Of a stretch of DNA of 64,000 nucleotides, positions 1 to 64,000 are shown piece after piece (position 1 is the first letter of the stretch; each line of letters opens with the position of its first letter). Position numbers and translations under genes: made by a program. This stretch comes from Skeletonema tropicum (Eukaryota > Bacillariophyta > Thalassiosirophyceae > Thalassiosirales > Thalassiosiraceae): positions 186,001 to 250,000 of the forward strand of contig CM074127.1 of NCBI GenBank assembly GCA_037178625.1. The letters run 5' to 3'. Under the pieces are notes generated by a model that worked only from the letters and a program-made list of their open reading frames with translations, did not search any database and was not told the DNA's origin.

Positions 1-1027
1 TTGTTCTTGGTTTGAGAGCTTTAGTAGTATTTTTACCATGAAAGTACGAAATTGCTCCCTAAAGAGGTCCGTTGGGTAAGGTTCGGTATATTGCTCGAAA
101 CTATCAGAGGCACGACTACTCCAATTTTTGCTGGGGTCTACCGACAGTCTCCCTGCTGTGTGTATGAATTTATTTCACGATATATATGATAGATAATGGA
201 GTGTGTTTTCGTCAGAGGGGAGAACGGGTGCCGTCGGTGGCGCCGACGATAATTGAGGCCAATGTGCATGATAAATGGCGACAAAGATACACTATGACAG
301 TGGGGGTGGATAGACGGAAGATTTGTGCTTCTATATGGAGGGTTGATTTAGATGAGCAGTGGGTTTGATGGCAGTGAGGCACCATGCTATGTTGCGGAAA
401 GGTAGAGGAATAGACGAGGTGGTATGGTAATTTGGTACAACAATCGAGCGATTACAGGACACAACAACAAATTGCAATGGGCAGCTATGTGGGGCGTTCC
501 AGGAGTGAGCGGCAGGATAGAGCAGCCTTAAGCTGTGGGAAAAACGTAAGTTGTTTTAAAGTTTGGCACGTCAGCTGGTCGGTTGCGCCCCAGATGTTTA
601 TGCATAGGCATCTGAGGAGATTGAAGCAGATAAGTAAGCTTGACGGGGACGACGCTTTAGTGATTTCTACGACAATAACGAGTGATGTGCAGAAGAGACG
701 GCGACGGCAACGACTGAGAGGGGGAAGAGATGATGGAGACACTGTCCTGGTGGCGCAAGGTGATCGGTCCCATGGCAACATGGTTGATAGAGACCCATGC
801 AACACTGTGGAACGTGTTCGGGACACCGAGAGAGTTATTGGATTATGGCGAAGGTGAGAACGAAAGAAAGGTTGGGACTGTTGAGATTAGTAATGTGCAG
901 AAGAGACGGCGACGGCAACGACTGAAAGGTAGAAGAGATGTTGGAGACACTGTCCTGGTGGCGCAAGGTGATCGGTCCCATGGCAACATGGTTGATAGAG
1001 ACCCAAGCAACACTGCGGAACGTGTTC
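1..1027. repeat. Degenerate repeat DNA with a ~220-bp spaced direct duplication
   Basis: No convincing gene is seen. A block at about 663-828 (AGTGATGTGCAGAAGAGACG onward) recurs at about 887-1042 with a few substitutions. The two copies fall in different reading frames. Both can be read as a peptide containing GDTVLVAQGDRSHG, which faintly resembles the GDxVLV strand at the C-terminal end of Ty3/gypsy-type integrases. That resemblance is weak and is an inference. The surrounding reading frames are short and show no other retroelement motif. The second copy runs straight into the tandem repeat that starts near 1028. Confidence 0.5.
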
Positions 1028-1564
1028 GGGACACCGCAAGTCCACCCCCGAGTGTGAAAGCGAGGGAGTGGGATCGGGACACCGCAAGTCCACCCCCGAG
1101 TGTGAAAGCGAGTGAGTGGGATCGGGACACCGCAAGTCCACCCCCGAGTGTGAAAGCGAGTGAGTGGGATCGGGACACCGCAAGTCCACCGCAGAGTGTG
1201 AAAGCGAGTGAGTGGGATCGGGACACCGCAAGTCCACCCCCGAGTGTGAAAGCGAGTGAGTGGGATCAAGACACCGCAAGTCCACCCCCGAGTGTGAAAG
1301 CGAGTGAGGGTTTGCAACCTCCACGGTTGAACTCAGGCGACGAGGTGACAGGCGCGACAAAGGATCAAGACACCGCAAGTCCACCCCCGAGTGTGAAAGC
1401 GAGTGAGGGTTTGCAACCTCCACGGTTGAACTCAGGCGACGAGGTGACAGGCGCGACAAAGGATCAAGACACCGCAAGTCCACCCCCGAGTGTGAAAGCG
1501 AGTGAGGGTTTGCAACCTCCACGGTTGAACTCAGGCGACGAGGTGACAGGAGCGACAAAGGATC
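1028..1564. repeat. Two-phase minisatellite (48-bp units then 99-bp units)
   Basis: Five units of 48 bp (core GACACCGCAAGTCCACCC) are followed by three units of 99 bp. The longer units begin with the same core and add a 51-bp extension containing CCACGGTTGAACTCAGG. Both lengths are multiples of three, so a plus-strand frame from about 730 to 1701 stays open and would encode repeats of RDTASPPPSVKASEWD. Minus-strand frames are open too, as expected for any in-phase repeat, so openness is not evidence of coding. Units differ by only a few substitutions, which suggests recent slippage or unequal exchange. Confidence 0.85.
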
Positions 1565-1701
1565 GACATCGGAAGGAGAACAAGCGCAAAGGTGTGACAG
1601 CGAGTGAGCGGGTGGTGAAAAATTTTGCAGAGTCCTACCATGGCTTCGTTGGCATGCGGGACGCATCGGCAGGTCCATGTGCGATCGTAGAGGAAACATG
1701 A

Positions 1702-2451
1702 TTCAAATCATTTCAAGGTGAACGCTAACATTGCATCATTTGTTCCATAGTTCTGTTTTGCAGGTGAAGGTCTATAGACAGGGTCAAGCCTATAGACAGG
1801 GTCTAGCACAGACCTTGTCTCTTCCTGAAGCATTCTGTGTACGACTTGCTTCGCGCTGCATTTATGGAATCACAACCTCCCCCCTCATCAGAGGTTTAGG
1901 GTAAGGTTGGCCGCAGGCACAGAATGTTTGTCGTGGTGGGAGTGGCGCTGTTCCTTCATCGCCTCGATAGCTATTTTTTATGAGGTTGTTTCCGTGGCAA
2001 GTGAATTGGGTAGGATACCCAGTGCGTCTCCCTTGACGCCAACGTTAGCGTTAGGAGAGCTTCTTCCTCGGCCATCGACGACTGCTTCACCAGTTTGGGT
2101 TGGCGTGGAGAGATTGATGCTCACGAGATGTCACGTGCCCATCTCCTCTCCGCGCCTGTGTGGGGGGTGCCAAACTGCCTTTGCACTATGCCTCGTACCG
2201 AGGCGGTGGGCAGCTTTGCGTTGTGCAAAGGGGTTGGGTTTTTAGCACATTCTGAGCTCTAAAACCCTGCAGTTTTTGGCACCACACACACTCTCTTGTT
2301 TGCAGTCTCTCTTTTCTCTCTTTTGCTTGTGGAAGCAAGCTCAGTGGCATCCAGGAGTAGCAGTGCGAGCGGGAGGCGCGAAGAACCGAGGTCCAGTCTT
2401 GACTTGATCAAAAAGTAGTAGAGCACGCAGCTACAGGGACCTACCGCGAAC
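1702..2451. other. Intergenic, no gene recognised
   Basis: Only short frames are present and none has recognisable motifs. Around 1770-1803 the phrase CTATAGACAGGGTC occurs twice in a row. No RNA gene or transposon terminus was identified. Confidence 0.5.
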
Positions 2452-2606
2452 TATACCCCCCCTGGGTATAAAAATTTTGGCTAGCCTGCTCTGGTGGGTA
2501 TAACTTGAGTTTACACCCCGGCGGGTACTAGTTGAAACCGGAGGAGGTGGATAAATATTTTGGCTAGGCTTGATTTGGAGGGTGGATAAGCCGAGAACGA
2601 TAGGTG
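2452..2606. repeat. Dispersed repeat, copy 1
   Basis: This segment has the same order of words as 23998-24152: a C-run/GGGT(A/C)T start, AAAAATTTTGGCTAG, then GAAACCGG(G)AGG, a second (T)ATTTTGGCTAG-like word, TTTGGAGGG, and AAGCCGAG. The copies are clearly related but considerably diverged. No open frame is conserved between them, so this looks like a non-coding interspersed repeat. Class and boundaries are unknown. Confidence 0.65.
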
Positions 2607-4851
2607 CAGAAGAATTTCATCTGCGTCCAAACGGAGGGGCTGACATTAGAAAAATCTCAGACCCCATGTTGACGAGGTCACGAGGGGTCTGGAGCCCCAA
2701 GGATAAAAAATGACAAGAACAGAACATTTCTAAAAGAGCCCATAAAGAGCCAAATTGTCTCATATCACAGAAATACCGTCTCATTTACCGGAAACAATGT
2801 CCCATTTACCAGAAAATCAATATGGTAGTCCCGTTAATGTCATCAGTGACTGGAAAAGTTGGCAAAAAAAGAAGGGTGAAAACGAGGTCAGGAGGTTCCA
2901 GGGGTGCAACTTGACTTTTTTGGAAGAGGGGTAAATCGAGGTCACCAGGGTCTTGATACATACATAAGAGGAAAAATCCTCCTAGGTGGGGTAGAAAATT
3001 TTTTTTATGTCAGCCCCTCCTCCAAACACAAAAAAAAATACAGAATGAAAAAGGGGGGTAGCCCGGTTCGGGGAGTTCCTATGTAGAATTGGCCCCTCTT
3101 TATTCTTCTGCACAACTCTATCCCCACCAAAAGGTTGATACAGCACAGTTATTGGAAAGAGACAAAAAAATAGACACAGAGTCACAATGGAGGGAGGGAC
3201 TTCTCGAATTCTTGGCCTGCGCGCCTTTTCCAGGGGTCACTCTAGCGGGGAATCGGGGAGCCCCATCCATCATTTTTCTAGCCGTTTCACACAAAACTCA
3301 AATGTTGATCTCTTCGCACACAATAACCATGGCGGAGGCGGCTGCTATGGTATGAAGCGGAACGTCGGACTAAATCAGTAAAAGCCGGCGGCGATGCCCT
3401 CAGTGGACCGATATGACCCCATGATGTGAAGGATTATCAGCTAGAGCGCTCAGGGCCTTTATTTTGGGTGTCGCCTACAAAAGTGACCGTTATTTTGAAA
3501 CGAACGCAACAACTGCACCGCCCCCCTCATGAACAGAGGACCTTTGGGCTGTAAACACTCTTCCATTACTAGGATATTCGATAGAGGTGATGATATAACA
3601 ATAATTGACGAGCCGGTTCCGTTCTAATCCGTCAGAAACCGCCGATATGAGACCCCTTGATTGTCCTACGGACGCAGCGTGGCATATGCACAAATACTAC
3701 AGCACTTACAAGAGTAGAAGTTTGGGGATATACGACAACAAATAGGTGAGGCGTCGGTTGAAATGACAATACAATATACAGTGGTGTGATGATTTGTTTC
3801 GGTGTGGTGCGGTTGAGGTGATAATCTGGCCAGCCAGTGGGGTTGTGTCTTGTGTCAGTCATTGTTACTTAAACAACACTTAGAGTGGGCATTATATAAC
3901 TTGAAGTTGGTATGATCCAGAGGCATATGCAATGGTGGACGAGACTCTCGTCGTGGATTTAACTTTTGATGCGCAATCATTGATGATGTCTTCTGCTGAC
4001 TCCTTTCATGAACAATTCGATTGCTTCAGTGGACACAATCATTCAAGCCTACAACCAATCTGAGATATCTGATGACTTACTATTCAGCTTCGGCAACGTC
4101 AGCATTAGAGTTGATACCTGCGTCTTCACTTCGACGATGAGGCGGTAATTTCCAATTCATCATCGAGGCGAAGCGGCGGCATCCTGTTCAAGAGATGAAG
4201 CATCTACCCTACGACTAGAACTAATTTGCTGATAGAAATGAGAGATGACAGATGACCAGGGTGACAAACAAACAATATGCGCAACCGCTGGTAGAATACA
4301 TCAATCTGGGAATAGGAGAAGAATAAGTGTTAAAAGTGCTGGATTGAAGGGTGTGGCAAGTGGAAACATCTCTAAGGAGTTTTTTTGTCAGCTACAGTTG
4401 ATCCATTCGACGTAGCCATGTGTATTGACATCTTGTCGACCTTTACAGCGATGCAACAATCCACATAGTACATGTGGAAGAAATAAAACATATTCTATCT
4501 ATCTATCATTTTTTGTAAATCCTTACGGTAATATTTGTATTATCATAGTAGTCCCAACCCATTCACAAGCACCTCTCTAGTCTTCTAGAGAGATTGTACA
4601 TAGTGTATGATTTGAAAGTATTGTATACTCATTCTGCGTCCAGCCACGTCCACGTCCACCGTAAGGAACGGCCTTAGACCCTTGCATAGACCATCGTTTC
4701 GTATGTATTTTTTTTAGACTGTCTTGCTCCCTTTTGCACATTGCACAATCAAAAGAAAAAGAAATAATGGCACCAAATAATGTACTGGCAACAAACAGGA
4801 TGAGTGAATTTAATAGTAGTCATTCCAATACATTATATATCTTCTACTGAG
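2607..4851. other. Intergenic, no gene recognised
   Basis: All frames are short and lack known motifs. AT-rich stretches lie at about 4480-4560. The last few hundred bases should include the promoter of the AAA_16-TPR gene that starts at 4852, but no defined promoter element could be assigned. Confidence 0.5.
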
Positions 4852-7800
4852 ATGCACTGCTTCGTAGACGACAGCTCAGCTGCTAATTCAGGCAATGATG
4901 CTGGCGTATCAAATAATATGTTGGCCGCTACTTACAGCGATGGCATGATCATCGGTTTGAATGCTTGGATCGATAAAGCCATTCAAACTGTAAAATCAGC
5001 AGCCGTTACCACCGACCGTAACGATGAGCACAACAATATCGTGTGCTCTCAAGAGTATTTGTCATGTGCACTGAAAATAGCTCACTCCCTGGCAGACCAG
5101 CTCTGCGTTGTCGACGAAAAAAAGACAGTAACATTGACAGAATTTGAGAATGATGAAGGAGGGGGCATTACAACGTTGGATCCATCAATAATTAACGAAA
5201 TAATGGCAGAGCCACATCAGCGGCAATGGCAGCTGCGGCAGTACAAATCGTTGGCGCATTCCATTTACGTACGGTGTGGGGCTGACCGATTGCATGAAGG
5301 AAAGAAAGATGATTTCAGCAGTGCAACAGCGTTATCAAACGCCGATCTTGAGCCACTTCCGTTTCATCCTGATCAATCTTCTGATCCCGATGATTTGGGC
5401 GTGTTGGGTCAGCAGGTTTCGTCTTTGCTTGAAGATGGTAGTAGTGAGCATATCATCGAATATTTGAGCGTGCAATGTGCTACGTTGAGAGAGGACGTCT
5501 TCAGAGATATGTGTATCAACGATGATGCAAGAATGGTAGCAATACATGCACTGGGTTCCACCTTTTTTGAATTATTTTCTGGTGGACAAAAAGTATTGGA
5601 AAGTTTAGACACTGACCGGCAATCCTCTGCGGCAGAAATGATAGGGACGGAATTCTACGATAGACCTGATCAAATGTCAAACAAGACGCAACGAAGATCG
5701 CCATCATGCATGTTATCATCCGTTGAGCCACTGAAGTCATTGGGCTTGCCTAATGCTCTTTGTGACCTGATCGGTAACATGATAGGTTGCACAAGCAATG
5801 GAGGTGTGACTTTTGACGAGAGTTATAAAGCCGTGACAGATGTACGAGATGATTTGAAGTTGATGATGGATTCTCCCGAAGTATATCTTCGAGATCTCGA
5901 CATGATACATGCTTACAATGTTGGTCTTCAGATGGAGAGCATCGGGTGCAAGGGCATGGGCGGTCACACATCATTTTACGGCCGAGAGTCAGAGCTGGAA
6001 ATGTTGAAGGAGTCTTATCAAAGATCTATAACAAGTGGATGTGAAGTAGCCATGATATACGGGTCATCTGGAATAGGCAAATCAATGCTTTCTATCAAAT
6101 TTGCTGAGCATGTAACTGCTAGAAGAACAGGAAGCATGCTTGATGGCGGAAGCGGGATATTTTTGTCGGGGGGCTTCGATAAACTTCAACAGTCGCAGCC
6201 GTTCCACGCCATTAGCTCTGCGTTTGATGACTACTGTACATCATTGGCTGCTGCCAGCGACAAGTCGACAGTCGAAGTAGTTTCGACTGCGCTGCAAAGA
6301 GATCTTGGGGACGAAATGTCGGGTCTAGTCGCCGCGATGCCGAACTTGAGGGGCATTCTTGGCAGTGACTTCTGTTGTGACAATTGTGAGGATGACGATA
6401 GTAATGTTGCCGTTGATGCACAGAAGAGGTTGAGGTATCTCTTTTGTCAATTTATTGAAATCATTTTAGACTGCCAAGACGAGCCTCTTGTCCTTTTTCT
6501 CGACGACTGTCAATGGATAGACGCGGCTTCAGTAGCTCTGCTGAATCAGATATTGATAATGCCAAACAAGTCAGCCACGAACAAACAACGAAGGTTCTTC
6601 TTCTTTGGGTGTTGTCGCGATGATGAAGTGAATAAAGAGCATCCTCTGATTCTCATGCTTTCCTCGTTGGAAACTTTCGGAACCAAGACGACCAATATTA
6701 TGTTGACCTCCATGAGCAAAGAGACTGTCAACGAAATGGTGTCGACAACATTATCCTTGCTTCCGCGCCTCACGCGACCGTTGGCAGATATTCTGTATCA
6801 CAAAACGAAGGGGAGCCCTTTCTTTATCAAGCAGCTGGTGATCGAGTTATACAAACGACGCTTGTTGTATCCCAGCCTGACTGATCGCCGTTGGGTGTGG
6901 GAAAGCGACAATATTCGTGATATAGAGATTACGGATAGTGTTGCAACGTTCATCATGAAGAACTCGTTTCATAGTCTCCCTCCCGAAGTGATTTCGGCTT
7001 TGAGCGTGTTATCTTGCTTCGGTGCGAGTGCCAGTATCTCGACGATAGAAACTTTGGAAGCAGAGATTCAAACTCCACTCTTGGTTCCACTTGACACGGC
7101 AGTGGCTGAGAGTATTGTGGACAAAAGGGAAGGATCGTTCTACTTTATACATGATAAGCTACATGAAGCTGCGTACGATTCTATACGATCTGAACAGCGC
7201 TGCTTGCATCACTTCCGATATGGGTTGGCACTTGGTAATGTTGCAGTCAGAGAAAGAGATGACGTGTTGCTCATCACTGCTGTGGGCCAAATCAATCACG
7301 GTGGACCGCAAGCAGTCATCGATAGTGAGCAAGGTGTAGCTGTGGCTAGGTTGAATCTAGATGCGGGGAAGAAGGCCATGAAAATGTCTGACTTCTTCTC
7401 GGCTCATTCATTTTTCGATCGTGGCATCTCGTACTTGAGGAAAGGACACTGGGAGAAGCAGTACGATCTGAGTTTGGAACTGTTCAATCTAGCAGCCAAG
7501 TGTGCCTTGATGAACGCAGAGCATGCTCACCTCGAGATACTGATTCAACAAATAATGCACTTTGCCCGATGTTTTGAGGATAAGTGCCAGGCAATTCTTA
7601 TATCAATAACTCTCCTATTTTTATCAGGAAAAGTGCTTGAGGGTGTCAAGGCCTCACTTAGCACATTGGCAAGTCTTGGGGAGGAGCTCAGTCGAAGCCC
7701 AAGATGGATTCCTCAAATTGTTCTTAATTATGTTACTCCCACTTTAGTCCACAAGCATTTGAGTGCAACAGAGGCGAAGCTTGCTGAATTATCAGATGAT

Positions 7801-9194
7801 ACTTTGTTGAGCTATCATGCAATGGTTGACCCTTCAAAGATGATGGCAATGGAATTACTGGCCAATCTCTATGAATTGCTCTCTTTTACTTATGAAACAA
7901 TCAAATCGAGCTTTATTCTATCCAAAATGATCCAGATATCTTTGAAGCACGGCATGAGTCCACTATCTCCTCTTGCCTTTGTGCAGTACGGTAATTACAA
8001 TACTTTGGCCAGACAAAACTACGAGGTGGGTATGCAATACGTGAAACTTGGACTGGCTCTTATGAAGCAAAGTCCTTGTCGAGCTCACGATTGTCAGATA
8101 ATATTTCATTCAGCTTACACCCGATTGCATGTGGAGCCCATGCAGAGTGCTTGTGAGTTTTTCCATGATGGGTTCAAGGCAGCCATGAAGAGTGGTGCGA
8201 CCAGAAATGCAATGAAATGTGCCTACTTTTACGATATAACCTCGTTTTGGGCAGGCAAGAAATTAGATGAAGTTGCAAAGTCTATGGAAGAGACAATAAG
8301 TCAAATGAGATTTCACAAGAACTTGGTGTTGATATCTGTTATGCTCCCAATCGTTAGATTGACACTGAGGATGGTAGGCGAGTCAGTTATACCTCGGCAA
8401 AATAGTCTGACGAGTGTATTTGGCGAAACAACCAATGAAGAAGATATAACAGACAAGGTTTCCGGAGCCATGATAACAAAACAATTTATTGAGTGCTATG
8501 AAGCGTTCATATTCCGAGAGTTGGACAAAGCCAGGGATTGCGCTGAACGTTTTTTCTTGAACAGCGGTTCAGCTCTGTATGTTCGTACATTGTAAGTTCA
8601 TTGACTTGATGTTGATGACACATATGAATGCATGTATGTATTTCCGAATTTGAATCTTCCTCACACTCCTATGCTAACATTTGCGCTCTTTTTCTCATTC
8701 GCTTCAAGTTACTTTGGCTTGGTATCATTTTGGATTGGCAGGGAGACAAATGACAAAAAGTGGATAGCGAGGGGTGTGGAGTCGAAGGTTTCAATCGAGA
8801 AGCTGGCCGCATTAGCTTCTACATGGAACTTTCAGAACAGTGAGTTCGGAGATGTCACATGCTATACATTTTATCTAAATCACGCCATCTCTCATAGTGT
8901 TGTTCCTGTTGACCTTTACATCTAGAAACATATCTTCTCCAAGCCGAAGAGCAATTCTGTGCAAGAAACTTTGATTATGCAGAAAAACTGTACGATGATG
9001 CAATATTAAGTTCAAAAAAGCACAAATTTGTGAACGAGGAAGCACTGGCAAATGAATTGGCTGGGCATTTCTATCTTGATACAGGCAGGAAATACAAGTC
9101 GTTAAGTTACTTCTGTCAAGCGGAAGAGAAATACCGTGAATGGGGTGCTGTTACAAAAGCAAATGAGCTTGCAACATATTTGCGGAGCAATTGA
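4852..9194 (+). CDS. AAA_16 (Orc1-like) ATPase with TPR tail, degenerate kinase-like N-terminus, copy 1
   Basis: Exons 4852-8591, 8709-8839 and 8926-9194 join in frame to 1379 residues; the introns are 117 and 86 bp with GT-AG ends. The ATG at 4852 is chosen because the frame upstream has no ATG. A P-loop ATPase starts at YGRESE (about residue 376). Walker A is GSSGIGKS (about 403) and Walker B is LVLFLDDCQW (about 546). The rest (about 825-1379) is helical and TPR-like, ending in the A..YD.AI..A and Y.EWGA..KA signatures of this family. Before the ATPase, ALGSTFFELFSGG (about 232) and KAVTDVRDDLKLM (about 326) resemble the helix-F region and tail of the Ser/Thr kinase domain that precedes AAA_16 in relatives. 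No HRD or DFG motif is visible, so any kinase fold is inactive. Related proteins usually continue into GAF, histidine-kinase or cyclase domains; this one stops at the TPR region. A signalling role is inferred. Confidence 0.88.
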
Positions 9195-9523
9195 TCCAGA
9201 TTGTCTTTATATATTCTCAAAATTTTGTCAATTCTTAAGTCTTTACGACTCTTGGCTTGTGTCGATTTGTTTGTGGTTTGTAAGGAGTTGGTTTGGAATT
9301 TGAAAGAAATTGAGAGTTGTGGTGGCGTGAGAAGTTCCATGAAGAAACACTTGAAGCATGGTCTATCGTTTGTATTTGACGATTAAGAAATGCTCGAGGT
9401 ATGTTTCTTTCTACCGACTGTTAATTCTACGACTCTAAATGTGTTGCAAACACAACGTTGTTGGGATGATACTATCAATGAAGCAATTATGCATAATTGT
9501 TGCACTTTGAGGCTGGATACTTG
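9195..9523. other. Short intergenic gap between convergent genes
   Basis: AT-rich 3' flank shared by the plus-strand AAA_16 gene and the minus-strand DOMON-like gene. No gene, RNA or repeat was recognised. Confidence 0.5.
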
Positions 9524-12271
9524 CTACCCACCAGGATTGTTGTGCTGTCGCTTTCGCATAAATGAAGATCTTGTATTTGATCTTCCATCTCCGAGGATCA
9601 TGTTGATATACTTCCACTGAGGGTTTTCGTTAATGTACAGACCACTGCTTGAGTCAATAGGCGCCACAGCGTAGAGTATGAGAGTGGGTCCACCCAAAGG
9701 CTTTATCTCAATCTCGCCCGGCTCTCGTAGATACTTGACGAATGAAAGCCTAGTAACTGTCTGGTTTGAATCATCCGAGGTTGTGACTGATGCGTTGAGT
9801 AGTGTTTGCTGACTGTCACTCATGAGAAGGTTTAGACTTGGACCGTAATATCCATCAATACCTCCTGCAGGAATTTCATATTTGTTAACTGGATTAGCAA
9901 AGGATGGCCCACCTTGAAAGAAGTTGTTCTGGCTGCCAGAAGGATTGAGAGCTGAAGTTGTTACATTTTCAGTCGATATTGCCACAGCCGATTCTAACCC
10001 TGGCATGCCAATTATCGCCTCCCTTCTACCAAACTGTGGATTCCGTCCCGCAGTTGAAAAGGCGATGCCAATCCAGCCAGCACTGCCGGAATATTCCAGA
10101 GACGCGCACAGTAGACCACCTGTTGGATGATCCCGATAAATGACAGTTTCATAGTAAAGTGTGAGGGCAGTGTCACTGATGAATGGCATTGATCTTGAGA
10201 GAGTTTCTGGACATTCATCGAGAGTTGTGGGGCTTTGCGAGGGTGATTCTGATCGAGTTACGGTTGGCTCGGAGCTGGGACTTTCCGAAGCTACATTGGA
10301 AGGTGAGGTAGATGGAGTCGATGTTGGGTAAGGTGACGACGTGGGTGTTAAAGATGGGACATCTGAAACAATTGGTGTAGGATTTGACGATGGATTATTG
10401 GAAGCCACTGCAGGTATCTGAGAAACTTTTGTACCCATCCCTCCGTCTGTAGGAAATGGTACTAAGTCTGTAGGAAATGGTTGAAGATTGATATTGGTAG
10501 ACTCAGACGGGTTCAATGCGGATGATGGCGATGACGGCCGAAGCATCGATGTGCTGTTTTCCGGTGTGCCCAGCCCGACACCAACGTTCTTATTCACAGT
10601 TGTTTCAGTGTCCTTGTACGCAAAAAATTCCATGTGAGTCCAGAAACCCACAGCAAAGACTCCGACAAGACTGAAAAGATAGCAAAAACACATCACCGTC
10701 ATCACAAATCTAGAAAGATAACACCCTTTCTTCTTTCTTCTAGAACTTTCTGCGTCGTTGCTTTCAACGTCGTTTTCTTCATCAGCTTCTCTTGTAGGAA
10801 CTCCTGCAGCCGCAGCTGCGGGGGGTGCAGTTATGGGCGGGGGTTTTCTCCTCCTGTTGAGTGCTTTGGTCAACGATTTATTCAATGAAGAGTATCCCTC
10901 TGAAGCCTTGGAACGACGATTTCTACGGCGTCTCTGAGAAGACTCCCCCGCCTGAAACTCTTCTGAAGGTTCCGTCTTGCGATTTTCTTCCTGTGCATTG
11001 GGATCAGTTCTGACCTTCTTATTGGTTTCGGGCGCGCTATGTCGTTGTTTGGTTTTCTCTCTCTTCTTCTCGTCCAAAACCTTCTTGGTTGGACGCAATG
11101 GCGGCGCACTATGGCGTATCCGCGTCTTTACTTCTGCCTTGATAATTGCTTTTCTTTTTTCAAGATCTTCCTTCACCTCGGCAGAATCACGGCTCTCTTC
11201 CTCAGTCTTTTTCGTTGCTCTTCTCTTTTCGAGTTCCTCTTTGAAGTCAGTAGGGTTTGAATGCTCCGATGCTGCAGAATCCAATGATAGAGATCGCCTT
11301 CTATTTCTCGGCTTGTCATTCAATGTCACAGGCTCAACAGACATGTCATCAGTTTGAACACGACCGCCCAGTGATCTTGATCTTCTCCTAACATAACCAT
11401 CTTCATCCTTTCGAGACCGTCCCCTCTTCCCGTCTACTGATCGTGATCTTCTCCTAGCATGCCCATCTTCATTACGTGACCGTTCTCTCCCTGGACGTGG
11501 TTCATCATCTTTGAGTGGAACATGTAGTGTTGTAATTGCCGTAAACGAACTTCTTCGGAGGATGGCGTCGTTATCTTGTAACGATCCAGCAAGAATACTT
11601 CTACTGCTAGTCTCCTGAACAGAACTTCTTCTCAACAGCGGAGGTCTATTACTTTGAGTTGATTGAAACGATGGTCTTCTTTGAAGCGATGGTCTCCTTT
11701 GATCAGATGAAGGCCTTCTTTGGAGCGATGGTCTACTGAAGCTTGGGGATGCACTCCTCGACCGTCTCCTTTCAAACGGCTGCTTGGCACATGGACCATC
11801 ATTAAGAACGTCTTTCAAATCATCTGAGGAAACGGAACCTGATGACATCGATCTTCTCCTCCCATGTGATATATTGCTTTTTGATAATCGTTTGGGCCGC
11901 TTTAGCTCTGCCTTTGGTTGATGATGGCGACTTGGACTTGGCTCTGGCTCGGATAAATTACTTTGTGCCAGCCGTTTGGGTCGCTTTGACTCTGCCTCTC
12001 GTTTGGACCGAGGAGATTTGATTTTTAACTTTGGTTTTACATCCAATGGATGCAATACTTTTGCTGCCTGTTGCTTTTGAGCAGTAGCTCGCCCCTGGTA
12101 CAATTTCTCTTGCCCCCGTCCACGACGAGATGATGATGTTTTTTTTCGTGATGGTTGCCATGTAGGCTGCTGCAATAGTGCTGCGTATTCTCCATTTGCT
12201 TCTTTCGATGAATGAGAAAATTCGGAAAGGCCGAGGAGGTCTGCCGTATCGTCGACAGGGGCATCCTCCAT
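9524..12271 (-). CDS. Arg/Ser-rich single-pass membrane protein with C-terminal DOMON-like domain
   Basis: A single-exon frame of 915 residues from the ATG at 12271; the frame extends slightly further upstream but contains no other ATG. Residues 1 to about 510 are very basic and Ser-rich, with many RRRS and RSRS clusters and repeated RRPSLQRRPSF-type motifs. One hydrophobic segment lies at about 518-542 (FVMTVMCFCYLFSLVGVFAV). A Ser/Pro/Thr-rich stalk follows to about 685, then a globular part beginning CPETLSRSM and containing SAGWIGIAFSTAGR, which resembles the conserved core of DOMON domains (heme- or sugar-binding beta sandwiches). The arrangement suggests a type II membrane protein with a basic cytosolic part and a lumenal or extracellular DOMON. 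The DOMON assignment rests on that core and the general layout. The gene sits between the two AAA_16-TPR paralogues on the opposite strand and is not part of their duplication. Confidence 0.75.
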   Translation of the reverse strand: MEDAPVDDTADLLGLSEFSHSSKEANGEYAALLQQPTWQPSRKKTSSSRRGRGQEKLYQGRATAQKQQAAKVLHPLDVKPKLKIKSPRSKREAESKRPKRLAQSNLSEPEPSPSRHHQPKAELKRPKRLSKSNISHGRRRSMSSGSVSSDDLKDVLNDGPCAKQPFERRRSRSASPSFSRPSLQRRPSSDQRRPSLQRRPSFQSTQSNRPPLLRRSSVQETSSRSILAGSLQDNDAILRRSSFTAITTLHVPLKDDEPRPGRERSRNEDGHARRRSRSVDGKRGRSRKDEDGYVRRRSRSLGGRVQTDDMSVEPVTLNDKPRNRRRSLSLDSAASEHSNPTDFKEELEKRRATKKTEEESRDSAEVKEDLEKRKAIIKAEVKTRIRHSAPPLRPTKKVLDEKKREKTKQRHSAPETNKKVRTDPNAQEENRKTEPSEEFQAGESSQRRRRNRRSKASEGYSSLNKSLTKALNRRRKPPPITAPPAAAAAGVPTREADEENDVESNDAESSRRKKKGCYLSRFVMTVMCFCYLFSLVGVFAVGFWTHMEFFAYKDTETTVNKNVGVGLGTPENSTSMLRPSSPSSALNPSESTNINLQPFPTDLVPFPTDGGMGTKVSQIPAVASNNPSSNPTPIVSDVPSLTPTSSPYPTSTPSTSPSNVASESPSSEPTVTRSESPSQSPTTLDECPETLSRSMPFISDTALTLYYETVIYRDHPTGGLLCASLEYSGSAGWIGIAFSTAGRNPQFGRREAIIGMPGLESAVAISTENVTTSALNPSGSQNNFFQGGPSFANPVNKYEIPAGGIDGYYGPSLNLLMSDSQQTLLNASVTTSDDSNQTVTRLSFVKYLREPGEIEIKPLGGPTLILYAVAPIDSSSGLYINENPQWKYINMILGDGRSNTRSSFMRKRQHNNPGG

Positions 12272-13183
12272 CTTTTCAGTTGGTGTTACGGTCACGGTCA
12301 CTTCAGTTACGGAGTACTTCTTGTGTTCGCAGCGATGACTTTTTGAAGAATAACATTATTCTACATACACGTTACGTTGTGTAGGATAGAGATAGAGTGA
12401 GGGGTTACTTAAAGGTCAAAATCGGGCTATTCAATCCCCATCATATATTCTAATCGTAGTAAAATAATCGTGAAGGTGAATGAATACTACATATCATCAT
12501 CAAACGATATCATCATCCTCTTCCTCTCTATCTCTATCTCTAGAAGTTGTTGCCGATTCGATTGAATTGCTGCCAGAATACACAAGAAAAGTAAAGGGCA
12601 CAAACTGATGAAGTTAGTCACACTTTGACCTTATTTATGATTTATGACTGCATAGGTAAGTTGAAGTTGACTTGATTAAACCGGTTCGAGTGAATAAACT
12701 CTTAGAATCCATCTTACTAGTAGTTTTCAAAAAGGAGTACCTGCTTACTGTGACTCACAAGTCACAATCTAGGAAAAAGAAATGTGAGAAGTGTCTCATC
12801 GTTGCCTACAACGTCGACCATGGCTGTCGTGCCTGCCTGGAGCGGTGCGCGTGAATGATCAGTTTGAGCTTGCTTATGCCTGTGCGTGAATAAATTTGAA
12901 TCGTAAATAAATCGAAGGCTCGCTGCAGGGGTGCCAAACCAAGGGTAAATAATAAGCTGCCAAACTCTGCCAAACACAAAAAGCCGAAGCCGCCAAAAGC
13001 TGCTTTGATATCGTCTAACCAAGTAGGGAATGCAAGTATTCCTATCCCCGAATCAAACTAGATGTAGAATCAAAAGATTTCCTGAGTAGACAGGCTTCGG
13101 CAAAGCTCCTTATTCGTAGCAAAAATATACAGTTGGGAAGGGAGAACTAATCAACACAAAATTTGTAGGTTGAAAGAGATTTC
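12272..13183. other. Intergenic region between divergent genes
   Basis: Contains the promoters of the minus-strand DOMON-like gene and the second AAA_16-TPR gene. A short CT-rich run with repeated TCTCTATC lies near 12520-12543. No open frame with recognisable content was found. Confidence 0.5.
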
Positions 13184-16100
13184 ATGACGTCTTCTACTGA
13201 GATGCACTGCTTCGTAGTCGACGACAGCACCGATGCTGACAATCTGGATGATGGTGCTGGCGTGTCAAATACGTTGGCCGCTAACATTGGATTGAATGCT
13301 TGGATCGATAAAGCCTTTCAAACTGTAAAATCAGCAGCCGTTACCACCGGCCGTAACGATGAGCATAGCAATATCGTGTGCTCTCAAGAGTATTTGTCAT
13401 GTGCACTGGAAATAGCTCACTCTCTGGCAGACCAGCTCTGTGTTGTCGACGAAAAAAAGACAGTGACATTGACAGAATTTGAGAATGATGAAGGAGGGGG
13501 CATTACAACGTTGGATCCATCAATAATTAACGAACTAATGGCAGAGCCACATCAGCGGCAGTGGCAGCTGCGGCAATACAAATCGTTGGCGCATTCCATT
13601 TACGTTCGGTGTGGGGCTGACAGATTGCATGAAGGAAAGAAAGATGATTTCAGCAGTGCAACAGCGTTATCAATCGCCGACCTTGAGCCACTTCCGTTTC
13701 ATCCTGATCAATCTTCTGATCCCAATGATTTGGGCGTGTTGGGTCAGCAGCTTTCATCTTTGCTTGAAGATGGTAGTAGTGAGCATATCATCGAATATTT
13801 GAGCGTGCAATGTGCTACGTTGAGAGAGGACGTTTTCAGAGATATGTGTATCAACGATGATGCAAGAATGGTAGCAATACATGCACTGGGTTCCACCTTT
13901 TTTGAATTATTTTCTGGTGGACAAAAAGTATTGGAAAGTTTAGACACTGACGAGCAATCCTCTGCGGCAGAAATGATAGGGACAGAATACTACGATAGAC
14001 CTGATCAAATGTCAAACAAGACGCAACGAATACCACCAAGCATGTTATCATCCGTTGAACCACTGAAGTCATTGGGCTTGCCTAATGCTCTTTGTGACCT
14101 GATCGGTAACATGATAGGTTGCACAAGCAATGAATGTGTGGCTTTTGACGAGAGTTATAAAGCCGTGACAGATGTACGAGATGATTTGAAGTTGATGATG
14201 GATTCTCCCGAAGTATATCTTCGAGATCTCGACATGATACATGCTTCCAGTGTTGGTCTTCAGATGGAGAGCATCGGGTGCAAGGACAAGGACGGTCAAA
14301 CATCATTTTACGGCCGAGAGTCAGAGCTGGAAATGTTGAAGGAGTCTTATCAAAGATCTATGACAAGTGGATGTGAAGTAGCCATGATTTACGGGTCATC
14401 TGGAATAGGCAAATCAATGCTTTCTAACAAGTTTTCTGGGCATGTAACTGCTAGAAGCGGGATGTTTTTGTCTGGTAGCTTCGATAAACTTCAACAGTCG
14501 CAGCCGTTCCACGCCATTAGCTCTGCGTTTGATGACTACTGTACATTATTGGCTGCTGCCAGCGATAAGTCGACAGTCGAAATGGTTTCAACTAAACTGC
14601 GAAGAGATCTTGGGAACGAAATGACGGGTCTGGTTGCCGCGATGCCGAACTTGAGGGGCATTCTTGGCAGTGACTTCGTTTGCGGCAAATCTGATGACGA
14701 TAGTGTTATTGCCGTTGATGCACAGAAGAGGTTGAGGTATCTCTTTTGTCAATTTGTTGAAATCATTTTAGGTTGTCAAGAAGAGCCTCTTGTCCTTTTT
14801 CTCGACGACTGTCAATGGATAGACGCGGCTTCAGTAGCTCTGCTGAATCAGATATTGATAATGCCAAACAAGTCAGCCACAAACAAACAACGAAGGTTCT
14901 TCTTCTTTGGGTGTTGTCGTGATGATGAAGTGAATGAAGAGCATCCTCTAATTCTCATGCTTTCCTCGTTGGAAACTTTCGGAACCAAGACGACCAATAT
15001 TATGTTGACCTCAATGAGCAAAGAGACTGTCAACGAAATGGTGTCGACAACATTATCCTTGCTTCCGCGCCTCACGCGACCGTTGGCAGATATTCTGTAT
15101 CACAAAACGAAGGGGAGCCCTTTCTTTATCAAGCAGCTGATGATTGAGTTATACAAACGACGCTTGTTGTATCCCAGCCTGACTGATCGCCGTTGGGTGT
15201 GGGAAAGCGACAATATTCGTGATATGGAGATTCCCGATTGTGTTGCAACGTTCATCATGAAGAACTCGTTTCATAGTCTCCCTCCCGAAGTGATTTCGGC
15301 TTTGAGCGTGTTATCTTGCTTCGGTGCGAGTGCCAGTATCTCGACGATAGAAACTTTGGAAGCAGAGATTCAAACTCCACTCTTGGTTCCACTTGACACG
15401 GCAGTGGCTGAGAGTATTGTGGACAAAAGGGAAGGATCGTTCTACTTTATACATGATAAGCTACATGAAGCTGCGTACGATTCTATACGATCTGAACAGC
15501 GCTGCTTGCAGCACTTCCGATATGGATTGGCACTTGGTAATGTTGCAGTCAGAGAAAGAGATGACGTGTTGCTCATCACTGCTGTGAGCCAAATCAATCA
15601 CGGTGGACCGCAAGCAGTCATCGATAGTGAGCAAGGTGTAGCTGTGGCTAGGTTGAACCTAGATGCGGGGAAGAAGGCCATGAAAATGTCTGACTTCTTC
15701 TCGGCTCATTCATTTTTCGATCGTGGCATTTCGTACTTGAGGAAAGGACACTGGGAGAAGCAGTACGATCTGAGTTTGGAACTGTTCAATCTAGCAGCCA
15801 AGTGTGCCTTGATGAACGCAGAGCATGCTCACCTCGAGATACTGATTCAACAAATAATGCACTTTGCCCGATGTTTTGAGGATAAGTGTCAGGCAATTTC
15901 CATACAAATAAATCTCCTCTTCTTGTCGGGAAAAATGCTGGAGGGCGTCGAGGCCTCGCTGAGCACATTGGCAAGTCTTGGCGAGAAGCTCAGTCGAAGC
16001 CCATGGTGGATTCCGAATCAAGTCATTGATTATTTCATCACACCCTCTTTAGTCCACAAGCATTTGAGTGCAACAGATGCGAAGCTTGCTGAATTATCAG

Positions 16101-17474
16101 ATGATACTTTGTTGAACTATCATGTGATGGTTGACCCTTCAAAGATGATGGCAATGGAGTTATTGGCCAAGCTGTTTGAGTTGGTTTGGTTCGTCGGTGA
16201 ACACCCAAAGTTGCCAATCATTTCATCAAGAATGATCCAGATATCTTTGAAGCACGGCATGAGTCCACTGTCTCCACTTGCCTTTGTGCAGTACGGTAAT
16301 TACAATGCTTTTGTCAGACAAAACTACGAGGTGGGTGTGCAATACGTGAAACTTGGACTGGCTCTGATGAAGCAAAGTCTTTCTCGAGCTCACGATTGTC
16401 AAATAATATTTCATTCAGCTTACACCCGATTGCATGTGGAGCCCATGCAGAGTGCTTGTGAGTTTTTCTTTGATGGGTTCAAGGCAGCCATGAAGAGTGG
16501 AGATACAGGGAATGCAATGAAATGTGCCTACTTTTACGATGCGTGTTGCTTTTGGACGGGCAAGAAGTTAGATGAAGTTGCAAAGTCTATGGAAGAGACA
16601 ATTAAGCAGATGAGATTTCACAAGAACTTGCTATTGATATCTGTTATGCTCCCAATCGTTAGACTGACACTGAGGTTAGCAGGCGAGTCTGTCATACCTC
16701 AGCAAAATAGTCTAACAAGTGTATTTGGCGAAACCCACAGTGAAGAAGACATAGCAGAAAAGTTTTCCTACGTCATGATAGCAGAACAATTTATAGAGTT
16801 CTATGAAGCACTCTTATTCCGAGAGTTGGAGAAAGCGAGGGACTGCGCCGAAAAGTATTTCTCAAAGTTAAGGGGTACAGCCCTGTATCAACGGGTATTG
16901 TGAGTACTACTGAGGTTCATCCTTAATTTTCATCTTTTGTTTCACTCTGGTGCTTACATTTCCGGTCATTTCTTCCTCCACTTCAAGTTACTTTGGCTTG
17001 GTATCATTTTGGATTGGCAGGGAGACGAATGACAAAAAGTGGATAGCGAGGGGTACGGAGTCGAAGGTTTCAATCGAGAAGCTGGCCGCACTAGCTTCCA
17101 TATGGAACTTTCAGAACAGTGAGTTTGCAGATTTTATATGCTATACATATATTATCTAAGCCACGCCATCTCTAATTTGTTGTTTCTATTTACCTTCGTA
17201 TCCAGAAACATATCTTCTCCAAGCTGAGGAGCAATTCTGTGCAAGAAACTTTGATTATGCTGAAATACTATACGAGAATGCAATACTAAGTTCAAAGCAG
17301 CATAAATTTGTGAACGAGGAAGCTCTGGCAAATGAGTTGGCTGGGCATTTCTATCTTGATACAGGCAGAGAGTACAAGTCGTTAAGTTACTTCTGCCAAG
17401 CGGAAGAGAAATACCGTGAATGGGGTGCTGTTGCAAAAGCAAATGAGCTTGCGACATATTTGAAAAGGAATTGA
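13184..17474 (+). CDS. AAA_16 (Orc1-like) ATPase with TPR tail, degenerate kinase-like N-terminus, copy 2
   Basis: Paralogue of the gene at 4852-9194. Exons 13184-16899, 16988-17118 and 17206-17474 join to 1371 residues; introns are 88 and 87 bp and sit at identical positions and phases to those of copy 1. The start ATG gives MTSSTEMHCF. Copy 1 has ATATAT in place of ATGACG here and must start six codons later. Walker A GSSGIGKS and Walker B LVLFLDDCQW are intact. Similarity between the copies is patchy: about 14720-15880 is nearly identical to 6420-7580, whereas the first 60 codons, the segment after Walker A, about 15890-16240, and the introns differ much more. The similarity stops close to the start and stop codons, so the duplicated unit is essentially the gene itself. 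The protein ends at the TPR region like its twin. Confidence 0.88.
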
Positions 17475-19482
17475 CCTGTAGTCACAGATAGGATTGATAA
17501 GATGGCACAACAAAAACGTCACTGTTAAAATGAGGATAATTTTTTTATAGTGCATTCCATCTTATGCATACCAACCATATAGCTAAGTAGTCCTCTTTGA
17601 AAGAGTGAGGATACCTCATACTCCTTACATATTTGTGATGACTGCACACGTGGGTACCTCAGTATTTTTTCAGTCTGTCTTTGACCCCAAGGAACCGCTC
17701 GCACCTCGCACTCTCGGTCACGGGGTTACGTTTGGCCTTCCCGCGTAATTTTGAGATGGAACGAGAAACGCAAAAAATCCATCATCCACCACACCTTTTA
17801 CACCGTCACCATGATGTCCTCCACTCCTGTGGCCACAGTTAAGCGTGCATATTGAATACGCCTAGAATACTCGGCTTGATCAGTCGCATAAATCATCTTA
17901 TACGCGCCCAAGCCAGGAAAACTCAGTCGATCCACCGTAAATGAATAAAATAACGTCGCCATCGACGGCATAAAATTTACCACTTTCACCTCCATTCACC
18001 CCTCCTATGGACGTTTCGGCAATGATATGTTACAAAAGAGAGGATATCCTTTCACCACATCAATGTTATATATACATTGGGCGTCTATTTATCCTTGGGT
18101 AGTCCAAACCCATTATCTAATCGATAATCAACCACATTTCACAAGTTAGACAGAATCTATTATTTGCTCCTTAAACGCAATGCTGAAATCAACATCGTGA
18201 AGGACCGATAACATCAAATGAGTGGTAATTTATATACCAATTGATCGTATGCGTATATTCGAATACTTCGACAAGTGGATGATGCTTTATATTGATTATA
18301 ACACATGGGAGACAGTGTTATGTATGTTGGTTTTGATGTAGGCTAAATATGCAATGAGTTTTACTGAACAAACAAGTATTTCCTCAGAACTCATTGTTAT
18401 TATCGCTCCCAAGGATGTTTACTATCATAATAATAATAAGCTGATGCTTGTTTGATCGATATGCATCCCGTTTCCATTAGCTTTCGGTTAGTTGTTGCGT
18501 TCGACAGAGACGAAAAACATGTACATTTTTTGTATCATCAAAATGATGTCATAAGAGCTTCCATTCCACTCCAAGGGTCAATTAATCGTCTATCACCATA
18601 TTAGAGTCGATGGAGAGTATTGGTTGCCTTCATTGGTGTTATTGTCACTCCTTATTGCAGTAGGGCCAAAGATAAAAATGAACCATTGATGGACATCGAG
18701 TTACGACGTTGAGGATGGTGTTACCGGCCGAAACATCGGTACACTAAGACACCCACGCCTCCCTATGGATATATACACTCGATTGGTGGGCTGCAAGGAT
18801 CATGCTTTATGTCTCCATGGGTTATGCACCGGCATGACTCTCCCTCCGACATGAACGGCAATGTTTCATTAGGAAACTTCGCGCACGAAACTTTTTATTG
18901 AAGGAATACATCGTAACCAATGCTCCGCGTTTTCTGCGCAGGGGTCGGGTGGTATATGATGAAGCTACTGTAAAAAAACGCGGAGGGTTTGCCATGTACT
19001 GGTGTAATGGTAGGAGATGTTCTCCGCTATAGTGTCTATGGTTGAGGATTTTTTTGAAGTTTGTGCCATTGTGTGTGATTTTTGCGTGGGGTGACGGAAC
19101 TTTTCGAAGTCAGGTAGGTGTCTCAATATTTTTCTAATTTAGTCGAGATTAAGTGGCGTAACCCCGTGGCGGTCGGGATTTTCATTGACGCACGTAGTTG
19201 CAGTCTCTGTTGACGCTTGGCACTACTGAATTGCATCGATCTACTACAGCTATCAGTTGTGTTGGTTGCAATAACGCTGCCTGATCAAGATAGATACGGC
19301 TGCAAGTTTTTGGAGAGGGTTTATTCATTCTATTACGCTAAGGTTCGATATTTTTTGGGTTTTGAATAATAATACATCCAGTGTAGAGAAAGTAAGGGTC
19401 ATTCTCAGAACCAGAACCAACCTGAATCAAATTTCTTCGTTGCTGTGACATACAATAGCAGCAATCAATCACTGCAGCAATC
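17475..19482. other. 2-kb intergenic region, no gene recognised
   Basis: Only short frames. A 65-codon minus-strand frame at 17798-17995 is ATG-initiated and unremarkable in composition, but it has no recognisable motif and is not called. No RNA gene or transposon end was seen. The last 300 bp should carry the ZIP gene promoter. Confidence 0.5.
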
Positions 19483-20598
19483 ATGGTAGTAACAAGACGT
19501 CAACGACAAGCTGCCGAGGAGGCAAATATAAATGCAGATGATTATGATCTGAATGTACCCGTTTCCGCCGCAAAGACACCCAAGAAAGAAGCGCCCTCGC
19601 CTTCTTCTCCATCGAAACAGCATGATCATGCTCACCATGATCACCGCGGCTGTCCTGCACATCTACTGAAAGTTTCAACGAATGGGGAATCAAAAACAAA
19701 AGAAAACGACGAAAGTGAATCTCAGTTATCACAAGTGATATCGTACGGTATCATTCTCCTCTTGGCCTTCATCACCTACGCGACATACCCCGGAAACACT
19801 CTTGGAAAGAAAGGACTGGATCCAACAATTCACACTGTCTTTTACTACGGCTGGATCTCCGCCATCTCCACTGGCTTTGGTGTGTTACCATTATGTTTCG
19901 TACGTGAAATGAAAGAGTACTGGGTCGGCGTCTCCAATGCAATTGCGGCTGGGATGATGTGTGCTGCGTCATACTCATTGTTTGTGGAAGGTTGCACGTT
20001 CCATGATGATAATGATGATAGTTCGTTGAGTCCAGTTGTGAGAACTGCAATTGGATGTGCGATGGGGCTGTTGTTCATACTTGGCACGAAGAGCTTCTTG
20101 GATTCACATGAAGATGTGAAGGTTGGATCGTTGAGCGGGGCGGATACAAGAAAAATTCTCTTGATTGTGTTTGTCATGACGCTTCATTCATTCAGTGAGG
20201 GAGTTGGTATTGGAGTTAGCTTTGGAGGTGAGCATGGAAATGAATTGGGGGTGTTTATTTCGGCAAGTTTGGCGGTGCACAATATTCCCGAGGGATTGGC
20301 CGTGGCAATTGTGTTGCTTCCGAGGAAAGTTTCCAAGGCAACTGCTGCAATTTGGTGTGTAGTAACTTCGCTTCCACAACCCTTAATGGCAGTACCAGCG
20401 TTCATGTTTGTTCATTCCTTTTTACCGTTGCTGCCTGTTGGTTTGGGCTTTGCGGGAGGGGCAATGATGTGGGTGGCATTTATGGAGTTACTGCTGGAGG
20501 CATATGAAGACACAGACATGGTCACTACTGGTGTAGCCAGTACGCTCGCTTTAGGAGCTATGCTTGCAGTTCAAAGACAGATTGAAGATAGTCATTGA
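19483..20598 (+). CDS. ZIP-family divalent metal transporter
   Basis: A 371-residue single-exon gene. ZIP proteins move zinc or other divalent metals (iron, manganese) into the cytosol from outside the cell or from organelles. The N-terminus is hydrophilic and carries a His-rich stretch (HDHAHHDHRGCPAH, about residues 46-59), a likely metal-binding tail. Several hydrophobic helices follow. The two signature helices are clear: TLHSFSEGVGIGVSFG (about 232-247) and AVHNIPEGLAVAIVLL (about 264-279), which supply the H-S-E-G and H-N-P-E-G metal ligands. The pattern is closest to the GufA/ZupT-like branch. Metal and membrane cannot be told from sequence alone. It converges with the ABC1 kinase gene, with about 110 bp between stop codons. 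Confidence 0.93.
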   Translation: MVVTRRQRQAAEEANINADDYDLNVPVSAAKTPKKEAPSPSSPSKQHDHAHHDHRGCPAHLLKVSTNGESKTKENDESESQLSQVISYGIILLLAFITYATYPGNTLGKKGLDPTIHTVFYYGWISAISTGFGVLPLCFVREMKEYWVGVSNAIAAGMMCAASYSLFVEGCTFHDDNDDSSLSPVVRTAIGCAMGLLFILGTKSFLDSHEDVKVGSLSGADTRKILLIVFVMTLHSFSEGVGIGVSFGGEHGNELGVFISASLAVHNIPEGLAVAIVLLPRKVSKATAAIWCVVTSLPQPLMAVPAFMFVHSFLPLLPVGLGFAGGAMMWVAFMELLLEAYEDTDMVTTGVASTLALGAMLAVQRQIEDSH

Positions 20599-20712
20599 TG
20601 AAGTTAGGGGGAGAGTATAATACGCACATATCACTTTGGTCGATGTTGCTATGACCGCAAGGCTATGTTAAAACAAAAATTAACAACACAACTACTATTA
20701 TTTATGTACAGA

Positions 20713-23700
20713 TCATTTCTTATTATCATTGTCCACCACTGACGCTTCAAATTCGGGAGGGGGTAAAGAAAATGCAGCTCTCAGGCCTCGGGACACCAGT
20801 CTCTCTGACAGTCTGGCAACTATTTCACCAGCTTTTTGTCTTACTCGAGGTTCTTGAGATAACTTTCGAACCAGTGGCGTAAACTTGCTTATTGTGCTCG
20901 CTGTTGCAGATGCAGCATTACCTCTTGATGTGGTTGTTGCCAAGGAAGAAGCCCCTCGTGTACCTAATAGGAGACCCAGTTTCATTGTTCTCTTCATCGA
21001 CTCGGTGGGCTCAGGAAGTGTCTCAGCCAGGTCTTCTCGTAAGCTGTCTAGAAACGAGGTGACAGGAGTTGGCACCTTGGAATCCTTTTCAGCACCGTCT
21101 TCTTTTTCACTGGTCACGTCTTTGTTATTTTGCAATGCATGCACAAGAGATTGTATTGCCTTGGCGGCAGATTTTTCATCACGGATTGACAGAGCTGTCG
21201 CCGCCTGTGTGAAATAGATCAAAGTATCACGCCCCAAGCTATCCGCTTCCTTCACAATTTGGTCGGCTATTTCATTCAAGAGCTCTTCTCCCTCACTCGA
21301 AATGGCATAGTCAATGAGCCTGTCAAGCACTGGAACCACATCAAAACCACTTGAATCCTTCGCCTCATCCAGTAGCGACTCTAACCTCGACCATCGAATA
21401 CTCCCATCCGATGTGAAGATAAGACGTCGCAGAGCCTCCCTCAATTCCTTCTGCGAATCATCCGTCAGTACACGATTGGCCACGTAGGGATATGCTTTCG
21501 AAATGATTCTTGATTTAGGGTCCACCTGTATCGCCAGTCCCTCCAAGACACCCAAGCACCTTATAATACTAATGTAGAAAGGAGGCAAGGAGAAGGGATA
21601 TGTATACATGATGTCGCCTAACTTGCCAACCACATTTTTGAAGTTCAGCTCGCTAATGTCCGAGTTTAGCACGTCGGGCAAGGCATCTTCTAATGCATTT
21701 TCGATAGGTTGCACATCGGTACCTTCCGGAATGAATCCCAAGTTTTGATATACCTTGACCAACGCCGACCAATCTCGATTGACGATGTGAACAACTGCCA
21801 AAAGGAACCCATTGCGTTGTTTGGCTGCTGCATAGGACATCATACCAAAGTCGAGGTAGCATAGTCTTCCATCCTTTGTGGCAAGAAGATCTGCGTCAGA
21901 ACATCAAAAGTGCAGCAGAGAATAAGTCAAGTGTGAGGAATCCAATTCAAGAAATAGTGTCAAAACTGGCAAGTGATCCACTGATAGTACTTACTGCCAG
22001 CATGTGGATCTGGGAACACAAATATAACACATGGAAATAGTTAGAATACTGCATAGTAGACTTCAAATTGCAAAGAGGCGTGTAAAGAAATTATCAGGGA
22101 GCCACTTACCAGCATGAAAGAAACCATTCTCCATAATCTGCCTCAACGAACACTGCACAAGCGTATCCACAAGCTTCTTCCTATCCAAATTATTCGCTTC
22201 CAAACTAGCACTATCCGTAAGTCGAAAGCCATCCACCCACTCCTGTCGTTTGAGAGAGAGACAGAGAGAGAGAGAGAGAAGTGAGGGGATTAAAGTACCA
22301 GGTGATAGAGAGAAGTGAGGAATACTTATAAGCATATACTTACCATCGTCAATACCTTCCGACTGGTAAGCTCCGAATAAATCTTGGGAACAAAGACGTC
22401 GGCAAGCGCCACATCTTGAGCATACAATTCCGAAAATCGGCGTGCATTGGAAGCTTCGGCAATATAATCAATTTCAGCATAGAGAAGATTGCCAAAGTCA
22501 TCCATGACACTTTGCAAATTGATATTCCGTCCCAGCAATTCAAAGATTTTATTGTACACTCCTCCCCACCATCGCAACACGTACAAATCCAATGCGACTA
22601 CCTCCTCTGTATTGGGACGTTGGATTTTCAACGCTACCAATTGTCCATTCTTCAATAAGCGTGCCTTGTACACTTGACCAATCGAAGCAGCCGCAATAGG
22701 TTCCGGTTCTACCAATTCAAACATATCCTCAAACTTTAAATTCAATTCCTCCTCGACTATCTGAAATGCCACCTCATTCCGAAATGTGGGGACATTATCC
22801 TGCAATTGTTGCAACTCATCTAAATACTCCGAGGGTAACAAGTCTGGTCGTGAGGCTAACGCCTGCCCAGCCTTAATAATGGCCGGTCCCAAATCGGCAA
22901 TAATGTTATTCAATTGTTTGGCCCGATTGCGACGATTTTGTTTCGATTTGCCAAGGATGGTATCGATGAGTACACCGGATACCCATGTGCCGAATGGTAA
23001 TGCGATTTGAACGTTTCGGACGAGCCATTTGGTGGGTTGACGAAAGAGGATTTTTTCGGCGGCGATTGGATCGTAGGGGACGAGTGGTTCGGCTACATTG
23101 AGGGATGGTAATTCGGTTGCTTTGGATATTGCTGAAGATGAATAAGAAGAACCTGATTTCATAGATTCCGCTCTCTCCTTCTCCTCATACACCCACCGTC
23201 CACCTGGCAACAAACTATTCTCATCTACCACATTATCCACACTATCAAAGGTATCGGCCATTCTCATTTTGTACATGTCTACCAATTCTTCTTCGAGTGT
23301 GCCGTACCCTCCGAAGCGCATGGAGTAGGATCCCATGGGTACCACTGTGTCTATCATGTTGTTATTGTTGTCTATCACATCATTGTTATTGTTGCTCGTA
23401 GTATTGCTAGTGTTGATCACAGTATTTGAAGCCTTACGAGCCTCCTCAATCTCCAACCGCTGTGAAGGAGATATTTGAGCCATTTCCAATAATCGTTGCG
23501 CCTTGAGTAATCGTTTGGCGGATCTGCTACGTGAATAATCTGTTTTAGTTTTGGTCGGTGGCTGCTGCTGCTGCTCGACAGTCACCACATTGCTGTCAAT
23601 TAAAGCGGTAGAGGAGTCATTGTCAGTTGTATTTGTGTATTGTAACCGCGATACCGATGTTTGTCGATAGTGGCCGTGGATTCGCGAAGGTCGAGGTGTA

Positions 23701-23804
23701 AGAAATGCATCGGTGCAGGGGGTCGTAGCTGCAGCCAGAGCAATCGCTATGGCCAAGATGTGGCTCGTCGACGACCACCGCTTTTTTGTCGAGCAGCACA
23801 GCAT
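20713..23804 (-). CDS. ABC1/UbiB (ADCK-type) atypical kinase, probably plastid, with 15-nt micro-exon
   Basis: Exons, in transcript order: 23804-22344, 22242-22110, 22009-21995 and 21890-20713. They join in frame to 928 residues; the introns are 101, 100 and 104 bp, all GT-AG. Hallmarks of ABC1 kinases are all present: KAGQ (from IIKAGQALASR), the Ala-rich loop AAASIGQVY in place of a P-loop, ALKIQRP with the catalytic lysine, EIDYIAEASN (ExD motif), LTMEWVDGFRLTD, DPHAGN, and YLDFGMM. The canonical DPHPGN has Ala for Pro. The family supports quinone biosynthesis and plastid or mitochondrial lipid homeostasis. The start at 23804 (MLCCSTKKRW) is preferred because it gives a signal peptide ending TDA|FLTPR, the Ala-Phe junction of diatom plastid pre-sequences. 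ATGs at 23834 and 23897 are alternatives. Intron 1 carries a GA microsatellite near 22257-22280. Confidence 0.92.
21995..22009 (-). other. 15-nt micro-exon encoding the DPHAGN metal-binding motif
   Basis: On the minus strand the exon reads ATCCACATGCTGGCA, bounded by CAG| upstream and |GTAAGT downstream. It is entered and left in the same phase. Joined to the flanking exons it yields GFFHADPHAGNLLATKDG, exactly the ABC1 consensus. Skipping it would leave the frame open but delete five residues from the metal-binding motif. Confidence 0.9.
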
Positions 23805-23997
23805 GCTGATATTGTCCGTGTAACTATCCGTCATTGTAATTGCAGTATGATTGTGGCTGTGGACGTCCCATCCATCAACATTTGTTGCCATTGCCATCGC
23901 ACTCGGCAGAATGAAAGCAGATGGAAGTTGAAAGTTGAAAAGCAAGTTCAAAGACGAAGATCCAATACCGGATGGAATCTTCTTCTCCACGAACTAA

Positions 23998-24152
23998 TAC
24001 CCCGGGGGGTCTAAAAATTTTGGCTAGTCTTCTCTAGAGGGGGGTCTGACTTTCGGAATAGTGACATACTAATTCCCTTGTTATTGCTAGTAGAAACCGG
24101 GAGGGGGGTCTGAGATTTTTGCTGGCTGTATTTGGAGGGGGGTCTAAGCCGA
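23998..24152. repeat. Dispersed repeat, copy 2
   Basis: Related to 2452-2606 (same succession of words around AAAAATTTTGGCTAG and GAAACCGGGAGG). This copy has longer G runs (several GGGGGGTCT). It lies upstream of the ABC1 kinase gene start and upstream of the PSMD9 gene. Function and class are unknown. Confidence 0.65.
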
Positions 24153-24527
24153 GTTGGGGGGTAAAGTTCGCGGAGGTTCACTTGTAGGTATGTACTGTTG
24201 ACCCCTACACAACTGTACAATATCTCAATTAAAAAGCTCTCATTCATACCCCTACAATAATAAAGATAGAAGTGTACCTATCTGTAGAGATGGTTTTTGA
24301 GTTTTGAGAATGTCGAGCTCGAGCACGCTGTTCTTTGCTTATTGTCTCGGGGTGAATTTTGTGGATCAAAGATACTTAAAATCGAAAATCGAAACTCATC
24401 GAAGTGTTCATTCATCTTCATCGAGTGCAATGCCATCGATAAAAGCTCTCTATTTGGACCAACAACTATAACATCCATCCCATACCATAGCCTATACTCT
24501 AAATGCAAAACAACCAATAATATCAAC
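24153..24527. other. 5' flank of the PSMD9-like gene
   Basis: The reading frame continues upstream of the chosen ATG without any in-frame ATG, so this is treated as leader and promoter. No other gene is seen. Confidence 0.5.
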
Positions 24528-25598
24528 ATGTCTCCAGCAGCAGCAGCAGCAGCAGCAGCGCCGTCATCAGATCTGCTCACCATGAAACGCAAAGAGCTCC
24601 TCTCCCTCTCCAACCAAAAACACTCCCTCGAACTCGAAGTAAACGCCATTATTTCCGAACTCACCGCTCCAGTCACAATCACGAATGACACCAACACAAC
24701 CACCACTGCACCACCCATGGGAATCGACACACCACTAGTCGACAGTGAAGGATATCCACGATCCGATATTGATATTTATCGTGCACGATCGTTACGGAAG
24801 CGGTTTCATGAAATCAAGACGGATTATAAGGTGTTGGAGGGGCGGATTGAACGGGGCTTGTTGGAGTTGAATGCGTTGAGAGATGATGCTGACAATGGTG
24901 GTGGTAGTAGTGGTGGTGAAGCAGCAGTAAAATCATTGAGTAAGGATAATAAAGTCACTGAGGCACAAGAAATGCAAGCACGTCGAGCACCCAAACCCAA
25001 ACCAAAGTTCGACCCCGTGACTGGGAAATGGGTTGTTAAAAGTTGGGATGGAAGTGTGGCTGGTGTCGAGAATGGAGAGGTGCGCAAATTTGAGGATTTG
25101 AATCATTCTTCGGAGGGGGCTTTGGCGAGTATTGCTGGAACAGTTGGTGGGAGTGCTGTTACTGCTCCGCAGCAGCAATCAAGTTCTCAGCAGAGACCAG
25201 CTTCTTCTTCTACAGCAATTACAGAACAGACTTCATTATCAACTACATTATCAACTACGCAACAAACAATCGCGCTGACACCGTTTGCAATAATTGATCA
25301 AGTATTTGCAAATTCACCATCGCAAGAGGCAGGTATCCAAGAAGGAGATTTACTCTTACGTTTTGGAACAGTCACATCGGATAATCATGGTGATTTTAAC
25401 TCCATCAAACGAGCCATAGTGACAGAACTATCTTTAGCGGCTGCCAATGAATGTAGTATATCTGTTGCAGTGAGAAGAACAACTGCAATGCTGGGAGGAG
25501 TGGCTGAAATGATTCGGACGGAGACGTTTGATTTGACACCGAGAGAATGGGCAGGAAAAGGGCTACTTGGCTGCCATTTACAGGAATACAAAGAATAA
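24528..25598 (+). CDS. PSMD9: 26S proteasome assembly chaperone PSMD9/Nas2, PDZ protein
   Basis: A 356-residue single-exon gene starting at the ATG of MSPAAAA; the Ala run is encoded by a short GCA microsatellite (24536-24558). Nas2/PSMD9 helps assemble the base of the proteasome regulatory particle by binding the Rpt5 C-terminus with its PDZ domain. The N-terminal part contains the family signature PLVDSEGYPRSDIDIYRAR (about residues 68-86) followed by a helical segment. The C-terminal part is a PDZ domain (about 250-330), with FAIIDQVFANSPSQEAGIQ and EGDLLLRFG. Family members are usually near 220 residues; the extra length is a low-complexity linker rich in Ser, Thr and Gln. The frame is open further upstream but without an ATG. 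Confidence 0.9.
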   Translation: MSPAAAAAAAAPSSDLLTMKRKELLSLSNQKHSLELEVNAIISELTAPVTITNDTNTTTTAPPMGIDTPLVDSEGYPRSDIDIYRARSLRKRFHEIKTDYKVLEGRIERGLLELNALRDDADNGGGSSGGEAAVKSLSKDNKVTEAQEMQARRAPKPKPKFDPVTGKWVVKSWDGSVAGVENGEVRKFEDLNHSSEGALASIAGTVGGSAVTAPQQQSSSQQRPASSSTAITEQTSLSTTLSTTQQTIALTPFAIIDQVFANSPSQEAGIQEGDLLLRFGTVTSDNHGDFNSIKRAIVTELSLAAANECSISVAVRRTTAMLGGVAEMIRTETFDLTPREWAGKGLLGCHLQEYKE

Positions 25599-26115
25599 TA
25601 TAACTTGGAAATATAACTTGGAAATACTCACACACATGCGTTTCTCTGTGCGGTATAGTTCTATTAGTGGTTATTATTGTAGCAAGTCTATAGTAGTGTG
25701 GGTGTGTAGCAATAAGATCAGCATTTCGGATAGCGATGATGAAAGTGCTGAACTTCAATAATTATATTTTCGCATGTGTGTGTGTTTGTGTGCTTGGTAA
25801 TAGCGAGTGATTTGATGTGGTTCTTACGTGTGTATGTAAAGGGCGGAAGATATGTACAAGCGATGAGCTTCTTCCAAACGGAGAGAACGTGAAATTGTGT
25901 ATTGTTCTAGATATTTCATTTCCAATCCGGCCTTTACTCTGACTTCTATTTATGGTGGAGATACACATCATGTCAGAAGGTGATGTGCACTGGACAGATA
26001 ACAGGGGATCAGTCTTTCTATGACGTGGCGTTGACAGAGCACCCCTTATCATTGATTCTTCTCTAGAGGCAGTAGCTTTTGTACATGGGTAGTAGCATTC
26101 TAGGTAGATGACATC
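25599..26115. other. Intergenic between convergent genes
   Basis: 3' flanks of the PSMD9-like gene and the small minus-strand gene. A TG-rich stretch lies near 25774-25795. No gene recognised. Confidence 0.5.
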
Positions 26116-26801
26116 TCATTGAATTAGAATGTCTTTGAAACGACCGGCTGCTCGTTTGATAGAACGAAGAGGGCCCTTGCGCATGTGCGACTTCACTGCT
26201 GCAGCAGACGCTGCGTCTAAGGTAGTCTCAGTGACTGACATACTTGGCCAATCGTCGGTTGGTGAACTGAATGAGTACGAATTATCGTAGTCACTGCAAG
26301 AACGAAGAAATAAAAGGATGATCAGAATCAGCGCGTCGTAATAAAGTTGTTTCATGTCGATGCATAACATAACATATGCACCACTTACTCATCGTAGACA
26401 GGAGGCTTCGTCGTAGGATCTACCTCACTGTACCAGCTTCCCAATGCGTGAAGGGGAATGTCTTTAGTGGTGGGCATCGCTGGCATGTTGAGACTAATCG
26501 CAGGCACCGACCAAACGTTCAGCCTTGTAGTGCTCTTGATACCATCTTTGCTCCCTTGCTGCTGCGACTTCGAAAAGGCAACCTTGGGAAGATAGGCTGA
26601 TCCAAGTTTCCTCGTCAAGCTAGACGCAGCTGATGCAAGGACCATGGTGTCATGGGCTGAAATGTGGTATTGATTAGCAAAGGCTCGGACGTGCTCGATG
26701 CATAGCAAAAAGACGGTCATGAAGATTGCCGTCATTGCGGTTGCGCGGCTTTGAATAGTCCGAGCATGATGCTGGAGTAGTTGCTGTCTTTGGTTGATCA
26801 T
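26116..26801 (-). CDS. Small predicted secreted or plastid protein, unknown function
   Basis: Two exons, 26801-26389 and 26293-26116, with a 95-bp GT-AG intron, join in frame to 196 residues. I do not recognise the family. A hydrophobic segment MTAIFMTVFLLCIEHVRAF lies near residue 23, followed by an Ala-Phe junction (VRAF|ANQ) that resembles a diatom plastid pre-sequence. The start could be the first ATG or the internal one at MTAIF. The mature part has a Ser/Asp-rich middle (DDDYDNSYSFSSPTDDW) and a basic tail (KSHMRKGPLRSIKRAAGRFK). The splice phase match (GA|T) and continued open frame support this as a real gene. It is divergently oriented to the kinesin gene. Confidence 0.7.
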
Positions 26802-27664
26802 TGTATAAATTTGAATATATCTATTGAAGATTTATGTCGTTGAAACAAGTTTTATGAAATGTAGCGATTGAATTCTACTGTTTCCGTTGCAATTTTTGAA
26901 GCCACTTTCTGATTGGCTTGGACAAGTCACATTCAAGTGAGAGTATTGTATCAGCCCCAAAAAGAGTTGCTCCTATCAGAATTTTGTAAGCGTGATTGGT
27001 GGCCCTGATACACGATCACGTCAGTTGTGCGTACACGTCTATGTGTTCTGCCACCTTGAAGCCAGCTAGCCGTTACTAGGTACTGCTAGTGTTGTTCTTT
27101 CAATCATTGTTGACACCAGCTTGTTCTGGTGACACCTTTGGCATCAAGTTTTGTTTGCGTGGCGCTCGAATAATGGGAGTCCACAGAAGGAAACATCGGC
27201 ATGAAGTTCGTTGGTGCTGAGTTCGGGCGCGCTCCGGCGCGCGACCAGTGGCTGTGATTTGGCTGTGTGATTGAGCCAAGCTCCCACGATTCTTTTCTTG
27301 TTTACAATACCAGTAATTCGTAGTGTACCGTAGCACAGAAATAACCTAAAGCCCCCCCCCACACAAATCCCTTGCCTTGCTTTCCTCTTGAGTTGCAGTT
27401 CTTGTTCGTTGCCTTCTTGAACTTCCGTAGTTTGAGGTTTAGAATGTAATATAGGTGCAACAACGCGCAAGAGACTGGGCCGCCTGATAATTCGCGAAGA
27501 AACTGGGCTGCAGCCACGTCCGATATTCGATTGGCTGTGTTTGTGGTTTGGTGGCGCGATACGGTACTTTTGATCTTGCTTTTGGGGTGCCGCGGGAGTA
27601 AAATTTTAAATCCCGCCCCGTGAGTGATGTCATTATCTTTCATAATACTAGTAGAAAGATTAGA
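26802..27664. other. Divergent promoter region
   Basis: 863 bp between two divergent genes. A C run (nine C) lies at about 27352-27360. Minus-strand frames at 27100-27643 are short, overlapping and without motifs, so they are not called. Confidence 0.5.
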
Positions 27665-30104
27665 ATGACATCAGACACAACAGACACAGCATCGGACTCG
27701 GCTATCGATGTTTACCTCCGCATTCGACCTTCAAAGAACCCATCTACTTACTTTGAGCGAGATGAAATTGACGATAACAAAATTCGTTTCAAATTACCTG
27801 TCGATCAAACGACTGTCAACAATACGAGAAGTCACTACGGCTATGAGTTCAACGGCGTACTCGACGAAAGGTGAGTTAGAAAAGATCGTACAGTTGTACC
27901 GAAGCAGGTCCCTTTAGATATCTAAACGTACTTTATCTGTTATATTATTATTATGTAGATATCTAATCTGATTAACTTTGTATTTATTCGACGAAAGGGC
28001 AACTCAAAAGGATGTCTTTCAGGAGGTTGGCATTCCTGCTACGAAGAATGTTCTTGATGGATACAACTCGACGATATTTGCTTACGGGCAAACGGGCTCA
28101 GGTAAAACGTTCACAATTACAGGCGGTCCAGCCCGCTACGAGGATCGAGGGATTATTCCCAGAGTCATCTCGACCCTGTTCCGAACGATGAACGATGAAA
28201 CGCAAAGCGGTGCCTCGTATTCTTGCTACGTTTCGTATTTGGAGATTTACAATTCCAGTGGATACGACTTGCTCGTGAAGGATCAAAGTACTAATGCTAC
28301 TGTAGACGAGCGGCTCCCCAAGGTAACAATGCTCGAGGATGAGTTTGGCGCATTTCACTTCAAGGGGCTTTCGATGCACCAAGTATCAAGTGAGGAGGAG
28401 GCGCTTGATCTGCTATTTGTAGGAGATACCAATAGGGCTATTGCCGCTACAGAAATGAATCAGAACTCTACTCGTAGTCATTGCATATTCACGATCATGC
28501 TTGAAAAGAGGCAGTTGGGGTCTGACACGGTAACGAGGAGTAAACTGAACATTGTAGACTTGGCTGGAAGTGAGAGAGTGAGTCGGACAAATTCCGCAGG
28601 TCAAATTCTCAAAGAGGCCAAGTACATCAATTCTTCGTTGTTCTTTCTCGAGATGGTAATTGTTGCTTTGTACGAGAAGGAAAAGAAGGGCAAGAACGTC
28701 CACGTTCCGTATCGAAATTCAATGATGACATCGGTCTTACGTGATAGCTTGGGCGGAAATTGCAAGACAATCATGATAGCAACCATCTCTCCAGAGTCTC
28801 AACATACGGACGAGTCAATCTCTACGTGTAATTTCGCGCAACGCGTCAAGTGTGTCAAGAATAAGGCAAGTGTAAACGAAGAGATTGAACCAGAACTCGT
28901 GATCCAGCGACTCAAGACTGAGGTCCGAAGACTGAAAGAGGAGGTGGAGTTCCTAAACGGCAAGAATGATGACCATGATGATGGGGAGTGCAGCAATGAG
29001 TTGTCAGAAGAAGATATTGACGAGTTGACAAAGTCTGTCGAGGCATACGTGCAAAACCGCAACGAACATAGTCATCTTGACTTTTGTGGACGCATCACAG
29101 TCCCCAAGATACATGCGGTTTGTTCAATATTCAAAGACAAGCTACTCAAAACTCGACGAAATGAATGCTCTACCAACGATACTACACTGAATACTGACCA
29201 TGCGCTCCCTGCACCAAACATTGGCGAAAGTGACGACGTGAATGAGGCCGATCAGAAAAACGCAGCTCTAGCTCTAGCCCCAGCTCTAGCTCCAACTCTA
29301 GCTCCAGCTCCAGCTTCAGTACTTGCTAGCAACGATGCTGAGAATGACTCTCCAAACCACAACAAGCTACCGAAGCCAAAGTCAAAGCCAAAGCACCGGG
29401 CCGAAGTGTGTGGCGTACCACTGTGCAAAGACAATCAAATCCTAGACGATCCAGCGAATGCATTTGCTTGGTTTAAGGAACGATATCCTGGTTTGGCTGC
29501 GATTGAAGCGAGTAAGAATGAGCTAAAAGCATTGTATAATGAGGCAAAGAGAGCTGGAGCAAAGATAGAAAAGATCAAGAAGAAAATAAGCTACCACGAG
29601 AGTATGACCGACGAAGGATCAGACCCGTCACAGGCACAGTTTCACAGTCATGTGGCGGAGGTAGAAAGAAGAGAGCACAAGAATGTTCTCGGCAAACTTC
29701 GTGAACTGAAAGCTGCAATTGAAAACATTCAGAGCGTGATCGAGGCTGCAAGACTCAAAATGCAAAAGGACTTTGATACATGGTTCACTGCTTCACAACA
29801 ACTAAGCCCAGATCAAACCGACTCCTCCCACGAAGAAGAAGATCCCAAGAAACAAAAGCTGCCAATGTCGAGCAATGCCAAACCTACCATGCAGCAGAGA
29901 CTGCTGCCGAGCACTACTATAACTAAGTCTCCTCCATCTCCACAGCAGGATATTCGGCCACCTCACAATAAAGACAAGAGCTCACCTGAATTCAAGCTGC
30001 CTCCAGGAATAAAGCTCACAGGTAACAAGGAAGCTGATGATGACATCATTGCATTCTTCAAGGCGAAAGAGTTACTGCTGTCGAGAGCGTCTATACGTGC
30101 GTAG
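27665..30104 (+). CDS. Kinesin-9 family motor (KIF6/KIF9-like)
   Basis: Exons 27665-27870 and 27998-30104 join in frame (GAA-AG|G GCA gives the conserved DERATQ) to 770 residues. The motor domain fills residues about 12-355: P-loop GQTGSGKT (about 100), switch I NQNSTRSHCIF (about 222), switch II VDLAGSERV (about 254). Family-9 traits include LLFVGDTNRAIAATEMNQ, EAKYINSSLFFLEMVIVAL and PYRNSMMTSVLRDSLGGNC. A short coiled coil follows the motor; then comes an Ala/Pro/Leu repeat (ALAPALAPTLAPAPA) and a C-terminal helical domain typical of KIF6/KIF9 (AFAWFKERYPG, then coiled coil about 560-680). Kinesin-9 proteins are tied to motile cilia and flagella, so in a diatom a role in male gametes is inferred. 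The 127-bp intron is bounded by an 11-nt direct repeat. Confidence 0.93.
27860..28000. repeat. 11-nt direct repeat at both ends of the kinesin intron
   Basis: TCGACGAAAGG spans the exon1/intron junction (27861-27871) and recurs at the intron/exon2 junction (27989-27999). Each copy contains the AAAG|G junction, so splicing at either produces the same codons. AGATATCTAA also occurs twice inside the intron. Confidence 0.8.
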
Positions 30105-30181
30105 GCAACTGCGAACTCTTTCTCTCTTGTATATAATGCTTAAATTTGCTCTTTATAATGTATATTTTCATTTGTCCTCTA

Positions 30182-32635
30182 TTATTTCTGCTGCGATGCC
30201 AAAATTTGCATAAATGCCGTCTCCTTCTCCTTCCAAACACCTTCTAAATCTGAATCTTGTGCGCATTTCGTTTTCCCATTCGAGAGAATGGAATGCAACA
30301 ATTCCATACGCACGCGACTTTGTGTGATATTTGACAAGTCATTCCCAATGGAGATGGTGGCATCTAAGCAACGACACAGGATGGATGGGTCGACACTGGG
30401 TTGTACTGTTAGAACCAACCCTGTCAAGGCACGGAGTAATCGGTCCTCTCCATCATCCACTGTGGATGCAGAAGGTGGCTTGGACGCAATTGCACGCCAT
30501 GCCACGGGCAATATCTCACAGGCACTCGGATGGGGTAAAATTCCCCCCTCAATCACACGAGCACATAGTACACGACCCTTGGGTAACGACAGGGTACTCG
30601 AAAGTCTACTCTCATCAATAATCATCTCCCTACTCCCATCAGGATTCACCCTGACAATCACCCCCAAAGAAGCATGCATTTGATCCACATTGGTCTTGAC
30701 ATCCCCCATCAACTCATTTACAAGTTGGGGTTGACTCGAATTCGCTTGAATCAAACGACGCAATTCCGTCAATGACAAAAATGCCGAATATCCTTTATCA
30801 ATGGACACACGTGCCTTCCACAATTGAACACGATTGCGCCGCTGCTCCAATACATAATCCTTATCACTACTCACATTTCCCCCGTCCATATTATCGTCAT
30901 TATCACCACGTTCATCCTCCATTGTCGCCATGACAGGCACATTCAACAAGGCTTTAGGTCGATTCACATTGGTCTTGACCATCCGTCCCAAACTCTGCTT
31001 CTCCTGTGCAAACTCCTTGGCACGACTTTCCACCGCACTACGAAACTTTGTCTCGCGTTCCTTCGCCAATACCTTGACCTCCTTCCACACCGGATTAGGT
31101 TGGGCTAAGGAAGCATCGGGTGCACCACCGCCCAATAAGAGGAGATTGCGTGATTTACGATCGACAAAGCTCCAATGATAATAGTCATCATTGTAGGTGT
31201 CAAGACTTTGGAGGGGGCGTAACATGGAGTGAATGATGTAGCAAATGTCACGTTGGGGCATGAGGGATGTGGCAACTGATTTGGCCGGGATGGAGGGTGC
31301 GGATGGATCGGCATTGTTGAAGATGATGCGAATATTGGTGTTGTTGTTAGTTTGCATCATGGGTAATGGAAGAACAGAAGATGGAGTAGCGGCAGTAGTT
31401 TCTTCTTTTTCTTCTTCTTCGCTATCATCATCGTCCTGACTCTTTTCTTCAGGTTCATCACCCAAGGCTGGAAAGTCCTTATTAAATTTACGATTCACCT
31501 TGGTAGCAGCAGATGATGATTGTGGCGGAGGTAATACTCCAGGAGGTGGACCTCCTGGTGGTGGATGACCCAGTATCATCATTCCAGGTGGTGGAGGTGG
31601 TGGCTGCTGCTGCTGCTGTGGTGGAATTGTAGGCATCATCATCCCCGGATGAGGTGGTGGCATCCCTCCCTGCATATTTGGAGGGGGTGGCATCATCATC
31701 ATGCCTGGATGGGGAGGTGGAGGCATCATCATTCCAGGATGAGGAGGAGGATGCATCATATTCGGAGGCGGATGCACCATATGTGGGGGTGGCATAACAC
31801 CTGGTGGAAAGGGAGGGGGAAACATGGGACTTGGAGGGGGTGCCAGTGTTCCTGATTTGTCGGGTGAATTCATGGATGGGTGAGGTTGTTGTTGTTGCTT
31901 GGGACTGAGTAATACGTCATTAGCACCACCAGTCTTTTGTTCTGCCTCTTTTGGCTCTTCCTCTGCCACCTCATCCTTCTTTTTGCTACGAGAGGAAGCT
32001 GCTCCCAATAACGCCATGAGTCCACCAGTTTCATCAATTCCATCATCATCATTACTTTCCAGAGCACCATCCCCATCATTCTTTTTCGTTGGATTAACCT
32101 TCACAACCTCTTCCAACTTGTACTCCTCTTCCTCTTCATCCTCAAACAGCGCATCCACCACATTGGAACTAATAGTCTCACCCAAAATTCCACTTTCCGT
32201 CTGCAATAGTTCTGGTTGTCCACCACTACTTCCAACGCCACTTTGCTGATTTTTCTTGGCAGTATCCGCAGCCAAAAATTCTGCAGCAAGTGACATCCCC
32301 CCAAATTGTCCTAGGGCTGCGGACCATGCATCTTCTGGATCGGTAATTGCTGTGGTAGTAGATGTTGTTGTATTACTGCCAATGGTCTGATGATGATGAG
32401 ACTGCTGATTATTAACTACAAAGGCAGCTGCCGACCCTAATCCAGGTGGAGCTGATACCTTTTTCCCACCACCACCACTACTACTGCTAGTAGTAGTGGT
32501 ATTGCCATAGGAAGACGCCAACTCCTTCTCCAACGAAGAGAACAAATCATCCGTTGATGTGTTATCTAAATCAGAGAGAAGGTCATTGAGGAGGGATCCA
32601 CCCATGGAGGCGAAGATGTCATCGTCGTCGGCCAT
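30182..32635 (-). CDS. PAT1: PAT1-like mRNA decapping activator
   Basis: A single-exon gene of 817 residues. Pat1 bridges deadenylated mRNA, the Lsm1-7 ring and the Dcp1/Dcp2 decapping enzyme in P-bodies. The N-terminus is acidic and short-motif rich (MADDDDIFASMGGS). The middle is a long Pro/Met/Gly/His-rich tract (PPPHPGMMMPPPPHPGMMM, about residues 275-375), as in other Pat1 proteins. LMPQRDICYIIHSMLRPLQ followed by YNDDYYHWSFV (about residues 490-520) matches the conserved pre-helical motif that precedes DDYY in Pat1. The C-terminal half is a helical repeat domain containing KARVSIDKGYSAFLSLTELR and KGRVLCARVIEGGILPHP. Length is close to the roughly 770-800 residues of fungal and animal proteins. 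It converges with the kinesin gene. Confidence 0.78.
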   Translation of the reverse strand: MADDDDIFASMGGSLLNDLLSDLDNTSTDDLFSSLEKELASSYGNTTTTSSSSGGGGKKVSAPPGLGSAAAFVVNNQQSHHHQTIGSNTTTSTTTAITDPEDAWSAALGQFGGMSLAAEFLAADTAKKNQQSGVGSSGGQPELLQTESGILGETISSNVVDALFEDEEEEEYKLEEVVKVNPTKKNDGDGALESNDDDGIDETGGLMALLGAASSRSKKKDEVAEEEPKEAEQKTGGANDVLLSPKQQQQPHPSMNSPDKSGTLAPPPSPMFPPPFPPGVMPPPHMVHPPPNMMHPPPHPGMMMPPPPHPGMMMMPPPPNMQGGMPPPHPGMMMPTIPPQQQQQPPPPPPGMMILGHPPPGGPPPGVLPPPQSSSAATKVNRKFNKDFPALGDEPEEKSQDDDDSEEEEKEETTAATPSSVLPLPMMQTNNNTNIRIIFNNADPSAPSIPAKSVATSLMPQRDICYIIHSMLRPLQSLDTYNDDYYHWSFVDRKSRNLLLLGGGAPDASLAQPNPVWKEVKVLAKERETKFRSAVESRAKEFAQEKQSLGRMVKTNVNRPKALLNVPVMATMEDERGDNDDNMDGGNVSSDKDYVLEQRRNRVQLWKARVSIDKGYSAFLSLTELRRLIQANSSQPQLVNELMGDVKTNVDQMHASLGVIVRVNPDGSREMIIDESRLSSTLSLPKGRVLCARVIEGGILPHPSACEILPVAWRAIASKPPSASTVDDGEDRLLRALTGLVLTVQPSVDPSILCRCLDATISIGNDLSNITQSRVRMELLHSILSNGKTKCAQDSDLEGVWKEKETAFMQILASQQK

Positions 32636-32981
32636 GATTTTGCGATAGGACGCTGTGCTTTTGATTTAAATGAGTATGTGCTCAGATGATTTGTGTTTTA
32701 ATTTCAATAATTTTTATTATACGCTTCGACAATAACAGCCAACCCACTGCAGAGGTGCTGAGGTTGTTGTTATCTATCTTGCAATGCTACAATACGCTCG
32801 CTCAGTGCTCAATTGATGCCATTGAAAGATCCGCCGAGTTTATCGAAGTGACCATCAGAGAGCCATCAGAGGAATAAAAAATAAGTGCCTTTGTATGAGG
32901 TATCGAGATAGCGGGTGCGTGGGCGTGCCCACAGGAGGGAAAGGTTTGACAGGAGGCTTGACGGGAGATTTTGGGTGATTT
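32636..32981. other. 5' flank of PAT1-like gene, left flank of the mobile element
   Basis: The region ends at the left edge of the large element. It contains GTGGGCGTGCCCAC (about 32918-32931). A similar word, GTGGGCACCGCCCAC, lies on the far side of the element near 47413. PAT1 and SART1 point away from each other, and without the element they would be about 0.54 kb apart. Confidence 0.6.
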
Positions 32982-33177
32982 TCACAGGTAGACTTGGCCC
33001 GCACGAAATCGGATCTCGTCACACCTGTCTTTCTCCTTCTCTTTCTTCCGGCTTCTCGCATCGCTCTGGTCGTTAGGGACAGACAGAAGGGATGTTGAGA
33101 GAGAGAGAACAGCCATGGACATTGTTCATCAAGCACCAATATCGTGTAGAACAATCCTATAGCTGTTCATCTTTTTT
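32982..33177 (+). repeat. Repeat A1 (left split repeat)
   Basis: 196 bp beginning TCACAGGTAGACTTGG and ending GCTGTTCATCTTTTTT, with no difference from 46947-47142 by eye. Perfect identity over 14 kb indicates recent copying or ongoing homogenisation. Confidence 0.9.
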
Positions 33178-33238
33178 ATTGCTACCATGTCGGTCCGTAC
33201 CAGCAGTAGTCATTTAAAAGTCAGCATAGTAAATCTGG

Positions 33239-33600
33239 CCTCTATCAGCCAACCCCTATCGGTCTATACGGCCCCAATATCTCGGCAGTCTGCCAATGGC
33301 TTCTATCAGCCAAACCCTATCGGTCTATACGACCCCAATATCTTGGCAGTCTGCCAATGGCCTCTATCAGCCAAACCCTATCGGTCTATACGACCCCAAT
33401 ATCTTGGCAGTCTGCCAATGGCCTCTATCAGCCAAACCCTATCGGTCTATACGACCCCAATATCTTGGCAGTCTGCCAATGGCCTCTATCAGCCAAACCC
33501 TATCGGTCTATACGGCCACAATATCTCGGCAGTCTGCCACTGGTATCATCGGTCCATGCGGCCCCAAAAAATCGGCACGATACCTGCCATATCTCGATCA
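33239..33600. repeat. 61-bp tandem repeats containing a GGCCCCAATATCTCGGCA motif
   Basis: About five units of 61 bp (each holding CCCTATCGGTCTATACG and CCCCAATATCT(C/T)GGCAG), followed by a diverged sixth with ATCGGTCCATGCGGCCCC. Because 61 is not a multiple of three, the units are read in successive frames. The open frames that result (about 105-170 codons) are a by-product. The same word core appears again at 42256-42352 inside the same element. Confidence 0.88.
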
Positions 33601-33620
33601 GCCTGGTCAGGCTTTCTGAC

Positions 33621-34166
33621 ACAGGATGCGATATTTCGCGTATGTACGGATTCTATACAGTTATGTTATGGTAGGGTATCTAAGATACATTGTATGTAAG
33701 AGGTTGCGCTTTGAGAGGCTTTTGAAGCAAATCACGCTTGATCTTATAGAGAGGAAAAGAAATAAAATAAACAACAGTCAATTGACGCATCGGAACGATT
33801 TCTGAGGAGAAATCTGGAGCAATCCACTTCCTTGTTGGAGAGATCTGACAGAACCGCTATTACTACGCAACCCTCTTACTGCTCTTAACTTGCGCAGACT
33901 TGCAGCAGTAAGAGGGTTGCGTAGTAATAGCGGTTCTGTCAGATCTCTCCAACAAGGAAGTGGATTGCTCCAGATTTCTCCTCAGAAATCGTTCCGATGC
34001 GTCAATTGACTGTTGTTTATTTTATTTCTTTTCCTCTCTATGAGATCAAGCGTGATTTGCTTCAAAAGCCTCTCAAAGCGCAACCTCTTACATACAATGT
34101 ATCTTAGATACCCTACCATAACATAACTGTATAGAATCCGTACATACGCGAAATATCGCATCCTGT
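33621..34166. repeat. 546-bp near-perfect palindrome (263-bp arms, 20-nt loop)
   Basis: The left arm 33621-33883 starts ACAGGATGCGATATTTCGCG. The right arm 33904-34166 is its reverse complement. I saw one mismatch (TCTTATAGAG against TCTCATAGAG). The loop is 33884-33903. Neither arm carries a gene. If transcribed it would form a 263-bp dsRNA hairpin; as DNA it could extrude a cruciform. It may be a fold-back element or an inverted duplication. No clear target duplication flanks it. Confidence 0.93.
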
Positions 34167-35906
34167 TGTATTAACCCGGATTTGCAACCCAAGTAGCAAA
34201 AGTTACAGAGGAATTCGTAGCGTGATTATACAATAAAAATATATCACGGTCAGGAGCGTGGTATGTCGGTCTTAATTGTGGTATTTTATGGTCATTTTGC
34301 AACCGAAGTTGCAAAAATCCTTGCAAAAGAGCATGCTTTTTGCAACTTTTGCAACCCAAAGTAAACGCAGTGTGACAGCGCAGAGCGGTCATTGGTCACA
34401 CTTCTTTTCCATCGCTCCGGCAGGCGCCGATCACCATAAGTACACTCTAGCCCAGCTAGATCAACACACCATCATCTATACGACCGTGCGATAGCAGAAT
34501 ACATTGTATGGCGTTCCCATAAGGCAGCTGAATCGAATGTTATGGCTGATGTCGAACGATATATCGATCATCTAGTAGAGAGACGTATCGTCCATACCAT
34601 ACATCAGCGGCTGACATATTGTGTGTGCCGACACAAATATCACGTTTGGTGTGATAAAAAACGAGTATAATAGAGGATTATGTACGGGGTACAATGATGG
34701 CGCACTCACTACTTGCATGGGTATAGCGTACTGATCGATGAGTCAGTTGGCAACAGAAGCAAGATGAAAATTGACTTGAAAAGCTAATTCAACACACATA
34801 ATGCAAACATGTTCATGGCATTGGGTAATAGGATATATTAGATCTTTCCGAGACACTGCAAATAACATAACATTGAATAACAACTAATTATTGACGGAAC
34901 GTGTGTACGACTTATCATAGAAAAGCATTTTGCCATATGATAGGATGTCAGGGATAAGCGCAACGCACATCACCCTCTTAGACGACAACATCATTGACGA
35001 CCACTCGTCTGAGCACACTCAGAGATAGCCACGATAACATTTCAAACAACATCTCACGTCCACTCAATTGTTGAAAACTGCCGCTGCTGTTGTCGTAGAT
35101 GTGATCTTCCCTCCGGTTTGGATTGATTTGCTGTGAGAAACTAACATAATGCTGCAAGCACACGCGTGCCTCTTTTTCAATGATGCTCTCAGTGATTCTA
35201 TAACGCTAATGACGACGATCGACGGCTCTGACGGAAGCTCACAATATGCAATACCATTTCATGGCCAATGGCGGTGGCTGAACGACGACCCAAGGGCAAA
35301 TGAAGCGCATGTCATGGTAGGCATGTCTTGTGTCTATGTCTTTGTCATAAAGAAAAATCGCATCTTTCACGTGATCTGACATGTGTGACTACTATGTGAC
35401 CATGTATGTGATTACACGGTTGCAAAAATAGTTGCAAATACTCCGAGTACAAGCGTAATAGTCAAGTAGCATACTACCTTTAGGTACGTATGTATCTGTG
35501 ACCATACGGATACGTGCTCGCTAAGCTATCGCTTATCGAGATCTCTCTGCCTGACGCATGCCGCTCTGGATTCTGACTACGTGGAAGTAGTCAGCCCCGT
35601 GAATCGTTACTAAGGTTCTACGTCTTGGAATTAGTACGATTCTGTCCTGTAGCTCTGAGTCACTCATCTTCCATGAGCAAGCTCAACCGCTAGCAGCAGC
35701 TCTCTCCTTCGAAGAGCACACAACTACTCCAAATACGTAAATTAATACTGTATTCATCGTCGTTGTCATTACACATCTATTAGCCTGTGTCATTATTTTA
35801 AAATAACAAGTGCTCTCGTCGACAAGCACCGCAGAAAGCTACCAGATACCTCGAAACGAGAAGAATTTTCCATCCTGGTGAAATATCAGAAGGACTGATC
35901 ATTATC
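34167..35906. other. Internal region of the element, no gene recognised
   Basis: Short frames only. TTGCAAC/GTTGCAA words are frequent at 34180-34365, including an imperfect palindrome centred on GCATGC at 34321-34345. Probably leader of the gag-like gene. Confidence 0.5.
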
Positions 35907-37421
35907 ATGTCGCAAAATGAATTAGCATCGATTTACTTGGCCTACAACACTCTCACCGAGGACAAACGGCCAAAAGAATCTCAGGTAACTCGTGGATACA
36001 TCGAGGATAAAGACAAAGTCGTCTTTCCCATTTTTCCAGTTGCCAAGATTGCCAATGGTCGGAAATGGACTATCGATGGCGGATCAACTAATCATGCCAA
36101 AACTACGGTAACGTACTATTCCCTTCCACATAATGTTGGACAACACACCTACATGGTACTCAAACTCATCGAATATGAAAGTCTAATCTTCGAGCTTGGT
36201 TGGGACGACCACGAGAAGAAGCTCATGACTCAACTCATCTTCAATCAACAAAAAGCGTCCGAGCTAGAAGCCGACATCGCAAACAAATTCAACGGTATCA
36301 CCGGTGATCCTCTCGCTAAGAAGGACATCGACGAATTGAAAAAGACACTATCGCAGCATAAAAAGCAAATCACCCATCATGTGAACTCTCTGAACGATAA
36401 TGCAGATCGTGCAGGAGGTATGCTTGGAAAGCTCATGGGTCATTTCGATAAGAAATTCGCTGTCATCTGGACAACTACTTCAATCAGGGTGCGCCGCACC
36501 AAGTGACGAAGTGGAGGGCAGTCAACCATGCATTTTGCAAGGACGCCATGGACTCTTCCAAAATAATGATCCCTCTGATGTCTTACACAGGGACGGTCTT
36601 CGATGACAAAGACGAAACATCAGACTACTTGATGTGTCGTAAAGCGATGCTCTGCACTCAAACAGAAACAGGGCCTCGTTTGAAAACTCTTAAGGATATT
36701 CTCAAGTGCGCTAATTTATTGTTAGTCGAGCAACATGGTTACGGCCTCGCGGAAGCAACCAGAAGCTACTTGGAATCCAACATTAAATTCCATCGTGCAT
36801 TCACATGCAAGCAGTGGGTAGGGATGATCACAGCAATCAATCAATATCTACGTCTCCTTACCACCTACAAAGATGATGAACAGTACGCGGACAACGCTAG
36901 TATTCCACGTGCCAACGTTCCCTACAACGAAGTGGAGCTGTGCAAGATTGTCTTGGCCAGCATGCCCAGAGAGGTTAGGGATACTCTTCGAGTGACGTCT
37001 CCAAATCGTCCACTTGAAACAGAGCTGGAGCCTTTGGTCGCTCGCATTGACGCCATCTTGGTTCAGCAGAAGACCCAACGCGCTTCAAATCAAACGGATA
37101 AGTCTACCAAGAACGGAGCTTCCAACCCCAACCCTAGAAACCAGAAGAAGAATGGTGGAGGTGGCGGTGGAGGTGGTGGTGGTGGCAATCCAAGTACTAA
37201 ACCTACGCCTGAAAATCCCAAAGACGGTGGGTGTGGCAACTGTCAGAAGAATGGAGTCAAGTAAAGCTTGGTTTACCCATCCTACGGTTCAATGCCGCAA
37301 CTGCGAAGTCAATGGTCAAAAGAAGAGGCGTGATGGTGAAAACCGTCAACTACGCGATCACGAAAAAGAAGAAGGATCTGTGAAGGACCTCATCAAAAGC
37401 GAAATTGCAGCCGCAGAGTGA
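35907..37421 (+). pseudogene. Gag-like gene of the element, two frameshifts
   Basis: Three overlapping frames together read like one protein of about 500 residues: 35907-36506 (starts MSQNELASIYLAYNTL), 36503-37264 in the -1 frame, and the original frame again to 37421. Around 36465-36475 the sense continues as LDNYFNQGAPHQVTKW only in the second frame. Around 37250-37270 it passes from CGNCQKNG to AWFTHPTVQCRNCEVNG, which together look like a Cys/His knuckle. A Gly run (GGGGGGGGGGGG) and a charged tail (KSEIAAAE) follow typical Gag composition. The family call rests on composition, the Cys/His cluster and position near the left end. No typical slippery heptamer is seen at the first shift, so decay is likelier than programmed frameshifting. 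Confidence 0.55.
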
Positions 37422-38383
37422 CGATTCGACAGTTTCTCCCCATAGATTGTTCGGACTGTATTGTCCAGATAACTTCTCCCCATATTCCCTCTCCCCATAA
37501 CATTCATTCCAAGTTTCGCCATCTGAAATGTCGGTGATGAATGAGCTCAGTTGTGTCAGTATCCTCCCCATTTCTGATACAGACTCATCAGCGAAAGTGA
37601 CTCGTGGCGTAGTGGATTTCTTCTTCGGCCGAGAATATCTGCCAATTCTCTATCGGTCCGTGTGGCCAGCTATTTCTGACCTTTCGGTCCTTTTTTAATT
37701 CGTCGGGGGGACCGCAGCGACCTTAGGGGTTGGTGGCGCCCAGAATAAATATCAAGGGAGATTTTTCGGCTTCTAAAATCACGGTCATATGATTCATCTC
37801 AAATATTTCTCACCTCTTATTTTCTCTCAACTCTTCATCGGCTAAATTTTATTTCTTCAGCCATTTCTGCTATCGGAACGGGAGGTTCCCTCACGGCCTC
37901 CAGAGACACATTGTCAACCCCTGCCTTCAATAAAGCAGTTCTCCGCCCGTTCGGAGGGACGGATAAGGGGCGCCTCGCCACCATGACTGATTATTCATTG
38001 ATTTGCTTTGTGGCATCTCCTTGATCACTATGTTATCCGACGGTTCGCTCGAATTAACTCATGGCACCCTCCCCTTTTACGATCCGGAGGGCGACCAGTT
38101 CGTGGGAAACTTAAGCACACGGGCTAAAAAGGATCAACCAGCGGTGGCACCTGTCAATATTTGCAACCTCTTCTACGTTGGGATGATGATAGCGAGTTTC
38201 CATTGGGTTCGCCGTTCTTGGGGAATTAAACAGGGGCGCGCAGAATGGTGCGATAGTGGTGGCGTGCAGCGGTGTATGTGGCGGGTTCAGCGCGGGCCCT
38301 CGGGGCCTGTAAAGTATTGTGTCGTCATCTTGCTGTTGGCCATTTGCTGTGTGGCTTGTCAGTAGTCTTTATACAACGGAATT
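37422..38383. other. Internal region of the element, no gene recognised
   Basis: This is where reverse transcriptase would be expected after gag, but no RT motif (such as YxDD) was found. CTCCCCATA occurs several times at 37436-37498. Near 37640-37690 there are words related to the 61-bp repeats (TATCGGTCCGTGTGGCCAG). Confidence 0.5.
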
Positions 38384-38505
38384 CGGCTATAAAGTTGCTC
38401 TGCAATGACGTTGGCCTTAATTGGTATAATTGTGCTGTGCACAATTTTACCAATTAGTCTCTTTACAATAGAATACGGCTATAAAGTTGCTCTGCAATGA
38501 CGTTG
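38384..38505. repeat. 30-bp direct repeats flanking a 17-bp stem hairpin
   Basis: CGGCTATAAAGTTGCTCTGC and the next 10 bases occur at 38384-38413 and 38476-38505. Between them, AATTGGTATAATTGTGC (38419-38435) and GCACAATTTTACCAATT (38439-38455) form a stem with one mismatch and a 3-nt loop. It could be a small inserted element or a structured RNA signal. Confidence 0.7.
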
Positions 38506-39637
38506 TCAATCTTTATCAATGTGAAAAGAAATGTCTTGAATGCAATAAGCCACGAAGTCCTTATTACAAGCTAGGAGTTTTTCCAGATGATGGTATTAAG
38601 CAATATAACCGAACTCTTTATGATTCATTAATTACGAGTTTCGGTGGAGCTTAGCCACCTTCATCAGCGGTTCTTATTGCGTGGAGACAGGCCACAAAAA
38701 ATTTGAATCAAAAGGTCTCAAGAATGAGAAAAGGCGTGGTAGCTGTCATTGTTCTAACGGTCGTAAGTTTTGTTGGCGTTTCGTGGGCGTGGGCCAGCGT
38801 ACAAGGCATATCTTTTCCATCGGGGAGATCCAAAGTAGCGAGCAAATTACTTCCGGAACTTCAACTTGAAGTGTTGGGATTTTCCCCCCTCCTATCCCCG
38901 CTGAAATGCCCATTTTGATTGTCATTTAGATGCTATATCTTATGATTTAGATCTAAAAATCGCTTGATTTGTGCTAAAAAGGACTTTTCCAGGCTAATTA
39001 AGTCAGAATGTCGATGAGCTTCTTCGTTCTTTCCGGTGTGCATCCCCGTCACCCTCTATTTTCTTAATTTTTTCTCTGAGTGACGTGGTAAACTTCGTTA
39101 CTTAAGGAATTAGTACACTTGATTCCAATCGTCTTACGTCACAAAGTACCAGAAGTCAGGTGTTGGCAAAATCCAATGAACAAAAAAGTATTTAAGTTCA
39201 TGCAGCAAGTACTCAGGTCGACATTGGCTCAATTACATTATCTGCCGAGTCGTCTATTGATGCAAGTCTAAATAGACGCCGACGTTGGTTGCCGACGTGT
39301 TTGCATTTGAATAACTGCCGATCTTTGGCCACGTACTGATCAATACGTCAGTTCTTAACTCCACGTCGACGTCTTGTGTTGAGCTGAATCTTTTTGTCGA
39401 CGTGTTGTCGATGTGTTGAACCACAAGATCTTGTGTTGCCGACGTAGCTTACGAAGGAACTCGTTTACTTCATGACGTGGTTGGTTATTGATTGCATTGT
39501 TCTCTGCTGATTATTGCGCTGGTGCGTTGGCGGCGGTTATGTAGGCAGTTTGTACGTTGTCGAGCCGTTCAACAGCTCTCATAAATTATGCATTGCATCA
39601 TTTACATCATCACATTTCTACATTGTCCGAATAAATA
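38506..39637. other. Internal region, no gene recognised
   Basis: AT-rich and without open frames of note. CGACGT-type words are frequent at 39280-39450 (CGACGTGTTG, CGACGTCTTG, CGACGTAGC). It precedes a predicted three-exon gene. Confidence 0.45.
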
Positions 39638-40496
39638 ATGAAGTTTGGCAACACAAATCCAGTTATATCCACCGTTGGTAGTAATGGTAAGGGCTTCCGT
39701 GCCGTGCGGAATCGGAGCAATGTCGATGCACGTCTTACTTCGTCAGGGGTCAAGACTGCCGCTAAACCGTCGGCTCCTGTCATTGCATTGAGCGTAACAG
39801 ACATCAATTGGCGTTTGGTGCGTACCGACGATCGTATCTTCTTGCTGCTAGCGTCTGTTGCATTAGGCGATGGGTTTGACGTTGCCAAGTTGGAGAAGGA
39901 ACAACTGCTCTTTTCTGCTCTTTCCGTCTTTGAAGTCGGGTCAATCAAGTACATCCTGAATGAACTGTCTGAACATTACCCGAATGTCCCAGTTGGTAAG
40001 ACTGATTCTACTGACAAAGATGATCTGGTGTCTGCAGCGGTCAACTTCTTAATGTTTGCCGCTATTGCTCAGAAAGGAGGTACAAGCCAAGCGCCGTACA
40101 CTTCAAATTGTGAGCATTTTTGGTAAGAGAGAAGGTTAACCTTCGTGTGGTTCAATGATTTTGGTATTTTTGTTCATTGTACCGTTTTACAAATTCTGTC
40201 TTTCCTTTTTACTTACAAGTTTTTTTTTCAACCTTCAACTTCACACCAGTGATGAGAACGGGAAACTTGTACTTGAAGACAAAACTCATTCGGGCTCCCG
40301 TGATCAACCTGTTCAAGATGATGATGAACCGGATTTGTCCGAGAAAGGTGCTGTCACGAAAAAGTCTAAACCGGTACCTGTCGGAGAGAAGGCCTCTCCT
40401 GATTCAACTATCATGTGAGTTTATTTTGTGTGCATGTGCACTGCCGCACTAAGTATCGCTTGCTTATTGAATCATTTTAGTATAATCGATCACTGA
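39638..40496 (+). CDS. Predicted three-exon gene, unknown function, inside the mobile element
   Basis: Exons 39638-40122, 40250-40414 and 40481-40496 join in frame to 221 residues; the introns (127 and 66 bp) have GTAAGA and GTGAGT donors and pyrimidine-rich acceptors. Both junctions split codons in matching phase, which is good support for a real transcript. I do not recognise the protein. The first exon has a small globular-looking part (ALSVTDINWRLVRTDDRIFL, then ALGDGFDVAKLEKEQLLF). The second is acidic and charged (DEPDLSEKGAVTKKSKP), and the last adds only IIDH. It sits just upstream of the helicase remnant and may be cargo of the same inserted element. Confidence 0.6.
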
Positions 40497-40534
40497 ACAA
40501 TTTTACCTAATAAACAAATGCAACTGCCTACGTA

Positions 40535-41592
40535 GACATGCTGATCAAAACACACGAACGACTGAAAGTACCAATAGCTAGGCTCAGGTGTCAATTCAGC
40601 AGCAGGATGGCGGGCAATAACACAGCATACCAGTCGCACTTTTACGGCAGGAGGCTATTCTACACCTTTGATGTGTGCGTAGGTGCACATGTTTGCTTGG
40701 AGTCAGCCAACATCGATCCCAACTCAGGATTGTACGTCTCAGCTATTGGGGTAGTAGTCGAGATCGTTTACGATAAGGATCGCTCCGTTGGACCAAACGG
40801 TAAAGGTGAGGTTAGCCTACCGAAGTACATTGTTGTGGATTTCCCTACATACATACCACCACCAGGCGAGGACCCATGGGACAAGAACAACCCAACGGTG
40901 AGTAAAAGTTGACACACGAAAGACACAAGACAATTGCCACTCTCTGCGAAAACACTACTAACTCATTTCATACTGATACAAATGCATCCTACCCCAACTT
41001 ATTGCGCACAGGACGTGCCAATCCCACCCTACGAGCAGATTTGCAACAGGGGATGCTGCACCGCATTATTCATGCCATTGCAAATTGCCTACGCCATCAC
41101 CATCCACCGCTGTCAAGGACTCGAAGCTGGATTCGACAAAGGAGACCATCGTTGTGGGAGATTAGCAAGTTTCTTGGAACAATGTACGTGGCTACCAGCA
41201 GAGGCAAAACACTTGGCTCCAAAGATCAAGCATACCCGTCGGACAGTGCCATATACTGGACCGGAAGCAACATTTCAACGAACCGATTAAAAAATTGCAA
41301 GAGAAAGCAAAATGGCCAGTTCTGCGAATCGTACAAGAAGCGAGCAAATTGGGTGAAATACTTGGAGGGGAAGGCAGAAGAGTCGAAGACGAGGTATAGC
41401 AAGAGAAAGTTGGAAGAAATCACAGAAACATCGTACGCAGCAGCAATCAAGGGCAATTTCATCAAAGACAGGACAGACCTGACAACCAGGATTACCAACA
41501 TCATAACCAACCCGAACAAGAAGTGGAAAGAAGCGAAGAAGGATCATGAAATCCCAAGTGATTACTTCGCAGGATCTTCATCTGGTGATTAG
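40535..41592 (+). pseudogene. PIF1/Helitron-type helicase C-terminal fragment, frameshifted
   Basis: Exons 40538-40897 and about 41012-41290 are in phase across a 114-bp GT-AG intron. They read through the tail of a PIF1-like helicase: GLYVSAIGVVVEIVYDK (the GLVNGxxGTV region), LPKYIVVDFPTYIPP, then DVPIPP and LQIAYAITIHRCQGLE (the A-TIHKSQG motif VI). Near 41130-41190 the frame is lost; the next conserved piece, GTMYVATSRGKTL (equivalent to YVALSR), lies in another frame and continues with a Lys-rich tail to 41592. The N-terminal Walker motifs are absent, so this is a broken fragment. Such helicases are carried by Helitrons and are common in diatom repeats; Rep/HUH motifs were not seen. Confidence 0.75.
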
Positions 41593-42255
41593 TAAAATTG
41601 ATCACTGCACAGTTTTACAAAACAGACACTTTCTCACCACAAAGAATACAACAACTCAATTAAGCGTCTGCATCTGGTGATCAGTAAAACATCTGCAAGC
41701 GCACGATTCGATATATCAAGCACAGTTTTACAAAAAGACATTTTCTCGCGACGAAGAAAGACAAAGACTAAATCGACTAACGCCCGTGTAAAACCTGTAT
41801 TTCTTTCTCGTACAGACCGATTTAGATGCTCAAAAAGCGCATCTAGTACAGTCAATTTCTCGCTTTCAACAGGTACTTCTTGCTTTCTACATAGGAACAC
41901 ATACAGATCCTACGCCGGTAGTCTCTACCGAGGACTCTACGTGTCCCTAAAGTAAACCTTCTCACTAAAAAACACATGTACTGATTCCTACCTATAACTC
42001 TGTAGAATAATGGGGGTGAAAAATAATGAATTTTCCCACCTGTAATAGAAGGGCACCTGCGGCCCCCTATTACGCTGCTCTGCACTCCATGAACGGGGGC
42101 CCCGAGGGCCGATAAATTTCCTTGTTTGGCTTCTCATCTCGATGGGGGAAAGATGTACGTTATTGTTGTCGCTAATATCGGTTTTATTACTGGTTGGGGA
42201 GCGGAGTTTGTCGTCACGGGGAAGTTGTCTGATGATGTTACTGAGTTTCTGCCAA
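41593..42255. other. Internal region with short direct repeats; possible RNase H remnant
   Basis: TCTGGTGAT(T/C)AGTAAAA followed by CACAGTTTTACAAAA occurs at 41580-41623 and again at 41670-41734. A short plus-strand frame at 42153-42245 reads VIVVANIGFITGWGAEF, which faintly resembles the DAS..GWGA motif of DIRS-type RNase H, with the catalytic Asp replaced. This is weak evidence only. Confidence 0.35.
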
Positions 42256-42352
42256 CATCGGCCTAAATGGCCCCAATATCTCGGCATCTATATGTCAACA
42301 TCGGCCTAAACGGCCCCAGTATCTCGGCACTATGGCCCCAGTCTCGGCACGT
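42256..42352. repeat. Second site of the CGGCC..GGCCCCA.TATCTCGGCA motif
   Basis: Two and a half copies of CATCGGCCTAA(A/T) (or similar) followed by GGCCCCA(A/G)TATCTCGGCA, clearly related to the 61-bp repeats at 33239-33600. Confidence 0.7.
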
Positions 42353-45256
42353 TCTAATGAACAGTCTGCACTCTCTCGGCCTGGTTTGGCCATCAATCTA
42401 TCTCGACTACCTGCCAAGAGGGCAATATTACGGGTCGTGATATCGATGATTAAGTTGAGGTGTCTTTTTGGATTTTCGACCATAACAATTATCATGGACG
42501 GTGTTTTTCGTTGACAAGTGTTTTTTGCGAGGGCGGCCGAGTTGTGGTTATATCGAACGGAATTGGTGGTCTCATTGTTATGGTTTGTTACCCCCTCTGG
42601 AAAAAATTGGATTGGGATTTGGAGCTCGACCCCTAAAAATCATTCATCTGAAAATCAATCGTCAAAAACATCTATCATCTGAAATAAATCAGTGGCCTTA
42701 TGGCAATACATATCACGGTCGCACGACCAATCGTCCATCGAGTTAATTCTCAGCAATTCATTCGCTCTGCTCAATTTAGTTGACTGGCCTGACGTGGGCT
42801 AGTCTTCTATCGTTCTCCCTCTGTGGGACTTTTCTCCGCCCCCTCGGGGGATTTTACTCTATCCATCCTCTTCGGTCTTTTATCTGGTTCTCGATTCATT
42901 GCTCGGCAATTAATTCGACATGATTTTAGTGTCTCTTTGGGCAATTCTTCTATCTATCCCTCTTCGGACTTCACTCAATGCGGGGCAAGTCATCTATCTG
43001 CACCTCTGGAAACATGACCTTATCATCAGGGCTCTCTTCAGCACTTATCCGCACGCTGGAACGGATCAGAGGCCTGGCACTTTTACTTTATCCCATGACT
43101 CCCTGGGAGTTATATCTCGCTCTTTGACGAGCCTATCTATTTCTCGGTTGTTCAGCGCTCAGCGTCTCCTCTAGATCTTCAATCCACTCTCATCGAATTC
43201 AGACTCTTTATCCTCCCCTCCCGGGGTGGTCTCTCTTTCTCTTGCGATTATCCATACCACAATCGGCCCATGGTGAGGTGCCATTTGCCGCAAACTTCGC
43301 AGTAAAATCTTCCTTCCAGACGGCGACGATATTTTACTCTCCCTCATCATCTTCACTCTCATACATTTTCGGGTGTGTGAGGCGTTGAACCAGGGCGTCC
43401 CTGCTGGGATCTCTCTCTGAGTCTGTGGTCGTATGTACCTTGCTAGGGCTAGGGCACCTCGGTCTCTCTCAGGATCCCTCCCGGCAGCTCTGCTTCTCAC
43501 CTTCTGGGCCTCTAACCATATCCCAGTTCAGGGATTGGCTGAACTTTCTGTCGTCTTGTACGACCTCTTTATATCACCTGGTCTCTTTATCAACCACAGA
43601 CGATAGTCTCGATAATTCCCTCTTGGCTAATGTCAAACTAGGGTTGGGACAGTTCATTGAATTCTTCTGCGGTCAAGTGCTCGTTCAGCACTGCAATCTT
43701 GGCTGGGGTGACCCTGTACTTGTATAGCCTCTTGGCCCACCACAGCTTCCGCTTGCACCTGCATATGGGAGTGGAACCGATGATATCGGGGTAAGCGACA
43801 GCTGTACCTTGGGCGCATCATTGGCGCTTGCGGATTAAATACAACCCCCGATTGTAGGAAGGATATCTTCATCTCGGCGCCTTTATCGGCACCATCCGAC
43901 ATTGCACACGCAATACTTATTCTCGCATCATTCAGCCAGCAAGCTATGTTTACGTCTACATATGATCGGGTTCCATGATGGCTTTGTTTTTCTCGCATCA
44001 TTCGGCATTTATTGTCTACTCGCAACTCGATTGCATGGGAAGGAAACTTCTCCCTCTCTTCATCTCGTTCTTCATCGGACCTATCAACTTATTCGCTGTA
44101 CAATTCACATTGGGTGGAGTACAGTATCGCACTCTCTGCTTCGCTTCGCTCCTGCCTTTCTGGTGGTGGGCTCTTGCCACAATTGTCTCTATTCTTCAAT
44201 CCCTATCTCGCTCGTTGTCTCGCGTTCCGGCCTTGACATTTGTATTCTCTTCGGAGACTTTCCTCTTCCCTCTGCGTACAGCTCTCTCGCGGCTCTACCG
44301 CCTCCTGGCGCATTCAACACAATCCGCTGGATCCTCTCTGCTCGACTTGACCAACTCCAAGTCATTCCCCTAATCAATAGTACTGGGTCATCCGTGCTTG
44401 TGATGTTTCTCCGCTATAATTGTCCCGACACTCTCTTGTCATCACAATTCCTCACACCTCTCTCGACTGTCGACTCCAAGTGTTTCAATGTAGTCGTCAT
44501 TCCCACTCTTAACGCCCTCCACATACTGTGATCGCAGGTGGATCGATTCTCAATCACACATCCCCCTGTTTGTACGAGCCACAACAGCTCCCTTCTTTTT
44601 TCGCTCACATTCTCAGTCCCAACTGCCAATCGTTGAAACCGGTTTGGCGTTGTTCGGCATGTCAAACGTACATATTTCTCTTCCACTTTGACCACTCGAT
44701 CGCACACAGCGCACGTGTTATCTCTCATCATTTATATTTGTCTCTCCTCCGACGAGTGGGGGCCTTTAGCTACACTATATTCTCTCAGCATTGGGTTCAA
44801 ATTGGTTGCACTTTTCTGTTCTGGTGTCTCTCCTGCGAATTGGAAGAACTAGTTCAAGGGTTGTTTCAAGATACAACTCTTCGCGACTAGCATCGTAAAT
44901 ATTTGGACCCTTTTCGGTGGGATGTCTCTTTAGAGTCGTCAAACACCACGCGATTCGTCCCGAGTCAGGAATTCCGGTCGGTACTCCACATGGCTGTTCG
45001 TATATAGATATAGGTGTACTGTTGGATCCGCATTGAACAGGCCATTGCAGCGTCTATTGAGTTTATGTTCATCCCGTGAGGAAAATCTGACCTTTCTCGA
45101 CACAGTCTCTTGGGATAAGGTGATAGTTTGATGATTTGATGAGGCCTCTTTATCAGCCGAGGAAGCCCTACTATTGGAATCACACAGCCAAAGAATGGAT
45201 AGTGGTTTCGGAACCCGCGCAGCTCTTCGGTCATCATCCATCTTCCCCTAGTAGTC
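42353..45256. other. 2.9 kb pyrimidine-rich internal region, no gene recognised
   Basis: The plus strand is T/C-rich, so stop codons are scarce and many frames of 60-210 codons are open on both strands by composition. Examples are 43902-44531 on plus and 43654-44025 on minus. I found no RT, RNase H or integrase motif in any of them. Confidence 0.45.
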
Positions 45257-46621
45257 TTGATCCAACCTTTCTGGCATGGAGCGACGAAATTTGGGTGTGT
45301 TTTCTATCATAATCATCCGGATCCGGATCTCATCCGCATCAATGTTTTAGAGTTTTCAGCCAGGTCAAGAGCGTCTCTCCGTCATTACAGAGACATTATC
45401 GACAGGGCAACTATTGAAAGGGAAACTCGTCGATCCACTGCGTCTAAACCGCATCGTACTCGAAAATCCAGGATCATTCACTACCTGAAGTTTTGTGAAA
45501 TGGTCGATGTTAAGGATCCATGCATGGAATCGGCCCCTCTTGAGGCTCGCCATCTCCTCCTTGCATGTTATACCGTCCATCTTATCCAAGGCAATACCAT
45601 CAAGTCTATTCGCATCAAGCACGCTACCCTTCGCGGATATCTCTCTGCTGCGATCGGTCTTCACAGTAATAGAAATCTACCTGACCCAACGGACCCAATC
45701 TTCGTGAAGGAGGACTTGGTCACTCCTCTTCTGCAAGCTGTCAAGTCATACGAATCTGTCAAGAATCGGAAAGAGACGATTTACGACTCTATGCTAGCCA
45801 ATATGTTGAAGTTAGTCCGTCTCCAGCAACCTCATTCGTTAGAGTCCTCTATACTGGATTGGATTTTGCTTGGCCGCTTCACGGGGGCACGTCGCAGTGA
45901 GTGGTGTCAGGACGGTCCAGGCATCGAAATGACCGAACCCACAATTGCTCAGGACACACCTCAACCAAAGGCATTTATAGGGGAGGATTTCCGATTCTTT
46001 GATAAGTCTGGCCATCGCATTTATAATTTGACTCCGGCTCACGTTACTGTGGTGGACGGAGTCAAGATTTGTTGGCGTTTTCAAACGAACAAGGACAATG
46101 GCCAAGTTATTCCTTACAAACGAGATTATGAACGTCCTTCAGTTTGTCCGGTTCTAGCAGCATTTCGTATTGCGCTTCGAGCGTCTGCTCTCAACGTCTC
46201 TGCTTCTATCCCATTAGCAGTGTACGCAGACCCTTCCTCTCCTACGGGTTATGCCCTTATCAGGGCTTCACAAGTGGCGAAATTCATTCGGGGTTCCGCT
46301 CAAACAACCTTCAACCTTAGTCCTACCGACAAATCTCTCCTTAACTGGACGTGTCATTCTATTCGTGTCACGGCAGCGAATATTCTTCACAGGGCCAATA
46401 TGTCCGATTCCTACATCCAAACCCGCCTTCGCTGGAAAAGCAACACATTCCTGATGTATCTCCGCAATTCATTCTACTCGGCAGATCAACATACTGCTGC
46501 AATGCAGATATCTAATATCAATCTCCCTCCTCTGCCTACTACGGACGGCAAACGCTATCGAGATCCCGAACCTCATGAGCTGGCTTATACCAAACACTCT
46601 GCTCTAACCCGAGCGGAATGA
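45257..46621 (+). CDS. Tyrosine recombinase of the element
   Basis: A 454-codon open frame. The true start is unclear: the frame opens with no ATG until MVDVKDPCM (residue ~82), so an upstream exon or a non-AUG start is possible. The N-terminal part is helical and resembles a SAM-like DNA-binding domain. Catalytic landmarks of tyrosine recombinases are visible: the first Arg in FTGARRSEWCQ (about 209), the H-x-x-R box in CHSIRVTAANIL (about 365), and the nucleophile region RWKSNTFLMYLRN (about 393-405, with Tyr at about 402). This arrangement matches DIRS/Ngaro/Crypton recombinases. The enzyme would cut and rejoin a circular copy with the target by a 3'-phosphotyrosine intermediate. It ends 136 bp before repeat B1, the expected position in PAT/Ngaro elements. 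The frame is intact, unlike the gag-like gene. Confidence 0.82.
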   Translation: MIQPFWHGATKFGCVFYHNHPDPDLIRINVLEFSARSRASLRHYRDIIDRATIERETRRSTASKPHRTRKSRIIHYLKFCEMVDVKDPCMESAPLEARHLLLACYTVHLIQGNTIKSIRIKHATLRGYLSAAIGLHSNRNLPDPTDPIFVKEDLVTPLLQAVKSYESVKNRKETIYDSMLANMLKLVRLQQPHSLESSILDWILLGRFTGARRSEWCQDGPGIEMTEPTIAQDTPQPKAFIGEDFRFFDKSGHRIYNLTPAHVTVVDGVKICWRFQTNKDNGQVIPYKRDYERPSVCPVLAAFRIALRASALNVSASIPLAVYADPSSPTGYALIRASQVAKFIRGSAQTTFNLSPTDKSLLNWTCHSIRVTAANILHRANMSDSYIQTRLRWKSNTFLMYLRNSFYSADQHTAAMQISNINLPPLPTTDGKRYRDPEPHELAYTKHSALTRAE

Positions 46622-46756
46622 GGTGCGCTTCTTTTTTTACACCATGTTCCTCTGTGTGGTCATTTCACGCCTATTCCCTACGTTCATTCGTCGTCTTTGT
46701 GTTGACACGAAGTATTCGACATTCTTCACACCTCGTGTCATCACATCTCTCATGGT

Positions 46757-46947
46757 GGCTGACACTGCCGAATTTACTTCGGCTTTCGAGGCTGGGTCCA
46801 AACTTAGAGTAGTTTGTACCTGATTACTAGAGACATCTTTGCATACACATAACGTAGTCTGCAATAAGCAGCTCTAGTACCTCTTTTTCTAGCGTGACAG
46901 ACCACACAGGAGGACCAAGGCGCGACGCCGGTTTTCCGCAGGAAAAT
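46757..46947 (+). repeat. Repeat B1
   Basis: 191 bp from GGCTGACACTGCCGAATTTA to CCGCAGGAAAAT. Direct repeat of 47161-47351 with one difference (GTACCTC against GTACATC). Confidence 0.9.
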
Positions 46948-47142
46948 CACAGGTAGACTTGGCCCGCACGAAATCGGATCTCGTCACACCTGTCTTTCTC
47001 CTTCTCTTTCTTCCGGCTTCTCGCATCGCTCTGGTCGTTAGGGACAGACAGAAGGGATGTTGAGAGAGAGAGAACAGCCATGGACATTGTTCATCAAGCA
47101 CCAATATCGTGTAGAACAATCCTATAGCTGTTCATCTTTTTT
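46947..47142 (+). repeat. Repeat A2
   Basis: 196 bp matching A1 at 32982-33177 at every position compared. It begins exactly where B1 ends (one shared T), so the B1-A2 joint reproduces the joining of the element's right and left ends. Confidence 0.9.
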
Positions 47143-47160
47143 TTCCCACCCACCCGACCC

Positions 47161-47351
47161 GGCTGACACTGCCGAATTTACTTCGGCTTTCGAGGCTGGG
47201 TCCAAACTTAGAGTAGTTTGTACCTGATTACTAGAGACATCTTTGCATACACATAACGTAGTCTGCAATAAGCAGCTCTAGTACATCTTTTTCTAGCGTG
47301 ACAGACCACACAGGAGGACCAAGGCGCGACGCCGGTTTTCCGCAGGAAAAT
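47161..47351 (+). repeat. Repeat B2 (right end of the element)
   Basis: 191 bp, one substitution from B1. After its final GGAAAAT the sequence changes to TGACCGCATTTTC, the putative host flank and SART1 promoter. Confidence 0.88.
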
Positions 47352-47542
47352 GACCGCATTTTCATTTTATTTAGCTCATTTTCACCTGAGTTTCTCAGTT
47401 GCGGGCCCCGCGTGGGCACCGCCCACAAGAGGGTATGAAGCAAGATGAATAAAAAATGCATTCATCGGATCGATTTGATTGAGTGAACCACGGGAACCAG
47501 TGAACTCATTCTTATCGCCGCTGTAGAGTTACCACCACAACA

Positions 47543-50056
47543 ATGAGCTCCGACGAAGTAATCGAGCTGTCAATTGAAGAGACGCAGGCGCTCCGTGCCA
47601 AACTTGGCCTAGCTCCCTTGCGCGTCGGCAACAATGATAACACCACCACCAGCACCGCCAATGGTAACGATACCGTCAACACTACGACTGCAACAACTAA
47701 TAACGATGGAGAAATCTCCCTCTCCATAGACGAAACCAATGCCCTCCGTCTTAAAATTGGATTGCCCCCTCTCAACAACAACAGCACATCATCGTCTACC
47801 AAAAAGAAGGATGGAACGTCCGTCTCCACGGCAATACACGCACCACCCAAAAATACCGCAGCGGAATCCGAAGCAAAGCGACGGTTGGAGGATGCACAGG
47901 CCAAACGTGAGGCTAGAGAACGATTGCTCCAATTGGAGCGAGAGAATGAACGTGAATCGGGGGAGGGAGATGAGAGTGCTTTGAATTTTGCCACGAGAAT
48001 GAGGATGCAACAGCAGCAAAAGAAGGTGGTGGAGGAGGATAATAAACGAAGCAAAAAGAAGAAACAGAAAAAGAAGCGTATTCAAAATGCACAGCTCTCC
48101 ATACCCACCGAAGAAGAGGAAGAGAATGGTGACAATCAATATACATCAGCAGACTTGCAAGGGATACAAGTATCCCATGCCACATCGGACTTTCAATCCG
48201 GTTCCACCACCATTTTAACGCTTGCGGACAATTCCATCCTTACCGTTGATCCCGACACACAAAAGGCAACGGGGGTAAATGATACATCTGCTAATAATCC
48301 GCAATTGATCAATGTGAACATGGCATCAGATTCAAAAGCATTGGAGAATTTGAAACGGAAACGACAGATTGAGTTGGGGGTGGGTAGGGCAGGTGGGTAT
48401 GCGGGTTATGATGATGATGAGTTTGAAGAGTTGGGTGGGGTTGGTGTTGTTGCCAATTCCTTGTCTGCTGCTGCAGGCGCAAGTGGTGGTGGTGGTGCAA
48501 ATGGTGGTACGAATAAATCACGTGGGTTTGCCATTGGTGCAAATGGTACAGCCCAATCCACTAATGATGACAAAAAAAAGAATGATTTATTCTCATCATT
48601 ATCTGGTGGAGCAGTCTCACTTGAATCACGATATGGTAGTACCACTATTGCATCTGATTTCCTGACAAATGATGACGAAAATGGCGAAACAATGGAATCC
48701 AAAGAGGAAAAGTTGGAAAAGGAACGTGCCAAACACATGAAATTGTTGGAGAAGATGAGAAAGAAGAATAAGAAAATGATGAAAAAGAAGGATAAGAAAA
48801 AGAAGAAACGACGAGTGCAATCAGATGATGATGAAAGTGAAGAGGAAACCAATCTTGGTAGTAATGGTGGGGGGAATAGTCTCATGGCAAGTTTAGAGGC
48901 AACAGCTGTAGATATCAAGAGTGATGGAATAGGTAGAAAGAGACGGCGAAATGATGATGGCAGCATTATGGACATTGAAAAGTCCACTGATGGTGACATA
49001 GATGAAATTGCTGCAAAGAAGGATAGATTTGATCAGATTATGCAAAAGGGAAAGATGAGAACTGACAAAGCATTTCAGAAAAGTGCACCATTATCAACTC
49101 CAGAGGATGACGATAATGCTGATGATGATGCCTTCTTGAATGCAGCACTTGCCAAAGCTCGTCGTTTGAAACGGCTCAAAGACATGAATGGCGGCACAAC
49201 GTCTAAAGCTGCCAAAGGGGAGGATGCTGTCGTGAATGCTGTCGAAAAGATAAAACAGGAAGAGGCTTCTGCCAATGCAAGAGAGAATGGAACCGAGGCA
49301 CCCAATACAGCAAGTAGTGGAGGTTTGACATTTGAATTTGATGAAATGCAAGAGTTTACACGTGCACTTCGAGCTAGAGAGGATCAAGCAAAGCGTGCGG
49401 CACCTGTTCGAAGTCGTGGTGTGCAATTGTCAACAGTCAAGAAAGAGGTTGTTGTGAAAAAGGAAGAAATGAACGATGCTACTGCTGAACCGATAGTAGA
49501 AGATGTGGACATGGAAGAAATGGCTCGGGAAATGAAAGAAGATGATGACCATAACAATGATGAAGATGACAATGCAGCCTTTGGTTCCACTGCAGACAAT
49601 AGTGGAGTGGGTAGAGGCATGAGTGGGTTTCTATCACTCCTCAAACAGACTGGAGAAATTAAGAATGCTGGAAAAGAAGAATTGCGTGGACGTGCTAAGG
49701 ACAAACGCACCTATGAAGATTACGACAAGTTGGATCTCAAAAAGGTGGTCAAGATCAATAACATCAATGCTCAAGAGAAAGATATTGAATTTGCCAACCG
49801 TGAAATCAAGTTGGAATACAGGGATGACCATGGTCGATTATTAACAAGAAAAGAAGCATATCGAAATATGTGTTATCAGTTCCACGGACATGGATCTTCT
49901 AAGAAGAATGAGGAACGGAGGCAGAAACTAATTGAAAGAGAACGGCAGGAAAATAAGCTGGCATCGCGTCAGGGTGAAGGTGGAGTTGGCACACTGGGTG
50001 CTTTGAAAGCTACTCAAAAGGCTACTGGAAAGGCATTTATTGTTCACAAGACGTAA
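47543..50056 (+). CDS. SART1: SART1/Snu66, U4/U6.U5 tri-snRNP splicing factor
   Basis: A single-exon gene of 837 residues, close to animal SART1 (about 800). The protein is a tri-snRNP component needed for spliceosome assembly and activation. Two copies of the family's N-terminal Hub1-interaction-type motif are visible: ELSIEETQALRAKLGLAPL (about residues 8-26) and SLSIDETNALRLKIGLPPL. The middle is highly charged, with long Lys/Glu runs (KKKDKKKKKRR) and coiled-coil character. The C-terminus is diagnostic: YDKLDLKKVVKINN, DHGRLLTRKEAYRNMCYQFH, GHGSSKKNEERRQKL and GTLGALKATQKATGKAFIVH. It starts 191 bp after the mobile element and is divergent from PAT1. Confidence 0.93.
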   Translation: MSSDEVIELSIEETQALRAKLGLAPLRVGNNDNTTTSTANGNDTVNTTTATTNNDGEISLSIDETNALRLKIGLPPLNNNSTSSSTKKKDGTSVSTAIHAPPKNTAAESEAKRRLEDAQAKREARERLLQLERENERESGEGDESALNFATRMRMQQQQKKVVEEDNKRSKKKKQKKKRIQNAQLSIPTEEEEENGDNQYTSADLQGIQVSHATSDFQSGSTTILTLADNSILTVDPDTQKATGVNDTSANNPQLINVNMASDSKALENLKRKRQIELGVGRAGGYAGYDDDEFEELGGVGVVANSLSAAAGASGGGGANGGTNKSRGFAIGANGTAQSTNDDKKKNDLFSSLSGGAVSLESRYGSTTIASDFLTNDDENGETMESKEEKLEKERAKHMKLLEKMRKKNKKMMKKKDKKKKKRRVQSDDDESEEETNLGSNGGGNSLMASLEATAVDIKSDGIGRKRRRNDDGSIMDIEKSTDGDIDEIAAKKDRFDQIMQKGKMRTDKAFQKSAPLSTPEDDDNADDDAFLNAALAKARRLKRLKDMNGGTTSKAAKGEDAVVNAVEKIKQEEASANARENGTEAPNTASSGGLTFEFDEMQEFTRALRAREDQAKRAAPVRSRGVQLSTVKKEVVVKKEEMNDATAEPIVEDVDMEEMAREMKEDDDHNNDEDDNAAFGSTADNSGVGRGMSGFLSLLKQTGEIKNAGKEELRGRAKDKRTYEDYDKLDLKKVVKINNINAQEKDIEFANREIKLEYRDDHGRLLTRKEAYRNMCYQFHGHGSSKKNEERRQKLIERERQENKLASRQGEGGVGTLGALKATQKATGKAFIVHKT

Positions 50057-50274
50057 ATCAGCAACAACTTCTTTCCGATGAACACGATTGTTATGTACAT
50101 TCACTCTACATTTGTTAGCAATACGCCTCCAGCTTTTGTTAGTTGGGTTAATGCTAGGATGAAATCAGACACAACCTTTCTGAGTCACCCTCATTGATAA
50201 AATTGCGTTTCTCTTGCATTTGATTTCAATCCATTTTCCAAACCATGTAATCAAAACCTCTAGGGAGGATCTCT
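50057..50274. other. 3' flank of SART1
   Basis: Short AT-rich spacer, nothing recognised. Confidence 0.5.
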
Positions 50275-50276
50275 GA

Positions 50277-50459
50277 TTAAAGAAAGAAATGGTCAGCCAA
50301 CATGAGACCCCTGATCCCAACCAACATACTTATGTACTCGAAGATCTCGGTACATGCCCACCCCGAAAGGTAGGAACACGATGTTGTCACCACATGAAAG
50401 GTGGAACTGGAACACCCAACACCTTCTTGGGGTAGTGCAGGAGTTGGGTTACCACACAT
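50277..50459 (-). pseudogene. Truncated duplicate of the 3' end of the neighbouring DGK1-like gene
   Basis: On the minus strand this reads PTPALPQEGVGCSSSTFHV followed by LSGWACTEIFEYI. It parallels PTPALVMPKKILGVPVPPFHV and FAGWACTKIFELV at the end of the gene at 50771-51847. Nucleotide similarity is obvious over about 170 bp despite small indels. The copy has no start and covers only the last 50-60 codons, so it is a dead fragment left by a local duplication about 500 bp away, in the same orientation. Confidence 0.82.
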
Positions 50460-50770
50460 TCATACCTGCATAACATTGAATTTCACTAAGATAATTGTCA
50501 ACGAGTTCTGAAACTTTTATAAAAGATAAAGTTGTCAGTGCTTTATAGCAACTGCGCAAGTAACAACCTCGTTTTTGTATACCCAGTGATATCCAATTGG
50601 ACCTTTTCAAAGTAGTACATTCTAATTTTGTTATCTCCAAATGTTATCTTGCAATGTGAATTTAGGCCTCAGACTGGTCAAAATTTTGCTGTCTGAAGTT
50701 GTTTTAACATATACATACATAAACTCAAAGTATTCAGCCTTCCTGTCGCTCAAACACTGCATCAGTGTCA
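50460..50770. other. Spacer between the pseudogene fragment and its parent
   Basis: AT-rich, without an open frame of interest. Confidence 0.45.
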
Positions 50771-51847
50771 TTACAGAATTATATGCTCAGCCAACTTCAA
50801 CCCCTGATCCCAACCAACCAACTCAAAGATCTTGGTACATGCCCAACCCGCAAAAATGGGAACAACAAAGTTATCATCCACGTGAAATGGAGGAACTGGA
50901 ACACCCAAGATCTTCTTTGGCATTACCAATGCAGGCGTTGGGACTGCCAAATCTGCAAACGCACCAGCCATCCCCAGCAACAAACTAACTGTGACCAATG
51001 ACATATTTCCTCCCGGGATACCAGCAGCGCCCCACTTGGCAATTTTGAACACGCGATAATTGAAGGGGAAACAAAACAAGGCACCACCCAAAAATCCCAG
51101 CAGACCCTTATTACGTCCTATTCCGCACAATTGACCTTCAATCCGACTCCAATAAATATGACGAGTGCGTCTCCCAAAGTATGAAGCAGAAGGATCCGCC
51201 AAAGCCAATTGGCAAATACCCATAGTGGCTGCAGTCTGTGGAAACAAATAGGCGCTAGCAGTCACCCCAGCGAAGTAATAAAACGATCCGGTAAACTTGC
51301 CCTCCATTTCATGCTTACGCAACGCCCCGCCCAAACAGAAATGCAGCAAGGAATTCATCCAGCCAAATCCTTTGCGGTAACGTAATAATTCCATCATGAG
51401 AGTTGCACCGGTGAGACCGCACATGAAGGGCACAAACTTGGCATGTGGGATGAATTGATTGAGGCATGCAAAGAAGATGCCGAATGCAGCGTGGAAAATT
51501 TTACGTGACAGGTTGGTGGCATTGCGATTTTTGAGCTTTTTGGCAATTTCGAGGTGACCTTCGTTGTCAGAGTCGCTAAAGGTGGGCAGTTCGTTGGTAA
51601 AGTCTTTATTGTTGTTAGATGATGGGGCAGCGGAGGCAGTGGACCCTCCACGTTGCTTCATGAGCGTGTATGCTAGCGCATCTTTGGCAGCTGCCGCATT
51701 ATTATAAGCATCGAGCGATGAGTAGACACGAGACGTGTGATGGGGTAACACTCGCGGTGTAAATGGAAAGTTCACCGCTGCAAACGTGGAGGCGATGAGC
51801 CACGGGGAGAGTAGTGCCCCGATGCTGAATGAGGATGAGAGTTTCAT
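50771..51847 (-). CDS. CTP-dependent lipid kinase-like protein (DGK1 / dolichol or phytol kinase family)
   Basis: A single-exon gene of 358 residues from the ATG at 51847 (MKLSSSFSIG); the frame is open further upstream to an ATG at 51931. The family uses CTP to phosphorylate membrane lipids (diacylglycerol, dolichol, phytol). Motifs seen: LSRKIFHAAFGIFFAC (R-K-x-x-H-x-x-x-G, about residues 114-129), LALADPSASYFGRR (the ADPsA..G motif), NKGLLGFLGGALFCFPFN (counterpart of KT.EGS) and VDDNFVVPIFAGW (the DDN..IP..sG motif). Several hydrophobic helices lie between these. The N-terminus has a hydrophobic segment (LLSPWLIASTFAA) that could be a signal sequence. Substrate and organelle cannot be decided from sequence. 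Its tail was duplicated downstream as a pseudogene. Confidence 0.75.
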   Translation of the reverse strand: MKLSSSFSIGALLSPWLIASTFAAVNFPFTPRVLPHHTSRVYSSLDAYNNAAAAKDALAYTLMKQRGGSTASAAPSSNNNKDFTNELPTFSDSDNEGHLEIAKKLKNRNATNLSRKIFHAAFGIFFACLNQFIPHAKFVPFMCGLTGATLMMELLRYRKGFGWMNSLLHFCLGGALRKHEMEGKFTGSFYYFAGVTASAYLFPQTAATMGICQLALADPSASYFGRRTRHIYWSRIEGQLCGIGRNKGLLGFLGGALFCFPFNYRVFKIAKWGAAGIPGGNMSLVTVSLLLGMAGAFADLAVPTPALVMPKKILGVPVPPFHVDDNFVVPIFAGWACTKIFELVGWDQGLKLAEHIIL

Positions 51848-51937
51848 GGTGCTGTACTGATGTATCTCGATACTTAGTGCCTCGCTCGCTCTCGTCCGTT
51901 GAAGTGTGATGTTGTGTGAAGTCAAAGACAAAGATAG

Positions 51938-52454
51938 CTACCGCGCTCAAAAAATCGCGACAAGTTTTTTGTCGCGAATTAATTTTAGCTAGGCGACACC
52001 GCACAAAATACGAAACAACCATGTGAGTATGCCCTCCATAGAGCGCACCTATCAACATGTTGAACCCAAACTTATAGCCAGAATCCCTTGAGGAAGTATA
52101 TTCAAATACAATTATTAATTAGTTGACCATTATATAACTACTAGATAAAGCGCAAGCAGCGGTCCAAAATGGCCTATTTCAGCTAGTAAATATAGTGACT
52201 CTATGCATGACGCATGCGAATATGAGCACCTATGCAGCCGCTGTAATGCGAGTATGGTGAATATGATGCCTCCCAGCGGCTTAATCGAAAGGTAATAACA
52301 TGTACTATCAACCTATGGCCGGTGGGCGTAGCCAGAGGGTCGATGTTGAGCGTATCGAGGCACTGGTTTCAGTCATTGTATGTTTTGTGCGTAGTTTGTT
52401 AGCAAAAAAAATTTGTCGCGATTTTCTGAGTGTCGCGATTTTTTGAGCGCGGTA
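51938..52454. mobile_element. 517-bp non-autonomous TIR element (MITE)
   Basis: Perfect 23-bp terminal inverted repeats, 51938-51960 (TACCGCGCTCAAAAAATCGC onward) and 52432-52454. GATAGC stands immediately outside both ends (51932-51937 and 52455-52460), a 6-bp target duplication. If the element is instead taken to begin at CCGCGC, the flanking dinucleotide is TA, as for Tc1/mariner. Extra TCGCGA words near the ends form small subterminal hairpins (TCGCGACAAG..TTGTCGCGA). No transposase frame is inside. It lies just upstream of the DGK1-like gene. Confidence 0.85.
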
Positions 52455-52460
52455 GATAGC

Positions 52461-52794
52461 AAAAAGAACACAAAGAATAAGCGTGTCGCCTGCTTCTCCT
52501 TCTTGCTTTCTTGGGTCGCGTCATTGGTTCTCATTTGCACCCTTTTCTCTGTCTTGTTGTATTTGGAGAAGTCAGACCGTGACTCACAACCTCTCACCCT
52601 CAAAATACTGTAAAAGTAAGTAGCTCTTTTTCTGATCATGAATGATTGATGCAGTACTTACTTTAGATATATTATGATGTAAATGAGCAGGGCATGGAGA
52701 CAGGAGAGATATGTTTTTGTACTTGCAGAAGTCAAAAGTGTTCAGAATGACACAAAAAGAAAAGAAATGCATGCTTATATAAAACTGTAAGGGC

Positions 52795-52842
<48 letters not shown>

Positions 52843-53240
52843 GAGCAGGGTTACAATTACAATTTTTTCGACCTCGTAGGAAAAGATGACCACACGACAA
52901 AAAAGAAATCAAAATCGAGAATGAACAACTCGATAATAGCATTGAAAGAAATTAAGTAAAAGAATTGAAAGATGTAATTGAAAGCAACTATGTCCAAACT
53001 ACAGATGCAGATAAGAATGACAATCACAGTCACAGACTGAGGACTATCTCAAGATAGTTGTTGTTGATGTAGAAATAAAAAGTACAACACTGAGCCCCAG
53101 ATCAAATTCGAATAAACTACAGTCACTGAAAGAAAGATTTCAAACAGAAAACTTTTAAATGGCAGGAGGACAAAATCACAGAAGCTGTGGTTACAATGCA
53201 GCTTCTAGTGATAATAAACACTGACCAGAAACAATACAGT
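52461..53240. other. Gene-free stretch with a CAACAG microsatellite
   Basis: No gene recognised. A (CAACAG)n tract of about 50 bp runs from 52795 to 52846. The sequence is otherwise AT-rich. Confidence 0.6.
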
Positions 53241-53369
53241 AAACAATGTCGTGTCAATCGTCGTCAATATGCGCATAAGGAGCTTTTAGTGGCCCATAGT
53301 GGTGGCGATACTACGCAAGCACATTAGCACTGCCCAGACGGATTGCGTTGGTAGAAACGAAGCTACAAC
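53241..53369. repeat. Leftmost, diverged unit of the 189/190-bp satellite
   Basis: Matches the satellite that resumes at 59977: TCGTCGTCA(A/G)TATG, TAGTGGCCCAT, GGCGATACTA, ACTGCCCAGACGGATTGCG. It is more diverged than the inner units, as expected at an array edge. The unit is cut at ..CTACAAC by the LTR element. Confidence 0.8.
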
Positions 53370-54979
53370 TGTCACAGGATATGACTCTCTTCTGGTATCC
53401 CAATACCGTTATGACAGTCATTCTTCCTGTTCACACGTGTCAAGTAGCAACCACGGTGAGAACCCGTGATTGATCCTCTCACACAAGATGACGTCGCACG
53501 TTGGTGCTCCTTCATCACCTTTGGGAATAGCCCACTTCTTTAGCCCTTAACCAGAAGATGCCCACACCCCGGATCCACCCCGGGTGGCGTCTTTACCACG
53601 TAACTATGTCAATAATAGGTCGATTCTTTTGGTTCAAAGACCAACAACCTTCCATTTAGTTAGTTTAGAACGCCTCTGCAACGTGACATGGTGGTATTCC
53701 GACCATTCTCCAAGATATTGGGGGTACTAATTCAGTAGCACTGGCATCTCCTCCATGACGAATCCGACGGCAAACCATGCTACTATTGGGCCAACATTCC
53801 CAAAATCAACATAAACAACATCGTGCCTGACCCCATTTTTATGTAGATTCCGATTCTGTAAGCGGTGGCGGCCGAATCGGCGTCGTTGTGATGGTATACG
53901 GCTCTAACCGCCAGAGACACAAAATCTGCACATGCCGGGCAACATCATGACATACTCATATTTAATAGATTTCGGTTATTTAATAGCCATGGTGCATTGC
54001 AGACACCTTCTGAATACTATGATGATTGATTATTATTATCAGTTTTATTGATTACATACAAATTAGACGTAATAATTGAGTAGTAGGTCAAATCATCCGC
54101 TGTTGCTTTGATCCCATCGGGTAGGAATGGTGCTGTTAGGAGTCATATGATACCCTGAAACCACTGTATAATGCTCGCAACAGATGGCTATTGGTGTTGT
54201 GTGGTGAAAAGGCCCCCAACTTGCAGGATGAATACACTTAATATCACTTCAAATACTCGTGTATGTGATTGCATTCGGCTCTTCATTTTCCACCAAAATA
54301 TGCTACATTTCAACCAGTCCAATAATGTCGTAGCCGCAATGAAATAGAGATATCTACACCAACCACGTTGATTGTTATATTATAGTCATCACCTCACAGA
54401 CTTTTGGCACCCTCTCATTTCATTTTCTGTCAGATATATGCATTCTCCTTTTTGATGTATTTTGTGGAAATTATCAATTTTCAACTACTGTATTCACCAT
54501 GCCACTACATGCGCCATAGAACGCCCCGACACACTCTAGAGGGGATCGATCGCCGCTTAATAGAATATAGATTGCGTCTGCAAACCAGTTCAGTGGCAGA
54601 GCAGCTCCAACTATTCATCTGAAGACCATATTGGAAGTGCATCATCACACCGATGTCAAAGCGCAATTTTCCGGCACCTCTACTTTGGTGTCATGATAAG
54701 TAGCGATGGCGTGGATCGATGTCCACCTGACGACACCACTTCATAGAAAGGCTATTGGAGAGGGAGTTGCTGCAGTTGGGCTGTCTAATTTTATGTGTAG
54801 CTAGTGTTGTTGATGTCGGCACGTACGGGGTCGAGGTGCGCCATGGTGATCGCTGGTGATTTTTTTCATTATCCCCTGGGCATCTTCTGGTTAAGCTTAG
54901 TCACCATGATATCCGTGTTCCTAGTAGTATCTTCTGGCTCTAGTTGCACAATCAATACCGGTCCTATTTGCTTGTGACA
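53370..54979 (+). repeat. 5' LTR, interrupted
   Basis: LTR halves 53370-53550 and 54895-54979, with a TTAA element and one copy of its TTAA target duplication between them. I counted about five substitutions and one indel against the 3' LTR. Confidence 0.87.
53551..54890. mobile_element. 1340-bp TTAA-targeting transposon (piggyBac- or Kolobok-like, non-autonomous)
   Basis: The ends are CCAGAAGATGCCCA and its reverse complement TGGGCATCTTCTGG (14-bp TIRs). TTAA stands outside both ends (53547-53550, 54891-54894). The pre-insertion site is preserved in the 3' LTR at 59883-59886 (GCCCTTAAGCTTAG), so the boundaries are certain. No transposase frame is present. TTAA duplication is typical of piggyBac and Kolobok superfamilies; the terminal bases do not decide between them. 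Confidence 0.92.
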
Positions 54980-57900
54980 TATTATTTATAAATATTTCCA
55001 TCCAGTTTACTGGGTGCAAAGCAAAAGAATCCTTCATCGGTCGGGAAAGATCGACCTTTGAGAAGAAAAAATTAATATTATTCAGCGCATATCCACATTG
55101 GTGGGTTTGTGAACCGTGAGCTAGTACAACAAAATCGATTGGCTTCTAGAAGATCCATTTCGTCAACACATGGATGTGCGATGAACGCTCGGCGTTTCGT
55201 GCTACCATGGAGATGTGACGGCGTGCGATAGAAGTGTGTTTCGACGTTGACAGAAGTGCATCGGAGGTGAGAAAAGAATTTCGATTCTCCTCATGTAGAG
55301 GAAGTGCCCATGGCGAGAATGCACCGTGGCACAGCTCATCACAATAAGGAATTTCATTCCAATAAAAAGACTACGGTCATCTAAATCCAAAGGACATCAG
55401 CTGTTGAGCGATGGACTACGATTAGAATTACGTGTGGGGGGAGAAGTGTTCTCTCATCCAACCCTCACATATCGAGAGTCATCTGCTGTTAGGCGAGATG
55501 ATACCCTCACAACAACAGAGTTTGCGGATATAGTTAGCAGACTTAGAAGTATTTATTCCTTATAAGACGCTGGTCGCAATTGGAAAAATACGCACTCTCT
55601 TGTCTACCTCTGAGAAGGTGTGGAGAGTTTTGATCTTTACAGCATGATAGTGCATGTAGCTGGAGCTATTGAGAGCATGTTTGTCGACGCATTCTGTACA
55701 GATTGTGATTGTCGCAGCCGCTTAGCCTTGATGGATTGTTGGTTATTACACAGTGTTGCCGAGGTAGTCTACGCCTTGCTCAAGCGAGTACCTCAGGATG
55801 ACGAGACGATTATACCCCACTGGGCGAAGTCGAACGTGCAATTGAACCTACCCTAATTAATAAAAATTATATTGCTGTGAAAGCAAATCGTGTTTATTTG
55901 TCCCTTTATTTGTCCCTGTTGATTCAACATGTGCAGCGACGTCCTGGTTAAAGAAAGATCAAGTCTATTCAGTTGCGCACAGCGTGCTGTTCAAAGAAAG
56001 GTCATGTCTATTCAGTTACGCACAGCGTACTGTTCAAGTCATTTCTATCCAGCGACGAACTATTTAGCGTAAATTCATCCTTATTCACTGGTGCATCTAG
56101 GATGACCAGCCTCTTGCTTGCATTGTGGGAGGAGGAGGAATGAGAGAAACAATTCAAGAGCAATCTGAACTGGAATTACCAAACCAAAATGGTCTGTGCC
56201 GCTGTGGCAGCCATGGATTGTCCATGTTCTCTAAATGTGGTTGGCCAACGTGGCAATCATGCCTAACATATTTCAGAAGACAAGGTCATGGGGGAGTAAC
56301 GATTGTCTACTCTGCTTCTCCTATATCCTTTGGTGTGCCGTTTCTTCCACCAAAGAGATCTTCCAAAATACTAATGAGCAATTCAGATGTTAGTCTGAAG
56401 GGAAGGGGACTTCCTTGGTACTTTGTGTCCATGGCAAGTGTCCCGAGTCCCGAATCTCGTACCTTGATTCTCTGTCTTGTTTACACGCGACAGTCGAAAG
56501 GAATCTCTTGCGCAAGCTCAAATTCAAACATTATCCGGAGTGGTGGGTCTCGTAGGAGAGACTACTCTATCAATACTAATACGGTGGTCATGCCTAGAAA
56601 AGGAAGACTACTTTCACAACGCAATCTCGCGTCGGCGAATATGATTGTGGTTGGAACCATGCTGCTGCAGATTACCTACGGTGTTCAAAAGGAACCTGCA
56701 CACACCTCGATGCATCCGACTTAACTATCCTTGCTGGATGTACTTCTCACGTGAAGGAGAGGACGTTCAAGGATTGCTCGAGCAAGTGGAAAAGCACATG
56801 CGGAAATCAAGGCAGGGTCGCAAACAGGCGCATACCAGCACAACGAGATGATAACTACAAGACATCGTCCTTCTAAACCGCTGTTGTTGAAGACAACTAG
56901 TGGAGGACTTGCGAGAAAGCTGGCTGCTTGCTCAATGCTCGTCCTACAGTCCGAGAGTGGCTGAGATCCGTAGCCGACTGCTCACCGTGTTTCGGGAGGT
57001 TCACCTTCTTCCAATGCACTTGAGACATTCATCGGCTGATGGTAAATTTCGTTCATAGTTCGGTGACCTGATTATTGGATACTCAGATGGGACAGAGCTC
57101 GCCAAGCCTGCGTCATGGAGGGTTCAGTACAGAGCAGGCCATCGAGGGAGCTACACTTGCACCCGGACATCTTCTACTGAAATGTTGTAATACATGATGA
57201 GAAAGTGTTTAACTCTATCGGAACGACCTGTTGTTTGGTGTACACAACGCAGGTAATAATGATCAAATAAGAGAGAAGCGTGCTCAAGGCAGTTCTCGAG
57301 GCTTCCAAGTAAATGCTGCAAAAGACACTTACCATGCCCAGGAAGTGACTAACACTTGGATACACCATCTGGAAATTGTTCTTTCGACGATGGTGGTTGC
57401 CATCTTAGTTCTTGTGTGTTGTACCAAGACTACCGGGCCTCCTCGAAATTCGGTCAATATGGTACGGGGAGGAGGGATGCTGACCAAACAAGGAAGCGTT
57501 CCCATGATCAATCGCCAGCGACTAGATGCATGTCTAAGGCGTTTCCAAATTCAGAGTTGATCGGCATTTTGGCTGAGCTTACTTCATTCAAGCGCAAGGC
57601 TTGGGGGAGTATCGATTCTTGAAGACACTCATCGACTGGCATCTGTCGTGGTGCACAACAGGTGATGAAGTGATGAAGCTTGAACTTCGAAAAGAAGTTC
57701 AAGGGCGCGTGTCGGAGTGCGGGTGAGTAATGTGCTATCACCTCCTCTCGGCATTTGTGCCTGGAGTTCTTCCGGTCTAAAGACAGGGCGAGGGCCGCCA
57801 TACCCTCCGGGAGACAATCTCTACTCATATTTATCAAATCAACCTCAAACTAATTGCAAGGGGAAGATATTACGACTGCGACGGGGCTAGTGCTAGCGAG

Positions 57901-59704
57901 GCTGCGCTGCCTCAGTTGAGATCCTCAGTGGTCGAGGGTGTGATGCTTCAGCGTAAAGGAAAGTAGTACATACATTACCAGCGTTTGACAGCGTCATCCT
58001 TCACGACACATGCCACACCTACAAAGGAAGAGGTACCGACAGCAGCTCATTGGAGTGCGCTGTAATAATGCAGACTTGGGAAGACAGCAGCTCTTTGAGT
58101 GGCTGATCTAAAGATGACGAAGACAAATGGTAAGCTCTTGTGACTGCGCATAGTCACACACGACATGGAAGTAGAAGATAGTGTTCTGATATAAACGTTG
58201 ATGAAGCAAAGCTAGCTACGTATGTTCCTGGACCTGCCGCAACATTCTAATGGGATCGAGAAATATTCTAATGATCTTCGACAGAGATGTTGTATGCAGA
58301 GCCTATGCAACGATGCAAAAGGAGATACCTCTGTGGTGATTCCGGCAGCTCTTCAATCCAAGATCCAAGACCTTGCTTAGGGGATCTGGTATATCACGAC
58401 CGTTTTGTGCCTTAGGCCGATGGATCGTAAGAACGCACTTTACGTCAACGAGGTTCTGACAGGTACTGATGCAAGTACGCTTATTTTATCAGGAAGTTAT
58501 GCAGTTGTGCATGCAGTTGTTGTTGCCCTATCGTCTGATCTGATATTAGATTCGATTGAGGTAGAGGTGCCAAAGAAGGCTGAGGAGGGAGCTCAGGATG
58601 CGCTTACCCCTTGGCAACATTCAAATTGTCATTATTATGTGTGAAACTATGATCGACCTTCCACGGCTCGTTCAAAGTGGTTGACTTTCCCACTACCAAA
58701 GATTCGAACGGGATGTTGGTGAATCCGCGAGATAGAGTGACTCCTCTTCTCACACTTCAAGTGAAGTTCAAGCGGACTCTCTACCTGTTCTTCAAGACTC
58801 TTGATTAAATCGTTTTAGGCAGAAGTGATGAATGCACATGAAGCCAGTGATACTCTTCCAACACGTAAGTCACGATATTCAAGAATACAGAGATGATACA
58901 ACCTCTCTGGACGGAGTGCAACATGTACTTGTTACAATTACAATGCACCCACCGCAGTACTACTGCCGCAAAAACAGAGTCACTTGTGAACCTGTTGATG
59001 CAGCCCGATCGTCAAATCCGAATGCAGCCGGAAGACAATCTGGTCTCTTCGTACCACACCGTTTAACGCAGCCTTGCGAAGCCAGTAAAGCGTTGTCCAA
59101 GATAGACACTTGTTATACTCTGGTCGCCAGGATGGCCGCTGCCGAAAGAAATTGGTGGATAGTTCCAAACGCTCGAAAGAACTTCGAAGCGTCGCGATCC
59201 CAAATACTGATTTGGTTCGTAGGCTTTGATCTAGCCGTTTTTGAAGTCTTAAATCTGCCGAAAGCAGAGACTCCAACGGAGGTCTCTTCTTCAAGCGACT
59301 GAAGTTGACACGAAAGGAACTGTACGATACAAAAACGAGCCTCAGTTAGTTTAGTCTAGTGAGCGCTACAACAATTGATAAAGACCCCATAGTATTGAGG
59401 AGTACAGGGGGTGTGTATAGAGAAATTATTCGAATTGGAAATGGAAACTGAACGTTGAACAACGACGTCTTGGCCAAATCCTATGCACACACAACCGATG
59501 TCAAGGAAAGTACATTTGGTTGCTCTAATATCACAAAAGAACTTACGTCCTTGATTCGATCGAAATTGACATTGCCTGGAGGTCTCTTTTTCCCAAGTTG
59601 GGTTTTGGTTTCTATCTGTTAGACTGGTTTTTTATCCGGATGGCTTGCCATGGGTTTTCCAGTCTTGACAGCTCGTTTTTGGTTCACACAAGTTTGGGGG
59701 AGAA
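54980..59704. other. Internal region of the LTR element, no recognisable gag-pol
   Basis: 4.7 kb with only modest frames on both strands: 55326-55565, 56125-56724, 57231-57560, 58405-58644, 58832-59302 on plus and 58980-59294 on minus. None shows protease, RT, RNase H or integrase motifs. A Cys-rich stretch near 56640-56830 (with YDCGWNHAAADYLRCSKGTC) is open but unrecognised. No tRNA-complementary primer binding site was evident right after the 5' LTR. Confidence 0.55.
59688..59704 (+). promoter_or_regulatory. Polypurine tract of the LTR element
   Basis: A purine-rich stretch ending GGGGGAGAA, placed immediately before the TGTCACA start of the 3' LTR: the usual plus-strand priming site. Confidence 0.65.
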
Positions 59705-59971
59705 TGTCACAGGATATGACTCTCTTCTGGTATCCCAATACCGTTATGACAGTCATTCTTACCTGATCACACGTGTCAAGTAGCAACCACGGTGAGAACC
59801 CGTGATTGATCCTCTCACACAAGATGACGTCGCACGTTGGTGCTCCTTCATCACCTTTGGGAATAGCCCACTTCTTTAGCCCTTAAGCTTAGTCACCATG
59901 ATATCCGTGTTCCTAGTGGTCTCATCTGGCTCTAGTTGCACAATCAATACCGGTCCTATTTGCTTGTGACA
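59705..59971 (+). repeat. 3' LTR, intact (keeps the empty TTAA site)
   Basis: 267 bp, TGTCACA to TGTGACA, with the uninterrupted TTAA at 59883-59886. Confidence 0.9.
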
Positions 59972-62900
59972 ACAACCTCGTATGGTAGCTGATCTGAGAG
60001 GTCCAGTGGGGGGCTGGCCGGCGATACCACTCGGAACCAAATCGTTTCTATCGTCGTCAGTATGGACATGAGCCGCTTCTAGTGGCCCATTATACCCGGC
60101 GGCGATAGTATACAAGCTCATTGGTACTGCCCAGACGGATTGCGTTGGTAGAAACGATGCTACAACCTCGTATGGTAGCTGATCTGAGAGGTCCAGTGAG
60201 GGTGAGGGTGAGGGCTGGCCGGCAATACCACTCTGAACCAAATCGCATCTATCGTCGTCAGTATGGACATGAGCCGCTTCTAGTGGCCCATTATACCTGG
60301 CGGCGATACTATACAAGCACATTGGTACAGCCCAGACGGATTGCGCCCTCAGAAGCGATGCTACAACCTCGTATGGTAGCTGATCTGAGAGGTCCAGTGA
60401 GGGGCTGGCCGGCAATACCACTCGGAACCAAATCGTATCTATCGTCGTCAGTATGGACATGAGCCGCTCTAGTGGCCCAATATACCCGGCGGCGATACTA
60501 TACAAGCTCATTGGTACTGCCCAGACGGATTGCTCGCTCAGAAGCGATGCTACAACCTCGTATGGTAGCTGATCTGAGAGGTCCAGTGGGGGCTGGCCAG
60601 CAATACCACTCGGAACCAAATCGTATCTATCGTCGTCAGTATGGACAAGAGCCACTTCTAGTGGCCCATTATACCCGGTGGCGATACTATACAAGCACAA
60701 TGGTACTGCCCAGACGGATTGCGCCCTCAGAAGCGATGCTACAACCTCGTATGATAGCTGATCTGAGAGGTCCAGTGAGGGGCTGGCCGGCAATACCACT
60801 CTGAACCAAATCGTATCTATCGTCGTCAGTATGGACATGAGCCGCTTCTAGTGGCCCATTATACCCGGCGGCGACACTATACAAGCACATTGGTACTGCC
60901 CAGACGGATTGCGCCCTCAGAAGCGATGCTACAACCTCGTATGGTAGCTGATCTGAGAGGTCCAGTGAGGGGCTGGCCGGCAATTCCACTCTGAACCAAA
61001 TCGTATCTATCGTCGTCAGTATGGACATGAGCCGCTTCTAGTGGCCCATTATACCCGGCGGCGACACTATGCAAGCACATTGGTACTGCCCAGACGGATT
61101 GCGCCCTCAGAAGCGATGCTACAACCTCGTATGGTAGCTGATCTGAGAGGTCCAGTGGGGGGCTGGCCGGCAATACCACTCTGAACCAAATCGTATCTAT
61201 CGTCGTCAGTATGGACATGAGCCGCTTCTAGTGGCCCATTATACCTGCCTGCGATACTATACAAGCACATTGGTACTGCCCAGACGGATTGCGCCCTCAG
61301 AAGCGATGCTACAACCTCGTATGGTAGCTGATCTGAGAGGTCCAGTGGGGGGCTGGCCGCCAATACCACTCGGAACCAAATCGTATCTATCGTCGTCAGT
61401 ATGGACATGAGCCGCTCTAGTGGCCCATTATAACTGGCGGCGATACTATACAAGCTCATTGGTACTGCCCAGACAGATTGCTCGCTCAGAAGCGATGCTA
61501 CAACCTCGTATGGTAGCTGATCTGAGAGGTCCAGCGGGGGCTGGCCAGCAATACCACTCGGAACCAAATCGTATCTATCGTCGTCAGTATGGACAAGAGC
61601 CACTTCTAGTGGCCCATTATACCCGGTGGCGATACTATACAAGCACAATGGTACTGCCCAGACGGATTGCGCCCTCAGAAGCGATGCTACAACCTCGTAT
61701 GATAGCTGATCTGAGAGGTCCAGTGAGGGGCTGGCCGGCAATACCACTCTGAACCAAATCGTATCTATCGTCGTCAGTATGGACAAGATCCGCTTCTAGT
61801 GGCCCATTATACCCGGCGGCGACACTATGCAAGCACATTGGTACTGCCCAGACGGATTGCGCCCTCAGAAGCGATGCTACAACCTCGTATGGTAGCTGAT
61901 CTGAGAGGTCCAGTGGGGGGCTGGCCGCCAATACCACTCGGAACCAAATCGTATCTATCGTCGTCAGTATGGACATGAGCCGCTCTAGTGGCCCATTATA
62001 CCCGGCGGCGATACTATACTAGCTCACAGACGGATTGCTCGCTCAGAAGCGATGCTACAACCTCGTATGGTAGCTGATCTGAGAGGTCCAGTGGGGGCTG
62101 GCCAGCAATACCACTCGGAACCAAATCGTATCTATCGTCGTCAGTATGGACAAGATCCGCTTCTAGTGGCCCATTATACCCGGTGGCGATACTATACAAG
62201 CTCATTGGTACTGCCCAGACGGATTGAGCCCTCAGAAGCGATGCTACAACCTCGTATGATAGCTGATCTGAGAGGTCCAGTGAGGGGCTGGCCGGCAATA
62301 CCACTCTGAACCAAATCGTATCTATCGTCGTCAGTATGGACATGAGCCGCTTCTAGTGGCCCATTATACCCGGCGGCGACACTATACAAGCACATTGGTA
62401 CTGCCCAGACAGATTGCGCCCTCAGAAGCGATGCTACAACCTCGTATGGTAGCTGATCTGAGAGGTCCAGTGGGGGGCTGGCCGGCAATACCACTCTGAA
62501 CCAAATCGTATCTATCGTCGTCAGTATGGACATGAGCCGCTTCTAGTGGCCCATTATACCCGGCGGCGACACTATGCAAGCACATTGGTACTGCCCAGAC
62601 GGATTGCGCCCTCAGAAGCGATGCTACAACCTCGTATGGTAGCTGATCTGAGAGGTCCAGTGGGGGCTGGCCAGCAATACCACTCGGAACCAAATCGTAT
62701 CTATCGTCGTCAGTATGGACAAGATCCGCTTCTAGTGGCCCATTATACCCGGTGGCGATACTATACAAGCACAATGGTACTGCCCAGACGGATTGCGCCC
62801 TCAGAAGCGATGCTACAACCTCGTATGATAGCTGATCTGAGAGGTCCAGTGAGGGGCTGGCCGGCAATACCACTCTGAACCAAATCGTATCTATCGTCGT

Positions 62901-64000
62901 CAGTATGGACATGAGCCGCTTCTAGTGGCCCATTATACCCGGCGGCGACACTATACAAGCACATTGGTACTGCCCAGACGGATTGCGCCCTCAGAAGCGA
63001 TGCTACAACCTCGTATGGTAGCTGATCTGAGAGGTCCAGTGAGGGGCTGGCCGGCAATACCACTCTGAACCAAATCGTATCTATCGTCGTCAGTATGGAC
63101 ATGAGCCGCTTCTAGTGGCCCATTATACCTGCCTGCGATACTATACAAGCACATTGGTACTGCCCAGACGGATTGCGCCCTCAGAAGCGATGCTACAACC
63201 TCGTATGGTAGCTGATCTGAGAGGTCCAGTGGGGGGCTGGCCGCCAATACCACTCGGAACCAAATCGTATCTATCGTCGTCAGTATGGACATGAGCCGCT
63301 CTAGTGGCCCATTATACCTGGCGGCGATACTATACAAGCTCATTGGTACTGCCCAGACGGATTGCTCGCTCAGAAGCGATGCTACAACCTCGTATGGTAG
63401 CTGATCTGAGAGGTCCAATGGGGGCTGGCCAGCAATACCACTCTGAACCAAATCGTATCTATCGTCGTCAGTATGGACATGAGCCGCTTCTAGTGGCCCA
63501 TTATACCCGGCGGCGACACTATGCAAGCACAATGGTACTGCCCAGACGGATTGCGCCCTCAGAAGCGATGCTACAACCTCGTATGGTAGCTGATCTGAGA
63601 GGTCCAGTGGGGGGCTGGCCGCCAATACCACTCGGAACCAAATCGTATCTATCGTCGTCAGTATGGACATGAGCCGCTCTAGTGGCCCATTATACCCGGC
63701 GGCGATACTATACAAGCTCATTGGTACTGCCCAGACGGATTGCTCGCTCAGAAGCGATGCTACAACCTCGTATGGTAGCTGATCTGAGAGGTCCAGTGAG
63801 GGGCTGGCCAGCAATACCACTCGGAACCAAATCGTATCTATCGTCGTCAGTATGGACAAGAGCCACTTCCGGATTGCTCGCTCAGAAGCGATGCTACAAC
63901 CTCGTATGGTAGCTGATCTGAGAGGTCCAGTGGGGGCTGGCCGGCAATACCACTCGGAACCAAATCTTATCTATCGTCGTCAGTATGGACAAGAGCCACT
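59972..64000. repeat. 189/190-bp satellite array, about 22 units, running off the window
   Basis: Each unit carries CCAGACGGATTG, AAGCGATGCTACAACCTCGT, TAGCTGATCTGAGAGGTCCA, ACCAAATCGTATCTATCGTC and TAGTGGCCCA. Unit lengths are mostly 189 or 190 bp. Variants are ordered rather than random. Units with GCTCGCTCAG always follow a unit ending TACAAGCTCA, and are usually followed by one with TATGATAGC. This indicates higher-order repeats of three to five units. Minus-strand frames of 110-320 codons stay open where successive units are 189 bp and shift where 190. They repeat LDLSDQLPYEVVASLL and similar, and are best seen as by-products of the repeat. Confidence 0.95.

What the first reader, a model, noticed from the sequence alone, without database searches (positions are those of the whole stretch)
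32982..47351. A 14.4-kb split-direct-repeat tyrosine-recombinase element in a diatom-like genome
The repeat order A1 - genes - B1 - A2 - B2 is read directly: A copies of 196 bp with no mismatch seen, B copies of 191 bp with one, and B1 abutting A2. With an intact tyrosine recombinase frame just before B1, this is the diagnostic architecture of PAT/Ngaro elements of the DIRS order. It is large, carries a gag-like gene, lacks a recognisable reverse transcriptase and contains a helicase fragment and a spliced gene. It may be a new family, a non-autonomous form mobilised by recombinase alone, or an element with nested insertions. Near-identical repeats imply recent activity.
Basis: partly seen in the sequence, partly recalled or inferred. 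Interest (0 to 1): 0.88.

Follow-up and report, generated by a model that had tools for sequence, protein, structure and literature searches.

The report
Diatom recombinase element lacking reverse transcriptase
This stretch is one recent copy of a mobile DNA family in a marine diatom that kept its own cut-and-join enzyme but lacks the copying enzyme its relatives carry, and its unusual size comes from two other mobile elements that later landed inside it.

Summary
The repeat observation is correct: A1=A2 (196 bp, 100%), B1~B2 (190 bp, one mismatch), B1 abuts A2, and an open tyrosine-recombinase (YR) frame ends 135 bp before B1. The host is very probably Skeletonema tropicum. Other copies show that the element proper is about 6.5 kb; the 14.4 kb span holds two nested repeats, to which the gag-like gene, helicase fragment and spliced-looking gene belong. 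The core encodes only a YR: no reverse transcriptase (RT)/RNase H is detectable, although three distant SDR-YR elements read in the same genome have one and share the GGAAAA|TC junction. Fourteen bodies differ pairwise by 2-24 sites in about 4,645, so the burst is recent. An empty paralogous site shows insertion without target duplication; target sites are enriched for RAAAA, echoing the element's 3' end. Reduced forms exist: A-body-B, and solo A-spacer-B minis laid out like T. cruzi SIRE. Best reading: an RT-less, YR-retaining derivative of a PAT/Ngaro-like retroelement, copied by RT in trans, circularised and integrated by a YR. The trans-RT step is inferred; a DNA-only YR route is not excluded. 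A lysine conserved in 36 of 37 aligned YRs is Thr here. New variant of a known kind.

The parts
32982..33177 (+). A1, left terminal repeat; element starts TCACAGG
   Evidence: 196 bp, 100% to A2; TCACAGG at every A start anchored by BLAST
33178..33617 (+). 5' body with 61-bp tandem array (33236-33543, 5.0 copies)
   Evidence: present, with varying repeat number, in other copies; TRF
33618..37616 (+). nested insertion 1 (not part of the element): perfect 263-nt inverted repeat plus gag-like ORFs; 5-bp TSD TTTCT (33613-33617 / 37617-37621)
   Evidence: absent from the seven short-subtype copies that span the site (edges read against L019); gag part: 41 match rows, own place included, 40 of 70 candidates scored; inverted repeat
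37622..38226 (+). body of the element, continued
   Evidence: 98.1-98.7% to seven short-subtype copies over 37614-38229
38227..42111 (+). nested insertion 2 (not part of the element): high-copy repeat with helicase-like fragment and spliced-looking ORFs; 2-bp repeat AT at its edges
   Evidence: absent from the 14 fetched copies that span the site (edges read against L019); 42 match rows, own place included, 40 of 455 candidates scored; PF13538 at E 0.0036, below Pfam's cut-off
42114..45202 (+). body without recognisable coding content
   Evidence: longest frame 230 aa; 12 of 300 dinucleotide shuffles reach it; no RT by tblastn or profile
45203..46621 (+). tyrosine recombinase, open frame of 472 codons plus stop; the first ATG is at 45497
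   Evidence: window protein matches PF00589 only below Pfam's cut-off (15.6 vs 27.1 bits), but 34 of 37 aligned family members match at E <= 0.1, best 7.9e-7; AlphaFold pLDDT 87.6, Foldseek best match Cre, E 2.3e-6; R,H,R,W,Y invariant in 37 of 37
46757..46946 (+). B1, ends GGAAAA
46947..47142 (+). A2, abuts B1
   Evidence: exact junction at 21 genomic places
47143..47160 (+). pyrimidine-rich spacer between A2 and B2
   Evidence: same kind of motif (T run + CCCACCC) after A2 in L030, L031 and L032
47161..47350 (+). B2, right terminal repeat, ends GGAAAA
   Evidence: outer end fixed by empty site

Best explanation
The feature is one copy of a young family of split-direct-repeat (SDR) YR elements, very probably in Skeletonema tropicum: A1-body-YR-B1|A2-spacer-B2, about 6.5 kb (long subtype about 7.2 kb), here inflated to 14.4 kb by two later nested insertions. 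Shown: the anatomy, the copies, no detectable RT, exact ends, insertion without TSD, and a target preference RAAAA|. Inferred: the element is transcribed; RNA is copied by RT/RNase H supplied in trans by the RT-bearing SDR relatives in the same genome; B1|A2 serves as the template that restores the joined end B|A in a circle; a YR, its own or a relative's, exchanges strands at the GAAAA|T joint with a similar target. Recombination between the direct repeats (homologous, or by YR at B|A) then gives the A-body-B and solo A-spacer-B forms.
For: Twenty A1 loci were fetched, 10 kb each: 11 are full SDR copies, 2 are A-body-B (L009, L017), 7 have no B within the fetched DNA. Window 33617 joins 37614 in the seven short-subtype copies spanning it, and 38229 joins 42112 in 14 copies. 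Fourteen bodies differ pairwise by 2-24 sites in about 4,645; 18 of 19 full-length YR matches have no internal stop. A profile of 17 RT homologues scores 1,082-1,314 bits on L030-L032 and at best E 0.84 on the window element, L016, L017 and L019. The RT identity rests on motifs plus Foldseek's top hit, foamy-virus RT (E 8.7e-4, low TM-scores, model pLDDT only 61.6). L030-L032 share the junction GGAAAA|TC and the T-run/CCCACCC spacer. Joined flanks of the window element align through an empty paralogue over query 1-551 at 86%. A at 70 of 140 positions -4 to -1 in 35 distinct left flanks against 26% background, p=1.7e-9. All 27 outer right ends anchored finish GGAAAA.
Against: No RNA intermediate, circle or RT-in-trans event was observed. 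The family's termini differ in sequence from those of the RT-bearing relatives outside the junction core, so cross-use of the RT is unproven. The Lys of the QKN motif (36 of 37 aligned sequences) is Thr in the window and in 13 of 13 other copies checked, which may weaken the YR; one full copy (L016) has a stop in its YR. Seven of 20 A1 loci keep an intact 5' end and lack the 3' end, which circle integration does not predict; these would have to be later deletions or longer interruptions. A circle with two identical B|A joints should also give permuted A-spacer-B|A-body-B copies; none was seen among 21 junctions.
Confidence: 0.6

Rival explanations
1. DNA-only YR transposon: the element is excised and re-integrated as a circle by its own YR, as proposed for Cryptons, and the SDR layout is inherited from a retroelement ancestor.
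For: Only a YR is recognisably encoded; no TSD; target sites echo the joint GAAAA|T; A-body-B and solo A-spacer-B are what YR recombination at the two B|A joints would release.
Against: Both outer ends are constant (27 of 27 right ends GGAAAA), whereas excision would be expected to carry flank bases into some joints; 0 of 21 junctions are permuted; the A2-spacer-B2 module that RT-bearing relatives keep is kept in 20 elements; the conserved Lys is Thr.
Confidence: 0.23
2. Copies of a recently lost or unassembled RT-bearing parent; the family no longer moves.
For: Pairwise divergence is so low that a parent active until recently would look the same; the YR would then be open in most copies only because they are young.
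Against: All 67 YR candidates in this assembly were scored (62 matches); outside the family and its fragments the longer matches are only about 27-31% identical. The RT profile was run on four copies without a hit, and the other ten bodies compared are near-identical to these.
Confidence: 0.13
3. Sub-question, compatible with the readings above: solo A-spacer-B and A-body-B forms are only remnants of ordinary homologous recombination (A1 x A2, B1 x B2), like solo LTRs, and say nothing about YR.
For: Each is the product of one crossover between the direct repeats (sequence logic); it needs no new mechanism.
Against: Eight dispersed solos, one of them visibly more diverged than the full copies compared (L052), could also be independent mini-elements; not decided here.
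Confidence: 0.5
4. A and B are unrelated interspersed repeats that happen to lie in this order.
For: A-only and A-spacer-B loci exist.
Against: 21 exact B|A junctions, 0 in the control; same order and ends in 20 elements.
Confidence: 0.01

Closest known systems
Ngaro-like / PAT-like (Toc3) SDR YR retrotransposons, order DIRS
   Same: A1-[body]-B1A2B2 layout (as described in PMC8547959 and PMC4157794, passages read), YR near the 3' end, no TSD, RT-bearing relatives with the same junction core in the same genome
   Different: no RT/RNase H, no MT domain and no gag found in the core; about 4 kb of apparently non-coding body instead
SIRE of Trypanosoma cruzi, the short partner of VIPER (PMC6681497, section 6 read)
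   Same: SIRE = A2-(about 30 bp)-B2; the solo minis here = A(196)-18 bp-B(190)
   Different: VIPER encodes RT; the long partner here does not; host lineage differs
TOC1 of Chlamydomonas (recalled, nothing read; one search found no paper)
   Same: RT-less SDR element with solo repeats, as recalled
   Different: TOC1 is not known to me to keep a YR gene
Cryptons, including CryptonS of oomycetes and a diatom (PMC3212892, passages read)
   Same: YR as recombining enzyme without RT; proposed circular DNA intermediate
   Different: Cryptons lack long direct repeats and have 4-6 bp terminal direct repeats; the YR here has its in-genome relatives in RT-bearing SDR elements (3 of 3 read) and gave no DUF3504 match

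Membership tests
PAT/Ngaro-like SDR retrotransposon (order DIRS) | split direct repeats A1...B1A2B2 | tested here: met
PAT/Ngaro-like SDR retrotransposon (order DIRS) | encodes a tyrosine recombinase | tested here: met
   R,H,R,W,Y present; the conserved QKN Lys is Thr
PAT/Ngaro-like SDR retrotransposon (order DIRS) | encodes RT/RNase H | tested here: not met
   tblastn of the three relatives' non-YR ORFs: nothing better than E 0.34; RT profile best E 0.84 in four copies; L030-L032 found as positive controls
PAT/Ngaro-like SDR retrotransposon (order DIRS) | gag-like ORF | tested here: not met
   the gag-like ORFs seen lie in nested insertion 1, absent from other copies; no other gag candidate was recognised, but gag proteins are poorly conserved
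PAT/Ngaro-like SDR retrotransposon (order DIRS) | insertion without target-site duplication | tested here: met
   empty paralogue L055; flank pairs of other copies inspected by eye show no duplication beyond single bases and simple runs
PAT/Ngaro-like SDR retrotransposon (order DIRS) | YR falls with DIRS-order YRs in a phylogeny | tested here: inconclusive
   next in-genome YRs (about 27-31%) sit in RT-bearing SDR elements in 3 of 3 loci read, of 21 longer matches; no named reference YRs were at hand for a tree
PAT/Ngaro-like SDR retrotransposon (order DIRS) | circular DNA intermediate | not testable with these tools
   indirect only: target sites echo the circle joint
Crypton | YR as sole recognisable enzyme | tested here: met
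Crypton | 4-6 bp terminal direct repeats, no long repeats | tested here: not met
   long SDRs present; the RAAAA echo is a tendency, not a fixed repeat
Crypton | DUF3504-type YR | tested here: inconclusive
   no DUF3504 match listed at E <= 0.1 for 37 members, but CryptonS may not match it either (not tested)
SIRE-like mini-element (for the solo A-spacer-B loci) | A2-short unique spacer-B2, dispersed, alone | tested here: met
   8 loci without B1 to the left: L033, L036, L037, L051, L052, plus L035 (5'-truncated), L050 and L053 (internal deletions; L053 lacks the spacer)

The most novel reading that the evidence does not exclude
A split-direct-repeat element that no longer needs reverse transcription: a former DIRS-order retroelement turned into a DNA transposon driven by its YR alone (or by a relative's YR, since its own has lost the conserved QKN lysine), with B1A2B2 acting as a two-site recombination switch that releases both the long element and SIRE-like minis.
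Probability: 0.22. Interest if true: 0.75.

Novelty: new variant of a known kind. Interest (0 to 1): 0.5.

Why it matters
How SDR elements of the DIRS order close their ends and integrate has, to my knowledge, been inferred mainly from sequence. This genome offers near-identical long elements without RT, RT-bearing relatives with the same junction core, minis of the two repeats alone, and an empty target. Together these fix the element's ends almost to the base and suggest a short strand-exchange overlap (RAAAA|T). They also make two open questions directly testable: can a YR-only SDR element move, and are SIRE-like minis mobile or leftovers?

Tried and rejected
Rejected: (1) 14.4 kb as element size. 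(2) gag, helicase and spliced gene as cargo. (3) an RT hidden in the body and known RNA families (none at gathering thresholds). (4) L029, first taken as a diverged lineage (YR 67%): its body is about 1% diverged and only about 45400-46700 is strongly altered, so it is not independent evidence. (5) L040/L041 as an RT-bearing partner sharing A: in the next 5.5 kb (L061) no element or RT match was found. (6) permuted integrants: none among 21 junctions. Led nowhere: viral contigs (27 pattern matches, no relative); Pfam and PDB sequence searches for the RT-like ORFs (no RT hit); two paper searches with 0 hits.

Limits: 40 of 78 candidates were scored for A and for B, and 40 of 100 for A-spacer-B, so copy counts are lower bounds; 3 of 21 longer distant-YR matches were read; the RT profile was run on four copies of the family; the codon-position comparison is spoiled by L029's local damage and is not used. 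One search selected flanks by exact end motifs; one search repeated the ends without that selection. L050's right end is missing (deletion under the anchor) and was read.
Full report
Host. The gene right of the element (47543-50056) is a SART-1 homologue, 82% identical to Skeletonema menzelii. The assembly's contigs C1 (5,737,774) and C23 (1,558,474) equal the upper and lower ends of the chromosome lengths (5,738 and 1,558 kb) given for S. tropicum (PMC11032307, passages read); the totals are 78.39 Mb here and 78.78 Mb there. Species is thus inferred, very probably S. tropicum. That paper's main text has no occurrence of 'DIRS', and no paper in the held library combines Skeletonema, transposable elements and tyrosine recombinase.

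Anatomy. Twenty A1-bearing loci were fetched (10 kb each) and compared. Window 33617 continues at 37614 in the seven short-subtype copies that span it (L009, L017, L019, L022, L024, L026, L028), and 38229 continues at 42112 in these and in the seven long-subtype copies (L010, L013, L015, L016, L021, L025, L027). Alignment with L019 gives nested insertion 1 at 33618-37616 with TSD TTTCT, and nested insertion 2 at 38227-42111 with a 2-bp AT repeat. The remaining element is 6,478 bp by these coordinates. Both inserts recur elsewhere: 41 match rows with 40 of 70 candidates scored for the gag part of insertion 1 (two further copies match only 35455-37415), and 42 rows with 40 of 455 candidates scored for insertion 2; own places are included. 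The 14.4 kb 'element' is therefore a nest.

Coding content. The YR is a genuine tyrosine recombinase: the window protein matches PF00589 only weakly (15.6 bits, cut-off 27.1), but 34 of 37 aligned family members match at E <= 0.1, best 7.9e-7; the AlphaFold model (pLDDT 87.6) matches Cre first and then Tn1549 and lambda integrases; and R132, H287, R290, W313 and Y321 (numbering of window:45497-46618) are invariant in 37 of 37. One caution: position 197, Lys in 36 of 37, is Thr in the window and in 13 of 13 other copies checked; in the model it lies between two strands (188-193 and 203-208), where the catalytic Lys of YRs usually sits (that placement is recalled knowledge). Eighteen of 19 full-length YR matches in the genome have no internal stop. 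The rest of the core has no recognisable gene: the longest frame in 42114-45202 is 230 aa, reached by 12 of 300 shuffles, and the three ORFs of it that were scanned have no Pfam match.

RT. The genome's other longer YR matches are about 27-31% identical. Three of those 21 loci were read (L030, L031, L032). All three are SDR elements with a large ORF upstream of the YR that has RT- and RNase-H-like motifs (motifs recalled: VDDAL; DAC, LEF, DN-SA--W, AD-ISR). Pfam does not recognise it. Foldseek of a low-confidence model (pLDDT 61.6) puts foamy-virus RT first (E 8.7e-4, TM-scores below 0.2). A profile from 17 homologues finds this ORF in L030-L032 at over 1,000 bits and finds nothing better than E 0.84 in the window element, L016, L017 or L019. 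tblastn of the relatives' ORFs against the window element and L016 agrees. So the family is an SDR element that has the YR and lost, or never had, the RT. The relatives share its joint (GGAAAA|TC) and the T-run/CCCACCC spacer after A2.

Forms. The exact B|A junction occurs at 21 places, 0 in the backwards control. In 19 of 21 an A-spacer-B follows directly, judged by coordinates; in one A2-B2 carries a deletion (L044), and in one A2 appears interrupted, with its remainder in L038. None is seen followed by a body. This makes 20 SDR elements, one of which (L015) has an extra A-spacer-B unit. Three loci end after B1 with no A2B2 (L009, L017, L043); L009 and L043 share a right flank but not a left one. 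Eight loci are A-spacer-B without B1, three of them damaged. Of the 20 fetched A1 loci, 7 (L011, L012, L014, L018, L020, L023, L024) have no B within the fetched DNA. Ordinary homologous recombination between the direct repeats explains the reduced forms as well as YR action does.

Age. Fourteen bodies differ pairwise by 2 to 24 sites in about 4,645: a recent burst.

Insertion. The last 82 bp of the left flank belong to a dispersed repeat (40 matches, 40 of 103 candidates scored, own place included). In L055, a paralogue of the whole flank, the two flanks are joined without the element, aligning over query positions 1-551 at 86% through GGGTGATTT|TG: no duplication. Four other repeat copies (L056, L057, L059, L060) align across the joint with gaps; L058 stops two bases past it. 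In 35 distinct left flanks the four bases before TCACAGG are A at 70 of 140 positions (26% expected; p=1.7e-9), and position -5 is G or A in 29 of 35; 25 right flanks show no clear bias. This mirrors the element's own 3' end GGAAAA. A strand-exchange overlap of about RAAAA between a B|A circle joint and the target would produce this pattern; that step is inference. Outer ends are constant: 27 of 27 right ends finish GGAAAA (two, L025 and L051, with one T fewer just inside).

Comparison. By layout it belongs with PAT/Ngaro-like elements, but it fails the RT criterion, so it is filed as a derivative that probably works like one, not as a member. The minis repeat the SIRE/VIPER relation of T. cruzi, where the authors leave open whether SIRE is mobile or a remnant (PMC6681497, section 6). 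Cryptons are RT-less YR elements but lack long repeats (PMC3212892, passages). Searches for an RT-less, YR-keeping SDR element in print listed none by title or by the part of the abstract shown; no listed paper was read in full.

Noticed in passing
window 33621-34166: A perfect inverted repeat (263-nt arms, 100% complementary, 20 nt between) at the left edge of nested insertion 1.
   Followed up: no
window 38227-42111: Nested insertion 2 belongs to an abundant, uniform repeat (455 candidate places, 40 scored) carrying ORFs and a helicase-like fragment; its class was not determined.
   Followed up: partly
L029 (C12:1763000-1770999): A copy whose YR region is heavily altered (substitutions and indels) while the adjoining body is about 1% diverged; local hypermutation, conversion from an older copy, or assembly error.
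   Followed up: partly
L012 240-280 and 560-600: An exact 41-bp direct repeat flanks a 3'-truncated A1 fragment.
   Followed up: no
window 4840-9194 and 13190-17474: A 4.3-kb direct duplication, 90% identical, with long ORFs.
   Followed up: no
window 59972-64000: Tandem satellite of about 190 bp units running off the window end; a related stretch at 53249-53369.
   Followed up: no
L030-L032: A divergent RT/RNase-H-like protein family of about 950 aa in diatom SDR elements and 17 public proteins that Pfam does not recognise.
   Followed up: partly
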